Below are positions 1-58,233 of a stretch of DNA of 58,233 nt, piece by piece. The DNA lies in NCBI RefSeq assembly GCF_039536245.1, contig NZ_BAAAYN010000052.1, forward strand, positions 15,299 to 73,531, in the 5' to 3' direction. Origin of the DNA: Cryptosporangium minutisporangium. GTDB lineage: Bacteria; Actinomycetota; Actinomycetes; Mycobacteriales; Cryptosporangiaceae. The first letter of the stretch is position 1. Every line of letters starts with the position of its first letter. The notes below the pieces were generated by a model, which was not told the origin of the DNA, did no database searches, and saw only the letters and a list, made by a program, of their open reading frames with translations. Made by a program: the position numbers and the translations under genes.

Positions 1-190
1 CGGGGCGACAACCATCCGGCGGCCACCCGGACGGGGCGACAACCATCCGGCGGCCACCCGGAAATGGCGACATCCATCCCGGCAGGCCCCGGGAACGGCG
101 ACAACGATTGCGGCGGGCGTCCGGGAACGGCGACAACGATTGCGGCGGGCGTCCGGGAACGGCGACAACGATTGCGGCGGGCACCGGAAC
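1..190. repeat. Degenerate tandem repeat array (31-32 bp units)
   Basis: Two exact copies of a 31-bp unit occupy 1-31 and 32-62. One degenerate copy covers about 63-90. Three copies of a related 32-bp unit start at 91, 123 and 155. All share a core like GGCGACAAC-N-AT followed by CGGCGG. There are no unique spacers, so this is not a CRISPR array. The array is cut by the window start, so its full length is unknown. It lies just beyond the 3' end of the glycosyltransferase gene. No coding signal was seen in it. Confidence 0.85.
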
Positions 191-247
191 GGCGGTGACC
201 GACCGCCGCTCTAGGCTGGTGGCCCCGCCTTCTGGGAGGGAGCCGCC

Positions 248-1357
248 TCAGCGGGCGGCGTGGGCCTCGAGGGTGGGAAGGACGTCGGTGGGGGACGGCA
301 TCGCGGCGATCTGCTCGCGGAGCGCGTGGGCGGTGGCGCGGTACACCGGCTCGCCGAGCAGCGTCCGGGCGCACTCGGCGACGATGTCGGGCGTCACCTC
401 GTCGCCGACCAGCGACAGGCCCGATCCCTGTGCCGTCAGCACCTCCGCGTTGACGAACTGATCGGCGCCCTGGGGTAGCACCAGCTGGGGCAGGCCGTGC
501 GAGGCAGCGCCGAGCGTCGTCCCGCTGCCGCCGTGGTGCACGACGAGGTCGGCGTGGCGCAGCACCTGGTCCTGCGGCACGAACCGCCAGACCTCCACCC
601 GGTCCGGCACCGGGCCCAGCGCTGCCGGATCACCGGGGCCGACCGCGACCACCACCCGTACCGGCAGCTGTGCCAGCCCGTCGAGCGCCGCCCGGAACAC
701 CTCGGTGGCCCGGAACGCCACCGTGCCGAGCGTCAGGTAGACCAGGGGCGATCCCGGCGAGTGCCACGGCGGCGCCGGTGGACTCCACGGCACCGGGCGC
801 AGCGGGAAGCGCGTCGGAATCGCGGCGGCGATCGGATCGGCGAGCCCTGGTGGCCAGAGGTCGATGCAGGCGTCGCCGAGCATCGGGTTGGCGGGCGATC
901 GTCCGCTCCAGATCCAGTCGAAGGAGTCGGCGGCCTTGTCGCGGATCTCGGGCGGCATCGAGCGCCCGATCGTGATCGACACCGCGGGGACGCCGGCCCG
1001 GAGAGCCGCGCCGGCCGCGCCGACGTCGCTCATCTCGTAGATCACCAGATCGGGAGGCTCCGCGGCGAGCACCGGCTCGAGATCGGCCAGCGTCCGGCGC
1101 GGGAGCAGGTCGCCGAACATCGTGATCATCACGTCGACGACCGGGCCGTCCGGATGCCGCCGCACGGCTTCGGCTTCCGCTTCGGCGACCGAGATGCCCA
1201 CGGTGCGGGTGTCGAAGCCGAGGGCGGTCAGCCGGGGCACGAACGCCGAGCCGGTCGCGAGCGTGACCTGGTGCCCGGCCTCGCGGGCAGCCGCGGCGAG
1301 CGGTAGCAGCGGATAGAGGTGGCCGTACGCAGGTCGGCCGGAGAACAGGATCCGCAT
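248..1357 (-). CDS. Glycosyltransferase, family 1 (MGT / erythromycin-type)
   Basis: This 369-aa protein has the GT-B fold signature of macrolide and glycolipid glycosyltransferases, which move a sugar from a nucleotide-sugar to a small hydrophobic acceptor. The N-terminus reads MRILFSGRPAYGHLYPLLPL, the acceptor-side Rossmann start with the GH-P-LLPL pattern. The C-terminal half carries the donor site around residues 265-300, with FVPQ, the HHGGSGTT motif and LPQ-ADQ. Length is close to the family norm (about 380-420). It stands alone and diverges from the NUDIX operon. No polyketide or aglycone genes are adjacent, so the substrate cannot be assigned; it could be a resistance-type macrolide glycosyltransferase. 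The ATG has no strong Shine-Dalgarno. Confidence 0.85.
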   Translation of the reverse strand: MRILFSGRPAYGHLYPLLPLAAAAREAGHQVTLATGSAFVPRLTALGFDTRTVGISVAEAEAEAVRRHPDGPVVDVMITMFGDLLPRRTLADLEPVLAAEPPDLVIYEMSDVGAAGAALRAGVPAVSITIGRSMPPEIRDKAADSFDWIWSGRSPANPMLGDACIDLWPPGLADPIAAAIPTRFPLRPVPWSPPAPPWHSPGSPLVYLTLGTVAFRATEVFRAALDGLAQLPVRVVVAVGPGDPAALGPVPDRVEVWRFVPQDQVLRHADLVVHHGGSGTTLGAASHGLPQLVLPQGADQFVNAEVLTAQGSGLSLVGDEVTPDIVAECARTLLGEPVYRATAHALREQIAAMPSPTDVLPTLEAHAAR

Positions 1358-1423
1358 GTCACCGACCGTAGGGGGCAGCGCAACCCGTAGTCGGCGTTGT
1401 GCGGAGGCGCTCGCCGCGCTATG

Positions 1424-1460
1424 TTGTTCTCAGTCCGAGATATACTCATCATGAGAACAA
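1424..1460. promoter_or_regulatory. Candidate operator of the NUDIX/NrtR-like operon
   Basis: TTGTTCTC at 1424-1431 is mirrored by GAGAACAA at 1453-1460. Inside lies CTCATCATGAG (1445-1455), a dyad with a single central base. The site sits 12-48 bases upstream of the NUDIX GTG start, in the gap to the divergent glycosyltransferase. NrtR-type regulators usually bind such dyads in front of their own operon, so autoregulation is the inference. Confidence 0.5.
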
Positions 1461-1471
1461 CGGAGGCGGCG

Positions 1472-2275
1472 GTGGACGAGCAGGAGTTCCTCGCGGCGTA
1501 CGACCCCGGCGACTTCCCGGCGGTCGCGGTCACCGTCGACGTCGTCGCGCTGACGATCCGCGAGGGCGTGCTCCAGGTGCTGCTGGTCGAGCGCGGTGAG
1601 GCGCCGTTCGCTGGGCGGCTCGCGCTCCCGGGTGGATTCGTCGGCGACGAGACGCTGGACGCCGCTGCCCTGCGTGAGCTCGCCGAGGAGACCGGGCTCC
1701 ACCCCGACGCCGGCGCCTCCCGCAGGGCTGGCGCGGCGGACGATCCGGGCACCCGGAACGGCGCGCTGGCACGCGTCCACCTGGAGCAGTTGAAGACCTA
1801 CGGCGATCCGGGGCGGGACCCGCGGATGCGGGTCGTGTCGGTGGCCTACCTGGCGTTCGCGCCGAGCCTGCCCGACCCGCGGCCCGGCGGGGACGCGGCC
1901 GGTGCCGCCTGGCTCCCGGTCGCCACCGCGGCCGAGACCGCGCTCGCGTTCGACCACGGGCGGATCCTCGCCGACGGTCTCGAGCGGGCACGGGCGAAGC
2001 TGGAGTACTCGCCGCTGGCGACCGCGTTCGTCGGCACCGAGTTCACGATCGCCGAGCTGCGGGCGGTGTACGCCGCGGTCTGGGGCGAGGACCTGCACGC
2101 CGGCAACTTCCACCGGAAGGTGCTCTCGGTGCCGGGCTTCGTGGAGAGCACCGGATCCACCACCGCGCGCGGCGGCGAGCGGGGCGGCCCCCGGGCCAAG
2201 CTCTACCGGGCCGGGGACGCGCGGGTGCTGCACCCGCCGCTGCTCCGGCCGGCCAGTGAGGACGGTGTGCGGTGA
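1472..2275 (+). CDS. NUDIX hydrolase with C-terminal winged helix (NrtR-like)
   Basis: The N-terminal NUDIX domain carries a complete Nudix box: GGFVGDE, seven residues, then RELAEETGL, around residues 48-70. It should therefore hydrolyse a nucleoside diphosphate linked to X, not merely bind it. The C-terminal part (from about residue 190) resembles the winged helix of NrtR regulators, with FTIAELRAVY followed by GNFHRKVL. NrtR proteins sense ADP-ribose or NAD-derived ligands. I chose GTG at 1472 because GGAGG lies five bases upstream; ATG at 1451 lies inside the operator. It overlaps the next gene by GTGA, so it heads the operon. Whether its main role is hydrolase, regulator or both is not decided by sequence. 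Confidence 0.85.
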   Translation: MDEQEFLAAYDPGDFPAVAVTVDVVALTIREGVLQVLLVERGEAPFAGRLALPGGFVGDETLDAAALRELAEETGLHPDAGASRRAGAADDPGTRNGALARVHLEQLKTYGDPGRDPRMRVVSVAYLAFAPSLPDPRPGGDAAGAAWLPVATAAETALAFDHGRILADGLERARAKLEYSPLATAFVGTEFTIAELRAVYAAVWGEDLHAGNFHRKVLSVPGFVESTGSTTARGGERGGPRAKLYRAGDARVLHPPLLRPASEDGVR

Positions 2276-3021
2276 CCACCGTGGTCAGCGGTGACCTCGC
2301 CGACCTGTACGGCGTGCGGTCGGCGGACGGCCTCGCGCTGCTGAAGGTCGCCCGGGACCCGGCCGACAACGACCTGCTCGCGACCGAGGCCGAGGCGCTG
2401 CGTCGGCCGATCGACGGGCAGTACCGCGCGTACTTCCCGCGGCTCGTCGAAACGCTACGGGTCGAGGATCCGGACACCGGCGAGCAGCGGGCCGCGAACG
2501 TCCTGGAGTTCTGCGACGGGTTCGTCAGCCTGGCCGACGTCGCCCGCGCCTACCCCGACGGCCTCGACCCGCGGGACGCCGCCTGGATGTGGCGGCGGCT
2601 GCTGGTCGGGCTCGGCGCGGCCCACCAGGCGGGGCTGGTGCACGGCGCGGTGCTGCCCGAGCACGTGCTGATCCACCCCGGCGAGCACGGTCTCGTGCTT
2701 GTCGACTGGTGTTACGCGGTGACGCAGCCCGGCGGGTACGTACCGGCGCTGGTGGCGCGGTACCGGGACGCGTACCCGCCCGAGGTGACCGACCGGAAAC
2801 CCGCCACCCCCGCTACCGATCTCTACCTCGCGTCCGGGCTGATGCTCCGGCTGATGGGTGGCCGCGTGCACCCGGCGCTGCGCCGGTTCGCCACCGGCTG
2901 CCGGCTCTCCGCGCCACGAATGCGGCCGCAGGACGCCTGGCGTCTGCTCGCCGAGCTCGACGAACTCCTGCACACCCTCTACGGGCCGCGACGGTTTCGG
3001 CCCTTCTCGATCCCTGCCTGA
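2272..3021 (+). CDS. Protein-kinase-fold protein, probable pseudokinase
   Basis: This 249-aa protein begins with GTG overlapping the stop of the NUDIX gene. The middle resembles the catalytic loop and metal-binding segment of kinases: HGAVLPEHVLI at about residue 124 and LVDWCYA at about 143. The usual HGD or HRD aspartate is replaced (HGA), while the DFG-like aspartate is kept as DW. A lysine in LALLKVARD near residue 26 could be the ATP-binding Lys. It may bind a nucleotide or scaffold partners without phosphotransfer. Its place between a NUDIX and a VWA gene suggests work with those proteins. It is weakly similar to known families, so the function stays open. Confidence 0.65.
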   Translation: MTTVVSGDLADLYGVRSADGLALLKVARDPADNDLLATEAEALRRPIDGQYRAYFPRLVETLRVEDPDTGEQRAANVLEFCDGFVSLADVARAYPDGLDPRDAAWMWRRLLVGLGAAHQAGLVHGAVLPEHVLIHPGEHGLVLVDWCYAVTQPGGYVPALVARYRDAYPPEVTDRKPATPATDLYLASGLMLRLMGGRVHPALRRFATGCRLSAPRMRPQDAWRLLAELDELLHTLYGPRRFRPFSIPA

Positions 3022-3048
3022 TCTCACTCCCGAAGAAGGGACACCACG

Positions 3049-4020
3049 ATGGGAAGCGGACGCTGGTCCACCGACGTCTACTCCGCCGCGGAGAACTACC
3101 GTGCGGCCACCGGCCGGAGCGCCTTCGCCTACAGCGACGGCGGTGCCCGGAAGGTCCACCCGAGTCTGGACCCGCGCGGCGTGACCGTGCGGGAGAGCCG
3201 GGACAGCGACGAACACCCGCGGAGCACACCGATCGCCGTGTTGTTCGACGTCACCGGCTCGATGGGCACGGTGCCCCGGGTGCTGCAGACGAAGTTGCCG
3301 CAGTTACTCGGGCTGCTGCTCCGCAAGGGGTACGTCACCGACCCGCAGATCCTGTTCGGCGCGGTCGGCGATGCGACCTGCGACCGGGTTCCGCTCCAGG
3401 TCGGACAGTACGAGTCGGACAACCGGATGGACGACCACCTGGCGAACATCGTCCTGGAGGGCGGCGGTGGCGGCCAGCGGCACGAGTCCTACGAGCTGGC
3501 GATGTACTTCCTCGCCCGGCACACCGACACCGACGCCGCCCGGCACGGACGTCGCGGCTACGTGTTCCTGATCGGCGACGAACTGCCCTACGACACGGTC
3601 AAGGCGAAGGAGGTCCGGCGGGTGATCGGCGACCCGCTCACCGAGAACATCCCGGTCGAGGCGATCGTGGCCGAGCTGCGCCGCCGTCACGAGGTCTACT
3701 ACCTGCTGCCGCAGGGCTCGTACTACGCCGGTGACCAGGACATCCTCCGGCGCAGGGGGCAGCTGCTCGGCGAGAACGTCCTCCAGCTGGACGACCTGGG
3801 CGCGGTCTGCGAGACGATCGCGCTGACCATCGGCCTGAACGAGGGAACCGTCGGCCTCGACGAAGGCCTCGCCGATCTGGCCGACGTCGGGTCGGCGGCG
3901 GGCGCGACGGTCGGCAAGGCGCTGGCGCCGCTGAGCCGGGCGGTGGCCCGCCGGGGACGGACGGTGCGTGCCGCGCTGCCGCGGCCCGGGTCCGCCGGGA
4001 GCGGATCGGTGCGGCTGTGA
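3049..4020 (+). CDS. VWA domain protein with intact MIDAS
   Basis: This 323-aa protein carries the von Willebrand A fold. The metal-ion-dependent adhesion motif DVTGSMG begins at residue 67 and follows a hydrophobic strand (IAVLF). Later strands include YVFLIGDELPYD (about 167-178) and a YYLLPQGSYY strand near 224. There is no signal peptide or membrane segment, so it is probably cytosolic. Such VWA proteins act with AAA+ ATPases or kinases as metal-dependent recognition modules, as in MoxR/VWA and TerY-type sets. Here the AAA+ gene is encoded convergently at 5395. AAGAAGGG precedes the ATG. The gene overlaps the PurA-like gene by four bases (GTGA). Confidence 0.85.
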   Translation: MGSGRWSTDVYSAAENYRAATGRSAFAYSDGGARKVHPSLDPRGVTVRESRDSDEHPRSTPIAVLFDVTGSMGTVPRVLQTKLPQLLGLLLRKGYVTDPQILFGAVGDATCDRVPLQVGQYESDNRMDDHLANIVLEGGGGGQRHESYELAMYFLARHTDTDAARHGRRGYVFLIGDELPYDTVKAKEVRRVIGDPLTENIPVEAIVAELRRRHEVYYLLPQGSYYAGDQDILRRRGQLLGENVLQLDDLGAVCETIALTIGLNEGTVGLDEGLADLADVGSAAGATVGKALAPLSRAVARRGRTVRAALPRPGSAGSGSVRL

Positions 4021-5375
4021 GCCACACGATCGTCGTCGACCTCGGCTACGGGGACGCGGGCAAGGGCCGCGTCGTCGACCTGCTCTGCGCGGGATCAGAC
4101 GTCACCGCTGTGGTCCGGTTCAACGGGGGCGCGCAGGCGGCGCACAACGTGGTGCTGCCGGACGGACGGCACCACACGTTCGCCCAGTTCGGGTCCGGCA
4201 CGTTCCGCGGTGTACCGACGCACCTCTCGCGGTTCGTGGTGATCGATCCGCTGGCGCTCGCCGCGGAGGCGGCGCACCTGGCGGCGCTCGGGGTGCCGTC
4301 GCCGTTCGAGCTGCTCACGATCGAGGAGGGGGCCCTGCTCGCCACGCCCTGGCACCGGGCGGCGAACCAGGCGCGGGAGCGGCGACGGGGCGCGGATCGG
4401 CACGGCAGCTGCGGGCTCGGCGTGGGGGAGACGGTCGGCTACGCGCTCGCCCACCCGGACGCGCCGCGCGTCGGTGACGTCCGGGACCCGGTGCGGCTCC
4501 GGCAGCGGTTGGCGGCGGTCCACGACCGGCTGACCGCCTCCGTCGGTCCGCTCCAAGCCCCGGACCTGGACGACGTCGTGCGCGTGTTCACCGCGTTCGG
4601 GGACGTCGTCCGCATCGTGGACTCGCGACACCTGGACGGGCTTCTTCGCGCCGGGCCGTGTGTGTTCGAGGGGGCCCAGGGCGTGCTGCTCGACGAGTGG
4701 TTCGGCTGGCACCCGCACACCACGTGGTCGACGACGACGTTCTCGAACGCCCAGGCGCTGCTCGGCTCGGCACCGGCCCGGCGGCTGGGGGTGGTGCGGA
4801 CGTACACGACGCGGCACGGCGCGGGGCCGTTCGTCACGGCCGATCCGGCGCTGGACGCGCTGCCCGAGCCGCACAACGGGGCCGGGGAGTGGCAGGGCAC
4901 GTTCCGGCGAGGGCACTTCGACGCGGTGGCCCACCGGTACGCGGTCGAGGTGTGCGGTGGGGTGGACGCGCTGGCGGTGACCCACCTGGACGCCCCGGCG
5001 TTGGTGCCGTCGCTGGGTCTCTGCACGTCGTACGACACGGGCGCGGGCCGGACGAGCCGGATCCCGATCGGGCGCCGCGGGGACCTACCGGGGCAGGAGC
5101 GGCTCACCACGATCCTGCGAGCCACCACCCCAGCGGAGGTCCACCGGCCGGACGACTGGGCGGGCGCGATCGGGGACCTGCTCGGCGCCCCGGTCGTGCT
5201 CGGCACCGACGCCCCGAGCGGCCCCGCCGCACTCCGGAGCGGCCCGCCGCACTCCGGAGCGGCCCGCCGCACTCCGGAGCGGCCCGCCGCACCCCGGAGC
5301 AGGGCGCCGGGTGGCCGGCGCGGGCCTCACCGCCGGCGGCGGGCGGCGGAGCGTTGCGCGGCGATTGGAGAATGA
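4017..5375 (+). CDS. Divergent adenylosuccinate synthetase (PurA) paralogue
   Basis: PurA joins IMP and aspartate using GTP. This 452-aa relative keeps the P-loop region (GYGDAGKGR near residue 10, with the catalytic Asp), the catalytic His as GGAQAAHN near 38-45, FEGAQGVLLDE near 218 and YTTRHGAGPF near 263. The STTGRGIGPAYED loop is changed to GSCGLGVGETVGY, and the aspartate-binding TTGRxRR segment to QGTFRRG, so the substrate may differ. The domain ends near residue 400. The last 50 residues are a low-complexity tail written by a 20-bp tandem repeat. Its place in a NUDIX/kinase-like/VWA operon rather than with pur genes argues against housekeeping purine synthesis. PurZ-type or other nucleotide-modifying roles are possible. 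Confidence 0.8.
   Translation: MSHTIVVDLGYGDAGKGRVVDLLCAGSDVTAVVRFNGGAQAAHNVVLPDGRHHTFAQFGSGTFRGVPTHLSRFVVIDPLALAAEAAHLAALGVPSPFELLTIEEGALLATPWHRAANQARERRRGADRHGSCGLGVGETVGYALAHPDAPRVGDVRDPVRLRQRLAAVHDRLTASVGPLQAPDLDDVVRVFTAFGDVVRIVDSRHLDGLLRAGPCVFEGAQGVLLDEWFGWHPHTTWSTTTFSNAQALLGSAPARRLGVVRTYTTRHGAGPFVTADPALDALPEPHNGAGEWQGTFRRGHFDAVAHRYAVEVCGGVDALAVTHLDAPALVPSLGLCTSYDTGAGRTSRIPIGRRGDLPGQERLTTILRATTPAEVHRPDDWAGAIGDLLGAPVVLGTDAPSGPAALRSGPPHSGAARRTPERPAAPRSRAPGGRRGPHRRRRAAERCAAIGE
5221..5300. repeat. 20-bp tandem repeat, four copies, inside the PurA-like 3' end
   Basis: GGCCCGCCGCACTCCGGAGC occurs at 5241-5260 and 5261-5280 exactly. Near-exact copies lie at 5221-5240 and 5281-5300. The unit is not a multiple of three, so the reading frame cycles through all three phases of the repeat. 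Copy-number changes would shift the frame of the C-terminal tail. Confidence 0.9.
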
Positions 5376-5377
5376 AT

Positions 5378-5411
5378 GCGGATCAGGCGCGCGATCACAC
5401 GCCTGATCCGC
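5378..5411. terminator. Bidirectional hairpin between convergent genes
   Basis: A perfect 12-bp stem runs from GCGGATCAGGCG (5378-5389) to CGCCTGATCCGC (5400-5411), with a 10-base loop. It starts three bases after the PurA-like stop and contains the stop of the convergent AAA gene. There is no T-run, which is common for actinobacterial terminators. Confidence 0.7.
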
Positions 5412-7008
5412 GATCGTTCGGGGGCGGCGTCGACTCGGGCGGCTCCGTCGACTCGGGCGGCTCCGTTGGCGTCGGCGGCTCCGTCGGCTTCGGGGGCGCG
5501 GCCGGAGCCCGGAACGGCGGGAAGAAGCGGCCCAGCGTCGGCAGGCCCGGGGCCGGTGCGGCCGGCGCCTGCGCGGCCCGGACCTCCGCGATCTGGTGCC
5601 GCAGGTCGTCCTGGCTGATCGCGCTCGCCGGGGTGCCGGTGCGCGCCTCCCGCATCGCCTTCGACAGCTGGGCACGGCGCAGCACCTCCTTGAGGTCGGC
5701 GCCGGTCAACCCCTGGCTGAGCGCCGCGCACTCGGCGATGTCCACGTCGTCGGCGAACATCAGAAAACCCGGCACCTCGTGCTCGACGATCTGCTGGCGG
5801 ATCATCTTCGCGAGGATCTGGGCCCGGCCGGTGGCGTCCGGGGCGGGGACCGCGAGCTTGACGTCGAACCGTCCGGACCGGATCAGCGACGGGTCGATCC
5901 GCTCCGGGAAGTTCGTCGTCGCGACCACGAAGACGTTCGGGTTCACGTCGATCAGCGAGTTCATCTCCTGCTTGAAGATGCCGGCGACCGAGTTGATCGC
6001 CTGGCTGGCCGCGTCCCCGCCCTCGCTGGCGTAGCCGATGATCGTGTCGAACTCGTCGAACAGCATCACGGTCGGCTCGGTGTAGCGCCGGGCGTCGCGG
6101 AAGATCTGCTTGATGTTGCGCTCCGAGGCGCCGAGCCACTTGTCCAGGATCTCGGTGGTCCGGATCTCCCGGAACCGGGCTCCGATCTCGTTCGCCAGCG
6201 CCCGGGCGAGCATCGTCTTGCCGGTCCCCGGCGGCCCGTAGAACAGCGCGCCCTGCGGCCGCCGCGCGCCCCAGCGGGCCATCGCCTGCGGGTGCCGGAA
6301 CGACGCGGCGATCTCGCGGAGTTGGTTCACGATGTCGTCCAAGCCACCGACCTGGTCGAGCGTCACGCGGTCGGGCCCGCCGGACGTGGCGCTCACCGCG
6401 ACGGTGCGGCCGGTCAACGCGTCCGGCCCGGTGGCCTCCGCGACCGCGTCGAGGATCAGGCGGCAGAACCCTTCCAGGTGCTCGACCGATAGCTCCGCGG
6501 CGGGCACTTCGGCGCGGAGGACGACGGTGCGCTCCGCGGTCCGCGCGGTCGCGGTGAGCCCGCTCGTGTCGTCGCGGACGCTCGCCTCCGTCGCGTGCGG
6601 CTCGGCGGGCGCCGGGTCGGTGTGGACTTCGTCCGACGGATCGAGGCGGCGGAGTACCGCGCCGACGCCGTCCACCAGGCGGGTGGCCCAGGGATCACCG
6701 GCGTCGACCCGCCGGGACAGGAAGACCCCGATCGGGTCGTTGCCCAGCACGCCCACGCTTCGGTTGGCGTCCCGGGGCTCGGTCCCGGTGCGGATGCTCG
6801 CGTCCAGGTAGACCTGGGCGTCGTCGCGGGTCAGCGCGAACGACACACCGCGGACCGGCGGTGGGAACGCGGCCCCGGAGAGCAGCTCGACGCGCTGGCC
6901 GTCGACGGTGGTCAGGATGCGGGCGGCGTCAACGAGCGTCACCGTGCACCCGGCGTGGGTGAACGTCCGCAGGTCCGGCCGTACCGGGTACGTCGTGTCG
7001 CGCTCCAT
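5395..7008 (-). CDS. Classical AAA+ ATPase with proline-rich tail
   Basis: This 537-aa protein has an N-terminal region of about 200 residues without clear homology, then one classical AAA module. Visible motifs are Walker A GPPGTGKT (near 245), Walker B VMLFDEFD (near 303) and the second region of homology with two arginines (ATTNFPERIDPSLIRSGRFD, near 345). This is the FtsH/Vps4/ARC type, which remodels or unfolds proteins as a hexamer. A C-terminal tail rich in Pro, Thr and Glu (about 485-537) looks disordered. The N-terminal domain probably picks the substrate. It converges on the VWA/PurA-like operon, and AAA+ plus VWA is a recurrent partnership, so a joint function is inferred. Confidence 0.88.
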   Translation of the reverse strand: MERDTTYPVRPDLRTFTHAGCTVTLVDAARILTTVDGQRVELLSGAAFPPPVRGVSFALTRDDAQVYLDASIRTGTEPRDANRSVGVLGNDPIGVFLSRRVDAGDPWATRLVDGVGAVLRRLDPSDEVHTDPAPAEPHATEASVRDDTSGLTATARTAERTVVLRAEVPAAELSVEHLEGFCRLILDAVAEATGPDALTGRTVAVSATSGGPDRVTLDQVGGLDDIVNQLREIAASFRHPQAMARWGARRPQGALFYGPPGTGKTMLARALANEIGARFREIRTTEILDKWLGASERNIKQIFRDARRYTEPTVMLFDEFDTIIGYASEGGDAASQAINSVAGIFKQEMNSLIDVNPNVFVVATTNFPERIDPSLIRSGRFDVKLAVPAPDATGRAQILAKMIRQQIVEHEVPGFLMFADDVDIAECAALSQGLTGADLKEVLRRAQLSKAMREARTGTPASAISQDDLRHQIAEVRAAQAPAAPAPGLPTLGRFFPPFRAPAAPPKPTEPPTPTEPPESTEPPESTPPPNDRGSGV

Positions 7009-7017
7009 CCCTCGTTG

Positions 7018-7860
7018 CTACCCCGGCCGCGCAAGGTCTACCCGACCGGCGTCGGCTTCCGCGGTCGCCGGTGGGAGGTTGCGCCGGGTCCGGGGCGTGG
7101 TGGGGCGCGGACGCGGTGGGAGCAGGCGGACGACCCGGCGGCGCGCCGCCAGCGCGGACCGCACCGCCCACCGCACCGGCGCCGGGGCGTCCGGAAGACC
7201 GACCGCGGCCCGGACGCCGGGGGACAGCAGCGTGGCGAACACCGGGACCACCAACGGCCGGATCGGCCAGGGCGCGTGGGCGCGCACCATCGCGAGCGTG
7301 CGCTCGCTGGCCACCCGCCCGGCCTCCGACGGTGCGAACCGGGTGCGCTCGCACGCGGCGAGGTACTCCGCCTGAGCCGGGTACGTCCGGGGCAGGTCGG
7401 GAACGCCCATCCGGCGGCCGAGCTCGGCGTGGAACACCGCGATCGCGGTCCGCTCCGCGGGGGCGAGCGGACGCCAGCCGTAGCGATCGAGCCATCGGAC
7501 GGCGGTCACCGCGAGCGCGGCGAGTGCGTACCGGTTGTCTTCCGTCGATACCCTGCCGGAGCGGTGACCACGGTTGATGCCGCGGAGGACGGTCCGCCCG
7601 GAGGGCGAGTCGAAACCCTCGGCGACCAGGTCACCGAACGCAAGCGACGTGGTGTGGGATCGTCCGGCGAGCGCGTCGGTAGGGCCGATCCGCGCCGCTG
7701 TACCCGGAACCGCATAGAGGTGCCAGATGACCAGTTTGCCCGCCGTGCGGAGATCCCAGGGAAACTCGTGGAAGAACAGCAAGCGGACGATCTCGGCGTG
7801 GTCGGACTCGGGGTCCAGCCTCTGGATCCGAGCGGTGAGCGTGTTCCGGGGCACCGGCAC
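7018..7860 (-). CDS. MpaB-family oxygenase-like protein (DUF2236)
   Basis: The protein (about 280 aa) resembles the oxygenase MpaB / latex-clearing-protein superfamily, all-helical putative heme proteins common in actinomycetes. Features include FHEFPWDLRTAGKL near residue 22, GHRSGRVSTEDNRYALAALA near 85 and a C-terminal basic, proline-rich tail. No metal ligands can be named with certainty. It ends ten bases upstream of the AAA gene's start region and has the same direction, so the two could be co-transcribed. The start is uncertain: GTG at 7860 and at 7854 both lack a clear ribosome binding site, and a leaderless transcript is possible. It diverges from the TPR-CHAT gene by about 50 bases. 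Confidence 0.7.
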   Translation of the reverse strand: MPVPRNTLTARIQRLDPESDHAEIVRLLFFHEFPWDLRTAGKLVIWHLYAVPGTAARIGPTDALAGRSHTTSLAFGDLVAEGFDSPSGRTVLRGINRGHRSGRVSTEDNRYALAALAVTAVRWLDRYGWRPLAPAERTAIAVFHAELGRRMGVPDLPRTYPAQAEYLAACERTRFAPSEAGRVASERTLAMVRAHAPWPIRPLVVPVFATLLSPGVRAAVGLPDAPAPVRWAVRSALAARRRVVRLLPPRPRPTTPRTRRNLPPATAEADAGRVDLARPG

Positions 7861-7911
7861 ACGGTAGGGGCGGTTGTCATCAATCGGAGTCGAGCGGGAG
7901 CCGGGGTGTCG

Positions 7912-10713
7912 ATGTTCCGGAGACGGCGACGGGAGCGTCGGGGTTCCGTCGTGACCCCGGACTCCGTTCTCCGGGACCGGGTGGTCCTCGGGCACACGCT
8001 GCTGGAGCACGGGCGCGCCGGTGAGGCCGAGCGGGTCCTCGTCGAGTCGCTGCCGCTGGTGACGACCGTCGGGGCGCACCCCAACGCGTTCCTCACCCTG
8101 CGCTTGCTCGGCCAGTGCGCGCGTACCGCCGGACGGCTGGATCAGGCCCGCGGTTATTACAGCCGGGCGCTGGACGTCGCCGAGGCGCTGGGCGACCCGG
8201 ACCTGGCCGGAGCCGCAGTCAGCGGTATGGCCTACGTCGAGCTGGCCGCCGACGACCTGGCCCGCGCGGACGGCTACTTCCGGCAGGCCGTTCAACTCGT
8301 CCGGACCGTCGCGCCCGGCCCCGGCCGTGTCGCCGTGCTCCGCGACTACGCGGACCTGCTCGTCCGGACCGGCGACCTGCGCGCCGCCGCGTTCTACCAG
8401 GAGGCCCTCGACCAGCCCGGCATCGACCCGGCCGACCGCGCGGCGATGCTCGTCGCCCTCGGCCGCGAGCTCTACCGCCGCGGCCGGACCGCGGCGGGCC
8501 TGGACCGCCTGCGGGCCGCCGCGACGCTGCTGACCGAGGCGGGCCCGGACGCCGAGGCGTACAACGCCCTGGTGCTGCTGGCCGGCCTCGCGCGGGAGAC
8601 CGACCCCGCGACCGCCGCGGACGCGTTCGTCCGCGCGCACGACCTCGCGCAGACGCTCTACGGCGGCGTCGACGTCCGGCACTACACGGAGGGCTACGCG
8701 GCCCGGGTCCGGCAGGTGGAGGCCGAGACCCAGCGCCGGGCCGACGCCGGTGAGCTGCCCGCCGTGGCGCCGCCCGCACTGCTCGAGGCCACCCGGAACC
8801 TCGGCCCGGACGCCGTCCGCACGGTCGCGGTGGGCGCACCTGCGATGATCGGCGCCCGGTCGCTCACCGAGGGCGAGAACCTGCTGGCCGATCACCGCTA
8901 CTCCGAGGCGGACGAGAAGCTGCGGATGGCCGCGGTGATGTGGTCGGCGCTCGGGGCCGGGCACGTGCTGCCCCAGGTCTGGTCGGCGCAGGGGAGGCTG
9001 GAGCTGGCCCGCGGAGACGACGACGCGGCCTGGGCGCTGCTCGACCGCGCCCGCTCGCAGGCCGCCGCGCTCGGCGACGCCCGGACCGAGCTCACGGCGC
9101 TCGTCGCGCTGTCCGAGTTGCTCGCCACGGCGGCGGAGCCCCGGCCGCCCGCCGGCGAGGTGCGGCGCGAGCTGCGGCTACTCGACGTGGTCGTGCGCGC
9201 GCGGAGCCTCGCGTCGTACCTGGGGGAGACACTGCCGGCGTCGGTGGACACCGCCGCGGCGGTGCTCTGCGAGCGCTACCGGGCCCACGACCTGGCCGAG
9301 CGGCACTTGCGGGCCGCGCTGGCGGCGGCGGAGCGCGCGCCGGCGATCCCGCTGGCGAGACTCGTCGCGTACCTGGCCCGGCGAGGGGACGGTGCGGGGG
9401 TGGCCGCGCTGCGCGGGCGGCTCGTCGCGGTGGCTGAGGGCAGCACGGATCCGTCGGTCCGGGCAGCGGTGGACGGCGCGCTCGGGCGGATCGACGCCGC
9501 CGCCGGGGACTGGTCCGCGGCGACGTTCGAGCGTCTGCGTGCTGCCTGTGCCGCCCACGACGCGCTGCGGGGACGGGCGGGCGCACTCGACCCCGGGATG
9601 GAGCCGCCGTACACCGTGGCCGCCGAGGTGGCGCTGCGGCTCGGGCGGTTCCCCGAGGCACTCGCGCTGGTCGAGCGCGCCGAGACGGCGGGGGCGCCGG
9701 ACGCGCCGGAAGCCGGGGGAGACCCCGGCGACGCCGCGCGGGTCGTGGTGTTCGCCGGCGATTGCGGGGTGTACGCGCTCACCACGGCACCGGGCGAGCC
9801 GGTGGCCGGCGCGGTAGTGGCGGCCGGACCGGCCGTCTCGGTGTCCGCGGACGATCCGGCGCAGCGTCGGCTGGCGGCGGTGGTCGACGCGGCCGAGGCG
9901 CGGAGCACGGTGGCCCTGACCGCGGCGGGCGCGCTCTACGGCGTCCCGGTGCACCGGCGGCCGGACGGCGGCGCGCGCCTCCGGGTGTCGCTGCTGCCCA
10001 GCGCGTCGTTGCGGTCCCCGGCGCCGCACCCGGTTCCCGGCGGGCCCCGGCCGGGCCTCGTCGCCGTCGATCCGCTGGACGAGTTGCCGTTCGCGCGGAT
10101 CGCGGCCGACCACGCCGCCGGACGGCTCGGCGTCGCCACGCTCGGCGGTGCGGCGGTCACCGCCGAGCGGCTCGCCGCTGACCTGGCGTCGCTGACGGTG
10201 CCGGTGGTGCACTTGGCCTGCCGCGTCGTCACCGACGAACGACGTCCGGAGCGCAGCGGGCTGTTGATGGCCGGCGAAGCCGGGGCCGACCGGGTGACCC
10301 CGGCGCGGCTCGCGGCGATGACCTGGAACGGCGCGGTCGTCGTGCTCAATTCCGGTGAGGCGGGTGGGCTGCCTCCGATCCTGGTGCGGACGCTGCTCGC
10401 GGCCGGCGCCACCGCCGTTGTCACCACCGCCCGCCCGGTCGACGGCCTGTCGGCGGCGCTGCTCACCACATGGTTCCACGACGAGCTCGACCCGGGCGTC
10501 GCGGACGTCGCCCACGTGGACGCCGCACTCCTCGCCGCGCAGCAGCGGCTCCGCACCGCGACCGGCGACGACCTGCTCACCTGGGCGGCCGACCGGCCGG
10601 TTCTCGGCGCCGACCAGCTCGCGGTGGTGACCGAGCGGGCGGAGTCCGAGCACCCGTTCGCCGACCCCGACCACTGGGCCTGGTGGGCGACGTACGGCGC
10701 CGGGGCACAGTGA
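7912..10713 (+). CDS. TPR-repeat protein with degenerate CHAT protease domain
   Basis: The protein (about 933 aa) starts with several TPR-like helical pairs (roughly residues 20-270 and 325-560), for example ARGYYSRALDVAEALGDPDL. The last 300 residues follow the CHAT caspase-like fold: a strand, then VVHLACRV (about 766-773), a variable loop, then VVVLNSGEAGGLPP and LAAGATAVVTTARPVDG. In active CHAT proteases these read HxxCHG and SACETG. Here the catalytic His is Arg and the Cys-containing SACE is NSGE, so it should be a pseudoprotease or ligand sensor. ATG at 7912 follows a G-rich stretch. Its neighbours are the AAA/VWA/PurA-like island and the MpaB-like gene. Confidence 0.8.
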   Translation: MFRRRRRERRGSVVTPDSVLRDRVVLGHTLLEHGRAGEAERVLVESLPLVTTVGAHPNAFLTLRLLGQCARTAGRLDQARGYYSRALDVAEALGDPDLAGAAVSGMAYVELAADDLARADGYFRQAVQLVRTVAPGPGRVAVLRDYADLLVRTGDLRAAAFYQEALDQPGIDPADRAAMLVALGRELYRRGRTAAGLDRLRAAATLLTEAGPDAEAYNALVLLAGLARETDPATAADAFVRAHDLAQTLYGGVDVRHYTEGYAARVRQVEAETQRRADAGELPAVAPPALLEATRNLGPDAVRTVAVGAPAMIGARSLTEGENLLADHRYSEADEKLRMAAVMWSALGAGHVLPQVWSAQGRLELARGDDDAAWALLDRARSQAAALGDARTELTALVALSELLATAAEPRPPAGEVRRELRLLDVVVRARSLASYLGETLPASVDTAAAVLCERYRAHDLAERHLRAALAAAERAPAIPLARLVAYLARRGDGAGVAALRGRLVAVAEGSTDPSVRAAVDGALGRIDAAAGDWSAATFERLRAACAAHDALRGRAGALDPGMEPPYTVAAEVALRLGRFPEALALVERAETAGAPDAPEAGGDPGDAARVVVFAGDCGVYALTTAPGEPVAGAVVAAGPAVSVSADDPAQRRLAAVVDAAEARSTVALTAAGALYGVPVHRRPDGGARLRVSLLPSASLRSPAPHPVPGGPRPGLVAVDPLDELPFARIAADHAAGRLGVATLGGAAVTAERLAADLASLTVPVVHLACRVVTDERRPERSGLLMAGEAGADRVTPARLAAMTWNGAVVVLNSGEAGGLPPILVRTLLAAGATAVVTTARPVDGLSAALLTTWFHDELDPGVADVAHVDAALLAAQQRLRTATGDDLLTWAADRPVLGADQLAVVTERAESEHPFADPDHWAWWATYGAGAQ

Positions 10714-10744
10714 GCGGCCCGCGCGCCGGGCAGCTGGTCGTAGA

Positions 10745-10765
10745 TACGACGACGTGGCCGTCGTA
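10745..10765. terminator. Small hairpin after the TPR-CHAT gene
   Basis: TACGACG (10745-10751) pairs with CGTCGTA (10759-10765) around a 7-base loop. GTCGTAGAT occurs twice here (10737 and 10760). It lies 32 bases after the stop. Weak terminator or regulatory dyad; the rest of the 210-base gap shows only the promoter side of the next gene. Confidence 0.35.
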
Positions 10766-10923
10766 GATGCCTGACGCGCGAGCCGCTGTGTAGCTGCCCT
10801 GGAATCGGCCGGGTAAACGGGGACGGGCACGTCCGTCTGCAGTCGTCTGACACATGGCCGGGTCACGGCGTCCGGCGTAGGTTCGATTCAGATCGCGCTG
10901 CGAGTCGAAGGAGTACCCGTCGT

Positions 10924-11772
10924 ATGTCGGAGTCCAATGCTGTTACCGCCAGTGCCGCCGGCACGATCGACGTCGGCGGTGACCTGACCGTCAACCGTCT
11001 CGGCTTCGGTGCCATGCGCATCACCGGCCAGGGCATCTGGGGTGACCCGCCGGACCGCGAGGCCGCGAAGGCCGTGCTGCGCCGCGCCGTCGAGCTCGGC
11101 GTCAACTTCATCGACACGGCCGACTCGTACGGGCCGAACGTCAGCGAGGAGTTGATCGCCGAGGCGCTGTACCCGTACCCGGACGACCTGGTCATCGCCA
11201 CGAAGGGCGGGCTGACCCGCACCGGCCCGGGCGTCTGGCCCCGCAACGGTCGTCCCGAGCACCTGGTCAAGGCGCTCGAGGGCAGCTTGAAGCGGCTCAA
11301 GCTGGAGCAGATCCCGCTGTACCAGTTCCACGCGCCGGACCCGGCGGTACCGATCGAGGAGTCGCTCGGGGCGCTGATCGAGGCGAAGCAGGCCGGCAAG
11401 GTCCGGCACATCGGTGTCTCGAACTTCGACGAGACGCAGATCGCGATCGCCCAGGGACTGACGCCGATCGTCTCCGTGCAGAACCGCTACAACGCGGACG
11501 ATCGCACGTCCGAGTCGGTCGTCGACCTCTGCGAGCAGGAGCAGCTCGCGTTCCTGCCGTGGGCACCGATCAGCGCCGAGAGCGCGGCGGTGAAGGAGGC
11601 CGCGGTCAACCACGGCATCTCGCCGCGGCAGGTAGTGCTGGCGTGGCTGCTCGCGCGGTCGCCGCAGATGCTCCCGATCCCGGGCACCGGCTCGATCGGG
11701 CACCTGGAGGAGAACATCGCCGCGGCGAGCGTCAGGCTGAGCCCGGCCGAGGTCGCGGCGATCACCGGCTGA
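10924..11772 (+). CDS. Aldo/keto reductase
   Basis: This 282-aa NADPH-dependent TIM-barrel reductase converts carbonyls to alcohols. The family motifs are present: NRLGFGAM (about 22-29), the DTADSYG motif with the catalytic Tyr and Asp (about 60-66), LVIATKGG with the active-site Lys (about 88-95), YQFHAPDP with the substrate-side His, and the C-terminal NADP phosphate-binding region PIPGTGSIGHLEENIAA. Length is slightly short of the 300-330 average but complete. GAAGGAG lies ten bases before the ATG. It overlaps the next gene (TGATG), so the two form an operon. The natural substrate cannot be read from sequence. Confidence 0.92.
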   Translation: MSESNAVTASAAGTIDVGGDLTVNRLGFGAMRITGQGIWGDPPDREAAKAVLRRAVELGVNFIDTADSYGPNVSEELIAEALYPYPDDLVIATKGGLTRTGPGVWPRNGRPEHLVKALEGSLKRLKLEQIPLYQFHAPDPAVPIEESLGALIEAKQAGKVRHIGVSNFDETQIAIAQGLTPIVSVQNRYNADDRTSESVVDLCEQEQLAFLPWAPISAESAAVKEAAVNHGISPRQVVLAWLLARSPQMLPIPGTGSIGHLEENIAAASVRLSPAEVAAITG

Positions 11773-12731
11773 TGCCGCTGTCCGCGTTCCCCTTCCCGTT
11801 CCGTGCCGACACGTTCCGGTACGGCACCAACGTCGAGCGGGCCCGCACTCCGGTGCGGACCGACGCCGGGGAGTGGGGCGCGCACGTCGTCGACGTCGAC
11901 GACGACTACCGGGACGAGCTGGCGGAGCGGGCCCGGATCCTGGCCATGGATCCGGGCCGGCTGCGGGTACTGCCGCACGCGCGCCCGGCCTGCTGGGACG
12001 CGCTGGTCACGGTGCTGAGGGATCTGGCGTCGTCCTACCCGGACGTCATGTCGCTGGACGCTGTCGACGGCGAGTACCGGTGGCGCAACCGGCTGCTCGG
12101 CGTCGACCAGCGGTTCCGCGAAGGGGACGATTCCTCCGTCCCCGGTGGCCCGCTGGCGTTCCTCGGTAGTCAGATCCCGGACGACATCGTGCTGCTCGAC
12201 CAGCGGGAGGGTGCGCTCTGGGCGGACGCCGCGTGCGTGACGTTCGCGGCCGGGTGGTCGGTGGGGTTCGACGTGGGGATGACGTTCAGTGAGATCCACG
12301 GTCCGGTGCCGCGCGTCCACGCCGACGGGGTGGTGTCCCGGGCGGAGCGTTTCCTGATGCGCCTGCAGCCCGGCGAGGAGTACCGGCGGACGAACTGGTC
12401 GGTGACGGTCGGCAGAATCCTCGACCAGTCGACCGAGGCACAGCCGTCCTGGGGACCGGCGCGAGCGGCGGCCGGGGCGCTGACCGGCGACGAACTGGCG
12501 CGGCAACTGCACCTGCGGGTCGAGGTGCAGCATCTGATCCGGCTGGGCTACTCGGGGGCGGTGCTGTTCCTGATCCGGACGTATCTGCTCTCCCTGGCCG
12601 AGCTGGCTACGGTGCCGGCCTGGCGACGGCGGTTCGGGCTGGTGCTCGCGGAGCTGCCCGAGGACATGGCGTCCTACAAGGGGTTGTCCCCGTTCCGCGA
12701 CGCGGCCGCCCGCTGGCTCCTGGCCGCCTGA
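11772..12731 (+). CDS. Heme-dependent oxidative N-demethylase-like protein (DUF3445)
   Basis: This 319-aa protein matches the DUF3445 / HODM family, in which a PAS-like fold holds heme and FMN-linked reductases drive oxidative N-demethylation of small methylamines. Recognisable features are the N-terminal FPFRADTFRYGTNV, the central PLAFLGSQIPDDIVLL and the C-terminal VEVQHLIRLGYSGAVLFLIRTYLLSL with YRRTNWSV before it. The ATG overlaps the aldo/keto reductase stop. No ferredoxin or flavodoxin partner is adjacent. Substrate and even demethylase activity are inferred from family membership only. Confidence 0.75.
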   Translation: MPLSAFPFPFRADTFRYGTNVERARTPVRTDAGEWGAHVVDVDDDYRDELAERARILAMDPGRLRVLPHARPACWDALVTVLRDLASSYPDVMSLDAVDGEYRWRNRLLGVDQRFREGDDSSVPGGPLAFLGSQIPDDIVLLDQREGALWADAACVTFAAGWSVGFDVGMTFSEIHGPVPRVHADGVVSRAERFLMRLQPGEEYRRTNWSVTVGRILDQSTEAQPSWGPARAAAGALTGDELARQLHLRVEVQHLIRLGYSGAVLFLIRTYLLSLAELATVPAWRRRFGLVLAELPEDMASYKGLSPFRDAAARWLLAA

Positions 12732-12745
12732 AGCACCGCGCCCCA

Positions 12746-12776
12746 CCCCGGCGCCGCGCTGCCCCGCGCGCCGGGG
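12746..12776 (+). terminator. Rho-independent-like terminator after the demethylase-like gene
   Basis: CCCCGGCGC (12746-12754) pairs perfectly with GCGCCGGGG (12768-12776) over a 13-base loop, followed by CTGTTTC. It lies 14 bases after the stop codon. Confidence 0.65.
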
Positions 12777-12784
12777 CTGTTTCG

Positions 12785-12875
12785 CGAAAATCCGCCTCCC
12801 GGGGCGCGGCGAGCGGTGGTCTTCCGAAATCCGCCCCCTCAGGCGCCGGGAGCGGTGGTCTTCCCGAAAATCTGG
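12785..12875. repeat. About 40-bp imperfect tandem repeat at the lacI 3' end
   Basis: CGAAAATCCGCC-like blocks recur at about 12785, 12825 and 12864. AGCGGTGGTCTTCC occurs at 12812-12825 and 12851-12864. The third copy encodes the end of the LacI-type protein, so the gene's last residues derive from the repeat. Confidence 0.7.
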
Positions 12876-13897
12876 CTGGGCGCGGGCGGGGGTGGGGCGG
12901 TGGTGCCGCGGACGACGAGGTGCGGGGGGATCACCTGCTCGCGCTGGAGGACGTCCTGCCCCTCGATGCGAGCTACCGCGCGGGCGATCGCCAACGTCGT
13001 CATGGTGGCCGTGTCCTGCGCGATCGTCGTCAGGTCGAGGTAGGTCAGGCGTGCCAGCCGGCTGTCGTCGTAACCGACCACGCTGACGTCGCCCGGCACG
13101 CTCAGCCCGGCGCGGCGGAGCGTGTCCAGGACACCGGTCGCCGCGAGGTCGTTGAAGACCGTGATCGCGGTGGGCCCCTCCGGCGGCGGCACGGTGTCGA
13201 GCAGCGTCGCGGCTGCGGCGGCGCCGTCCTCCCCGGTGGGGCCACCCGGCACTACCCGGATCTCCCGCTCGAGGCCGTGGCGGCGCATCGCGTCCCGGTA
13301 CCCGCGACGGCGCTCCGCGGTGCCGGGGGTGCGCCCGCCGTCGACGTGGACGATCCGCCGGTGTCCGAGCCCGACCAGGTGATCGACGGCCTGGTGCAGT
13401 CCCTGGCAGTCGGCGTTCCGGACGACGTCCACCGCGCGGTGCCGGATCTCGCGTCCGAGTGCGACGACCGGCAACCGGGATGCGAGCGTGGCCAGCGCGG
13501 ACGTCGGGGACTGCGGGCCGAGCACGAGGAGCGCCTCGCACCGGTCCTGCAGCAGGCCACCGATCGCGGTGCGCTCGTCGCGGCGGGGCGTGACGGCGCT
13601 GAGCGTCAGCTCGTAGCGCAGCGGCGCGGCCGCCTCGTACAAGCCGGTGACCAGGTCCCCGTGGAACGCGTGCTGAACGCCGAACACGACGCCGAGCAGC
13701 CGGCTCCGTCCGCTGCGGAGCAACCGGGCCCGGCTGTCCGGGTGGTAGCCGAGTCGGTCGGCGACGTCGAGGACGCGGCGCCGGGTGGCATCGCTGGCGC
13801 CCGGGGCGTCGCGCATGACGATCGACGCGAGCGCGGTCGAGACCCCGGCCTGCGCGGCGACGTCGGCGAGGGTCGGCCGGCGCGGTGGCGTCCGCAT
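12839..13897 (-). CDS. LacI-family transcriptional regulator
   Basis: The N-terminus holds the LacI helix-turn-helix and hinge: PTLADVAAQAGVSTALASIV (about 8-27) followed by RRRVLDVADRLGYHPDSRAR. A periplasmic-binding-protein-like sensor follows, with LLGVVFGVQHAFHGDLV, LGHRRIVHVDGG and DVSVVGYDDSRLARLTYLDLTTI. The 352-aa length is typical. The hinge segment reads RLLRSGRSRLL, so minor-groove contacts may differ from LacI. It sits 16 bases after the MFS stop in the same direction, which suggests co-transcription, and the MFS gene or a distant sugar operon may be its target. The last dozen residues are repeat-derived. Confidence 0.92.
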   Translation of the reverse strand: MRTPPRRPTLADVAAQAGVSTALASIVMRDAPGASDATRRRVLDVADRLGYHPDSRARLLRSGRSRLLGVVFGVQHAFHGDLVTGLYEAAAPLRYELTLSAVTPRRDERTAIGGLLQDRCEALLVLGPQSPTSALATLASRLPVVALGREIRHRAVDVVRNADCQGLHQAVDHLVGLGHRRIVHVDGGRTPGTAERRRGYRDAMRRHGLEREIRVVPGGPTGEDGAAAAATLLDTVPPPEGPTAITVFNDLAATGVLDTLRRAGLSVPGDVSVVGYDDSRLARLTYLDLTTIAQDTATMTTLAIARAVARIEGQDVLQREQVIPPHLVVRGTTAPPPPAPSQIFGKTTAPGA

Positions 13898-13913
13898 CCG
13901 CGTAGCGTACTGA

Positions 13914-15161
13914 TCAGCGCGTCTCGCTCAACGCGGCAGCGGTCTCCGGGTGCGGCTGCGCCGGGTCCCGGCGGGCGTCGAGGCGGAAGCTGACGACCGC
14001 GAGGCCGAGGCCGAGCAGCGCGAGGCCGACACCGACCCAGACCGGGGACAGGTAGCCGAAGCCCGCCGCGATCACCAGGCCGCCGAGCGCCGCCCCGAGG
14101 CTGTTCGCGACGTTCGTCGCCGACTGGTTGATCGCCGCCCCCATCAGTTGAGCCTGGGGCGCCACCGCGATCAGCCGTGCCTGCAGCGCCGGGGCATTGA
14201 ACAGGCACGCCGCACCGACCGCGAACGCCGCGCCGAACAACCCCACCGGGTGCCGCGCGACCGTTCCGAACACTGCGGCGGTCACCACCACGGCGCTCAG
14301 CCCGAGCAGGATGCTGCGGCGCAGGTTCCGGTCACCGACCGCGCCGCCGAGCAGGTTGCCGACCGTCATGCCGAGGCCGATCGTCCCGAGGACCCAGGGC
14401 ACCGCGGACGAGGACAGCCCGGTGACGTGGGTCGTGATCGGCGCGATGTAGCTGTAGACCGCGAAGAACCCGGCGAAGCCGATCGCCGCGACGGCGGCGG
14501 CCATCCAGACCTGCGGGGTGCGGAACGCGTCGAGCTCCCGGCGCGGCGAACCACCGGGCGCGGCGGCGATCGGCGGCACGGTGGCCAGCACCGCGAGCAG
14601 CGTCAGGACGAACATGCCGGCGATCGCCAGGTACGCGACCCGCCAGCTCGTCGCCTGTCCCAGGCCGGTGATCGCCGGTACGCCGACGATGTTCGCCGCG
14701 GTCAGCCCGGAGAGCACCGCCGCGAAGCCCTTCGCCTGGCTCCCGGGGCCGATCAGCGCGGCGGCGACCATGCCGGCCGCGCCGAAGTAGGCGCCGTGCG
14801 GCAGGGCGGCGACGAACCGCGCCAGCAGGACGAGGGGGAACGTGGGCGCCAGCGCGGACGCCAGGGTGCCGGCCGCGAACAAAGCCAGCAGGCCGAGGAC
14901 GAGGCGCTTGCGGGGGACTCGCGCGGTCAGCGCGGCGATCGTCGGTGCACCGACGACGACGCCGAGCGCGTAGACCGTGATCGTCCACCCGGCCTGCGCG
15001 ACCGCGTCCGAGGCGGAGCGGTCGTACGCGTCCGCCAGCAGTCCGCGGGCCAGTTCCGGCAGCAGACCCATCGCGACGAACTCGGTCAAACCGATCGCGA
15101 AGCCGCCGAGCGCGAGCGACAGGACAGCCGCGCTCCGGCGCGCGCGGGTCACGGATTCCAC
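13914..15161 (-). CDS. MFS transporter (drug/arabinose efflux, AraJ/CmlA-like)
   Basis: This 415-aa membrane protein has about twelve hydrophobic segments. The first reads AAVLSLALGGFAIGLTEFVAMGLLPELA, with the FxxGxTEFV pattern of the DHA1 AraJ/PbuE-type efflux group. Motif A between TM2 and TM3 reads ARVPRKRLVLG. It should be a proton-driven exporter of a small molecule in the cytoplasmic membrane. It diverges from the AraC-type gene across a gap that contains the palindrome at 15241, so its expression is probably tied to that regulator or to the LacI-type gene behind it. The substrate is unknown. Confidence 0.9.
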   Translation of the reverse strand: MESVTRARRSAAVLSLALGGFAIGLTEFVAMGLLPELARGLLADAYDRSASDAVAQAGWTITVYALGVVVGAPTIAALTARVPRKRLVLGLLALFAAGTLASALAPTFPLVLLARFVAALPHGAYFGAAGMVAAALIGPGSQAKGFAAVLSGLTAANIVGVPAITGLGQATSWRVAYLAIAGMFVLTLLAVLATVPPIAAAPGGSPRRELDAFRTPQVWMAAAVAAIGFAGFFAVYSYIAPITTHVTGLSSSAVPWVLGTIGLGMTVGNLLGGAVGDRNLRRSILLGLSAVVVTAAVFGTVARHPVGLFGAAFAVGAACLFNAPALQARLIAVAPQAQLMGAAINQSATNVANSLGAALGGLVIAAGFGYLSPVWVGVGLALLGLGLAVVSFRLDARRDPAQPHPETAAALSETR

Positions 15162-15240
15162 TGGGCCCTCCCGAGACGGTGCCGATGCGCACCGGCGGAC
15201 GGAGCCATCGATCGACGCAGGTCAGCGTAGCTCGGTCCTT

Positions 15241-15254
15241 CTAGAACGTTCTAG
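15241..15254. promoter_or_regulatory. Perfect palindrome CTAGAACGTTCTAG between MFS and AraC genes
   Basis: This 14-bp perfect palindrome has AT-rich edges that are rare in this GC-rich DNA. It lies about 80 bases upstream of the MFS start and touches the first candidate GTG of the AraC-type gene. A dimeric repressor operator is the likely reading. Confidence 0.55.
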
Positions 15255-16093
15255 TGGACCTCCTCACAGCCACAATGGGAGGCGTGCTGCCGCAACTGCA
15301 CTCCGCATTGGCCGACCCCGGCGCCGGACGCTGCTCGACCACCGTCAGCGTCGCCGCGCCGTGGCTGCGCCCCTACGTCGTGGGGTACGGCGGCTACCGC
15401 GCCGGCGCAGCGGACCGTCCCGGCCCGCTGCGCCGGCGGATGTTCCCCATGACGCTGACGACCGTCCTCCTCGACGTCGACCCGGCGGTGCGCCTGGTGA
15501 CCGGAGCGCGCCACACCGGTGTGCTGCACGACGGGCCACCGTGGCGCGTGGGGGTCTCGGTCGGCCTGACGCCCGCGGGGGTGCGGACGCTGCTCGGTCC
15601 GGACGTGCGCGAGCTGGCCGGGGAGACCGTGCCGCTGGAGGCGGTCGCACCCCTCGCCGGCCTCGCCGATCGGCTCGCCGAGCTGCCGGACTGGTCGGCC
15701 CGCGTGGCGGCGCTGGACGCGGAGTTCACGGCCCGGCTGCGGGCCGTGCGCACTCCGCCGGACCGGATCGTCGACCGGGCCTGGCTCCGGCTGCAGCGCC
15801 CGGCCGGCCGCGCGCCGATCGGTGCGCTCGCCGCCGAACTCGGCGTCAGCCGCCGCTACCTGGAGTTGGAGTTCCGGCGCCGGATCGGGCTGTCGCCGAA
15901 GACCGTCGCGCGGGTGGCCCGGCTGCAGCGGGCACTGGCGGCACTGGCCGGCCCGGAGGCGACGCTCGGTGCGGCCACCGCGGTCGGGTACGCCGACCAG
16001 TCGCACCTGAGCCGGGAGACCAGGGCGCTGGTCGACGCGACGCCGGGAGAGCTGTTCGCATTCGTCCAAGACACCGTGCGGGCAGCGCCTTAG
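15254..16093 (+). CDS. AraC-family transcriptional regulator
   Basis: This protein of up to 279 aa has a poorly conserved N-terminal sensor half. Its C-terminal AraC DNA-binding domain has two helix-turn-helices: APIGALAAELGVSRRYLELE (about 192-211), and the second around ALAALAGPEATLGAATAVGYADQSHLSRETRALVDATPGEL. The sensor resembles that of regulators adjacent to small oxidoreductase or efflux genes. The start is unsure: GTG at 15254 has no ribosome binding site and overlaps a palindrome; ATG at 15275 and GTG at 15284 are alternatives. The following SDR begins 11 bases after its stop, so they probably share a transcript. Confidence 0.88.
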   Translation: MDLLTATMGGVLPQLHSALADPGAGRCSTTVSVAAPWLRPYVVGYGGYRAGAADRPGPLRRRMFPMTLTTVLLDVDPAVRLVTGARHTGVLHDGPPWRVGVSVGLTPAGVRTLLGPDVRELAGETVPLEAVAPLAGLADRLAELPDWSARVAALDAEFTARLRAVRTPPDRIVDRAWLRLQRPAGRAPIGALAAELGVSRRYLELEFRRRIGLSPKTVARVARLQRALAALAGPEATLGAATAVGYADQSHLSRETRALVDATPGELFAFVQDTVRAAP

Positions 16094-16104
16094 CGTTCGG
16101 CGGC

Positions 16105-16845
16105 ATGACGCTCTCCGGATCGTGCTCACTCGAAGGACTGGTCGCGGTCGTCACCGGCGGCTCGCGCGGTATCGGCCGGGCCATCGTCGAGGAACTTGTC
16201 GGGCGCGGCGCGCGGGTCGTCTTCTCCTACCAGGAGAACAAGGCCGCGGCCGACGACCTGGTCGACGCGCTGGGCGACGCCGTCCACGCGGTCGCCGCCG
16301 ATCAGGCCGACCTGGACACCCTCGACGCGCTGTTCACGCCGGTCACCGACGGGTTCGACATCCTGGTGAACAACGCCGCGATCAATCCGGGCGCGGCGAT
16401 CGCCGACCTCACCCCGGCGGAGTTCGATCGGGTGCTCACCGTCAACACGAAGTGGCCGCTGTTCGCGATGCAGCGCGCGGCGACGCTGCTGCGCGACGGC
16501 GGCCGGATCGTGAACGTCTCGACGCTGAACACCGTGATCCCGGCGCCCGGGCACAGCCTCTACTGCGCCAGCAAGGGGGCGCTGGAGCAGTTCACCGCGG
16601 TCGCGGCCCGCGAGTTCGGACCGCGCGGCATCACGGTGAACACCGTGTCGCCCGGCGCCTGCGAGACCGACCTGTTCCGCGACACGAACCCGCCCGAGGC
16701 GGCAGCGCAGACCGCGGCGTTGACCGCCCTGGGGCGGATCGGCCAGCCGGTCGACGTCGCCCGGGTCGTCGCGTTCCTCGCCGGGCCGGACGCGGGGTGG
16801 GTCACCGGCCAGAACCTCCGCGCGACCGGCGGTCTGATCGTGTGA
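16105..16845 (+). CDS. Short-chain dehydrogenase/reductase
   Basis: This classical 246-aa SDR uses NAD(P) to oxidise or reduce a hydroxyl/carbonyl pair. The cofactor motif TGGSRGIGRAI lies near residue 17, NNAAIN near 88 and the catalytic Ser in VNVSTLN near 136. The catalytic Tyr/Lys pair is SLYCASKGAL near 152, and PG-ACETDLF follows. It resembles 3-oxoacyl-reductase-like members, but that similarity is generic. ATG at 16105 was chosen because upstream in-frame sequence belongs to the shadow of the AraC gene. It converges with the PPOX gene, leaving nine bases between stops. Confidence 0.92.
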   Translation: MTLSGSCSLEGLVAVVTGGSRGIGRAIVEELVGRGARVVFSYQENKAAADDLVDALGDAVHAVAADQADLDTLDALFTPVTDGFDILVNNAAINPGAAIADLTPAEFDRVLTVNTKWPLFAMQRAATLLRDGGRIVNVSTLNTVIPAPGHSLYCASKGALEQFTAVAAREFGPRGITVNTVSPGACETDLFRDTNPPEAAAQTAALTALGRIGQPVDVARVVAFLAGPDAGWVTGQNLRATGGLIV

Positions 16846-16854
16846 CGGGCCCGC

Positions 16855-17352
16855 TCAGCCGCCGTTGAGGCCGGCGATCTTGCGGTGGTCCCAGGACGCG
16901 ATCTTGCTGGGCGTCAGCTTCACCCAGCCGTGCCGGCCGTCGTGATACATGTTGCCCTCGCCCTCGAAGTACTTGGCGGCGAACAGTCGCTCGGCGGCTT
17001 CGAGCTCGGGGATCGACTCCGCGCCGGTGCGGGGCGCCTCACCGACCTGCTCCAGCGTTCCGCGCAGCTCGACGCCGAGCAGTTCGAAGAAGTCGTGCCC
17101 GGCGTCCACCACCACGGCCACCCGGGGATCCCGGAGGATGTCGGTCCAGCGCTGGCTCTTGACGATCGAGTAGAGCCAGAGCGACGTACCGTCCCAGACG
17201 TACCAGAGCGGCGACACGTGCGGTGCGCCCGAGGACGTCAGCGTGGCGACGCGGCACGTGCGGCTGTCGGCGAGGAACGCGTCCAGTTCCTCCTTCGTCA
17301 TCGCGATCCGACGTCCCCGCTTCTGCGTGCTCAGCACGTCACTGTCGACCAC
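16855..17352 (-). CDS. PPOX-class F420/FMN-dependent protein
   Basis: This 165-aa protein has the split beta-barrel fold of the pyridoxamine-phosphate-oxidase-like family, typical of actinobacterial F420H2- or FMN-dependent reductases. The pattern EELDAFLADSRTCRVATLTSSGAPHVSPLWYVWDG (read in parts) gives the cofactor-binding N-terminal strands. KSQRWTDILRDPRVAVVVDAG supplies the Arg/Lys near the phosphate, and a Trp near the C-terminus (ASWDHRK) is common. The substrate is not predictable. It diverges from the gluconate permease across a gap with repeated ACCGGTC elements. Confidence 0.85.
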   Translation of the reverse strand: MVDSDVLSTQKRGRRIAMTKEELDAFLADSRTCRVATLTSSGAPHVSPLWYVWDGTSLWLYSIVKSQRWTDILRDPRVAVVVDAGHDFFELLGVELRGTLEQVGEAPRTGAESIPELEAAERLFAAKYFEGEGNMYHDGRHGWVKLTPSKIASWDHRKIAGLNGG

Positions 17353-17367
17353 AGCGCCTCCCTCGGT

Positions 17368-17434
17368 ACCGGTCCGCGTACCGGTCTACCGGACGACACG
17401 GCCGCGCGTCACCGTACCCGGATATTCGGACCGG
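17368..17434. repeat. Three ACCGGTC copies in the PPOX/gntP-type intergenic gap
   Basis: ACCGGTC occurs at 17368-17374, 17380-17386 and 17428-17434, with a partial copy (ACCGGAC) at 17388. The first two are 12 bases apart and lie directly upstream of the PPOX start. This could be a binding-site cluster. The rest of the 258-base gap shows no other clear feature. Confidence 0.35.
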
Positions 17435-17610
17435 TCTAGTTCAGAAACAGTGCGCACCACAGCGCAACCGGACGGTGACGTACAGACGCCGCAGCGGGCG
17501 GTTGCAAGTCGAGAACGGTCAGACGGCTGAAGACCGTGCCAGGTGGGTAGAGACCCGGCGCGGGCCGCCGCTGCCCGCCCCGGCCGTGCCGGGACCGACC
17601 GGGAGACGCC

Positions 17611-19158
17611 ATGCACGTAACCACGCTTCTTGCCGCGGACGCACCGAGCCCCGCCAGCTCCGATGCCCGACTGATCATCGCCGCGCTGATCGGCATCGCG
17701 GTGATCGTCATCCTGATCACCTGGCTGAAGATGCACCCGTTCATCGCGCTCACCGTCGGCGCGATCGGTCTCGGCCTGGGCGCCGGGCTCCCGGCGCTCG
17801 ACACCGTCGAGAGCTTCAGCAGCGGGTTCGGCGCCACGATGGCGTCGGTGGGCCTGCTGATCGGCCTCGGCGCGATCTTCGGCAAGCTGCTCGCCGACTC
17901 CGGCGGCGCCGACCAGATCGTCGACACGATCGTCGGGCGCGCGCGGCCGGCGGCGCTGCCCTGGCTGATGGCGCTGGTCGGCGCGATCATCGGCCTGCCG
18001 ATGTTCTTCGAGATCGGCGTCGTGCTGCTGATCCCGGTGATCATCCTGGTCGCCCGCCGGTCCGGGCTGTCGCTGATGCGGATCGCGGTCCCGACGCTGG
18101 CCGGCCTCTCGGTGATGCACGGCCTGGTACCACCGCACCCCGGGCCGCTGGTCGCCGTCGACGCGCTCGAGGCGAACCTCGGACTCACGCTGGCGCTGGG
18201 CATCCTGGTGGCGGTCCCGACCGTCATCATCTCCGGCCCGCTCTTCAGCCGGTGGGCCGCGCGCTGGGTGGACGTCCCGGTACCGGACCTGTTCACGACG
18301 GACCAGGACCGCCCGGGTGGAGCGCCCGCCGCGCGGGCCGAGTCGGGCGACGGCGCGGCGGAGCCCGGGCGGCGGGTCGCGGGGAGCGGGGGCTCCGGTG
18401 TGGAGGACGTCGCCGACGCCTCGTCGGGCTCCGACGACTACCGCGGCGCCGTGGCGACCGCCGCTCGACCGGGCATGGATGCCCGGCGTCGGCCGAGCTT
18501 CGCGGTGACGCTCGGCTGCATCCTGCTGCCGGTCGTGCTCATGCTCGCCAAGGCGATCGCGGACGTCGTCGCGCCGGACTCGGAGACCGCGCTGAAGGAC
18601 GCGATCGACTTCGTGGGGACGCCGCTGATCGCGCTGACCATCGCGGTGCTCGTCGGCATCGTGGGCTTCGGTCGCGGCGGCGGCATGGACCGCGGAGCGA
18701 TCGCCTCGTCGATCGGCGACTCGCTGCCGCCGATCGCCGGCATCCTGCTCATCGTCGGCGCCGGCGGCGGCCTCAAGCAGGTGCTGATCGACACCGGGCT
18801 CGCGCAGATCATCGCGGACACCGTCGAGGGCAGCGCGCTGCCGGTGCTGCTGCTGGCCTGGATCGTCGCGGTACTGATCCGGGTGGCTACCGGCTCGGCG
18901 ACCGTCGCGACGGTCACCGCGTCCGGCATCCTGGCACCCGTGGCCGCCGATCTGTCCAGCGCGCACGTCTCGCTGATGGTGCTGGCGATCGGGGCCGGCT
19001 CGCTGTTCCTGTCCCACGTCAACGACGCCGGGTTCTGGCTGATCAAGGAGTACCTGGGTACCACCGTCGGCCAGACCCTCAAGACGTGGACCGTGATGGA
19101 GTGCCTCATCTCGGTCTGCGGCCTGATCGGTGTCCTGCTGCTGAGTCTGGTGATCTAA
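17611..19158 (+). CDS. Gluconate:H+ symporter, GntP family
   Basis: This 515-aa permease has about 12-14 membrane spans. GntP-family hallmarks are visible: HPFIALTVGAIGLGLGAGLP, SGFGATMASVGLLIGLGAIFGKLL, GLPMFFEIGVVLLIPV, VMHGLVPPHPGPLVAVDALEANLG and RVATGSATVATVTASGI. It would import gluconate or a related sugar acid with protons. A hydrophilic loop of about 60 residues between residues 225 and 290 is longer than usual and rich in Gly, Ser and Asp. GGGAGACGCC precedes the ATG. The next gene begins at the codon right after its stop. No gluconate kinase is in the window. Confidence 0.92.
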   Translation: MHVTTLLAADAPSPASSDARLIIAALIGIAVIVILITWLKMHPFIALTVGAIGLGLGAGLPALDTVESFSSGFGATMASVGLLIGLGAIFGKLLADSGGADQIVDTIVGRARPAALPWLMALVGAIIGLPMFFEIGVVLLIPVIILVARRSGLSLMRIAVPTLAGLSVMHGLVPPHPGPLVAVDALEANLGLTLALGILVAVPTVIISGPLFSRWAARWVDVPVPDLFTTDQDRPGGAPAARAESGDGAAEPGRRVAGSGGSGVEDVADASSGSDDYRGAVATAARPGMDARRRPSFAVTLGCILLPVVLMLAKAIADVVAPDSETALKDAIDFVGTPLIALTIAVLVGIVGFGRGGGMDRGAIASSIGDSLPPIAGILLIVGAGGGLKQVLIDTGLAQIIADTVEGSALPVLLLAWIVAVLIRVATGSATVATVTASGILAPVAADLSSAHVSLMVLAIGAGSLFLSHVNDAGFWLIKEYLGTTVGQTLKTWTVMECLISVCGLIGVLLLSLVI

Positions 19159-20097
19159 CTGCAGACCTTCCTCCCCGTCGCCGACTTCGCCGAGTCGGCC
19201 GCGCTGCTCGACTCGCCACGGCTGGGCAAACAACGCGTCGAGACGCTGCAGGTGCTGCGCGCACTGGAGCTGCCGGACTACGGCTGGGCCTCGCACCCGG
19301 TGACGACGATGTGGCGCGGCCGCACCGCCGGGCTGGTGGTCTACGGGCTGGCGATGGTGCGCGGCTGGCGGGAGCGCGGGTTCGCCGACAGCACGGCGCC
19401 GCTGATCGCCGAGTTCGCCCCGGACGCCGCGAGGCTCACCCAGGCCGAGGCCGCCGCGGCCGGGCTGCTGCCGAGCTGGGTCGGCGACGAGGAGGTGCAC
19501 CGCTCCCACCGGTCGAACCTGCGCGCGAAGGACCCGGCGTACTACGGCCCGTTGTTCCCGGACACCCCGGACGACCTGCCGTACGTCTGGCCGCCGGCGG
19601 ACGACGTGCCCCCGGCTCCGGCCCCGGACGGTGTGCCGGTGTGGATCGTGCGCCCGCCGGGGCCGTTGGAGCTCGGCACGGCGTTGAGCCAGGGCGTCGT
19701 CGGGCTGGGCCTCGAGGCAGGCGTCCCGGTCGACGCCACCGGGCTGGGCCCCGTCGAGCTGCGAGGACTCGCCCGCGAACTGTCCGGACGACGCCCGGCC
19801 AAGGCGCTGCGGCAGCTGTCGGCGTTCCTGGACGAGATGCAGCCCGGTGACCTGATCGGCGTCCCGCTGGAGCAGGGCGCCGGACTGCTGCTTGGGGAGG
19901 TCGTCGGCGACTACCTGTTCGCGCCGGGGGAGCCGTTGCCGCATCGGCGTCCGGCCCGGTTCACGCACGTCGTGGCGCGGGCCGCCGCCCGGCCCCCGGC
20001 GTCGTTGCAGGACCCCCGCGCCCTCTTCCGCGTGGCCTTGGATCCTGTGCACGGCCCGCCCAGGGGGCGAGCCCGACAGGCGAGCGCGAGGCCTTGA
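19159..20097 (+). CDS. MSMEG_6728-like glycosylase domain fused to an EVE/Mrr-N-like domain, CTG start
   Basis: The first about 140 residues follow the MSMEG_6728 (pyrimidine-dimer glycosylase-like) family: MQTFLP, RLGKQRVETLQVLRAL, HPVTTMWRGR, WVGDEEVHRSHRSNLRAKDPAYYGPLF. From about residue 155 a second module appears: PVWIVRPPG, GVVGLGLEAG, RQLSAFLDEMQPGDLIGVPL and LLLGEVVGDYLF. It resembles the EVE-like or Mrr N-terminal domains that bind modified bases. The family start MQTFLP coincides with CTG at 19159, directly after the permease stop (TAACTG) with an in-frame stop behind it. A later GTG at 19252 would delete conserved residues. The role is probably recognition or repair of modified DNA. 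The last residues run into an inverted repeat. Confidence 0.7.
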   Translation: MQTFLPVADFAESAALLDSPRLGKQRVETLQVLRALELPDYGWASHPVTTMWRGRTAGLVVYGLAMVRGWRERGFADSTAPLIAEFAPDAARLTQAEAAAAGLLPSWVGDEEVHRSHRSNLRAKDPAYYGPLFPDTPDDLPYVWPPADDVPPAPAPDGVPVWIVRPPGPLELGTALSQGVVGLGLEAGVPVDATGLGPVELRGLARELSGRRPAKALRQLSAFLDEMQPGDLIGVPLEQGAGLLLGEVVGDYLFAPGEPLPHRRPARFTHVVARAAARPPASLQDPRALFRVALDPVHGPPRGRARQASARP

Positions 20098-20156
20098 GAC
20101 CACAGCAAAGGTCGCGGCGGCCTCGCGCTCGACTGCCAGCCTCGTCCTGGGCGGGC
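20053..20156. repeat. About 100-bp imperfect inverted repeat over the fusion gene's stop
   Basis: Outer arms GCCCGCCCAGG (20053-20063) and CCTGGGCGGGC (about 20146-20156) match. Inner arms CGAGCGCGAGGCC (20081-20093) and GGCCTCGCGCTCG (20119-20131) match perfectly around a 25-base loop. The left arm encodes the fusion protein's last residues. It may be a long terminator or the remnant of a small non-autonomous element. Confidence 0.7.
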
Positions 20157-20203
20157 TCCACCGCCGTCTCAGGAACACGAACCAGGTGCAACGAGGAGCG
20201 GGC

Positions 20204-20589
20204 ATGACCGACGTGGAGTTCGGGCTGGACATCTTCGGCGACCGGAGCGTCGACCTGGACGGGAACCCCGTTCCCTACGCCCAGGTCATCCGGAACGTCG
20301 TCGAGGAGGGCGTGCTCGCCGAGCGGGTCGGCGTCGACAGCTTCGGCGTCGGCGAGCACCACCGCGACGACTTCGCGATCTCGGCACCGGAGATCGTGCT
20401 CGCCGCGATCGCCGCGGGGACCGAGCGGATCCGGCTGCGCACCGCGGTGACGGTGCTCAGCTCGGACGACCCGGTCCGCGTCTACGAGCGGTTCGCGTGG
20501 CGACCGCGATCGAGCTCTACGGAACCCAGGTGATCCCGCGAGTGCGGGAGATCCTCGCCGAGGCGCCGCAGCCCACCCCGGTCGGCTAG
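20204..20589 (+). pseudogene. LLM-class flavin oxidoreductase with internal deletion
   Basis: The first about 97 residues are a normal luciferase-like N-terminus with a strong GAGGAG site before the ATG. Recognisable parts are VEFGLDIFGD, RVGVDSFGVGEHH, ERIRLRTAVTVLSSDDPVRVYERFA. The frame then changes, and the next frame reads AIELYGTQVIPRVREILAEA to a stop at 20587-20589, which is the normal C-terminus of this family. About 200 residues of the TIM barrel are missing, with the junction near 20500. The enzyme should be dead. An in-place deletion of roughly 600 bases explains both the gap and the frame shift. Confidence 0.8.
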
Positions 20590-20611
20590 ACCGCCCGCGG
20601 TTTCACGCGGG

Positions 20612-20690
20612 TTGACGTCGAATCGGGGTCCAACGGCGCCGTTGGACCCCGATATGACGTCAAACCCCGGGTGCCGTCAACAACCCGGGG
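20612..20690. repeat. 52-bp near-perfect palindrome plus a second hairpin
   Basis: 20612-20663 is an inverted repeat centred at 20637/20638. The inner 28 bases are perfect, and the outer arms TTGACGTC and GACGTCAA also match, with two mismatches between. A second stem, CCCCGGGT (20665-20672) with ACCCGGGG (20683-20690), follows at once. A strong terminator of the preceding gene, or a dispersed palindromic element, is likely. Confidence 0.8.
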
Positions 20691-20729
20691 GTCGGTGCGC
20701 GCACCGGTAGTCGATTTTATGGTGCTTTG

Positions 20730-21302
20730 ATGCGTAGTGCGTGTGTGCGGGTCGGGCTCGGCCTGGTGCTGGTAGCAAGCGGCGCGACCGCGGGGCACGC
20801 GTCGACGCGGGTACCCGGCGCGCCGCGGCCGTACCTCGACGGACCGGCCGGATGTGTCCTCCCGGACCCGGTGCGCACCAGCGGCTGCGTCACCGCGCCG
20901 ACGGACTGGCTGGTGCTGCAGGTGCGCAACCGGTTCGGCGACCTTCCGGGAGCATGCTGGGACGCGCACGTCTGGAATCCCCGGAGCGACCACCCGCGCG
21001 GGCGGGCCTGCGACTACACGATCGGGCGGATCGGTGCGTTCCCGGACCGGGCCCAGGTGGCGGAGGGCTGGCGACTGGCCCGGTGGCTGCGCACCCACGC
21101 CCGCGCGCTGCACGTCCACTACGTGATCTTCCAGGGCCGGATCTGGTCCTGGGAGCGCGACGCCGCCGGCTGGCGTCGCTACACCGGCGGCGGTGTCTAC
21201 GACCCGGCCGACGTCACCGGTGGCCACTACGACCACGTTCACGTGTCCACGGTCGATCGCCCACCCGCCGAAATCTTCCCCGCGGCCGCGACCGGCCCCT
21301 AG
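20730..21302 (+). CDS. Secreted zinc-peptidase-like protein (D-Ala-D-Ala carboxypeptidase / ARB_07466-like)
   Basis: This 190-aa protein begins with a signal peptide (RVGLGLVLVASGATAGHAS, about residues 8-26). The mature part carries SDHPRGRACDYT near 90-101 and GHYDHVHVS near 172-180. In the VanY/LAS-type fold these supply the zinc ligands His and Asp, then His. Such exported proteins trim peptide cross-links in the wall, or are inactive binding modules. Four cysteines could form disulfides. ATG at 20730 follows TTG and has no clear ribosome binding site, so translation may be leaderless. It stands alone between palindromes and the next secreted-protein gene. Confidence 0.75.
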   Translation: MRSACVRVGLGLVLVASGATAGHASTRVPGAPRPYLDGPAGCVLPDPVRTSGCVTAPTDWLVLQVRNRFGDLPGACWDAHVWNPRSDHPRGRACDYTIGRIGAFPDRAQVAEGWRLARWLRTHARALHVHYVIFQGRIWSWERDAAGWRRYTGGGVYDPADVTGGHYDHVHVSTVDRPPAEIFPAAATGP

Positions 21303-21371
21303 GCGCGGAAGTCCCCTGAACCATCGAACCTTAAGACCTTCCGGCATTCCGAACCGGTTGAAGCCAGCCGT

Positions 21372-21407
21372 CCGTACCTCGCTATCGAAGGTCTCAGCGA
21401 AGTACGG
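21372..21407 (+). promoter_or_regulatory. Hairpin in the leader of the DPBB-protein gene
   Basis: CCGTACCTCGCT (21372-21383) pairs with AGCGAAGTACGG (21396-21407) with one mismatch and a 12-base loop. It ends just before the AAGGG ribosome site of the gene at 21422. No match to the ydaO-type c-di-AMP riboswitch was seen. Confidence 0.4.
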
Positions 21408-21421
21408 CCGAAGGGTGTCTC

Positions 21422-22087
21422 GTGCGGAATCGGAAGTCGAGTTGGCGGCGGACGGCGGCGATCGGTGCGGGCATGGCGCTCGTGTTCGGCGGGGCGACCG
21501 CGGTGAGCATCGGAGTGAGCTCGGCCGGCGAGAGCGCCGCGGTGCAGAGCGCGGCGCCGCGGGAGGACTGCGGTGGTCTGGACACCGCGCTGCGCAACAA
21601 CCTGAACTTCATCGCCGACCAGCAGCGCAACCCCGACGCCCAGTCGACGGCCCGGATCGCGAACCGGCAGGCCGTCGTCGACCTGATCCAGCAGCGTCGC
21701 GCGGTCGCCGGCTGCACGGCCGTCGTCGTCGCCGATGCGGCGCCGGGGCAGCCCGCCGCGCCGGCTCCGACGACGGCTGCCCCCGCGCCCGCCACGTCGG
21801 CCCCGCCTGCGAACGGCAACGGCGACGCCGCCGAGGGGGACGTCGTCTGCGCGGGCAGCACCGTGACGCTCTCCGGCGAGGAGGGCGGTACGCCGGCCGC
21901 GTCGAGCAACCAGTTCCCGGCCGGGACCCGGCTGCGGGTCACGAACCTCGACAACAACAAGTCGATCACGGTGGAGGTCACCGGCCCGTCCGGCAGTTGC
22001 GTGCTGCTCAACAACGCGGCGTTCGAGCAGGTCCGCGAGCCGGGTAAGTTCCTGATCCGCCGCGCGGTGATCGAGCGGGTGGGCTGA
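21422..22087 (+). CDS. Secreted protein with C-terminal double-psi beta-barrel (RlpA/expansin-like) domain
   Basis: This 221-aa protein starts at GTG behind AAGGG. It has a twin-Arg-rich start followed by a hydrophobic segment (AAIGAGMALVFGGATAVSIGV), a likely signal peptide or anchor. A Cys-containing helical region follows, then an Ala/Pro linker (about 105-130). The C-terminal 80 residues read STVTLSG, FPAGTRLRVTNLDNNKSITV and VTGPSGSCVLLNNAAFEQV, matching DPBB domains that bind or cleave wall glycans. The lytic Asp is not certain in this copy. It is probably a cell-wall protein. Confidence 0.8.
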   Translation: MRNRKSSWRRTAAIGAGMALVFGGATAVSIGVSSAGESAAVQSAAPREDCGGLDTALRNNLNFIADQQRNPDAQSTARIANRQAVVDLIQQRRAVAGCTAVVVADAAPGQPAAPAPTTAAPAPATSAPPANGNGDAAEGDVVCAGSTVTLSGEEGGTPAASSNQFPAGTRLRVTNLDNNKSITVEVTGPSGSCVLLNNAAFEQVREPGKFLIRRAVIERVG

Positions 22088-22108
22088 GCCGCCGGCGTGG
22101 ACCACCGC

Positions 22109-22138
22109 CCCGGCGCGGAGGACCGCCCCCGCGCCGGG
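22109..22138. terminator. Bidirectional hairpin between convergent genes
   Basis: CCCGGCGCGG (22109-22118) pairs perfectly with CCGCGCCGGG (22129-22138) over a 10-base loop, midway between the stops at 22087 and 22144. Confidence 0.7.
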
Positions 22139-22143
22139 CGCGG

Positions 22144-22749
22144 TCACGGCAGGTCGATCGTCGTCGTGATGCGCACCAGCGACGGAGCCTTCGGGGTCGA
22201 GCCGAAGCCGAACTGCACCGGCGGGTCGATCTCGGCCGGAGCGCCGAGGTCGCGCCCGTCGAACCGCGCCGTCGCGCCGACGATCGGCCGCAGGTCTCGG
22301 GCGCCGTACCACTCGTAGCGGCCGTTGCCCGCGCTGCCGTGAGTCCGGACGCCCGGCAGCACCACCCGGGCGGGCAGGTCGACCAGACGGACCCAGGCCG
22401 GCGACCCGGCCAGCCACCGTGGCACCGCCCGCAGCAGCAGACCCAGCGGACCGCGCGGGCCGGTGGTGAACGCGTAGTCCAGCGGCCCCGCCGTCACGCT
22501 CCACCGCGCACCGCTCCGCCGGACGTCCACCGGCACCACCCGCACCTCGTCGAACCGGTACGTCGCCGCCACGAATTCGCCCAGCTGGGACGAGGTCGCC
22601 AGCAGCGTGCGGCGGCCGGCGGAGTCCTCGATCATCACGTCGCTGACCGGCCCGAACGGCGAGACCGGCCAGTGCCCGAGGACCAGCCGGGTGCCTTCGG
22701 TGGTCCCCACGCCCGCGATCCACCCGTCGAAGCGCACGCGATCCCCCAT
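22144..22749 (-). CDS. Conserved hypothetical protein
   Basis: I do not recognise this 201-aa family with certainty. It has no signal peptide and no membrane segment. It is rich in short beta-strand-like stretches: RVRFDGWIAGVGTTEGTRLV, VSDVMIEDSAGRRTLLA, FDEVRVVPVDVRRSG, TARFDGRDLG, VRITTTIDLP. These suggest a beta-sandwich or barrel, as in many actinobacterial proteins of unknown function. Codon use is normal. It diverges from the nucleoside hydrolase by about 90 bases and shares no operon. Confidence 0.7.
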   Translation of the reverse strand: MGDRVRFDGWIAGVGTTEGTRLVLGHWPVSPFGPVSDVMIEDSAGRRTLLATSSQLGEFVAATYRFDEVRVVPVDVRRSGARWSVTAGPLDYAFTTGPRGPLGLLLRAVPRWLAGSPAWVRLVDLPARVVLPGVRTHGSAGNGRYEWYGARDLRPIVGATARFDGRDLGAPAEIDPPVQFGFGSTPKAPSLVRITTTIDLP

Positions 22750-22838
22750 GGCGGTAGCCTCGCGCCCCGCGGCGTCGCCCGCATCTCGGGATGCCTACGA
22801 TCCGTTCCGCACGCACCCGTTCCGCCACAGGGAGAGCC

Positions 22839-23792
22839 ATGGGCCGCCCGGTCTACCTGGACTGTGACACCGGTATCGACGACTCGCTCGCGATCGCCTA
22901 CCTGATGGCCCACCCGGACGTCGACCTGGTCGGCGTCGGCACGGTCTTCGGCAACATCGACGCCCACCGGGCGGCGCGGAACACGCTGGACCTGCTCGCG
23001 CTCGGGGGCCACGGCCACGTGCCGGTGGCGATCGGGGCGGAGAAGCCGCTGGCCGGCGCCTGGCTCGGCGGTCCGGCGCACATCCACGGTGGGAACGGTG
23101 TCGGGAACGTCGAGTTACCGCGTGGCGACCGCGAGCCGCTGTCCGACGAGTCGGCCGCCGACCTCCTGGTCCGGCTGGCTCACGAGCACGAGGGTGACCT
23201 CCGCGTCCTCGCGGTCGGCCCGCTGACCAACCTCGCGCGGGCCCTCGACGTCGAGACCGCGCTGCCCTACCTCGTGGAGAGCGTCGTCGTCATGGGCGGC
23301 GCGGCGCGGGTACCCGGCAACGTCACGCCGGTGGCCGAGGCCAACATCTTCAACGACCCCGAAGCCGCCGACCGGGTGCTCTCCGCCGAGTGGCCGCTGA
23401 CGCTCGTGCCGCTGGACGTGACGATGGAGCACATGATCGAGGAGGCCGACCGGGAATCGCTGCTCGCCGCCGACGTCCCGATCCCGCGTGCGCTCGGCCA
23501 GATGCTCGACGTCTACTACGAGTTCTACGTCGGGACGTTCGGTCGCCGGTGCGCGCCGCTGCACGATCCGCTCGCCGCCGCGATCACCGCCGGCGGGGCC
23601 ACCCCCTTGGTGGCCCCGACGGTGCAGGTCGTCGTCGACTCGACCGACGGTCCCGGCCGTGGCCAGACGATCTGCGACCTGCGCGGCGAGCGGGTGGGCT
23701 ACCCGGACCAACCCACCGCGCACTGCCGCCTGGTGCTCTCGCTCGACGCCCCGTTCGGCCCCCACCTCGTCGAGCGGCTCACCAGCTCCTGA
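22839..23792 (+). CDS. Nucleoside hydrolase (inosine/uridine-preferring type)
   Basis: This 317-aa enzyme cleaves the N-glycosidic bond of ribonucleosides. The calcium-binding signature DCDTGIDDSLAI lies at residues 7-18. It is followed by VGTVFGNIDAHRAARNTL, the HIHGGNGVGNVELP segment with the substrate-side residues, LAVGPLTNLARAL, VVMGGA, EANIFNDPEAA and the late calcium ligand in LHDPLAA. GGGAGAGCC precedes the ATG at 22839, which fits the family start far better than upstream GTG or ATG codons. It stands alone, in nucleoside salvage or a secondary role. Confidence 0.93.
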   Translation: MGRPVYLDCDTGIDDSLAIAYLMAHPDVDLVGVGTVFGNIDAHRAARNTLDLLALGGHGHVPVAIGAEKPLAGAWLGGPAHIHGGNGVGNVELPRGDREPLSDESAADLLVRLAHEHEGDLRVLAVGPLTNLARALDVETALPYLVESVVVMGGAARVPGNVTPVAEANIFNDPEAADRVLSAEWPLTLVPLDVTMEHMIEEADRESLLAADVPIPRALGQMLDVYYEFYVGTFGRRCAPLHDPLAAAITAGGATPLVAPTVQVVVDSTDGPGRGQTICDLRGERVGYPDQPTAHCRLVLSLDAPFGPHLVERLTSS

Positions 23793-23900
23793 CGCCCGGC
23801 ACGACCGATGGCAGTGCACCCCTCCGACACTGCCTCCGGCCGCGGTCGCGGGAACGTCACCACGAGGGTGCCGTGGCCGCCGCGGATACGCATGACGTGA

Positions 23901-25511
23901 TCACGGGATTCCGTGCCCGCTGACCCGGTCGAGCACGGCGTTCCAGTCGGTGGGTGCGGCGTCGGCGCGCCACGCGATGTGCTGGTCCGGGCGGACCAGC
24001 ACCAGGCTCCGGTCCCAGCTGGTGCGCACCGACCGATCGCCGACGACGAGATGGGCCATCGGGATGCCCCGCCGCTCCGCGGCCAGCACCAGCGGCTTTC
24101 CGGCCTCGTTCTCGGTCAGGTCGACCAGCGTGAACTGCGGGCCGAGCCGGTCGAACAGCGGCGTTCCGTCGTCCAGTCGGACCGCCGGTGCCCGGCCGCC
24201 GGTCCAGGTCGTCGGCAGTGCCCTGATTCCCGGCCCGAGCGGCGCGACGACGTCCTGGTCCTGCCAGATCACCGCGGACGTCGCGTACCGGCTGGCCAGG
24301 GCCGTGCTGAGCGCCCCGTCGGTCGGAGTCACCTCCTGCCGCAGCACGCCGGCGAGGTACTCGCGGGACGCGCCGGCCGCGGCCAGCCGCCCGAACCGCC
24401 GTCGGGTCTCCAGCTGCCGTGCCACCAGCTCCCGGTCCATCAGCGCCCGCGGACGACGTTCGGCCTCGTAACTGTCGAGCAGGCCGGGTCCGCCCCACCC
24501 GTTGACCACCGCGGCCAGCTTCCAGCCGAGGTCGACGGCGTCCTCGATGCTGGTCGCGGCGTTGTCGCCGGCCGGGTAGAACCGATGCGCCGACTCGCCG
24601 ACCAGGAACGCCGGACCGCGGCGGTACCGCCGGGCCACCGCGAGCGAGTCGTCCCACTGCCGTACGTCGAGAACCTCCGCCGACTCCAGGCGCCCACCCA
24701 GCTCGGCCCGCAGCAGCGCGATCGGGTCGGCGGTGAGGTCCCCGGACGCCAGCCGCAGGTGCCCGACCCACAGATCGCCGTCGTCCCGGTACTCCAGCGT
24801 CAGGCCGCCGACGATCAGCGTGGCGGGGTGGCGACCGTCGAACCGGCGGCTCAGCTCCGGGCTGCGGAAGTACACCGAGCAGTGCTGGACCGGAGCGCTC
24901 AGCTCCTCCATCGGCACCTGCAGGCACTGGCGGACCGTGCTCTGGGCACCGTCACAGCCGGCGAGGTACCGCGCTTCGATCGTGGTGCGCCGCCGGCCCG
25001 GTGCCGCGCCGTGCGCGAGCGCGACGGCCACGACGCGGTCGAACTCGAGCCGGGCGCCGCTGAACGTCCAGCCGAGCCGCAGGTCGATCAGCGGGTGCTG
25101 CTCGACGGCGGTACGCAGCTGGGCGGCGAGCCGCACGCCGGACACCCGCTGCGGCAGCTCCACCGGCGCACTGCCGTCCCGCACGTCCGCATAACGCCCA
25201 CGCAGCTCGTTGAGCGACGGCACGGTCGACACCAGCACCGGCGGCTCGTCGAGCGCTTGGCTCCACCCCACCTCGTCCGGGACGTCGGGTCCGACGCCCT
25301 GCGCGCGGATCGCCGCGGAGAGCCGTAGCCGCCGCAGCAGTTCCATGCTGCGGCCGTCCAGATAGTCCACGTCGGTGGTTTGCGGCGGCGTCTCCGCGCG
25401 ATCCAGCACGATGCTCGATACCCCGTGGTGCGCCAGCTCCAGTGCCAGGATCGAGCCGACCGCTCCCGCTCCTACGACCAGCACTGGTGCTCCCGGTGCG
25501 GATGTGGCCAT
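23901..25511 (-). CDS. FAD-dependent aromatic monooxygenase (PheA/TfdB/MhpA type)
   Basis: Group A flavoprotein monooxygenases hydroxylate phenolic rings with NAD(P)H and oxygen. This one (about 536 aa) has the FAD motif VVGAGAVGSILALELAHHG near residue 12, the CDGAQSTVRQ segment near 190 and LVGESAHRFYPAGDNAATS near 300. The family's GD motif (usually GDAAH) is GESAH here, an Asp-to-Glu change. A thioredoxin-like C-terminal part follows. ATG at 25511 has GGGAGGT just upstream and was preferred over ATG at 25562. It follows the LAL regulator gene in the same direction and is probably a tailoring enzyme of the neighbouring cluster. Confidence 0.88.
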   Translation of the reverse strand: MATSAPGAPVLVVGAGAVGSILALELAHHGVSSIVLDRAETPPQTTDVDYLDGRSMELLRRLRLSAAIRAQGVGPDVPDEVGWSQALDEPPVLVSTVPSLNELRGRYADVRDGSAPVELPQRVSGVRLAAQLRTAVEQHPLIDLRLGWTFSGARLEFDRVVAVALAHGAAPGRRRTTIEARYLAGCDGAQSTVRQCLQVPMEELSAPVQHCSVYFRSPELSRRFDGRHPATLIVGGLTLEYRDDGDLWVGHLRLASGDLTADPIALLRAELGGRLESAEVLDVRQWDDSLAVARRYRRGPAFLVGESAHRFYPAGDNAATSIEDAVDLGWKLAAVVNGWGGPGLLDSYEAERRPRALMDRELVARQLETRRRFGRLAAAGASREYLAGVLRQEVTPTDGALSTALASRYATSAVIWQDQDVVAPLGPGIRALPTTWTGGRAPAVRLDDGTPLFDRLGPQFTLVDLTENEAGKPLVLAAERRGIPMAHLVVGDRSVRTSWDRSLVLVRPDQHIAWRADAAPTDWNAVLDRVSGHGIP

Positions 25512-25600
25512 CGGACCTCCCCGTCGATGCCCCCGTCGATGCCCACGCGGCGGCTCCGCCACGTGTGGTCATGCTGGGGCGGCACCGACGATCGACGCCA

Positions 25601-28600
25601 TCACGTCTTTCCGTGATTCCGGCGACCGCTGGGCGGCCCCGCACCGGGATCGTCGCGGGTGCGGGCCACGAGGACCGCGGCGGCGGCGCGGTTCTGGATG
25701 CCCCATTTGGAGAAGATCTTGCGGAGGTGGCTGTCCACGGTGTGCGGCGACACGTGCAGGATCTGGGCGATCCGGTGGTTGGTCAGCCCGTCGGCGACCA
25801 GCAGCGCGACCCGCAGCTCGGCGGGGGTCAGCAGGTCCAGCGGCGACGCGGGCTCGTGGCCCGGCCCGGTGGAGGCGCCGAGAACCTGCTCCAGACGACG
25901 TCGGGCCCGGTGGGCGCCGCCCGCCCCGGTGAGCGCGTGGGCCTCCTGCCGCCACTCCCGGGCCTGTCGCGGAGCGCCGCTCAGCGCGGCGGCGTCCTCC
26001 AGCGCGGCGGCGAGCGCGAGCGGACGCGGTGACTTGCGGTAGTGCCCGATCGCGACGCGCAGCGCGCCGAGGTCCCGGCGGAGCAGCCCGTCGGTGTGGG
26101 CGGCAGCGGCGGCCAGCGCGTGCAGGCCGGCGTTCCGCTTGGCCAGGCTGTCGGTGGTTCGGACGACGATCTTGGCGCGCGCGTCGTCGCGTGCGTCGAG
26201 GGCGATCCGCAGCAGCGTCGCGGCGTTGCCCGGATTCTGTCCGATCAGGACCGGGCGGGAGGGCAGCGCGTCGTAGAGACCGGCCGCGAGGCGTAGCGCC
26301 GGGCCGGCTCCCTCGGTGGCGGCCAGGAACAGGGCCTCGGGCCAGACGACGTCCTCGGGTGCGGCGGTGATCCCGGTGTCGATCAGCGTGTGCATCCGGC
26401 CGAGGTGCTCCTCGGCGGCGGGGAGCTCGTCCCGCTCGACGGCCAGCCGGGTCAGCGTCCCGAGCAGCGGAACGGCCAGCTGGTGCGAGCCCAGCTGGGC
26501 GGCGACGGTGAGCCCGGCGTCGGCTTCGGCGGACGCGTCGTCGAGCAGGCCACGGGCGGCCAGCAGCGCCGCGCCGTAGTAGTGCCAGAGCGGCGCCGAC
26601 CAGCCGGTTCCCAACTGCGCGGACTCCTGCCGACCGCGGTCGAGGGCTCGGGCGGCGTCGGCGAACCGGTCGAGGTCGGTGTAGGCGCTGGCCAGCCAGA
26701 TCCGCGGATGCCGCAGCAGCGCCGCGCCACCGACCCGGTCAGCGGTCTCGGTCGCCTCCAGCGCGTGCCGGAGTGCCCCGTTCAGGTCACCGGTGGCCTG
26801 CGCGACGAGGCTGCGTGCGGTGCGCCCGAACACCGACGCCGCGTGCTCGCCGCAGGTCCGGCCGATCATGTCCGCCAGCTCCCCGGACCGGTCGGCGGCG
26901 TCCAGATCACCGCTGTAGACCAGCGCGTGGGCGCGGATCGCATAGAGCTGCGCGGCCAGCGCGTCGGACCCGGTGAGCTGTGCCAGACCTTGCTCGGCGT
27001 AGTCGACCGCGGTCTCGTTCTTGCCGGCGTGCTTGAACGCCTCGGCGAGGCCGAGCAGCAGCAGCGACTCGGTCTCCCGGTCCAGCCCGGCGCGGAGCGC
27101 CGTGCGGCCCAGCGCGTGTGCCTCGGTCAGCCGCCCGGCTGCGGCCAGCAGGCGAACGGCCTGCGCGACCAGCGCGCTGCGCCCCTGCCCGTGGTCGCCG
27201 AGCACCTCCAACGCGCGGACGGTCAGGTCGGCGGCGGTGCTCGGTGCGACGTCGGCGACGTCCTCGGCCGCCGCCCGCAGCATCTCGACGGCCTCTCGGC
27301 TGCCGTCCGCGCCACCGTGCAGCAGGTGCTGGGCGACCTCCATCGGCGGCCGCCCGTCGGCGCGGGCGATCGCGGCGGCCTCCCGGTGCAGCACCACGGT
27401 GATCGGCTCGCCGATCGTGCTGTACACGGCCTGCCGCACGCGCTCGTGGACGAACGTCAGCGCGCGTCCCTCGTCGACGAGGATCGCCGCGGCGGTGGCC
27501 TGCTCGACCAGCGGGACCAGGTCGGCGGCGCGCTGCCCGAGCAGCCGGGCCACCTCGTCGATCCCGAACGGGCGGTCGAACACCGACCCGGCCTGCACCA
27601 GCCGGCGGGTGCGGTCGGGCAGCTGGTCGAGGACCTGCCGGATCATCGCGACGAAGCTCGACGGCAGCGCCGTACCGACGACCGATGCGATCCCGTCGCT
27701 CACCACGAGCTGGTCGGTCACCCGTAACGACGTCATCAGCTGGGTCACCGGCAGCGGGATCCCGCCCAGCCCGTGGGCGAGCGCGAGCACGGTGCCGTCG
27801 ACCTCGGCCTCGAGCACCTGGGCGCAGAGCTCGCCCACCGCCGCGTCGGAGAGCCGCCCGAGCGTCAGTTCCTCGGCGCCTTCCCGGACCAGCCAGTGCA
27901 GCACGTGCTGACCCGGCGTGTCCGCCGGCTCCGGACGCCGGGCGAACAGCCACCGGACCGGTGAAGACGCCAGCGCGGGTACCAGTTGCCGGATCGCCAG
28001 CGCGCTGAACTCGTCGATCCAGTGTGCGTCGTCGATCGCGACGACCAGCGGCGCCACCGCGGCCCTCGTCTCCAAGACTGCGCCCAGCCGCTCCAGGATG
28101 CCGTAGTGTGGGTCGGCGTCGTCCGACAGCCAGTCGAAGGCGTCGGTCGCGGGCTCGCTGCGCCGCAGCGCGGTGGCGAGCGTGATCAGCGGGACCGCGC
28201 GGTCCAGCTCGAACGCCCGCCGGGACGCCACCGCCATCGATCGCTCGGCCGCCATCTGCACCGCGGCGCGCAGCAGGTGCGACTTACCGATCCCGGCCGG
28301 ACCACTCAGTACGAGACACCCGCCGGTGCCGCCCGCCGTGTCGACGAGCGCATGCCGCAGGGCCTCGAGTTCCCGTTCGCGACCGACCGGCGGGGTCACG
28401 CGGCCGGATGGGCGTTGTCCGCCGCGGTACGTCGCGGAGCGGCGGTTCCGGTCGTCAGTACGGTTCTCGAATGGACGGTTCTTCTCGTGAGAGGGGGGCA
28501 CACTGAGATCACCGAGGGGGTCGTCGTCCGGGTTCGCGGACGAATTGTCGTGGACGGCGTGGAGCGAGCTGAACAGCCGTTCGGGCAGCTCACGCGCGCC

Positions 28601-28678
28601 ATCTGGCGTCGGTGGGGTCGCCGACAGATGAGACGTTACCGGCCGGATGTCCGGCCGTTGACCCCCGTTTGCGGGCAT
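25601..28678 (-). CDS. LAL-type LuxR regulator with N-terminal ATPase
   Basis: This protein of up to 1025 aa has the MalT/LAL layout. An AAA/STAND ATPase lies near residues 95-350, with Walker A GPAGIGKSHLL and a Walker B-like LVVAIDDAHWID. A long TPR-like helical middle follows. The C-terminal LuxR helix-turn-helix reads LTPAELRVALLVADGLTNHR and SPHTVDSHLRKIF. LAL proteins are typical cluster-situated activators in actinomycetes. The first 90 residues look disordered and overlap the 3' end of the phzE-type gene by 89 bases. The start may therefore be lower, for example GTG at 28501. It lies between phzE-type and monooxygenase genes in one direction. Confidence 0.9.
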   Translation of the reverse strand: MPANGGQRPDIRPVTSHLSATPPTPDGARELPERLFSSLHAVHDNSSANPDDDPLGDLSVPPSHEKNRPFENRTDDRNRRSATYRGGQRPSGRVTPPVGRERELEALRHALVDTAGGTGGCLVLSGPAGIGKSHLLRAAVQMAAERSMAVASRRAFELDRAVPLITLATALRRSEPATDAFDWLSDDADPHYGILERLGAVLETRAAVAPLVVAIDDAHWIDEFSALAIRQLVPALASSPVRWLFARRPEPADTPGQHVLHWLVREGAEELTLGRLSDAAVGELCAQVLEAEVDGTVLALAHGLGGIPLPVTQLMTSLRVTDQLVVSDGIASVVGTALPSSFVAMIRQVLDQLPDRTRRLVQAGSVFDRPFGIDEVARLLGQRAADLVPLVEQATAAAILVDEGRALTFVHERVRQAVYSTIGEPITVVLHREAAAIARADGRPPMEVAQHLLHGGADGSREAVEMLRAAAEDVADVAPSTAADLTVRALEVLGDHGQGRSALVAQAVRLLAAAGRLTEAHALGRTALRAGLDRETESLLLLGLAEAFKHAGKNETAVDYAEQGLAQLTGSDALAAQLYAIRAHALVYSGDLDAADRSGELADMIGRTCGEHAASVFGRTARSLVAQATGDLNGALRHALEATETADRVGGAALLRHPRIWLASAYTDLDRFADAARALDRGRQESAQLGTGWSAPLWHYYGAALLAARGLLDDASAEADAGLTVAAQLGSHQLAVPLLGTLTRLAVERDELPAAEEHLGRMHTLIDTGITAAPEDVVWPEALFLAATEGAGPALRLAAGLYDALPSRPVLIGQNPGNAATLLRIALDARDDARAKIVVRTTDSLAKRNAGLHALAAAAAHTDGLLRRDLGALRVAIGHYRKSPRPLALAAALEDAAALSGAPRQAREWRQEAHALTGAGGAHRARRRLEQVLGASTGPGHEPASPLDLLTPAELRVALLVADGLTNHRIAQILHVSPHTVDSHLRKIFSKWGIQNRAAAAVLVARTRDDPGAGPPSGRRNHGKT

Positions 28679-30665
28679 CTGCTCCCCGGATCGGCGGATT
28701 CTCCGCCGGGCTGGTCTCGGCGATCACCGCCCGCACCAGTTCCTCGACGACGGCCGGACCGTGCTCGGTCAGGATCGACTCGACGTGGAACTGCACCGAT
28801 CGGACGCCGTACGTCGCGAGCGCCTGGACCACGCCGCTCGTCGGGTCCCGGAGCAGCCGGACCGCGCGGCCGGTGCGCGGGCAGCGCCACCGGTCGGTAC
28901 CGCTGACCGCCGCGAACGTGTGGTAGAACGCGACCCGCTCCGGCCGTCCGTGCCAGTCGATCCACCGCTGCACCCCCTGTGCGGGCCGCGGTAGCCGGTG
29001 GATCGGGAGGCCGAGCGCACCGGCCAGCACCTGGTGGCCCAGGCACACCGCCAGCACCGGTCGCCGCGCGGTCAGCAACGTCCGGGTGAGCGCGTGCAGG
29101 CGGGCGATCCGCGGCACCGCGGTGTCCCGCGGATCGCCCGGGCCCGGTCCGATCAGCACCGGATCGTGCGGCCCGAGACCGGCGAGCAGCACGTGGTCCG
29201 GCGCGGTCAACGGACGGATCCGCACGTCGGCGCCGAGTGCGCCGGCGACCGCCGCGAGCATCGCGGTGAAGTCGTCGCCGGCGTCGACGAGGAGCAGGCG
29301 CCGATCGGTCAGACCCGGTCCGGCGGTGCCGGCGCCGAGCCCTCGCCAGAAGCCGGAGAGGCCGGTGTTGCGCTGGGCGAGCGCGGCACGGATGCGGTGG
29401 CCGGGCACGGCCGCGTGCGCTGTTCCGGCGACGGGCGCTGCCCCGGCGGCGGTGCCCGCCGACCGGATCGTGCGGGTCCTCAGGGGCGGAGCCTTCGGCG
29501 CGTGACCGAACGCGGCGAGCAGCGCGGCCGCTTTCGCGCGGGTCTCGGCGGCTTCGGCCACCGGGTCGGAGTGGCGCACGAGCGTCGCGCCGACGCCGAT
29601 GGTGACTGCACCGTCGGCACGGACGTCCGCGGTCCGGATCAGCAGCGCGGAATCCAGCACACGGCGCCCGGCCCGTCGTCCGAACAGCGCGAGCGCCCCG
29701 CCGTAGTACCCGCGGCCGGTGAGCTCGTGGTCCGCGATCGCTTCGCAGGCGGCCGCCAGCGGACTGCCGGTCACGGTCGGCGCGGGCAGCGTCCGGCGGA
29801 GTACCTCCCGGACGTCGCGGGAGGTCCGCCCCTCGATCGCGTACTCGGTGTGCGTGACCCGGGACATCCGCCGCAGCCACGGGCCGCGCACCCGCGGCGG
29901 CCGGTCGCAGATCCGGGACATCGTCTTGAGTTCCTCGTCGACGACCATGAACAGTTCTTCGGTCTCTTTCCGGTCCGCGAGAAAGGCCGCCAGCTCCCGG
30001 TCCCGCGGCCCGGCGGCGGAATGCCGATACGTTCCGCTGATCGGGCTCATCGTCGCTATTCCGTCCTCGCACCGCACTTGCGCCTCGGGTGATGCGCCGA
30101 TCAGCGTCCGGCCGTTCCCGTGCACGAGAAACGTCCAGTACGCGCCGTGCTCGGTCCGGAGTAGCCGACGGAAAACCGCGAGTGCGCTGCGGTGCGACCA
30201 GCCGGGAATTCGAGCGCGGAACACGCGACGCAGCACACAATTCGACCCCACGCCGCCACCGATGTACTCGGCGACCACCCGCCGGACGGCGTCCGCGTAC
30301 TCGGCGTCCGATCGGTCGAAGCGCCCGTGCTCCGGCGCGGCACTCGACGCGTCCACCGCGTCCAGCGCGTCCACCGGGAGCGTGGTGGACGCGCGGATCG
30401 AGAGCGCGATCAGCGGCTCACCGTCGTCCACCGCCCGGAGCTCGCGCTCCGCGACCTGCCGGAACGGCACCACCGCCAGCAGGTCCGGCACCAGTTCGCC
30501 GGTGGCCCCGCCCAACTCGGGCAGCGGCAGATCCGCGAGGCTCGCCACGGCGGTGGCCTCGCCGGTGAACAACTCCAGGCGGTCGTTGCCCGCGCGGTGG
30601 AGCAGGGCGAAGGCGGGTGCGTCGTCGCGGAGCAGGCGCTCCAGATCGGGAGAGTCGGTCGTCAT
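28590..30665 (-). CDS. phzE: 2-amino-2-desoxyisochorismate (ADIC) synthase, PhzE type
   Basis: This 691-aa protein fuses an anthranilate-synthase-like chorismate domain (about 1-400) to a class I glutamine amidotransferase (about 450-660). The start LLRDDAPAFALLHR is typical of PhzE. The synthase part has SPEAQVRCEDGIATMSPISGTY, DEELKTMSRICD, TVTGSPLAAACEAIADHE and AETRAKAAALLAAFG. The amidotransferase has the Cys in AVCLGHQVLAGALG and the His-Glu pair in SVQFHVESILTEHG. PhzE turns chorismate and glutamine into ADIC without releasing anthranilate. PhzD and dehydrogenase genes in the divergent operon give the next steps. The codons agree with the ATG at 30665. Confidence 0.93.
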   Translation of the reverse strand: MTTDSPDLERLLRDDAPAFALLHRAGNDRLELFTGEATAVASLADLPLPELGGATGELVPDLLAVVPFRQVAERELRAVDDGEPLIALSIRASTTLPVDALDAVDASSAAPEHGRFDRSDAEYADAVRRVVAEYIGGGVGSNCVLRRVFRARIPGWSHRSALAVFRRLLRTEHGAYWTFLVHGNGRTLIGASPEAQVRCEDGIATMSPISGTYRHSAAGPRDRELAAFLADRKETEELFMVVDEELKTMSRICDRPPRVRGPWLRRMSRVTHTEYAIEGRTSRDVREVLRRTLPAPTVTGSPLAAACEAIADHELTGRGYYGGALALFGRRAGRRVLDSALLIRTADVRADGAVTIGVGATLVRHSDPVAEAAETRAKAAALLAAFGHAPKAPPLRTRTIRSAGTAAGAAPVAGTAHAAVPGHRIRAALAQRNTGLSGFWRGLGAGTAGPGLTDRRLLLVDAGDDFTAMLAAVAGALGADVRIRPLTAPDHVLLAGLGPHDPVLIGPGPGDPRDTAVPRIARLHALTRTLLTARRPVLAVCLGHQVLAGALGLPIHRLPRPAQGVQRWIDWHGRPERVAFYHTFAAVSGTDRWRCPRTGRAVRLLRDPTSGVVQALATYGVRSVQFHVESILTEHGPAVVEELVRAVIAETSPAENPPIRGADARKRGSTAGHPAGNVSSVGDPTDARWRA

Positions 30666-30738
30666 GGTGCGGAGCCTCTTTCGGCGAAAGGGAAACGATC
30701 CGGTCGCCGACGGTGCCGGTCCGTGATCGGCGGTCGCA

Positions 30739-30784
30739 ACTACTCGGTCGGGTAGTACGCCGCTTCCGCTACCCGGAGAGGTAG
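30739..30784. promoter_or_regulatory. Two adjacent dyads in the divergent cluster promoter
   Basis: ACTACTCG (30739-30746) and CGGGTAGT (30749-30756) form an inverted repeat with one mismatch. CTACC (30769-30773) and GGTAG (30780-30784) form a second. Both lie between phzE (start 30665) and the aldolase gene (start 30877), where one set of sites could serve both operons. Binding by one of the two LuxR-type regulators is an inference. Confidence 0.45.
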
Positions 30785-30876
30785 TGGGGCCGGAGCGCGC
30801 ACCGGATTAGCGTCCCGATCGAGAAGAGGTCGTGATTTCCGATTCCGAGAAATATCCCGAACCGAGGAGAAACACC

Positions 30877-31665
30877 GTGCCGGTGAACGATTCCTTCGCC
30901 CGCCGCATCCGATTGCAACATCTCTATCGCCGCGACTCCACCGGCCTGGTGATCGTTCCGCTCGACCACCCGGTGAGCGTCGGCCCGGCGGCCCACAGCG
31001 GACGCCTGGACCGGCTGATCGGGGAGATCGCCGACAACGGCGCGGACGCCGTCGTGCTGCACAAGGGATCGGTGCGTCAGGTCCGGCCGCGCTGGTTCCG
31101 CTCGATGTCGCTCGTCGTCCACCTGAGCGCCAGCACCGGGCTGGCCGGCGACCCGGACGCCAAGTACCTGGTGTGCGGCGTGGAGGAGGCGCTGCGCCTC
31201 GGTGCGCACGGGGTGAGCGTCCACGTGAACGTCGGATCGGCCACCGAGGCGCGGCAGATCGCCGATCTCGCGGCGGTCGCCGACGCCTGCGAGCGGTGGG
31301 GCGTGCCGCTGCTGGCGATGGTCTACGCCCGTGGACCGGCGGTCGTCGACGGCCGGGCCCCGGACGTCGTCGCGCACGCGGTGACGGTCGCCGCGGAGCT
31401 CGGTGCCGACCTGGTGAAGACCGCTCTGCCGGACTCGGCGGCCGAGGTGGCGGCGATCGTCGGGACCTGTCCGGTGCCGGTGGTGGCGGCCGGGGGAGGA
31501 TCGGCGGACCCGGAGGACACCTTCCGTCACCTGCTCACCGCGGTGCACGGGGGAGCGGGCGGCGTGGCGGCCGGGCGCCTGGTGTTCACCGCGGACGATC
31601 CGGGCGCGCGGGTCCGTCGGCTGGCCGCGCTGGTGAGCGACCGGACCGCGGCGGTGGCCCGATGA
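30877..31665 (+). CDS. DhnA-type aldolase, GriI / AroA'-like
   Basis: This protein (about 262 aa) is a class I, Schiff-base aldolase of the DhnA family. Its N-terminus (ARRIRLQHLYRRDSTGLVIVPLDHPVSVGP) matches GriI and AroA'. The Schiff-base Lys lies in GADLVKTALPDS, and VPVVAAGGGSADPE is the phosphate-binding loop. GriI joins aspartate semialdehyde and dihydroxyacetone phosphate on the way to 3-amino-4-hydroxybenzoate; AroA' makes the archaeal shikimate precursor instead. Pairing with the next gene in a biosynthetic cluster favours the GriI role. GTG at 30877 has GAGGAG upstream; GTG at 30832 would add 15 residues and has poorer spacing. Confidence 0.88.
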   Translation: MPVNDSFARRIRLQHLYRRDSTGLVIVPLDHPVSVGPAAHSGRLDRLIGEIADNGADAVVLHKGSVRQVRPRWFRSMSLVVHLSASTGLAGDPDAKYLVCGVEEALRLGAHGVSVHVNVGSATEARQIADLAAVADACERWGVPLLAMVYARGPAVVDGRAPDVVAHAVTVAAELGADLVKTALPDSAAEVAAIVGTCPVPVVAAGGGSADPEDTFRHLLTAVHGGAGGVAAGRLVFTADDPGARVRRLAALVSDRTAAVAR

Positions 31666-32858
31666 CCGCGCTGGTTCCGCCCGGCGCCGCAGATGCTCCG
31701 TCCACCGCCGTGGCCGCGGGGGGAGGTGCGCGCACCGCCGGTGCGGCCGACCGGCGGACGCAGTGCTGGCTGGATCTGCGGACCGTCGGCGATGCCGCCG
31801 GCGCCGTCCGCGACGAGGCCCTGCACGCCGGGTTCGACGCGATCCTCGCCGCCGACCCGGCCGACCTCCGCGAGCTGCCGCCGACGGTCACCCGGGTGCT
31901 CCTCCCCGAGGGGGCGGACCTGCCGTCCGACCTCGGCGCCGCCGACCTCGTCGTCGTCGTCCCGGCCGCCCACGGCGCCCGGGACCGGCTCGCCGCCGCG
32001 CACCCCGGCACGTCGTTCGGCAGCTACGTCGAGGTCACCGACGCCGACACCCTCGCAGCCGCGTGCGCCAGCGCACGCCGCGACCCCTGCACGGTGCTCC
32101 GCTTCCGCGACCCGACGAACATCCCGCTGGAGATCGTGCTCGCCGCGGCCGCCGACGCCGACCGCCTCGTGGTCACCGTCGTCGGCGACGCGGAGGAAGC
32201 GGCGATCCACGCCGACGTGCTGGAGCACGGCCCCGGAGCGGTGCTGCTCGCCCCCTCCCGGCCGGGCGAGGCGACCCGGCTCGTGGAGGCGGTCCGGCGT
32301 CGCTCACCCGACCTGACGCTCTCCACGTTCACGGTCACCGGCATCACCCACATCGGAGCCGGTGAGCGGGCCTGCGTCGACACCTGCACCTACCTCCGCC
32401 AGGACGAAGGCATTCTGGTCGGCTCCCGGGCCCGGGCACTCGTGCTCTGCGTCAGCGAAACGCACCCGCTGCCGTACATGCCCACCCGCCCGTTCCGGGT
32501 CAACGCCGGGGCGGTGATGTCCTACACGCTGGCCGACGTCGAACGCACCCGGTACCTGAGTGAGCTCCGGGCCGGCGACACGGTGCTGGCGGTCGGCGCG
32601 GACGGCCGCACCCGGCGCGTACCGGTCGGACGGGTGAAGATCGAGACCCGGCCACTGCTCTCGATCGACGCGGTGGCCGACTGCGGTGAGCCGGTCAACC
32701 TGATCGTCCAGGACGACTGGCACGTGCGCATCCTGGGCCCGGGGGCGCGCGTCCTCAACTCCACGGCGCTCCGCCCGGGCGACCAGCTCCTCGGCTACCT
32801 GCCCGAACGGGCGCGGCACGTCGGGTACGCGATCGACGAGCTGTGCCACGAGTTATGA
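31662..32858 (+). CDS. 3-dehydroquinate synthase II-like, GriH / AroB'-like
   Basis: This 398-aa protein belongs to the DHQ-synthase-II family. Conserved parts are LRFRDPTNIPLEIVLA, ITHIGAGERACVDTCTYL, EGILVGSRARALVLCVSETH, RPFRVNAGAVMSYTL, ERTRYLSELRAGD and VGRVKIETRPLLSIDA. AroB' makes dehydroquinate from the archaeal C7 amino sugar. GriH cyclises the GriI product to 3-amino-4-hydroxybenzoate. The first 35 residues are Ala/Gly-rich and poorly conserved. ATGA overlap with the aldolase gene fixes the start at 31662 and implies translational coupling. The organism should own a normal shikimate pathway, so a GriH role is more likely. Confidence 0.87.
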   Translation: MTALVPPGAADAPSTAVAAGGGARTAGAADRRTQCWLDLRTVGDAAGAVRDEALHAGFDAILAADPADLRELPPTVTRVLLPEGADLPSDLGAADLVVVVPAAHGARDRLAAAHPGTSFGSYVEVTDADTLAAACASARRDPCTVLRFRDPTNIPLEIVLAAAADADRLVVTVVGDAEEAAIHADVLEHGPGAVLLAPSRPGEATRLVEAVRRRSPDLTLSTFTVTGITHIGAGERACVDTCTYLRQDEGILVGSRARALVLCVSETHPLPYMPTRPFRVNAGAVMSYTLADVERTRYLSELRAGDTVLAVGADGRTRRVPVGRVKIETRPLLSIDAVADCGEPVNLIVQDDWHVRILGPGARVLNSTALRPGDQLLGYLPERARHVGYAIDELCHEL

Positions 32859-33634
32859 GCGCCGTCGACTTCCACGCCCGGCTGCCGCCCGCCGCCGGGG
32901 CCCGTGACGACCTGCTGCGGGTCATGGACGACCTCGGAATCGGCCGGGCTGCGGTGTCCGCCGGTGGGCTGGTGGACCTGGATCGGCTCTCCGAGCTCGT
33001 CGGGGCCGGCGCCGGTCGATCCGCCCACCGCGGCGGACGGTCAGCGGTTCGGCCCGTCGCGGACAACGACTTCGTGCTCCGCAACACGCACCGCAGCGGC
33101 GGGCGCCTGCTGCCGTTCTTCTTCGCCGATCCGGCGACCGACGTGGCCGCCTACGCCGCCGAGGCGCCGAGCTACCGCGGCCTGGAGATCTCCCCGGCAG
33201 TGCACGGGGTGCGGCTCGACGATCCGGGTGTTCGTGCGCTGGTGGCCACTGCGGAAGCGGCTCGCCACCCGGTGTACGTGGTCTGTCTGGGCCGGCCCGG
33301 TACCCGCGCCGCCGACCTGGTGACGCTCGCCCGGGCGTTCCCGGCCGTGGACTTCGTCTTCGGACACTGTGGCTTCACCGGGCTGGACGTACGCGGCCTC
33401 GCCACGATCGCGCCGCAGCCGAACATCGTGGCCGAGACGTCCGGCTGCTTCACCGCGGTGGCCCGGCTGGCGCTGCACCGGCTCGGCCCGGACCGAGTGC
33501 TGTTCGGCACCGAGTACCCGCTGCAGCACCCCCGGGTGGAGCTGGCCAAGCTCGCCGCCCTCGACCTCGCCCCGGCCGTTCTCCGCAAAGTCACGTCGGA
33601 GAACGCGCTCCGCCTGCTCGGAGAGGAGACCTGA
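32855..33634 (+). CDS. Amidohydrolase-2 family protein (benzoxazole-cyclase-like)
   Basis: This 259-aa TIM-barrel protein belongs to the amidohydrolase-2 group. In benzoxazole clusters (nataxazole NatAM, A33853 BomN, as I recall them) such an enzyme closes the oxazole ring instead of hydrolysing an amide. The metal sites look changed: the usual DxHxH start is VDFHARL, keeping one His. GHCG (about 168-171) keeps the barrel His, and the late GSDxP is GTEYP, an Asp-to-Glu change. The start overlaps the GriH-like stop (ATGA). A role in cyclisation is inferred from the neighbours, which include an acyl-activating enzyme directly downstream. Confidence 0.8.
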   Translation: MSAVDFHARLPPAAGARDDLLRVMDDLGIGRAAVSAGGLVDLDRLSELVGAGAGRSAHRGGRSAVRPVADNDFVLRNTHRSGGRLLPFFFADPATDVAAYAAEAPSYRGLEISPAVHGVRLDDPGVRALVATAEAARHPVYVVCLGRPGTRAADLVTLARAFPAVDFVFGHCGFTGLDVRGLATIAPQPNIVAETSGCFTAVARLALHRLGPDRVLFGTEYPLQHPRVELAKLAALDLAPAVLRKVTSENALRLLGEET

Positions 33635-34908
33635 ATGACCACCACGCTGCCGGAGATCGGGGACTGGTCCTCGTTCGCCGACCTCGCCCGGCTCCAGGAC
33701 GCCCGGCTCGACGCCGTGCTCGCGGCCGCCGCCCGATCGCCGTTCTACCAGCGCCGGGGTGTCCCGTACGAGCTGGCCCTGGCACCGCTCACCACCACGA
33801 CCGATTTACGGGACGCCTACCCGTTCGGCCTGCTCGCGGTCGACCGCGCCCAGTTGGCCACCTACCACGAGTCCAGCGGCAGCAGCGGCGAGCCGACGGC
33901 GTCGTACTACACCGCGGCGGACTGGGACGACCTCGCCGGACGCTTCGCCCGCAAGTGGACCGGGATCCATTCGCAGGACACCTTCCTGGTGCGGACGCCG
34001 TACGCGCTGATGATCACCGGGCACCTCGCGCACGCCGCGGCCCGTCGTGCCGGTGCGACCGTCGTACCGGCGGACAACCGGTCGCTCGCGATGCCCTACG
34101 CGCGGCTGATCCGCGTGCTGCACGATCTCGACGTCACGGTGACCTGGTCGCTGCCGACCGAGACGCTGCTCTGGGTCGCCGCCGCGCGGCTGGCCGGGTA
34201 CGAGCCGGGTCGCGACTTTCCGGCCCTCCGGGCGTTGTTCGTGGCCGGGGAGCCGCTGAGCGCGGCCCGGCGGGCACGCATCGCGGCACTGTGGGGCGTC
34301 CCGGTCGTCGAGGAGTACGGCGCCACCGAGGTCGGCAGCCTGGCCGGCGTCTGCCCGCACGGGCGCCTGCACCTGTGGGCGGACCGGGCGATCGTCGAGG
34401 TGCACGACCCGGCCACCGGACAGATCAAACCGGACGGACGGGGCCGCCTCGTCGTCACGCCGCTCCACCGCGAGGCGATGCCGCTGCTGCGTTACGAGCT
34501 GGCGGACGAGGTCGAGGTCTCCTACCGGCCCTGTGCCTGCGGCTGGTGGCTGCCGGACGTACGGGTGCTGGGCCGGGCCGGCTCGGGCTATCGAGGGCTC
34601 ACCCAGCTTGGCCTGGAGGAGATCGTCTTCTCGCTCCCCGCCGAGCTCGGCGTCCTGTTCTGGCGGGCCCGCTTCGACGGGACACGGCTCACCGTCCAGA
34701 TCGAGGTCGCCGACCGGTACCGGGCCGCGGCGACGGAAGCGCTGGCGGTCGCGATCGGCGCCGCCTTCGACCTGGAGGTGACCGTGACCGCGGTGCCGCC
34801 GGGTGGCCTGGTGCCGGTCGAGCTGCTGACCGCCGCGCCGGACGTGCTGAAGCCGCGAATGCTGTTCGGCCCGGGTGAGTCCTGGGGCGCGGCCCACCGG
34901 TACTACTG

Positions 34909-34909
<1 letters not shown>
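33635..34909 (+). CDS. PaaK-like acyl-activating (adenylate-forming) enzyme
   Basis: This 424-aa ANL-superfamily protein resembles phenylacetate-CoA ligases. It should activate an aromatic carboxylate with ATP as acyl-adenylate or CoA ester. Motifs are the Ser/Gly/Thr loop ESSGSSGEPTASYYT (about 71-85), the adenine-side VVEEYGATEVGSLAG (about 224-238), RLVVTPLHREAMPLLRYELAD (in parts, about 270-290) and a C-terminal Lys in PDVLKPRMLFG. The ATG follows the amidohydrolase stop directly with GGAGAGGAG upstream. In benzoxazole pathways this class (NatL2, BomJ) activates 3-hydroxyanthranilate or its partner acid. The natural acid here is likely an aminohydroxybenzoate. Confidence 0.85.
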
Positions 34910-35694
<785 letters not shown>

Positions 35695-35710
35695 GAGAGA
35701 GGACTGTCCG

Positions 35711-36355
35711 GTGCCGATACCGTCGATCGCGTCGTACGCCATGCCGACCGCCGCCGAGCTGACCGAGGGCCCGGCGGGATGGCGGCCGGATCCGGCGCGC
35801 GCCGCGCTGCTCGTCCACGACATGCAGGGCTACTTCCTGGACTTCTTCCCGCCCGGGCAGTCGCCCACCACCGAGCTGCTCACGAACGTCCGCCGACTGA
35901 AGGACGCGGCGAGGACTCTCGGCATGCCGGTGATCCACACCGCGCAGCCGGGGCGGATGACGCCGGCCGCCCGCGGGCTGCTGCAGGACCTCTGGGGCCC
36001 CGGCATGACCGACGACCCACGGGCCACGGACATCGTGCCCGCGGTCGCGCCCGCACCGAGCGACACCGTGCTCACCAAGTACCGGTACAGCGCGTTCCAC
36101 CGGACGACGCTCGCCGCCGACCTCGCCGTCGCCGGGCGCGACCAGCTGGTCGTCTGCGGGGTGTTCGCCCACATCGGCTGCCTGCTCACCGCCGCCGACG
36201 CGTACGCCAACGACGTCCAGCCCTTCCTGGTCGCGGACGCGGTCGCGGACTTCAGCGCGGAGGAGCACCGGATGGCGCTCTGGTACGCCGCGCGCCGATG
36301 CGCCGCCACCCCGACGACCGACCAGGTCCTGAGCGCGCTCGAGGTCACGCCGTGA
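35711..36355 (+). CDS. phzD: Isochorismatase, PhzD type
   Basis: This protein (about 214 aa) follows PhzD almost throughout. It opens IPSIASYAMPTAAEL, with the catalytic Asp in LLVHDMQGYFLDF (about 38-50) and the Lys in LTKYRYSAFHRT (about 123). The segment CGVFAHIGCLLTAADAY has Ala-His-Ile where hydrolytic relatives keep another arrangement. PhzD removes pyruvate from ADIC, giving 2,3-dihydro-3-hydroxyanthranilate. There is no C-terminal aryl-carrier domain, unlike EntB. GTG at 35711 has GAGAGAGGA upstream, 16 bases after the SDR stop. It closes the plus-strand operon and converges on the second LuxR gene with an 11-base overlap. Confidence 0.92.
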   Translation: MPIPSIASYAMPTAAELTEGPAGWRPDPARAALLVHDMQGYFLDFFPPGQSPTTELLTNVRRLKDAARTLGMPVIHTAQPGRMTPAARGLLQDLWGPGMTDDPRATDIVPAVAPAPSDTVLTKYRYSAFHRTTLAADLAVAGRDQLVVCGVFAHIGCLLTAADAYANDVQPFLVADAVADFSAEEHRMALWYAARRCAATPTTDQVLSALEVTP

Positions 36356-37574
36356 CCGGGCCGTCGTCCGGGCCGGTGTGGTCGCGGGCGAGCCGGGCCA
36401 GCTCGACCCGCGAGGTGAGGTCGAGCTTCCGGAAGATCTGCCGCAGGTGGTAGTTGACCGTGTGCGGCGAGCGGCCGATGCGGCGGGCGATCTGCTGGTT
36501 GGTCAGCGCGCAGCCGACCAGCACCGCGATCTGCCGCTCCTGCTCGGTCAGCCCGCGCCAGTCCGGAGCCGGTCGGTCCGGCCCGGAGGCCCGTGCCGGA
36601 CCTCCGGGCGCCGGGCGGGGGCGACGCGACGCGCGCTCGTCACGGAGGGCCACCCGCACCGAGCGGGGTAGTGACTCCTCGACGGTCGCCCGCACCAGCT
36701 CGTGCCGGAACACCAAGTCCTCGTCCACCCCGATCACCAGGCCGGAGGCGAGCGCCTCGTCCACCGCGGGCACCAGCGCGGCAGCGTTGCGGTGCAGCAG
36801 CCCGGCCAGCTCACGGAGCCCGAAGCGCTGCCCGATCGTGGCGGCAACCTGCACCAGGTGGCGGGCCGGTGGCGACAGCGCGGCCAGCGTCGCGTCCAGC
36901 TGGGCTCGGATCCGCGCAGGCAGACGGATCGCGACGACGCCTGCGCGGCCGGCGTCGACCCGTAACAGGCGCTCCTCCCGCAGACCGGTGACGAGGTCCT
37001 GAACGGCCTGCGGATTCCCGGCGGCCACCGCGCTCAACGCGCGCAGTTCGGCGTCAGGCGCTCCGCCGGCGAGCGCCGTGAGCAGCGTGGCCACCGCCGA
37101 CGGCGTCAGCGGTTCGAGCACCACCCGGTGCAGACCGGCCTGGGTCACCTGCTCCGGCTCCGGCCAGGTCGCACCGCTCCGCCGGACGAGCACGACCAGC
37201 ACCGGCACGGTCCGGGCGATCGCCTCCAGCTCCGGCCACACCCGCGGGTGGATCCACTGCGGATGCTCACAGGTCAGCAGGCGAGGCACGATCGCACCCG
37301 GCGAGGCGTCGGCGGGCCCGTCGGCCGCGACGATCCGCCACATCCCGCTGCCGTCGATCCAATCCGCCTCGCGAACCGTCGCCGCTCCCCGTCGGCGGGC
37401 CGTGGTGACGAACTCCTGGAGCAGCCTGCTCTTCCCGCTGCCGCGGGGTCCCTCGATCACCGCCAGCGTCAACCGGCCGGCCGCCGTCCGGTCCAGGAGA
37501 TCACGGAGTTGTCGCTGCTCGCGGCCCCTACCCACGAGCGCCGGGAACCCGGGGTGACGTCGATCCCCCTGCAC
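36345..37574 (-). CDS. Short LuxR-family regulator with ATPase domain
   Basis: This 409-aa protein has Walker A GPRGSGKSRLL near residue 42 and a short helical sensor. Its C-terminal LuxR helix-turn-helix (GLTEQERQIAVLVGCALTNQ, then IARRIGRSPHTVNYHLRQIF) lies at about 335-395. It looks like a LAL protein with the TPR section removed, which is less than half the usual length. It converges on phzD with an 11-base overlap of coding ends. With the full-size LAL at 25601 the cluster has two related regulators, so a paired or antagonistic control is possible. The ATG region lacks an obvious Shine-Dalgarno. Confidence 0.88.
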   Translation of the reverse strand: MQGDRRHPGFPALVGRGREQRQLRDLLDRTAAGRLTLAVIEGPRGSGKSRLLQEFVTTARRRGAATVREADWIDGSGMWRIVAADGPADASPGAIVPRLLTCEHPQWIHPRVWPELEAIARTVPVLVVLVRRSGATWPEPEQVTQAGLHRVVLEPLTPSAVATLLTALAGGAPDAELRALSAVAAGNPQAVQDLVTGLREERLLRVDAGRAGVVAIRLPARIRAQLDATLAALSPPARHLVQVAATIGQRFGLRELAGLLHRNAAALVPAVDEALASGLVIGVDEDLVFRHELVRATVEESLPRSVRVALRDERASRRPRPAPGGPARASGPDRPAPDWRGLTEQERQIAVLVGCALTNQQIARRIGRSPHTVNYHLRQIFRKLDLTSRVELARLARDHTGPDDGPVTA

Positions 37575-37759
37575 GAGTCGTACCCCCTTCGCGAGACGCC
37601 GAATGGGGGCAGTCTGCGACGGATCGGCACCGGTGGCGGTGGCCGGGCATCAGTGGACACGGCGACCGGGCGCGGGCTACGATGCCCGACCCTCCCGCAG
37701 TGCGCCGCGACCGCGCGTTCTACCGTCGGTCTGTCGAGGTCCGGACGAGAGGCGGGGCG

Positions 37760-38047
37760 ATGGCCGAACAGAAGCCGCAGGTCGAGGTCGAGTACTGCGT
37801 CCGGTGCCGGTGGTTGCCGCGCGCGGCGTGGCTCGCCCAGGAGTTGCTGACCACGTTCGAGAACGATCTCCGCGCGGTCGCGCTGGTTCCGGGAACCGGC
37901 GGGGTGTTCGAGGTCCGGGTCGACGACACCGTCGTGTGGAGCCGCAAGGACGACGGCTTCCCCGAGCCGACGCAGGTCAAGCAGCGCGTCCGTGACCGGG
38001 TCGCCCCGGGCCGCAGCCTCGGCCACAGCGACGCCGCCGACGCCTGA
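37760..38047 (+). CDS. SelT/SelW/SelH-family thioredoxin-like protein (Cys form)
   Basis: This 95-aa protein matches the Rdx/SelW family: VEVEYCVRCRWLPRAAWLAQELLTTF (read in parts), then AVALVPGTGGVFEV and VWSRKDDGFPEPTQVKQRVRD. The CxxC (CVRC at about 12-15) replaces the CxxU of selenoproteins, so no selenocysteine machinery is needed. These small redox proteins may bind glutathione- or mycothiol-like partners. GAGAGGCGGGG lies upstream of ATG 37760. The gene diverges from the LuxR-type gene and ends at a hairpin. Confidence 0.9.
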   Translation: MAEQKPQVEVEYCVRCRWLPRAAWLAQELLTTFENDLRAVALVPGTGGVFEVRVDDTVVWSRKDDGFPEPTQVKQRVRDRVAPGRSLGHSDAADA

Positions 38048-38081
38048 CCGGCTCCCCACGTCCGTGCGACGGGAGAGCCGG
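38048..38081. terminator. Hairpin between convergent genes
   Basis: CCGGCTCCCC (38048-38057) pairs with GGGAGAGCCGG (38071-38081) with one bulged base. It lies between the SelW-like stop and the end of the LLM gene. Confidence 0.6.
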
Positions 38082-38097
38082 CCGGAAGGGATGGGGA

Positions 38098-38877
38098 TCA
38101 GCCGTTGATCTCGTCCCGCCAGGCGATCCACTGGCGCAGCTCGGTGAAGTCGTACGCGGGGCCGCCGGTCTCCACGGTGAACAGCGTGACGCCCAGATCG
38201 AGGAGCGTGCGACCGTTCTCGGCCGGCGTCCCCACGGCGCCGACCGAGATCTCGATCTCGGCCGGGTCCCGCCCGACGTCCGCGCAGTGCCGGCGGAGGA
38301 CGCCGAGCTTGCGCTCGACCGTCGCGGCGTCGCCGAAGCTGTGCCAGATGTCCGCGTGCTGGGCGACGAGCCGCAGCGTCTTCTTCTCGCCACCGCCACC
38401 GATGAGCACCGGGATGTGTCGGGTTGGCGCCGGGTTCAGCTTCGCCAGCCGCGACTCGATGCGGGGGAGCGCTTCGGCGAGGTCGTCGAGGCGACCGCCG
38501 GCCGTGCCGAACTCGTAGCCGTACTCGTCGTAGTCCTTCTCGAACCAACCCGAGCCGATGCCCAGCAGGAGCCGGCCGTCGCTGATGTGGTCGACCGTGC
38601 GCGCCATGTCGGCGAGGAGCTCCGGGTTGCGGTAGCTGTTGCAGGTCACCAGTGCGCCGATCTCGGCGCGGGAGGTCTGCTCGGCCCAGGCCGCGAGCAT
38701 CGTCCAGCACTCGAAGTGCTGGCCCTCGGGGTCGCCGTAGAGCGGGTAGAAGTGATCCCAGTTGAACAGGATGTCGACGCCGAGATCCTCGGCTTCTGCG
38801 GCCGCTCGGCGGATGGTCTGGTAGTCGGCGTGCTGGGGCTGGATCTGCACACCGATACGGACGGGCCTGGTGGTCAT
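38098..38877 (-). CDS. LLM-class F420-dependent oxidoreductase
   Basis: This 259-aa luciferase-like TIM-barrel protein probably uses coenzyme F420. It starts RIGVQIQPQHADYQTIRRAA and continues with VDILFNWDHFYPLYGD, IGALVTCNSYRNPELLADMARTVDHISDGRLLLGIGSGWFE (in parts) and HIPVLIGGGGEKKTLRLVAQHADIW. It fits the Rv-type F420 LLM subfamily, somewhat shorter than the 280-330 mean. ATG at 38877 was preferred over the longer frame opening at 39024, whose first 49 residues have no family match. The substrate is unknown. Confidence 0.9.
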   Translation of the reverse strand: MTTRPVRIGVQIQPQHADYQTIRRAAAEAEDLGVDILFNWDHFYPLYGDPEGQHFECWTMLAAWAEQTSRAEIGALVTCNSYRNPELLADMARTVDHISDGRLLLGIGSGWFEKDYDEYGYEFGTAGGRLDDLAEALPRIESRLAKLNPAPTRHIPVLIGGGGEKKTLRLVAQHADIWHSFGDAATVERKLGVLRRHCADVGRDPAEIEISVGAVGTPAENGRTLLDLGVTLFTVETGGPAYDFTELRQWIAWRDEING

Positions 38878-38973
38878 GGCCGAAGCGTAAACCGGCCGCC
38901 CCCGACCGGCGGTGGGCACGCCGGGGCTACGCGGCCGCTTCCCGACCTGCGGCCGGCCGTAGGCTGACGCGTC

Positions 38974-39708
38974 GTGGACGAGTTCGACGGCGCGGAGCTG
39001 AACACCGACCTGTGGTTGCCGCACTACCTACCGGCGTGGAGTTCGCGGGCGGAGACCCGGGCGTCGTACACGCTGGCCGATTCGTGCCTTCGCCTCTCGG
39101 TACCGGCCGATCAGGGCCTGTGGTGCGCCGACGACCACACGCCGCCGATGCGGGTGTCGGGCGTGCAGTCCGGGAACTGGTCGGGGCCGGTCGGCAGCAC
39201 CCGGGGCCAGCAGCCGTACCGGGACGGGCTCGCCGTCCGGGAGGAGCAGCCGCCGTTCCAGGGCTGGCTGCCGATCGGCGGGCGCCTGGAGATGCGGGCC
39301 CGGATGGTGCTGGGGCCGACGTCGATGGCGGCGTGGTGGCTGGTCGGCTTCGAGGACGTGCCGTCGCGGTGCGCCGAGATCTGCGTGGCCGAGGTTTTCG
39401 GGAGTGCGGTGGTGCCGGGGGAGTCGGCGGAGGTCGGCATGGGACTGCACGCCTTCCGTGATCCGGCGGCACGCGAGGACTTCGCCGCGCCCCGGCTGCC
39501 GATCGACGTCGCCGAGTTCCACACGTACGCGGTCGACTGGACGCACGAGCGGGTGGTGTTCTCGGTCGACGGCGCGGTCGTCCGGGAGTGCGCCGGGCCA
39601 CCGTGGTACCCGATGCAGCACATGCTCGCGGTGTTCGACTTCCCGGACGGCTCGGACGACGCGGGCCCGCCCCCCGAACTCGTCGTCGACTACCTCCGCG
39701 CGGAGTGA
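38974..39708 (+). CDS. GH16-like concanavalin-fold protein, catalytic Asp replaced
   Basis: This 244-aa protein starts with GTG and opens DEFDGAELNTDLWLPHYLPAW, the normal GH16 (beta-glucanase-like) beginning. The family's active site is ExDxxE. Here it reads EICVAE (about 136-141): both flanking Glu stay but the central Asp is Cys. Other landmarks are GGRLEMRARM, AAWWLVGFED, FHTYAVDWTHERVVFSVDG and HMLAVFDF. There is no signal peptide, unlike secreted glucanases. It may be a sugar-binding or poorly active relative acting inside the cell. It stands alone. Confidence 0.75.
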   Translation: MDEFDGAELNTDLWLPHYLPAWSSRAETRASYTLADSCLRLSVPADQGLWCADDHTPPMRVSGVQSGNWSGPVGSTRGQQPYRDGLAVREEQPPFQGWLPIGGRLEMRARMVLGPTSMAAWWLVGFEDVPSRCAEICVAEVFGSAVVPGESAEVGMGLHAFRDPAAREDFAAPRLPIDVAEFHTYAVDWTHERVVFSVDGAVVRECAGPPWYPMQHMLAVFDFPDGSDDAGPPPELVVDYLRAE

Positions 39709-39743
39709 CGGGCGCCCGGCCTCCAGCGCGTGCCGGATGCGCG

Positions 39744-40778
39744 TCAACCGGCGTCGGGGCGAAGGACCGTGATGCCGGGATGGGCGGCGGCCCCGACCTC
39801 GGCGAGGGCCTGCGGACCCGCGTCGAGGGGTAGCTCCCGGGTGACCAGGCGATCGAGGGGGAGGCTGCGCGCCAGCTCCAGCAGGCGCGGGTAGTCGTGC
39901 GCGGCCATGCCGTGGCTGCCGAGCACCGCCAGCTCGCGCGCGATGACCAGCTCCATCGGGACGCTCGGCCGCCCCGCGGCCGGGGGCAGCAACCCGACCT
40001 GGACGTGGCGTCCGCGTCGGCGCAGGCACCGTATCGACGCCTCGCACGCCGCGACTTGCCCCACCGCGTCGAGCGAGACGTGCGCGCCACCGCTGGTCAG
40101 GTCGACGATCGCGGCGGCGCTCGTAGCGTCCGCGGGGTCCAGCGCGTGCTCCGCGCCGAACGCGACGGCCAGCTGCCGGGCGTCCGGAGAAGGATCAGTG
40201 GCGAGCACCCGCGCGCCTGCCGCCACCGCGATCGCGACGGCCGACAGGCCGACGCCGCCGCACCCGTGCACGGCGACGAACTCCCCGGCGCGGACCCGCG
40301 CGACGTCGATCACGGCGCGGAACGCGGTCGCCACCCGGCACCCCAGGGCGGCGGCGTGCGTCGGCGAGAGGCCGTCCAGCCGGACGAGGTTGACGTCGGC
40401 GTGGTCGAGCGCCACGAACTGTGCGAACGAGCCCCAGCCGGTGAACCCCGGCTGCGTCTGGTTCCGGCACACCTGCTGGTCACCGGAGGCGCACTCGGGG
40501 CAGATCCCGCAGGCCGTGACGAACGGCGTGGTGACGACGTCACCGGGCCGCCACCGCCGGACGTCGGCCCCGACCGCGACGACCGTCCCGGCCAGTTCGT
40601 GGCCCGGAACGTGCGGCAGGTGGACGTCCGGGTCGTGGCCCTGCCAGCCGTGCCAGTCGCTCCGGCAGACACCGGTCGCGTCGACCGCCACGACGACGCC
40701 GTGCGGCGGTGGAGCCGGGTCCGGCACGTCGGTGACGCTCAGCGCGCCGCCGAACTCCTCGAAGTAGATCGCCCGCAC
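39744..40778 (-). CDS. Zinc-dependent alcohol dehydrogenase
   Basis: This 344-aa medium-chain dehydrogenase should oxidise alcohols or reduce aldehydes with NAD(P). Catalytic zinc residues are in ATGVCRSDWHGW and PGHELAG. The structural zinc site has four Cys in ACGICPECASGDQQVC. The cofactor fold contains GCGGVGLSAVAIAVAAGARVLATD, ending in Asp, which favours NAD. The layout fits the family well. One base separates it from the small upstream gene and a MarR gene leads the operon, so it is probably de-repressed by an aldehyde, phenol or related ligand. Confidence 0.93.
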   Translation of the reverse strand: MRAIYFEEFGGALSVTDVPDPAPPPHGVVVAVDATGVCRSDWHGWQGHDPDVHLPHVPGHELAGTVVAVGADVRRWRPGDVVTTPFVTACGICPECASGDQQVCRNQTQPGFTGWGSFAQFVALDHADVNLVRLDGLSPTHAAALGCRVATAFRAVIDVARVRAGEFVAVHGCGGVGLSAVAIAVAAGARVLATDPSPDARQLAVAFGAEHALDPADATSAAAIVDLTSGGAHVSLDAVGQVAACEASIRCLRRRGRHVQVGLLPPAAGRPSVPMELVIARELAVLGSHGMAAHDYPRLLELARSLPLDRLVTRELPLDAGPQALAEVGAAAHPGITVLRPDAG

Positions 40779-40779
40779 C

Positions 40780-40974
40780 TCAGGACTCCCTCTCCGGAGT
40801 GGGGAACGGCGCCCGGTCGGGGCCGACCCACCCCTGCTTGGCGGTCGGCGTCGCGAGCGTCGCCGGGTGGTGGAACCGGGTGAGCAGGCGCTCGTCGAGC
40901 AGCGCGGGGTGCCGTTCGACGAACGTGTCGAACGTGTCCTCGCCGGTCTCGGCGACGGGGAGGCCGTCGCTCAC
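40780..40974 (-). CDS. Small conserved-type hypothetical protein
   Basis: This 64-aa protein lies between the MarR and dehydrogenase genes. Its start overlaps the MarR stop (ATGA) and its stop lies one base from the dehydrogenase start, so translational coupling strongly supports that it is real. It is acidic at the N-terminus (ETGEDTFDTFVERHP) and Pro-rich at the end. No domain is recognised. A role with the dehydrogenase is an inference from context only. Confidence 0.7.
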   Translation of the reverse strand: MSDGLPVAETGEDTFDTFVERHPALLDERLLTRFHHPATLATPTAKQGWVGPDRAPFPTPERES

Positions 40975-41393
40975 CGGGCCACCTCCGTGAGGGCGTCGAG
41001 GCCGGCGCGCAGACCGTTGAGGGTTTCGGACGAGAGCCCGCCGAGAGCGCGCTGCTCCAGCGCGCTGATCGCGTCCCGGATCACGGCAGCGGTCGCGCGC
41101 CCGGCGTCGGTGAGTTCGATCAGTACGGCGCGTCGGTCGCCAGGGCGCGTCCCGCGAGTGACGAGCCCGCGCCGTTCCAACCGGTCGAGGACGCTGGTCA
41201 GCGTGGTCGGCCGGGAGCCGATGTCGGCGCCCAACTGGGAGACGGTGCGGGGCCGTCCGTCGGCGAGGTTGGCCAGGGCGCTGATCTCCGAGGCGGTCAG
41301 GTCCAGGTCGACCAGCTCGGCGGCGAGAAGCTGCAGCGTGGCGTGGGTGGCGCGCTGCAAGGCGAGCAGCGCGGACCAGCCGGTGGGTTCCAC
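40971..41393 (-). CDS. MarR-family transcriptional regulator
   Basis: This 140-aa winged-helix repressor shows the MarR plan: LTASEISALANLADGRPRTV, SQLGADIGSRPTTLTSVLDR for the recognition helix, and LERRGLVTRGTRPGDRRAVLIELTDAG for the wing, with dimer helices at both ends. It starts an operon with the small gene and the zinc dehydrogenase. An ACGAATTCGT palindrome lies 14 bases before its ATG, so it probably represses its own operon. Confidence 0.92.
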   Translation of the reverse strand: MEPTGWSALLALQRATHATLQLLAAELVDLDLTASEISALANLADGRPRTVSQLGADIGSRPTTLTSVLDRLERRGLVTRGTRPGDRRAVLIELTDAGRATAAVIRDAISALEQRALGGLSSETLNGLRAGLDALTEVAR

Positions 41394-41406
41394 GATTTCG
41401 GACTAT

Positions 41407-41416
41407 ACGAATTCGT
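41407..41416. promoter_or_regulatory. Palindrome ACGAATTCGT, candidate MarR operator
   Basis: This 10-bp perfect palindrome lies 14 bases upstream of the MarR start, in an AT-richer patch with ACTATA beside it that may be part of the promoter. Confidence 0.45.
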
Positions 41417-41501
41417 TCCTTCCGGGTCGAGCGCTTGACTCGGCTTACCGGCCGCTCCGACGGGGAATGCCGATCCCGACATCGCCGGCGAAGGAGTGAA
41501 C

Positions 41502-41789
41502 GTGGACACGCCCGATCAGCAGATCTTGTACGCGATCCGGCAGGAGATCTCGCAGCACCAGCTGAGCATGAACGCCAGCGGCCTCGATCTCGGCGTCGGC
41601 GTGGCCCTCATCGACACCGGCCGCGCGCAGTGGCAGCAGGACCCGGACCAGGTCGTGAGCTTCACCGCGGTCCAGTTCGCCCAGGCGATCGCCGCGGCGA
41701 AGCACCAGGGCATGGAGGACGCCTTCCAGATCGCCCAGGACGTGATCTCCCCGTCCGCCCCCGACGCACAGCCGACGACCCACCGCTGA
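41502..41789 (+). CDS. Hypothetical small protein
   Basis: This 95-aa protein has no recognised domain. It looks helical and soluble, rich in Gln and Ala, with QILYAIRQEISQHQLSMNAS and FTAVQFAQAIAAAKHQGMED. GTG at 41502 has AAGGAG five bases upstream, which beats GTG at 41496, which overlaps that ribosome site. Codon use matches real genes. It diverges from the MarR operon and precedes the ABC pair by about 130 bases. Confidence 0.65.
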   Translation: MDTPDQQILYAIRQEISQHQLSMNASGLDLGVGVALIDTGRAQWQQDPDQVVSFTAVQFAQAIAAAKHQGMEDAFQIAQDVISPSAPDAQPTTHR

Positions 41790-41918
41790 ACCCGCGTCGG
41801 CGCTCCAGCCGGAAGGAGGCAATTCCGGAGTCGGCTAGCCGACCGGATAGTGCGGTGCCCGAACGTTGCTGTCTATCGTTCACGCCGGTCAGCAGGGTGG
41901 GCGAAAGGACACAATAGA

Positions 41919-42683
41919 ATGTCGGGAGCGCTCGTCGCCGAAGGGCTGCACTACCGCTACTCCCGGCGAGAACCCGACGTCCTGGCCGGACTCGACTGGG
42001 CCGTGCCGCCGGCGAGCCGGACCGTACTGCTCGGCCCGGAGAAGTCCGGCAAGTCGACGCTGCTGAGCCTGCTGGCCGGGGTCCAGCGCCCGCGGCAGGG
42101 GCAGATTCGGCTCACGGACGGCGGCGACCTGCGCCGCGTCGTCGGATGGCTGCCGCAAAAGCCACCCTGGATCTCCGGCCTGACCGTCCGTGACCAGGTC
42201 GCGTACGTCGGCTGGCTGAAAGGCTTGAGCCGTGCGGACGCGGCGGCTCGCGTCACCGACTGCCTGGGGGACGTCGGCCTCGCCGACGCCGCGAACCTCA
42301 CGACGCAGACGCTCAAGCCGTGGCAGCGGTCCCGGCTCGCCCTCGCCGAGGCGCTGGTACACGGCGCGCGCTTCGTGTTCCTCGACGAGCCGACCGCGGA
42401 GCTGGAGCCACCCGACCGCGCGAAGTTCTGGAACGTGGTCCGCCGGCTGTCGCGGAGCATCGCGGTCGTGGTCTCCAGCAGCGACACCCGGGACGCGGCG
42501 GTCGAGGGTGTGGACCAGGTCGCGGTTCTGGCGGCGGGCACCTGGCGGTTCTCCGGGCCGCAGAGCACGTTCCTCGGCCTGGCGCCCGCGGCGGCACCGG
42601 TTCCGCGCAAACAGAAGCTGGACCCCGATGAACGCGCGGCCTGGGCGGCGTACTGGTCGCTGCTCGGCGGGGAGGCGCGCTGA
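41919..42683 (+). CDS. ABC transporter ATP-binding protein with altered signature motif
   Basis: This 254-aa protein has Walker A GPEKSGKSTLLSLLAGV (about 38-54), a Q-loop in GWLPQKPPW and Walker B FVFLDEPTAELEPPD. The family signature LSGGQ is replaced by LKPWQRSRLALAEAL, and the switch His expected after the D-loop is Ser (VVVSSSDTRD). ATP binding seems intact, but hydrolysis and pairing are doubtful, so it may be a specialised or regulatory ATPase. It overlaps the membrane-protein gene (TGATG), so both form one unit, probably an export or sensing complex. ATG at 41919 has GAAAGG upstream. Confidence 0.85.
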   Translation: MSGALVAEGLHYRYSRREPDVLAGLDWAVPPASRTVLLGPEKSGKSTLLSLLAGVQRPRQGQIRLTDGGDLRRVVGWLPQKPPWISGLTVRDQVAYVGWLKGLSRADAAARVTDCLGDVGLADAANLTTQTLKPWQRSRLALAEALVHGARFVFLDEPTAELEPPDRAKFWNVVRRLSRSIAVVVSSSDTRDAAVEGVDQVAVLAAGTWRFSGPQSTFLGLAPAAAPVPRKQKLDPDERAAWAAYWSLLGGEAR

Positions 42684-43963
42684 TGCCACCGAAACTCGCC
42701 GCCCGCACCGTCGGGCTCAAAGGGCTGGCCTGGCTCTTCGTCTGTGTCGCGCCGTTCGCGTTCATGTTCTACGCGCCGCAGGAGCTCGACTACGGCGTCT
42801 CGCTCACCGCGGAGGTCGCCCAATCCGTCTACCTGGGAACCGTCCTCAGCATCGCGGCCGCCGTCCGTGCGATCGGACTGCGCAACGGCGGCGCGTTCGC
42901 CCGGGGCGGTGTCCGCCCACCGCTCCTCGTTCTGCTGAACGCGATCTGGCCGCTGTTTCCGTTCGGGGTTGTCGCGCACCTCGTCGTCGTGCTGGTCGGC
43001 GGAGCGTTCGCCGGATTCCGCATCGCGCTCGGCATCGTCGCGGTGAGCCTGCTGGTCCTGTTGGCGCAGATCCTCTTCGGGGCGTGGATCGGGATGATCC
43101 TGTCGCCGACGCGCGCCCTGGTCGTCCTGATCGTCGTGCCGGTCGCCTGGATGCTGGCGCCGGGCTGGGCGCGCATCCCGCTGCTCAACCAGCTCAACGG
43201 GCAGTTCCACGGCTGCTGCACCGGCGCCGAGACGTACTCGCGGCCGGCCGCCTGGGGATCGGCGCTGGTCGGCCTCGCCGTGCTCGCCGCGGTGGCGGGG
43301 GCGATCGCGCTCCTCGGCCCGACGCGCACCGTCGGCACCGATGGGGTGTTCTCTGGTGAAGCCCGCCGGCGGTCGGCGGCGGTGGCGTCGGCGGTGCCGG
43401 TGGTGGTCGCCGTGGTCGCGTTCCTGCTCCCGCCGGATGTGACCGGCTGGGCCGCGGCCGAGAAACGCCCCAACGACACCCGTTGCTTCGACGGCACGCC
43501 CGAGGTCTGCGTTCGCCCCGAGCACGTCGACGACGTCGCCGAGGTGCGGGCCGCGCTCGACGAGCTCGAACGGCGGTGGACGCCGTACGGCGTGCCGTTG
43601 CCGTCGGCGGTGAGCGAGGCCGGCGGAGCGGGGAAGGTTCGCTTCCAGTACGGCCCGGACCACACCCGGGAGCTCGTCAAGCTCACGGTCGCGCTCAACT
43701 CGCTGCCGAGCGCCGAGCGCTGCTACCAGGCGCCGCTGCCGCCCGCGCACGACCGGTCGCTGGTCGCCGCGGTCGACCACATCACGGTCTGGCTGCTGAC
43801 GCTCACCGGTGGTGCGACCACGTTCGAGATCCGGGAGTGGGTGAGCGACCCCGCCAACATGCAGGAGGCGTGGGACGTCGCGGACCTCACCGACGAGGCC
43901 CAGGCGGCCTGGTACCGGCAGCAGCTCGCGGTCGTCGAGTCCTGCGGTGGACGGGACGCGTAG
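42683..43963 (+). CDS. Seven-span membrane protein with C-terminal extracytoplasmic domain
   Basis: This 426-aa protein has about seven hydrophobic spans (roughly 15-32, 46-62, 80-105, 112-133, 140-155, 190-208, 228-246). A soluble domain of about 175 residues follows, probably outside the cell. That domain has four Cys (for example TRCFDGTPEVCV and ERCYQ) and an EVRAALDELERRW helix. It fits an ABC-2-type permease by context, since its start overlaps the ATPase stop. I do not recognise the soluble domain. GCCTGA-like Cys pairs near 175 (GCCTG) are also unusual. A heterodimeric partner is not in the window. Confidence 0.75.
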   Translation: MPPKLAARTVGLKGLAWLFVCVAPFAFMFYAPQELDYGVSLTAEVAQSVYLGTVLSIAAAVRAIGLRNGGAFARGGVRPPLLVLLNAIWPLFPFGVVAHLVVVLVGGAFAGFRIALGIVAVSLLVLLAQILFGAWIGMILSPTRALVVLIVVPVAWMLAPGWARIPLLNQLNGQFHGCCTGAETYSRPAAWGSALVGLAVLAAVAGAIALLGPTRTVGTDGVFSGEARRRSAAVASAVPVVVAVVAFLLPPDVTGWAAAEKRPNDTRCFDGTPEVCVRPEHVDDVAEVRAALDELERRWTPYGVPLPSAVSEAGGAGKVRFQYGPDHTRELVKLTVALNSLPSAERCYQAPLPPAHDRSLVAAVDHITVWLLTLTGGATTFEIREWVSDPANMQEAWDVADLTDEAQAAWYRQQLAVVESCGGRDA

Positions 43964-44135
43964 GCACAGTTCGCCCGAAACGCGCCACGGCCGGGCGTCC
44001 GACGCCTGATGCTGGTAAGCGGATCGCTGAACCTTTTCGATGTGCCGCGCACGGCCGCCGACGGGCAGCGTCCACCTACCGGGACCGGACGACAACGGCG
44101 GGCGGGGACCCGCACGAGCAGAAGGGAATCGGGCC

Positions 44136-44414
44136 GTGGACGAGCCGGCGAACAACACCGCGTGGCGGGACAGGTTCGGCGACACCTGGGTGCGCAGCGA
44201 CGAAGCCGCGAAGCGGCGTGCGGAGACGCTCGGGACACTCGAGGATTTCCGCTGGTGGGCACTGTGTGACGGGCCAGCCTGGGACGACCAGATGCGAGGC
44301 AACGTGGGAGTCGCCTCGCCCTGGTCGTCGGTGGAGATGCACGGGCCGCTGGAGCCCGGTGACAGCGACATGGTGCAGAAGGTGCTGGACGCGCTGGACC
44401 GGGAACTGCGCTGA
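44136..44414 (+). CDS. Hypothetical small protein
   Basis: This 92-aa soluble protein has no recognised domain. It reads DEPANNTAWRDRFGDTWVRSDEAAKRRAE and ends in an amphipathic helix (DMVQKVLDALDREL). GTG at 44136 with GAAGGGA eight bases upstream was chosen; an upstream in-frame ATG lacks a site. It converges with the PilZ gene by 12 bases. It is probably a short actinobacterial family of unknown role. Confidence 0.6.
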   Translation: MDEPANNTAWRDRFGDTWVRSDEAAKRRAETLGTLEDFRWWALCDGPAWDDQMRGNVGVASPWSSVEMHGPLEPGDSDMVQKVLDALDRELR

Positions 44415-44426
44415 CCGGTGCCGTCG

Positions 44427-45059
44427 TCAGTCGAGCGGCGGGAGTTCGGCGGCTTCGCGCGCGAGTTTGGCCAGGTGCAGCCAGTCGCCCGGCTGGAGGT
44501 ACTCGAACTCGCCGCGGAGCCGGTCGGAGCGGATGTCGACCACGCGCAGCGTCGCGGCGACCGGGTGGTCGCTGAACGGATCGATCTCCAGGAACACGTC
44601 GCGGATGCCCGGCGGCAGCCGGAGCCCGTCGGACTCGACGGTGAGGCTGGCGGACAGGCCGCCGGGGGAGACGTCGAGGGTCGTCCCGTTGAAGCGGACC
44701 GGCCGGTTGGAGCTCGGCGCACCGGCGCCGGCCAGCGCCGGGAGTGACACGGTGGTGCCGCGCAGCGGGACGGCCAGCGGCATCCGGTGGGCATCGCGGC
44801 GCTGCCACGCGGGCGGGATCTTCGCCATCTTGAGCGTGACGACGCCCTGCTCGGCGTCGAGCGCGGCGATCGTGCGCATGACGCCGAACGGCGTGGGGAC
44901 GCTGATCATGCCGCGCTGCGGTGGAGCGTCGGAGCCCATCACCAGGACCGGGATCTGCTCCTGGTCGCCCACCTGTGCCGCGGCCAGAGTCAGTAACTCC
45001 ACGGCCTGGGCCGGACCGGTCAGGATCAACTGGGTGCCGGCGGGCAGGGGGATGGTCAT
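44427..45059 (-). CDS. PilZ-domain protein (c-di-GMP binding)
   Basis: This 210-aa protein carries the PilZ signature in its C-terminal half: RRDAHR (about 87-92) and, about 40 residues later, DVSPGG (about 129-134). Together these bind cyclic di-GMP. The N-terminal half is a YcgR-like beta domain (PVLVMGSDAPPQRGMISVPT). It likely transmits c-di-GMP levels to a partner process such as development or wall building. It stands alone upstream of a promoter region and the tRNA gene. Confidence 0.88.
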   Translation of the reverse strand: MTIPLPAGTQLILTGPAQAVELLTLAAAQVGDQEQIPVLVMGSDAPPQRGMISVPTPFGVMRTIAALDAEQGVVTLKMAKIPPAWQRRDAHRMPLAVPLRGTTVSLPALAGAGAPSSNRPVRFNGTTLDVSPGGLSASLTVESDGLRLPPGIRDVFLEIDPFSDHPVAATLRVVDIRSDRLRGEFEYLQPGDWLHLAKLAREAAELPPLD

Positions 45060-45296
45060 CGCGGAGCTCCCGGGTCGTCGCGAGGGGGGACATTGCTACT
45101 GTCGGGCCGGTCTCGGGGTTCGGCCATGGTTTGGCTGAATTAGCAACCGTCTCGCACCCGCTGGTGCAACTGAGGCGCAACGGGTGGCTTTGACGGTTGT
45201 GGGGCCGGTCACCGGGCGGGAGGCTCTCGGGCGATCGTCCGCGTGCGGTAGGGTTACTCCGTCAACACGGACGCCTTCGGTGTGGCGTGGTGGCAT

Positions 45297-45370
<74 letters not shown>

Positions 45371-45392
45371 CAACGGCAAGGGTTTCCGCAGG

Positions 45393-45920
<528 letters not shown>

Positions 45921-45990
45921 CCCAGCACTCTCCGCAGCGCAGGCCCCAGGCACCCCCAACTACCTTGTCAACGGCACGTGGCGCGGCTGC

Positions 45991-46821
45991 CTAGGAAAGT
46001 AGGCGGGCCGGGGTCTGTTCGGCGAAGTCGGTCAACGCGTCCGCGTCCCACCAGGTCCGCCGCGGCGGCACCACGATGAGCCGATCGACGCCGGCGGCCG
46101 CGTACGCCGCTACGGTCGGCGGATCCAGGCGGCGACCGGCGTCCGGGGTCACCGAGATCTCCAGCGGCGCCGTCCGCTCGTGGCTCAGAGCCGCCAGGGC
46201 CTGCACCGCGGCGGCGGCAGCGTCGGGCGACATCTGCCAGCCGTACCAGCCGTCGCCCCGCCGCACCGCCCGGCGCAGGGCCGCCGACGACTCACCGCCG
46301 ACGTGCAGCGGCGGACCGCCGGGGCGTAGCGGGCCCGGCTCGGCTCGCACGTCGGCGCCGTTGATCCGAGTCGCGCCGCCCGCCCACAGTGTGGCCAGGA
46401 CGTCGAGCGCCACGTCCGTGCGCGATCCCCGGTCGGCCAGCGGGACGCCCAACGCCCGGAACTCCGGCTCGAGGTAGCCGACCCCGACGCCGAACAGGAA
46501 CCGGCCGCCGCTGATCCGGTCGAGGGAGGCAGCGTGCTTGGCCAGTAGCGCGGCCGGATGCACCGGCACGACGGTGACGCCGGTGCCCAGTCGAAGTGTC
46601 CTGGTCGCACCGGCCACCAGACCGAGTGTCAGGAACGGATCGAGGACCGCGAGGTCGGGCTCGATCGGCGATCCGGGCAGCGGCGGATCCGGAACGACGT
46701 AGTGTTCGCCGGTCCAGACGCTCTCCCATCCCGCGTTCTCGGCCGCCACCGCCACGGCGACCGCGACCGTGGGGTCCACGGCGGCGGCGTGCAGGTTGAT
46801 GCCGAACAGCCCGAGTCGCAT
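45991..46821 (-). CDS. LLM-class F420-dependent oxidoreductase
   Basis: This 276-aa luciferase-like protein has MRLGLFGINL, GWESVWTGEHYVVPD, LRLGTGVTVVPVHPAALLAKHAASLDRISGGRFLFGVGVGY (in parts) and LHVGGESSAALRRAVRRGDGWYGW. It is typical of actinobacterial F420-dependent enzymes. ATG at 46821 overlaps the Rid gene stop (ATGA), so both form an operon transcribed away from the LysR gene. The substrate is unknown; a Rid partner often removes a reactive enamine or imine. Confidence 0.92.
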   Translation of the reverse strand: MRLGLFGINLHAAAVDPTVAVAVAVAAENAGWESVWTGEHYVVPDPPLPGSPIEPDLAVLDPFLTLGLVAGATRTLRLGTGVTVVPVHPAALLAKHAASLDRISGGRFLFGVGVGYLEPEFRALGVPLADRGSRTDVALDVLATLWAGGATRINGADVRAEPGPLRPGGPPLHVGGESSAALRRAVRRGDGWYGWQMSPDAAAAAVQALAALSHERTAPLEISVTPDAGRRLDPPTVAAYAAAGVDRLIVVPPRRTWWDADALTDFAEQTPARLLS

Positions 46822-47222
46822 CAGTTGGCCACCGCGGCGACCAGTTCCACCTCGAGCAGCGCGTCCGGCCACGCCAGCCGTGGCACCTCGACGGTGGTGC
46901 TGGTCGGCGGCGTACCGGTGAAGTAGCGGGCCCGGACCGCGCCGTAGGCCGGCAGGCCGGCGAGATCGGTCAGGTAGCTCCGAATGTGCACGACGTCGTC
47001 GAAGGACGCGTTTTGGCTGGTGAGGATCGTGCCGAGTAGCTGGAAGACCGGCTCGGTCTGCGCGGCGACGTCCCCGGCACCGATCAGCGCGCCTTCGTCG
47101 TCGAGCGCAACCTGACCCGAGACGAAGAGCAACGCTCCGGCCCCGGTCGGCACCCGGCTGACGTGCGAATACCAAGCGCTGCGGAACGACGGAACTCCCG
47201 GTGGGTTCGAAGTCTCGATCAT
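46821..47222 (-). CDS. Rid (YjgF/YER057c) family protein, non-RidA type
   Basis: This 133-aa chorismate-mutase-like trimer protein has LLFVSGQVALDDEGALIG, FDDVVHIRSYLTD and EVPRLAWPDALLEVELVA. RidA proteins deaminate enamine intermediates using an Arg in a PxRS context. Here that place reads PPTSTTVEV, so it belongs to the other Rid groups, which may act on different intermediates. It is coupled to the LLM oxidoreductase and controlled opposite a LysR gene, a catabolic layout. Confidence 0.9.
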   Translation of the reverse strand: MIETSNPPGVPSFRSAWYSHVSRVPTGAGALLFVSGQVALDDEGALIGAGDVAAQTEPVFQLLGTILTSQNASFDDVVHIRSYLTDLAGLPAYGAVRARYFTGTPPTSTTVEVPRLAWPDALLEVELVAAVAN

Positions 47223-47279
47223 GCGGACGACGCTAGAAGCGCACTAGCCATGCCACCAGCGACGGAGTTGGATCAAACC

Positions 47280-47296
47280 CATGCCGGAAATGCATG
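47280..47296. promoter_or_regulatory. Candidate LysR-type site
   Basis: CATGC (47280-47284) and GCATG (47292-47296) form an interrupted dyad right before the LysR coding frame and about 60 bases before the divergent Rid start. It fits a LysR autoregulatory box in spacing. Confidence 0.3.
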
Positions 47297-47297
47297 A

Positions 47298-48236
47298 CTG
47301 GAACTCGAGGATCTCCGGGTGTTCTGCGCGGTCGTCGACGCCGGTTCGTTCACCGCGGCCGCGGCGGGGCTGCACTACACCCAGTCCGGGGTGTCCCGGC
47401 GGATCGCCGCTCTCGAACGGATCAGCGGCGGCGCGCTGTTCACGCGGCAGGCCCGCGGCGTGCGGGCGACCGAGGCCGGTCGTGCCCTCCACGGCCACGC
47501 CCGAGACCTGATCGCTCGCCTCGACGCGGCCGCCGAGGACCTCCGCGCGCTGCGCGACGGTGTCGGCGGCCGGCTGCGGATCGGCGCTTTCGCCACCGCC
47601 AACGCGGCCCTGCTCCCGCACGCGCTCGCCCGGTTCCGGGCTGCACGCGGTGGCGTGCACACCACTGTGCGGGAGGCTCTGAGCCCGGCGCTGCTCGACG
47701 GGCTTCGCGCGGGCACTCTGGACGCTGCGGTGGTCAGCGACTATCCGACCGGGACGCTGGACGCCACCGGGCTGGAGCTGCGCGAGCTCGGCGAGGATCC
47801 GATGCTGGTCGCGCTCGCCTACGACCATCCGCTGGCCACCGCTCCGAACCTCCGGCTGCGCGACCTTGCGTCCGAGTCGTGGATCGAAGCCGCCCGGCAC
47901 GGGATCGGGTCCGAGACCATGCTCGCCGCGGCCTGCGAACGGGCCGGGTTCGTGCCTCGGTCCGATATCGACGCCCCGAGTTGGGCGGCGAAGCTCGGCT
48001 ACGTCGCCGCCGGTCTCGGCGTCACGCTGATACCGCGCCTAGCGACCGCCGCGGTGCGGTCGGACGTGGTGCTGCGCTCGGTCGCCGACGACCTACCGCG
48101 CCGCCGGGTCTGCCTCGCGCTGCCGCCGCCCGGCGTCCGCTTGTCCGCCGCAATGGCCCTGGGTGAGCTGGTCACCGAGGAGGCCGCGGACCTCTCGGGA
48201 GACGATGTCAGCTCGCGATCACGAGATCGGCGATGA
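47298..48236 (+). CDS. LysR-family regulator with apparent CTG start
   Basis: The N-terminal helix-turn-helix reads LRVFCAVVDAGSFTAAAAGL and YTQSGVSRRIAALERI. The effector domain has GRLRIGAFATANAALLPHAL, LSPALLDGLRAGTLDAAVVS and AGLGVTLIPRLA. LysR proteins normally begin five to eight residues before LRVF. The frame before it contains CTG-GAA-CTC-GAG-GAT (47298) right after an in-frame TGA at 47295, so CTG is the only start giving a full domain. GTG at 47319 would remove LELEDLR. It diverges from the Rid/LLM pair and probably regulates it. Confidence 0.85.
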   Translation: MELEDLRVFCAVVDAGSFTAAAAGLHYTQSGVSRRIAALERISGGALFTRQARGVRATEAGRALHGHARDLIARLDAAAEDLRALRDGVGGRLRIGAFATANAALLPHALARFRAARGGVHTTVREALSPALLDGLRAGTLDAAVVSDYPTGTLDATGLELRELGEDPMLVALAYDHPLATAPNLRLRDLASESWIEAARHGIGSETMLAAACERAGFVPRSDIDAPSWAAKLGYVAAGLGVTLIPRLATAAVRSDVVLRSVADDLPRRRVCLALPPPGVRLSAAMALGELVTEEAADLSGDDVSSRSRDRR

Positions 48237-48267
48237 GCGCGACGACCCGGTCGTTCCGCGCCCGGAG

Positions 48268-49158
48268 TCAGACCGTGGGGGAGCCCGCGCGGAGCACCTC
48301 CACCACACGCGACCACGAATCGGCGCCGTGACCGGCGTCGACCGCCCGGCGCGCCAGGTCACGCAGGAGCGCGGGCAGCCGCAGATCGACGCCCGCCTCC
48401 ACGCTCGTCGCGTGGATGTGCTCCAGCCCGGACAGCTCCATCAGCAGGTTGTCCTCGGCGCCGTCGTACGTGCCCGCATCCACGTCCGCGGCCAATTGGG
48501 CGAACGCGTCCGGCAGAAGCGCCAGGCTCTCCCGGGCCCAGGGCAGGAACTCCGTCGCCGTCAGCCCTTGCGCGGTGGCCATCGCCGCGGAGTGCAGGAA
48601 CGCCGTCATCGCGGCGAAGAACACCTGAGCCATCGCCGTGTCGTGCAGGGCCGCCGAGCCCGGGTCCGGCCCGAGGAAGACCGAGCGCGGCGCCGCGACC
48701 TCCAGCACCGGCCGCCATCGGTCGAGCAGCCGCTGCTCGCCGCTGTAGAGGACCAGCGCGTCGTCGGTGCCGATCAGCGGCTCGGGCACCATGATCGCGC
48801 CCTGCAGCAGGGCGAAACCCCGCTCCGTGGCCCACTCCTGGGTCCGGCGCGCTTCAGCGGGGGTCGCGGAGGCCAGCACCACGAACGCGCGCCCGGCCCG
48901 CAGGTCGGACGGGACCGTCTCCAGGAACCTCCGCGTGGCCGCGTGGTCGCGCAAGACCGTGACGACGACGTCCGCCTGACCGACAGCAGCCGGAAGGTCA
49001 GCGGCCACCCGGGCACCGCGTGCGGCCAGCGCCTCGGCCTTCGCGCGGGTCCGGTTCCAGACCGTCGTGTCGACACCGGCCCCGAGGAACGCCCGCGCGA
49101 TCGCCGCGCCCATCGGTCCCAGGCCGACGACGGCCGCTGAGTACACAGAGGAGGTCAT
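48268..49158 (-). CDS. Imine-reductase-like NADPH dehydrogenase (beta-HAD superfamily)
   Basis: This 296-aa protein has the NADP Rossmann motif GLGPMGAAIARAFL (about 12-25) with WNRTRAKAE after strand two. It also has GAIMVPEPLIGTDDALVLYSG, the pattern of imine reductases, and C-terminal helices LHDTAMAQVFFAAMTAFLHSA and GVDLRLPALLRDLA. It reduces cyclic imines or related compounds, or acts as a 3-hydroxyacid dehydrogenase relative. It diverges from the HxlR-type gene, with a palindrome between them that fits one regulator controlling both. Confidence 0.88.
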   Translation of the reverse strand: MTSSVYSAAVVGLGPMGAAIARAFLGAGVDTTVWNRTRAKAEALAARGARVAADLPAAVGQADVVVTVLRDHAATRRFLETVPSDLRAGRAFVVLASATPAEARRTQEWATERGFALLQGAIMVPEPLIGTDDALVLYSGEQRLLDRWRPVLEVAAPRSVFLGPDPGSAALHDTAMAQVFFAAMTAFLHSAAMATAQGLTATEFLPWARESLALLPDAFAQLAADVDAGTYDGAEDNLLMELSGLEHIHATSVEAGVDLRLPALLRDLARRAVDAGHGADSWSRVVEVLRAGSPTV

Positions 49159-49191
49159 ATCGACGAACCTAGGCGTACAGCCGGACAGAGC

Positions 49192-49203
49192 AAGTACGTA
49201 CTT
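49192..49203. promoter_or_regulatory. Palindrome AAGTACGTACTT, candidate HxlR operator
   Basis: This perfect 12-bp palindrome lies midway between the imine-reductase-like start (49158) and the HxlR start (49233). Its composition is unlike the surrounding GC-rich DNA, and HxlR regulators bind such sites. Confidence 0.6.
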
Positions 49204-49232
49204 TTCGGTGCCATACCAACCAGGAGGTTAGT

Positions 49233-49574
49233 GTGGAGCGCATGGCACAGTTCCTCTGCGGCCTCGACGCCGCCGTCGCCGTGGTGGGCGGCAAGTGGAA
49301 GCCGCTGATCCTCTGGGCGCTCAGCGAGCAGCCGCGCCGCACCAGCGAGCTGCGGCGCGAACTCCCGGGAATCTCGGAGAAAGTGCTCGTCCAGCAGCTC
49401 CGCGAGCTCGAACGGGACGGCGTCGTCGAGCGGGAGATCTTCACCCAGGTACCGCCCAAGGTCGTCTACCGGCTCACCGACCGGGGAGTCCACCTCGACC
49501 TCGCGCTGCGGCCACTCGGCGACTGGGGCGAGCAGAACATGGCCACGATCTCCGCCGCCCGCGCGGTGGGCTGA
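49233..49574 (+). CDS. HxlR-family transcriptional regulator
   Basis: This 113-aa winged-helix protein has VVGGKWKPLILWALSE, the hallmark start of HxlR proteins. RTSELRRELPGISEKVLVQQ, LRELERDGVVEREIFTQVPP and KVVYRLTDRG follow. A near-N-terminal Cys (FLCGLD) is the residue used for aldehyde or redox sensing in several members. AGGAGG lies five bases before GTG. It probably represses the divergent imine-reductase-like gene. Its stop abuts a transposase remnant. Confidence 0.93.
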   Translation: MERMAQFLCGLDAAVAVVGGKWKPLILWALSEQPRRTSELRRELPGISEKVLVQQLRELERDGVVEREIFTQVPPKVVYRLTDRGVHLDLALRPLGDWGEQNMATISAARAVG

Positions 49575-49690
49575 TCAGCGAGATCCACGTCGCCGTCGAC
49601 GGGCGCGGGCTACCGATGCGGATCCTGCTCACTCCGGGGTACGCCGGGAACAATGCGTTCGGCGGCCGGCTCGTGGCAGCGCCCAACGCA
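49571..49690 (+). pseudogene. IS5-type transposase remnant
   Basis: A frame overlapping the HxlR stop reads LISEIHVAVDGRGLP and MRILLTPGYAGNN. This resembles the TKIHLAVDGRGLPL-x-LTPGQAGD stretch around the first catalytic Asp of IS5-family DDE transposases. Only about 40 residues remain, with no upstream helix-turn-helix and no downstream DDE residues. It marks an old insertion. Confidence 0.65.
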
Positions 49691-49744
49691 GGTCATCGGC
49701 GCCAGCAGGTGGTGACCCGATGTTCGTCGCTACGGGGATCAGGG

Positions 49745-49975
49745 ATGTCGTACTCCGCGCGCGCGACGACCGTTCCGGCAGTTACCCTCGACATGACGCA
49801 GCCACAGCCGGAGATCAGCGATGAGTCGGCCGCGCTGCTCGCTGCGGCCGCTGCGCCTGTGGGTCACGACCAGCTGCGCCGGGACGTCCGCGAAGCTCTC
49901 GCGAACCCGCCGGACCACAGCTCCCTGCATGCCGAGCTCGGCCAGACCGACCGGCCGTCCCGACGCGTCGCGTGA
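49745..49975 (+). CDS. Possible small protein or gene fragment
   Basis: A 76-aa frame starts at ATG 49745, with an internal ATG at about 49793 (MTQPQPEISDESAALLAAAA). No domain is recognised. The end (DRPSRRVA) is followed by stretches of other frames (AKHPSIVVFADEPGDWQVL; YEMQEPVEALTYQRAILHW) that look like broken coding sequence. From 49976 to 50236 I see only such decayed pieces and no intact gene. Confidence 0.3.
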   Translation: MSYSARATTVPAVTLDMTQPQPEISDESAALLAAAAAPVGHDQLRRDVREALANPPDHSSLHAELGQTDRPSRRVA

Positions 49976-50236
49976 CCGACCGCGACATCCACCTCATCAT
50001 GTGCTGGCGAAACATCCCTCGATCGTGGTGTTCGCCGACGAGCCAGGTGACTGGCAGGTGCTAGCGGCGGCCCTCGGCTTGGTTGACGGATTGCCGGCGG
50101 CGTCCGCGACTTCACGGCAGTGACTGGGCCGGGACCGTCTACGAGATGCAGGAGCCCGTCGAGGCACTCACCTACCAGCGGGCGATCCTGCATTGGTCGC
50201 CCGGGCCGTCAACGAGGTCATCCGCCAGGTGCGCTG

Positions 50237-50434
50237 CTAGTCGTGCGGCAGCCGCCACCACTTGACGGCATTGATGCATGCGACCGCGGCAATCGCCGTG
50301 AAGATGGCCGCGATCCACCAGGGGCCACCCCCGTCGATCCACGTCACGACGGTGACCGCAACGGCGACGACCGAGAGCACAGCCCAGCCGATCATGAGCG
50401 CGAGCCAGCGGCGCCGGGGGAGAACGCCATCCAT
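50237..50434 (-). CDS. Small two-span membrane protein
   Basis: This 65-aa protein has two hydrophobic stretches: WLALMIGWAVLSVVAVAVTVV (in parts, about 10-30) and WWIAAIFTAIAAVACINAV (about 39-57). The short loop between holds WIDGGGP. The start overlaps the stop of a still smaller frame. It has no known family; it is probably a real actinobacterial short membrane protein. Confidence 0.55.
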   Translation of the reverse strand: MDGVLPRRRWLALMIGWAVLSVVAVAVTVVTWIDGGGPWWIAAIFTAIAAVACINAVKWWRLPHD

Positions 50435-50523
50435 CAGAAGACCACCGTCCAGAGGTAGCTGGCCGCGGAGAACGCGACGAGGGCAGCGGAGCGGAATGCG
50501 CCGACGATAGCGCCCTTCGCCAT
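50434..50523 (-). CDS. Possible 29-aa hydrophobic peptide
   Basis: This frame encodes MAKGAIVGAFRSAALVAFSA and a few more residues, overlapping the next gene by ATGA. It might be a leader or a single-span micro-protein, supported mainly by the overlap and hydrophobicity. Confidence 0.3.
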   Translation of the reverse strand: MAKGAIVGAFRSAALVAFSAASYLWTVVF

Positions 50524-50672
50524 CCGTTCATCCCAGACGAGCGTCGGCCGGCGATGCTCGCGCCAGCCCCGACGGCGGCTAACGGGTGTGCGACGAAAAG
50601 GCTCGCCGCGAACGGTGTCGCGCTGGGCTCGCCCTGACGAGCCCAGCGCGCATTCATTCCGGCTTGCCGGCG

Positions 50673-52931
50673 TCAGCTGCCGCGAACCTCCGCGGCGGCG
50701 GCCACCAGGTGCTCGAGGGAGGCTTCGACCTCGGCGTAGCCGCGGGTCTTCAGGCCGCAGTCGGGGTTGACCCACAGCCGCTCGGCCGGGACGACCGAGA
50801 CGGCGCTGCGCAGGGCGTCGGTCACCTCGTCCTGTGCGGGTACGCGGGGGGAGTGGATGTCCCACACGCCGGGGCCGATGCCCCGGCTGTATCCGGCGGC
50901 GGCCAGGTCGTCGAGGATCTCCATCTTCGACCGGGATGCTTCGATGCTGGTCACGTCGGCGTCCAGGGCGTCGATCGCGGGCAGCACCTCACCGAATTCG
51001 GAGTAGCAGAGGTGGGTGTGGATCTGGGTGGAGTCCGCGACACCGCTGGTGGCCAGCCGGAACGATCCGACCGCCCAGTCCAGGTAGGCCTTCTGGTCGG
51101 CCCTGCGCAGCGGCAGTGTCTCTCGCAGCGCCGGCTCGTCGACCTGGATGATCCGGATCCCGGCCGCCTCCAAGTCGCGGCACTCGTCGCGCAGCGCCAG
51201 CGCGACCTGGTTCGCGGTGTCCGCGAGCGGCTGATCGACCCGGACGAACGACCAGGCGAGGATCGTCACCGGGCCGGTGAGCATGCCCTTGACCGGCTTC
51301 GACGTCAGCGACTGCGCGTAGGTGGACCACGCCACGGTCATCGCCGCGGGTCGCGTCACGTCGCCGTAGATGATGGGCGGCCGGACGCAGCGGGAGCCGT
51401 AGGACTGGACCCAACCGTTGACGGTGGCGGCGAAGCCGCCGAGTTGCTCGCCGAAGTACTGCACCATGTCGTTGCGCTCCGGCTCACCGTGCACCAGCAC
51501 GTCCAAGCCCAGGCGCTCCTGCAGCGCGATGACGTCGGCGATCTCGGCGCGCATCCGCTCGTCGTAGCCGGCGGCGTCGAGCCGTCCGGCGCGGACCTCG
51601 GCGCGGGCGTGCCGGAGCGCGTCGGTCTGCGGGAACGATCCGATCGTCGTCGTCGGCAGGGGCGGCAGTTGCAGACGCTCCTGCTGGGCCGCCGCCCGGT
51701 CGGTGTAGGCGCCCCGCCGCGAGTGCTCGGGCCGCATCGCGTCCAGACGGGCGTGCACCGTCTGGTCCCGCCAGGCGTCCGGCATCGGGGGCAGCGCGGA
51801 GGGTAGTGCGCCGACTCCGTCGGTCAAGACACGGCTGAGCGCGACGACCTCGTCCACCTTCTGCCGCGCGAACGCCAGGCGCTCGACCAGCGCCGGGTCG
51901 AGGTCGGTCTCGGCGGTGAGATCGACCGGGACGTGCAGCAGCGAACACGAGGTGGAGACCGCGACGTCGTCGGCCAGGCCACTGAGGGTGGCGTAGATCG
52001 CCGAGGCCGCGCCGAGGTCGGTGCGCCAGATGTTGTGCCCGTCGACCAGCCCGGCGACGATCGTCGTGCCGCTCACCGTGCCACGACCAGCCAGCCTGTC
52101 CAGATCTCGGGAGCCGGCCACCAGATCGAGCCCCAGCGCATCGACGCGGGCGTCCAGCAGCGCCGGCAGCGCGTCGTCAAGCGCACCGAAGTACGAAGCG
52201 ACGAAGATCCGCGGGCGCCGCTCCACCGCCACGAGGCGTGTGTAGGCCGCGCGCAGCGCGTCGATCTCGGCCGGGGTGCGGTCGGCGACGAACGCCGGCT
52301 CGTCCAGCTGCACCCACTCCGCACCCGCGTCGGCGAGCGCGCCGAGGATCTCGGTGTAGACCTCCACGAGGTCCTCGAGCCGGTCGAAGGGACGGAAGCC
52401 CTCCGGGGAACCGTCAGTGGCCTTCGCCAGCAGCAGGAACGTGGCCGGGCCGACCAGCACCGGCCGGGTCGTGATCCCCAGCTCGGTAGCCTCGGCCAGC
52501 TCACCGAGAGCCTTGGCCGGGTTGGCCGCCAAGACGGTGTCCGGGCCGATCTCCGGTACCAGGTAGTGGTAGTTCGTCGCGAACCATTTGGTCAGCTCCA
52601 GCGCCGGTTCGGCATCCACACCGCGGGCCATCGCGAAGTACGTGTCGAGTGCGGACAGACCGAGGTGGCGGAACCGCTCCGGCACGGCGTCGACCGCGAC
52701 CGCGGTATCGAGCACCTGGTCGTAGTAGGAGAACGTGTTGGACGGAATCGCGTCCAGACCGGCGTCACGCAGCGTGCGCCAGACGCCTTCGCGTAGTTCG
52801 GCGGCGGTGGCGTGCAGGTCAGCCTCGCCGATCCGGCCGGCCCAGTAGTCCTCAACGGCCCGCTTGAGTTCGCGGCGCGGACCGATCCGGGGGTAACCGA
52901 GGACGGTGCTTCGTCCGAAAGTCGTGCTCAT
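50673..52931 (-). CDS. metE: Cobalamin-independent methionine synthase
   Basis: MetE moves a methyl group from 5-methyl-tetrahydropteroyl-triglutamate to homocysteine without cobalamin. This 752-aa protein has the normal double barrel. The N-terminus reads [20 protein letters not shown], the middle [14 protein letters not shown], and the active-site zinc ligands are in [10 protein letters not shown] and [12 protein letters not shown], with Glu at [12 protein letters not shown] near them. ATG at 52931 has AGGGAAGGAC upstream; the open frame continues to 53246 through the riboswitch and should not be used. It is controlled by the cobalamin riboswitch in its leader. Confidence 0.97.
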
Positions 52932-53065
52932 GGTGTCCTTCCCTCGAAGATCCGATGGACCGAAGGAACGGACAGGGGAAGGCGCGGGCAGCAACAGGCA
53001 ACTGCCGGCCTCCGCCCTGACCCTCCCTCGGGGTCGTCGGCGGCGCACGCGGTCGCGTGCACGGT

Positions 53066-53250
53066 GCGGGCAGGTCTTCGGACTCGTGGGCCTACTACTC
53101 GTGCCTACTGACCGTCGCTTCCCAGGAGCTCGTGCTCCCAGTGCTTCATGACGGCGGTCGTTCCCACTCACCGCTGCGGGGCAGCCCCGGATTCTCACCG
53201 GGTTCCCTCTTACGACGCCCGCCTGGAGGACGGGACGAACCAGCACTGCG
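53066..53250 (-). ncRNA. Cobalamin riboswitch upstream of metE
   Basis: Read on the minus strand, the leader contains GGGAACCCGGTGAGAATCCG, then GGGCTGCCCCGCAGCGGTGA. This is the B12-box core (GGTGAGAATCCGG, CTGCCCCGC). It ends in CGAGTCCGAAGACCTGCC, the typical 3' closing segment. The metE start lies about 135 bases further. A GGCAG/CTGCC stem in that stretch could be part of the expression platform. The rest of 53251-53400 holds the promoter area facing the next gene. Binding of cobalamin should shut down metE. Confidence 0.92.
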
Positions 53251-53400
53251 CCCCATCGTAGGGGCCGACACCAGTTGTCTCAGCCGGTGCTGGTCGCTCG
53301 GGTTGCGCCGGGGACCTTGCTCGGCGAGTGCAGTCGGACTGTACGTAGGCGTCAGAGATCGTAAATACCGCTGACATCGACGGTCCGCGATGATGGCGCG

Positions 53401-54192
53401 ATGAGTGCACAGCAGTTCCGCGCGGAGTTCGACGCGCGTGTCGAGTTCTCCAACGGCGGACACTTGGAGGTCGCGGGGTTCCGCGTCGACGTGCCTACCG
53501 CGGACGTCTCCGCGGCCGACGTCGCGACACTGTTCGTCGCCTCGCTGGGCCTGTTGATGAGCGAACACGTCGAGCTCAGCGCCCTCCGCGTCTTTCCCGA
53601 GGCCCACAAGGGCACCCGCGGCGGTCCGTCCGCGGTGCCCGATACATCATCCGACCGGCCGCGCCGGCTGATCGACCTCAGCCACGTCACCGAGCCGGGG
53701 ATGCCGACTACCTGCCTCGACACTCCGTTCCGCGACACCCACGAACACGATCTCAGCACTCTCCCGCTGCGCCGGATCGCCGATCTGCCGGCCGTCGTCG
53801 TCCGGACCACAGGCGCGGCCACCCGGGCTGTCGACGTCGGCGCGCTCGCTCCGTTCGACGTCGCCGGCAAGGCCGTCTTGCTGCACACCGACGCCGACCA
53901 CCACTTCGGGACGCCCGCCTACGCCGAAGACGCCCCCTACCTCACGGCGGCCGGGGCGCAGTGGCTCGCCGACCACGCCGCCGCCGTCGTCGGCATCGAC
54001 GCGATCGGCCTCGACCACGCCGACGACCCAGCTCGACCGGCGCGCACGATCCTGCTCGGTGCAGACATCCCGATCGTCGAACACCTGACCGGCCTCGGCC
54101 GGCTGCCGCCCCACGGCGCACGATTCACCGCCGCGCCCCTGCGGCTCGCCCACACCGGCACCGCTCCGGTCCGGGCGTTCGCGGCGGTCTGA
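53401..54192 (+). CDS. Cyclase-family protein (kynurenine-formamidase-like) lacking the metal motif
   Basis: This 263-aa protein joins an N-terminal region of about 85 residues (VEFSNGGHLEVAGFRVDVPT) to a cyclase-like domain. The domain opens LIDLSHVTEPGMPTTCLDTP and later shows GKAVLLHTDADHHFGTPAYAEDAPYL (in parts), VVGIDAIGLDHADDPARPA and PVRAFAAV. Active members hold an HxGTHxDxP motif after the first strand. Here that place has only RDTHEHDLSTLPLRRIAD, so the metal site is missing. It may bind rather than cleave its ligand. It diverges from metE and stands alone. Confidence 0.75.
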   Translation: MSAQQFRAEFDARVEFSNGGHLEVAGFRVDVPTADVSAADVATLFVASLGLLMSEHVELSALRVFPEAHKGTRGGPSAVPDTSSDRPRRLIDLSHVTEPGMPTTCLDTPFRDTHEHDLSTLPLRRIADLPAVVVRTTGAATRAVDVGALAPFDVAGKAVLLHTDADHHFGTPAYAEDAPYLTAAGAQWLADHAAAVVGIDAIGLDHADDPARPARTILLGADIPIVEHLTGLGRLPPHGARFTAAPLRLAHTGTAPVRAFAAV

Positions 54193-54262
54193 GAGCGGCG
54201 GGCCGCGCCGAACCAGGCCGCCATGGCGCGCAGCGGACGTGGCCGGGGGACTGCCGGACAGT

Positions 54263-54772
54263 TCACTCGCCGGTCGGGCCGCCGGCCAACTCGGCGGCGA
54301 CGTCCAGGTGACCCAGGTGGCGGGCGTACTCCTGGAGCACGTGGAAGAGCACCCGCTCCAGCGTCGCCGGGGGTGCGCCCTCCCAGCGCGGCCCCGGGGC
54401 GCCGACCGCGGAGAGGTCGGCGCCCGCGACCGCGGCGCGGGTCCGGACGCCTTGAGCACGCAACTCGGCGATGAGGCTCGCGAGGGTCTCGGACGGCTCG
54501 ACGTGCCATCGACCGTCCCGCTGGTCACCCCAGGGATCGGCCACGGGCCGGCCGGCGAACCCCCACTCGATCCATCGGCGTTCCATGTAGCGCAGGTGCT
54601 TGAGCAGCTCCAGCGGCGTCCATCCGGTCGGGAGGCGGCTGGCGCGCTGGTCGGCGTCGGGAAGCGCCGCCGCCTTCGCCACCACCGTCTCGCGGAAGTA
54701 GTCCAGGTAGCGCAGGAAGACCTCGGACCGGTCGGCGGCCGGATCGGTCGGTGAAGGGAACGACGGTGTCAC
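54263..54772 (-). CDS. DinB-like protein (DUF664, mycothiol-transferase-type fold)
   Basis: This 169-aa four-helix protein is of the DinB/DUF664 kind, common in actinobacteria, where many members are predicted metal- and mycothiol-dependent transferases. It reads FLRYLDYFRETVVAKAAALP, LPTGWTPLELLKHLRYMERRW and HVLQEYARHLGHLDVAAEL. The three His (LKHL, HVLQ, HLGHLD) fit the metal triad. The gene ends convergent with the cyclase-like gene and follows the GlgC-type gene by about 45 bases in the same direction. Confidence 0.88.
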   Translation of the reverse strand: MTPSFPSPTDPAADRSEVFLRYLDYFRETVVAKAAALPDADQRASRLPTGWTPLELLKHLRYMERRWIEWGFAGRPVADPWGDQRDGRWHVEPSETLASLIAELRAQGVRTRAAVAGADLSAVGAPGPRWEGAPPATLERVLFHVLQEYARHLGHLDVAAELAGGPTGE

Positions 54773-54816
54773 CGGCCCATCATCCGCCAGGCCGCCGGTC
54801 CGGCGACCACGCCTCG

Positions 54817-56028
54817 CTACGCGGACTCGTTCGGGACACGGGCGCCGACTGCGACCGAGGCGCCGTCAGCCACCCGAGCCCCGGCGCCGACCAGCACCAC
54901 GGTGTCCGCGGACTCGTTCTCGGCGTCGCGGTCGCCGGGCGGCGCGCCGAGGGTGGCGCCAACCCCGATCTCAGCCCCGGTGTCGACGACCGCGCCGTGC
55001 ACCCGCGCACCGCGTCGGATCACGACGTCGTGCAGCAGCACCGAGCCTGTCACCGACGCGCCCGGCTCCACCACGACGCCGGGCGAGAGGACGGATCGCT
55101 CGACCTGACCTGCGACCTCGCATCCGGGCGCGAGCAACGAGTCGGCGACCTCGGCGCCGCGAATCAGTCGGGCCGGAGCGTGCCGTCCGCCGCGGGTCAA
55201 TATCGGCCAGGCGGGATCGTCCATCCGCATCGCCGGTTCGTCCTCGAGCAACTCCAAATGCGACTCCAGGTAGGCCGGAACCGTTCCGACGTCCCGCCAG
55301 TAGCCGTCGAGGCGGTAATCGCGGGCTCCGCCGTCGGCGACCAGGCGGGGAAGCACCTCGTGCCCGAGGTCGCGGAGGCCTTCTTCGGTCTCGTCCGCCG
55401 CCAGCTTTCCCAGCAGGTCCAGGAGAGCAGACGGCCGGAACACGAAGACCTCGCTGGCGATCACGTCGGTCGAGGGCTTCTCCGGCTTGTAGGCGTAGTC
55501 GGTGATCCGGTTTCCGGATCCGACCTCGACGACGCCGTACCGGCCGGCTTCCTCGATCGGCCGTCGGGTGGTCACCATCGTGACGTCCCCGCCGCCTTCG
55601 GCGTGCGCGTCCACGACGGTGGCGTAATCCAGCGCGTAGACGGCGTCCGCGCTCACCACGACGAGGTGGTCGGGGTCGAACTCGCGGATCAACGGCGCCT
55701 GCCGCCAGAGCGCGTCGGCGGTGCCCTGGTGCCACCCCTCCCGTTCGGTGCCCAGATGCGGGTGCAGGGTCAGCAGGCCGCCGTGGGTACGGTCCAGATC
55801 CCACGGTCGGCCGTTCGCGAGGTGGTCAGCGAGCGAGGCCGGGTGGAACTGCTCGATCACCCAGACGTCACCGATACCCGCATGGTGGGCGTTGGAGAGC
55901 GGCATATCGATCAGCCGGTACGAACCGCCGAAGGGAACGGCGGGCTTGGCCCGGTGGTCGGTCAACAACTCCAATCGTCCCCCGGCACCTCCGGCGAGCA
56001 CGAGAAGCAGAATGCGTTGCCTGGCCAT
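54817..56028 (-). CDS. glgC: Glucose-1-phosphate adenylyltransferase-type enzyme
   Basis: This 403-aa nucleotidyltransferase has LAGGAGGRLELLTDHRAKPA (about 11-30), VPFGGSYRLIDMPLSN, WHQGTADALWRQA, LVVVSADAVYALDYATVV, GRYGVVEV and YWRDVGTVPAYLESHLELL. A C-terminal left-handed beta-helix (SLLAPGCEVAGQVERSVLSP and repeats) supports GlgC, which makes ADP-glucose for glycogen. The last about 30 residues, with EVG-like repeats and DRDAENESAD, differ from canonical GlgC, so a paralogue is possible. ATG at 56028 has GGAGGG upstream; a longer frame exists but lacks homology. Confidence 0.85.
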   Translation of the reverse strand: MARQRILLLVLAGGAGGRLELLTDHRAKPAVPFGGSYRLIDMPLSNAHHAGIGDVWVIEQFHPASLADHLANGRPWDLDRTHGGLLTLHPHLGTEREGWHQGTADALWRQAPLIREFDPDHLVVVSADAVYALDYATVVDAHAEGGGDVTMVTTRRPIEEAGRYGVVEVGSGNRITDYAYKPEKPSTDVIASEVFVFRPSALLDLLGKLAADETEEGLRDLGHEVLPRLVADGGARDYRLDGYWRDVGTVPAYLESHLELLEDEPAMRMDDPAWPILTRGGRHAPARLIRGAEVADSLLAPGCEVAGQVERSVLSPGVVVEPGASVTGSVLLHDVVIRRGARVHGAVVDTGAEIGVGATLGAPPGDRDAENESADTVVLVGAGARVADGASVAVGARVPNESA

Positions 56029-56233
56029 GCGCCCTCCAGAGAAACGTCGTCGTTCACTGCGAGGGTTCCCCCCGACTCCGGCCGCAACCCCCGCCGCGCG
56101 TGCGGTGATGCGCATGGGGGACTTGTCGCGCGGGTGAGTGCTGTGGCGATCCAGTGAACGCATCCGTTGCCATCGGTCGATGGCGAGTTCTACGGTCTTC
56201 GGGACTCCGCTGCCATTCTGAGAGGTGCCTCGG

Positions 56234-57415
56234 ATGCTGTTGCGTCGAACGGCCGCCCTGTTGGCGGCAGCATTGGTCGGCGCGAGCCTGCTGGTCGGTG
56301 CCGAGCCCGCTGCCGCGGCCGACGCCGGACCGTTGCCGCCGTGTGGCAGGTACGCGAGCAACTACCTGGCGCCGAACTACTACCCCGCCGCCGGGTGCGT
56401 CACCGCGATCGACCTGAGCCCCCAGACGATCGACGGCCGGGCCGGCGGATCGGTGACGATCACGGCGACCGCTACCGGACCCGCGAAACCGTGCCTGCGC
56501 GCGCAGGTCCCCGGGACCGGCGAGGTGCGGCTCAACCCATCCCCAACCGACGGCCGGTACACCGGCATCTGGACGATCCCGGCCGGTACCGCGCCGGGCA
56601 GCTACGGCGTCACGGAGATCTGGGCCATCGAAGCGTGCGAAGGCAGCAGCACCCAGTGGTGGCAGAACTTGGAAAAGGTCGGCAGCCTGCCCGGTCCGGC
56701 CACCACACCGGCGGTCGTGCAGGTCACCGGCGACGCTGCCGACGCGGCGCCGGAGATCACCGCCGTGGAACTATCGGGCACCACATTCGACACCACCACC
56801 GGCGGCCGGGACGTCGTCGTCCGTGTACATGCCCTTGGCCATCGTGCCGACCTCACTCGAGTGTATGCGGAGGTCGTGCCGATCGGTCTGACCGGCGGGC
56901 TCGACGAAACCACCCTCGGCTACACCTACCAGTCGCAGGCCAACCAACGGGTCTCGGGCACCGCGAGGGACGGCTGGTACGAAAGCACGGTCCGGCTGCC
57001 CGGCGGATCCAACGGCCAGTACGGCCTTCTGGTCGTGGTATCCGACGGCCAGGGGCGCACGGTGCTTCCGACCCGGCAGTTGCGGGCCGCAGGTTTCCCC
57101 TCAACCCTCACCGCGGTCACGACCAGGGCGCCGGACCCGCCCACCGCGCTGACGGTGCGAAAGACGGTTCTGATCCCGTGGCGTCTCGGGACCCTGGTCG
57201 ACTGGGCGCCACCGGCGGACACGTCGGTCGCGGTGGCGGATTACCTGATCACCGCCAACTCCGACTGCGGTGTCCTACCGCCAGGACAACCTCGACCGAC
57301 CGGCGGCGACCGAAGCCGGATCTACTACGACTGGCCGCTGATCGGGACCTGCCAGGTGACGGTGTGGGCGGTCAACGGCTTCGGACGGTCGCCGGGAGTT
57401 ACGAAGCGTTCCTGA
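56234..57415 (+). CDS. Secreted protein with Ig-like beta domains
   Basis: This 393-aa protein starts with a signal peptide (RRTAALLAAALVGASLLVGA, cleavage near AAAADA). The mature part has beta-sandwich-like stretches: AIDLSPQTIDGRAGGSVTIT, SGTTFDTTTGGRDVVVRVHA, GLLVVVSDGQGRTVLP and a C-terminal fibronectin-like ADYLITANSDCG. It is likely a wall or extracellular protein of unknown function. GAGAGG eight bases upstream supports ATG at 56234 rather than GTG at 56225. It stands alone and diverges from glgC by about 205 bases, in which no other clear signal is seen. Confidence 0.8.
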   Translation: MLLRRTAALLAAALVGASLLVGAEPAAAADAGPLPPCGRYASNYLAPNYYPAAGCVTAIDLSPQTIDGRAGGSVTITATATGPAKPCLRAQVPGTGEVRLNPSPTDGRYTGIWTIPAGTAPGSYGVTEIWAIEACEGSSTQWWQNLEKVGSLPGPATTPAVVQVTGDAADAAPEITAVELSGTTFDTTTGGRDVVVRVHALGHRADLTRVYAEVVPIGLTGGLDETTLGYTYQSQANQRVSGTARDGWYESTVRLPGGSNGQYGLLVVVSDGQGRTVLPTRQLRAAGFPSTLTAVTTRAPDPPTALTVRKTVLIPWRLGTLVDWAPPADTSVAVADYLITANSDCGVLPPGQPRPTGGDRSRIYYDWPLIGTCQVTVWAVNGFGRSPGVTKRS

Positions 57416-57580
57416 CCGACGTGGTGGACCGTTCGGTGACCCCACTCGAGCTCGTGCATTCGCCCCCTAGTGCCCGGGCCGCCGGAGCGCCGTAAGAGGA
57501 TCAGAGGGCTGTCGTAAGCGCCCACCGGCACTGTATGGGCACAACGACGAAGGCACCTCGACGGTCTGGCGGAGGACACC

Positions 57581-58114
57581 ATGGGAAGGCTCATCGAATC
57601 GACGTTCGTGACGATCGACGGGGTCATCTCCTCGCCCGAGGTGTGGGGGGTGCCGTACTGGGACGAGGAGCACAACGCCTACTCGCAGCGACTGCTCGCC
57701 GACGCCGACGCGCTGCTGCTGGGCCGGGAGACGTACGAGGGCTTCGCGGAGGCGTGGCCCAGCCGCAGCGGTGACGAGTACAGCGACCGCATCAACGCGA
57801 TGCCGAAGTACGTGGCGTCCAGGACGCTGCGCGAGGCCACCTGGAACAGCACGATCCTGGAGGGCGACGTCGGCGAGGCGGTCGCCGCGCTGAAGCTGGA
57901 GACCCCCGGCAACCTGCTGAAGTTCGGCACCGGCGAACTCGACCGAACCCTGATCGAGCACGGATTGGTCGACGAGTTCCACCTGTGGCTGTTCCCCGTT
58001 GTCGCCGGCACGGGGCAACGAATCCTCGACGGGCTGGACGTCACCCACCTCACCCTGTCCAACACCACGCGGTTCGGCTCCGGGATCATCGTTCTGACGT
58101 ACACCCCGAAGTAG
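57581..58114 (+). CDS. Dihydrofolate-reductase-like RibD C-terminal domain protein
   Basis: This 177-aa protein is of the YyaP/RibD-C group, NADPH-linked reductases of unknown substrate common in actinobacteria. It reads STFVTIDGVISSPEVWG, ADALLLGRETYEGFAEAWP, PKYVASRTL and EFHLWLFPVVAGTGQRILDG. GGCGGAGG lies seven bases before the ATG. It stands alone. Length is normal for the group (about 180-200). Confidence 0.92.
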   Translation: MGRLIESTFVTIDGVISSPEVWGVPYWDEEHNAYSQRLLADADALLLGRETYEGFAEAWPSRSGDEYSDRINAMPKYVASRTLREATWNSTILEGDVGEAVAALKLETPGNLLKFGTGELDRTLIEHGLVDEFHLWLFPVVAGTGQRILDGLDVTHLTLSNTTRFGSGIIVLTYTPK

Positions 58115-58162
58115 GGCGGTCCGGCGCAGGGCCGGGTCGCTCACTCGGAGACGCTCGTGAGT

Positions 58163-58176
58163 GTTCGCAGGCGAAC
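58163..58176. repeat. Small dyad GTTCGCAGGCGAAC
   Basis: This 6-bp stem around two bases lies about 50 bases after the reductase gene, next to a CTCAC...GTGAG dyad. It could be the end of a terminator or an operator of a gene outside the window. Confidence 0.3.
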
Positions 58177-58233
58177 GTTCTGGCCGTCGCGGTGGTGAGC
58201 GAGCGGGTCCGGGATTCGCGGGAGTCTTCTGGT

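What the first reader, a model, noticed from the sequence alone, without database searches (positions are those of the whole stretch)
23901..37574. Compact cluster that joins two aminophenol pathways, predicted hybrid benzoxazole product
PhzE-, PhzD- and DHHA-dehydrogenase-type genes give 3-hydroxyanthranilate from chorismate. GriI/GriH-type genes in the same operon give 3-amino-4-hydroxybenzoate from aspartate semialdehyde and DHAP. Both are ortho-aminophenol acids. A PaaK-like activating enzyme and a ring-closing-type amidohydrolase are set between the two pathway halves. The simplest product is an ester/amide between the two acids, cyclised to an aryl-benzoxazole carboxylate, then hydroxylated by the FAD enzyme. 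No PKS, NRPS, methyltransferase or dedicated exporter is present, so the product should be small. Known benzoxazole clusters I recall use one of these building blocks; the combination in one operon is striking. I cannot exclude that a related hybrid has been published.
Basis: partly seen in the sequence, partly recalled or inferred. Interest (0 to 1): 0.92.

Follow-up and report, generated by a model that had tools for sequence, protein, structure and literature searches.

The report
Two-pathway gene cluster, likely hybrid benzoxazole
A compact bacterial gene cluster carries two routes to two different aminophenol acids and one enzyme that could couple them, so it probably makes a small mixed ring compound whose product is still unknown; the same arrangement recurs in related soil bacteria.

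Summary
PhzE, PhzD and a DhbA-type dehydrogenase form the chorismate/DHHA route to 3-hydroxyanthranilate (3-HAA). The aldolase and DHQS-II score best with bacterial 3,4-AHBA models, and the genome keeps ordinary type-I DHQ synthase. The only ligase among the ten is a full-length NatL2/AjiA1-type benzoxazole ligase. The amidohydrolase (AMH) is not NatAM-like: it belongs to PF04909, and 38 of 40 sequences have lost two of the three canonical zinc histidines while keeping a likely catalytic His and an acid. The arrangement is not unique: 27 of 83 loci (all fetched through DHQS-II) link both routes. Best reading: an apparently uncharacterised family of hybrid 3-HAA/3,4-AHBA benzoxazole clusters. 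Not settled: which acid is activated; whether AMH closes the ring; whether the product is a hybrid (13 loci have ligase and AMH without linked 3-HAA genes, though 9 of those genomes carry an unlinked PhzE-PhzD pair). The suggested mass test cannot discriminate, because 3-HAA and 3,4-AHBA are isomers. My searches listed no such hybrid in print, but the founding closoxazole paper could not be read.

The parts
23901..25511 (-). FMO: FAD monooxygenase with Rng_hyd_C, candidate aromatic hydroxylase for late tailoring
   Evidence: PF01494 170.5 bits, PF21274 39.9; NCBIfam PRK06126.1 349.5 bits, below cut-off 445
25601..28678 (-). LuxR1: large ATPase-LuxR regulator; true start may lie inside
   Evidence: PF13191 + PF00196
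28590..30665 (-). PhzE: ADIC synthase, chorismate-binding plus glutamine amidotransferase domains
   Evidence: residues 9-647 to PhzE 3r74, E 1e-145, next best 1.2e-21
30666..30831 (.). 166-bp divergent intergenic region between the PhzE unit and the GriI unit
   Evidence: coordinates; promoters not tested
30832..31665 (+). GriI-type DhnA aldolase (aspartate semialdehyde + DHAP)
   Evidence: BagB_FevI 310.9 bits (cut-off 500, not met) against TIGR01949 242 (cut-off 299.45, not met)
31662..32858 (+). GriH-type 3,4-AHBA synthase (DHQS-II)
   Evidence: PF01959 339.6 bits; NF002625 494 bits (cut-off 375, met), BagC_FevH 476.1 (cut-off 750, not met), other DHQS-II models 226.3 or less
32843..33634 (+). 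AMH: PF04909 amidohydrolase, proposed ring-closing enzyme, zinc ligands altered (H11, R13, V147, H175, E224)
   Evidence: AlphaFold2 pLDDT 92.8
33635..34909 (+). LIG: NatL2/AjiA1-type AMP ligase
   Evidence: AjiA1 6wuq E 3e-155, NatL2 6siw 3e-152, 9s3l (ClxA) 8e-48; active-site residues
34909..35694 (+). SDR: DhbA/Lim4-type dehydrogenase, DHHA to 3-HAA
   Evidence: TIGR04316 336.4 bits, cut-off 300 met
35711..36355 (+). PhzD: ADIC hydrolase giving DHHA (GTG start)
   Evidence: PhzD 1nf9 E 6e-66 ahead of isochorismatase 2fq1 3e-58
36345..37574 (-). LuxR2: ATPase-LuxR regulator
   Evidence: PF00196, PF13191

Best explanation
The cluster makes a hybrid benzoxazole. Supported by homology: GriI and GriH give 3,4-AHBA; PhzE, PhzD and SDR give 3-HAA; LIG is a benzoxazole-type ligase. 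Inferred: LIG adenylates one of the acids and esterifies it with the ortho-aminophenol hydroxyl of the other, as NatL2 does and PfxC is argued to do; AMH catches the ester before it rearranges to the amide and closes the ring by attack of the amine and loss of water. With 3,4-AHBA as donor the product would be 2-(3-amino-4-hydroxyphenyl)benzoxazole-4-carboxylate; with 3-HAA as donor, 2-(2-amino-3-hydroxyphenyl)benzoxazole-5-carboxylate (both C14H10N2O4, 270.06 Da). FMO may then hydroxylate it.
For: Both routes complete; the chorismate/DHHA route was shown to DHHA for limazepine enzymes and listed there for calcimycin, caboxamycin and A33853 (passages of PMC5958127). LIG is full-length kin of NatL2/AjiA1 and keeps Glu235, Tyr236, Thr239, Asp299, Lys418 and the structural zinc Cys248/His254/Cys308/Cys310 (roles from PMC7204872 section 7, and PMC12519233 passages). 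It is the only AMP-binding protein among the ten, so a dimer is expected and the 3-HAA genes have no other obvious consumer in the cluster. The linkage recurs: 25 of 83 loci have all six of GriI, GriH, LIG, AMH, PhzE, PhzD; 27 counting L027 (PhzE and a partial SDR at a contig end, no PhzD found in its draft genome) and L043. In none of the 83 do PhzE/PhzD occur without LIG and AMH. PfxC/PfxB precedent for ligase plus amidohydrolase.
Against: 13 of 83 loci have LIG and AMH without linked PhzE/PhzD, and in 10 of these 13 the compared ligase pocket residues (Asn155, Glu235, Thr239, Ser243) are as in most hybrids; L013, L033 and L083 differ. So the pair may work on 3,4-AHBA alone. Weakening this: 9 of the 13 genomes have a PhzD match next to a PhzE match elsewhere, 2 have a PhzD match without PhzE beside it, 2 (G007, G008) have no PhzD at E 1e-25; such unlinked pairs may serve other pathways. 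AMH lacks two of three canonical zinc histidines and its nearest folds are decarboxylases. The SDR was not found (E 1e-8) in 7 of 27 hybrid loci. The window LIG has Thr where NatL2 has Lys62, as has sister L084. All 83 loci were fetched through DHQS-II or are its kin, so ligases without GriI/GriH were not sampled. A tree-based test of AMH/3-HAA linkage had only 3 supported pairs and says nothing.
Confidence: 0.58

Rival explanations
1. Homodimer rival: LIG and AMH build the 3,4-AHBA homodimer benzoxazole, as in closoxazole, and 3-HAA is used otherwise (shunt, third unit by a ligase elsewhere, cap).
For: 13 of 83 loci have LIG+AMH with no linked PhzE/PhzD; G007 and G008 have no PhzD at E 1e-25; the compared LIG pocket residues do not separate 10 of these 13 from the hybrids.
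Against: Closoxazole pathways use a second AMP ligase for the third unit and this cluster has one; PhzE is kept with LIG and AMH in 27 loci of several families; 9 of the 13 genomes have an unlinked PhzE-PhzD pair that could supply 3-HAA.
Confidence: 0.2
2. No benzoxazole: AMH is a decarboxylase or a relic and the end product is an ester/amide or an o-aminophenol derivative, perhaps oxidised to a phenoxazinone.
For: The 50 AMH fold neighbours listed are mostly PF04909-type decarboxylases; zinc ligands altered.
Against: H175 and E198 are kept in 40 of 40 and E224 in 39 of 40, which argues against a relic; the decarboxylases are metal enzymes with the same lost ligands (recalled); no phenoxazinone-synthase-type family was matched among the ten proteins.
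Confidence: 0.15
3. 3-HAA homodimer (A33853/microechmycin core) with 3,4-AHBA as a separate product.
For: LIG is closest in the PDB to the 3-HAA ligases NatL2/AjiA1.
Against: In the ligase tree the 3-HAA genes come and go (7 changes) while GriI/GriH stay, though loci were chosen by GriH kinship, so this is partly built in; a BagE/FevW-type ligase of the same family uses 3,4-AHBA.
Confidence: 0.07

Closest known systems
Closoxazole clusters (clx, Clostridium cavendishii; pfx, Pyxidicoccus fallax)
   Same: 3,4-AHBA synthase pair, PaaK-like ligase, an amidohydrolase said to be distant from NatAM (18.4%)
   Different: two ligases, no 3-HAA genes in the five-gene set described; this LIG is much nearer to NatL2 than to ClxA. 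ClxD/PfxB could not be compared with AMH
Nataxazole, A33853, caboxamycin and microechmycin clusters (and the ligase AjiA1)
   Same: chorismate/DHHA or BomOPQ-type route to 3-HAA (A33853, caboxamycin; microechmycin) and the NatL2/AjiA1-type ligase
   Different: NatAM homologues are named for nataxazole, A33853 and caboxamycin, AMH is not of that type; no GriI/GriH pair is described in the passages I read
Bagremycin/ferroverdin clusters
   Same: GriI/GriH pair and a BagE/FevW-like ligase (542.4 bits)
   Different: BagE_FevW cut-off 800 not met; the partner there is p-vinylphenol; no AMH, PhzE or PhzD match in the six L038-type loci

Membership tests
Chorismate/DHHA 3-HAA pathway | PhzE-type ADIC synthase, PhzD-type hydrolase, DhbA/Lim4-type dehydrogenase together | tested here: met
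GriI/GriH 3,4-AHBA pair | bacterial rather than archaeal aldolase/DHQS-II, with an ordinary DHQ synthase also present | tested here: met
   HMM scores; strict Bag/Fev cut-offs not reached and no tree with archaeal sequences built
NatL2/AjiA1 benzoxazole ligase | full-length similarity incl. C-terminal extension with Lys418, Glu235, structural zinc ligands | tested here: met
   Lys62 is Thr in the window
NatL2/AjiA1 benzoxazole ligase | uses 3-HAA as acyl donor | not testable with these tools
   Glu235 is shared with BagE/FevW-type ligases
NatAM condensing amidohydrolase | sequence similarity and about 490 residues | tested here: not met
   263 aa; none of the 4 PDB sequences at E up to 1 is NatAM; none in the 50 listed of 1625 Foldseek matches
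NatAM condensing amidohydrolase | zinc bound by three His (75, 77, 253) with Asp345 near | tested here: not met
   HxH is HxR, strand-5 His is Val, Asp is Glu (NatAM site); correspondence of positions by family alignment, not by superposition
ClxD/PfxB condensing amidohydrolase | sequence similarity to ClxD or PfxB | not testable with these tools
   neither sequence was available
Closoxazole cluster | two AMP ligases | tested here: not met
   one AMP-binding protein among ten
Bagremycin/ferroverdin synthetase BagE/FevW | NF041217 score of 800 or more | tested here: not met
   542.4; L038 reaches 920.6

The most novel reading that the evidence does not exclude
A recurrent, uncharacterised natural-product family in which a NatL2-type ligase joins 3-HAA to 3,4-AHBA hetero-selectively and a metal-free member of the amidohydrolase superfamily closes the benzoxazole, the zinc of NatAM having been replaced by an Arg/His/Glu site.
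Probability: 0.27. Interest if true: 0.78.

Novelty: new variant of a known kind. Interest (0 to 1): 0.56.

Why it matters
Benzoxazoles are a drug scaffold. A single-ligase cluster that makes both ortho-aminophenol acids offers a compact, testable route to mixed aryl-benzoxazole carboxylates and a natural model for hetero-selective coupling. The altered metal site of AMH makes the question 'does enzymatic benzoxazole closure need zinc?' directly testable with a 263-residue enzyme and natural controls (L033 and L083 keep the histidines).

Tried and rejected
Rejected: archaeal shikimate variant. Rejected: uniqueness of the combination. Rejected: reading the donor acid from Glu235 or position 243; Glu235 is shared by NatL2 and the six L038-type loci, and position 243 is Thr in NatL2, Asn in ClxA, Ser or Thr in the hybrids, Pro in the L038 type. 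Tried without result: AMH in plasmids, no match; AMH profile over 396 Actinomycetota genomes, 2 matches, the window's own and one distant canonical amidohydrolase, L132, with only 6 candidates scored in the genomes shown; independent-pairs test of AMH against PhzE/PhzD, no power; ten paper searches listed no hybrid. Not tested: kynurenine route to 3-HAA in any genome. The second structure job was not used.
Full report
Setting. The window is contig C52:15299-73531 of an unnamed 9.2-Mb genome. Four other genomes were listed for its family, three of them in its genus; from size and GC I guess Cryptosporangium, which is recalled and untested.

Gene content. Ten genes lie at 23,901-37,574 as described. 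PhzE, LuxR1 and FMO run on the minus strand; GriI, GriH, AMH, LIG, SDR and PhzD run on the plus strand and overlap or nearly abut (GriI/GriH overlap 4 bases; LIG/SDR 1 base); LuxR2 is on the minus strand. So there are two divergent units, not one operon.

3-HAA route. PhzE matches Burkholderia PhzE 3r74 over nearly its whole length (E 1e-145; next 1.2e-21; the species is recalled). PhzD matches PhzD 1nf9 (6e-66) ahead of isochorismatases (2fq1 3e-58), a modest margin. The SDR passes the DhbA model (336.4 against 300). Homologues of the trio serve limazepine biosynthesis and were listed there for calcimycin, caboxamycin and A33853 (passages of PMC5958127; in the passages I saw, the PhzE and PhzD steps were shown in vitro, the dehydrogenase step was proposed). 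No kynurenine-pathway search was made here.

3,4-AHBA route. The aldolase scores 310.9 with BagB_FevI and 242 with TIGR01949; DHQS-II scores 494 with NF002625, 476.1 with BagC_FevH and 226.3 or less with the other DHQS-II models. Neither reaches the strict Bag/Fev cut-offs (500 and 750). The genome has two type-I DHQ-synthase matches, so DHQS-II is not needed as its shikimate enzyme.

Ligase. LIG is kin of AjiA1 (520.7 bits) and NatL2 (510.8), far above 9s3l (166.7). That 9s3l is ClxA is inferred: residue numbers given in PMC12519233 (passages) match that chain. LIG keeps Glu235, Tyr236, Thr239, Asp299, Lys418 and the four zinc ligands of NatL2 (roles from PMC7204872 section 7). Against full conservation, Lys62 is Thr in the window and in sister L084. 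The paper's Arg68 did not fall on an Arg in my numbering and was left out. Glu235 contacts the 3-hydroxyl of 3-HAA in NatL2, but the BagE/FevW-type ligase L038 (920.6, passes 800) keeps it too, and bagremycin is made from 3,4-AHBA as the acid (passages of PMC6692506). The donor is therefore undecided.

Amidohydrolase. AMH (263 aa) matched four PDB sequences at E up to 1, none of them NatAM. Its AlphaFold2 model (pLDDT 92.8, pTM 0.91) is nearest to PF04909-type decarboxylases and, by TM-score, to uncharacterised amidohydrolases such as 3cjp and 3irs; NatAM is not among the 50 listed of 1625 matches. Across 40 sequences (window plus 39 loci): H11 40, position 13 Arg 38 and His 2, position 147 Val 37, Ala 1 and His 2, H175 40, E198 40, E224 39 and Asp 1. 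The two with His at both 13 and 147 are L033 and L083; L033 is 50% identical to the window protein, and the distant canonical L132 has the usual HxH, His, His, Asp pattern. By analogy with NatAM (zinc by His75, His77, His253, Asp345 near; His290 needed; PMC7204872 section 9), two of three zinc histidines are gone while a likely catalytic His and an acid remain. The mapping of H175 to His290, E224 to Asp345 and E198 to Glu321 is inference; no metal was modelled.

Distribution. The scan for DHQS-II kin found 407 relatives in genome contigs and kept the best 80. With two sister genomes and the window that makes 83 loci, all chosen through DHQS-II, at E 1e-8 within the fetched stretch: all six of GriI, GriH, LIG, AMH, PhzE, PhzD in 25; LIG and AMH without PhzE/PhzD in 14; LIG without AMH and PhzE/PhzD in 12; neither LIG nor AMH in 31; and L027, on a short contig, all but PhzD (no PhzD was found in its draft genome either). 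For L043 the genes were found on contig C6 of its genome just past the 10-kb flank (identity of the contigs inferred from coordinates). I count 27 hybrids and 13 AMH-only. Some loci are cut by contig ends, so absences there are weak. Of the 13 AMH-only genomes, 9 have a PhzD match next to a PhzE match elsewhere (with an SDR beside it in L086/L113, L110, L112, L114, L122), 2 have a PhzD match without PhzE beside it (L117, L120) and 2 (G007, G008) have none at E 1e-25; whether those unlinked pairs serve these clusters is unknown. The SDR is missing (E 1e-8) in 7 of 27 hybrids: L004, L005, L006, L008, L010, L011, L021, which leaves their last 3-HAA step unexplained. On a ligase tree of 52 rows plus NatL2 the hybrid state needs 7 changes (shuffled mean 17.7) and occurs in Micromonosporaceae, Pseudonocardiaceae, Nocardiaceae, Streptomycetaceae, Thermomonosporaceae and the window's family; deep forks are weakly supported. 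Old linkage with repeated loss is my reading, not a test result. In an even draw of 396 Actinomycetota genomes only the window's own has a close AMH, so the family looks rare overall; that search scored few candidates per genome.

Window-specific feature. A 3-hydroxybenzoate-6-hydroxylase-like FAD enzyme (f2) sits between LIG and SDR in both sisters (L084, L085), and f2 is found in 25 of 27 hybrids; it is missing in the window and in L045 (its place next to LIG was looked up for six loci). The best match elsewhere in the window's genome is 36% identical to the L084 enzyme (43%'s aligner), against 56% between the sisters. The window's product may therefore be less oxidised than its relatives'. 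An aspartokinase gene (f6) is matched in many relatives, placed before GriI in several, which fits aspartate-semialdehyde supply; the window has no f6 match at E 1e-8. Five relatives (L035, L041, L055, L060, L064) carry a gene (f33) that I take by eye for an aromatic prenyltransferase; NCBIfam gave no match.

Mechanism. Shown elsewhere: NatL2 makes an ester that rearranges to an amide unless NatAM closes the ring (PMC7204872 abstract and sections 7 and 9); the same is argued for PfxC/PfxB (PMC12118335 parts 1 and 2); an amide was reported for ClxA/ClxD. Here the hetero-coupling, the ring closure and the hydroxylation are inferred. Hybrid, 3-HAA homodimer and 3,4-AHBA homodimer are isomers, so mass alone cannot tell them apart; the closoxazole benzoxazole intermediate has m/z 271.07.

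Literature. Ten searches listed no cluster or product that combines both acids in a benzoxazole. Seen: parts 1-2 of 6 of PMC12118335 plus passages, part 1 of 4 of PMC9864271, passages of PMC12519233, PMC6692506, PMC11429834 and PMC5958127, abstract and sections 7 and 9 of PMC7204872; all else only as search listings. The founding closoxazole paper (10.1002/anie.202205409), which by PMC12118335 reported related clusters in several phyla, is not held and may already show this organisation.

Verdict. A real cluster of a recurrent and apparently uncharacterised kind: new variant of a known kind, with an unexplained and testable metal site.

Noticed in passing
1397-5375 (+): A divergent adenylosuccinate-synthetase homologue (208.5 bits Pfam; 166.1 in NCBIfam against a cut-off of 402) follows a Nudix/NrtR-type regulator, a weakly kinase-like protein and a protein with no Pfam match; looks like a separate small cassette.
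   Followed up: partly
34909; L084:12298-13428: A FAD monooxygenase gene present between LIG and SDR in both sister species is absent in the window.
   Followed up: yes
L033:11137-11904 and L083:11094-11858: The only two amidohydrolases of 40 that keep His at both altered positions; their ligases also have a distinct pocket, with Asp for Glu235.
   Followed up: partly
L004, L005, L006, L008, L010, L011, L021: Hybrid loci with PhzE and PhzD but no detectable DHHA dehydrogenase at E 1e-8.
   Followed up: no
L035:915-1955, also L041, L055, L060, L064: A putative aromatic prenyltransferase (by eye, no model match) near the benzoxazole-type genes hints at prenylated products in these relatives.
   Followed up: no
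22791-23792: A nucleoside-hydrolase-like flank gene (name by eye) is kept in all three other same-genus genomes, including G003, which has no DHQS-II and no match to the downstream flank gene 38974-39708; the site may show gain or loss of the cluster.
   Followed up: partly
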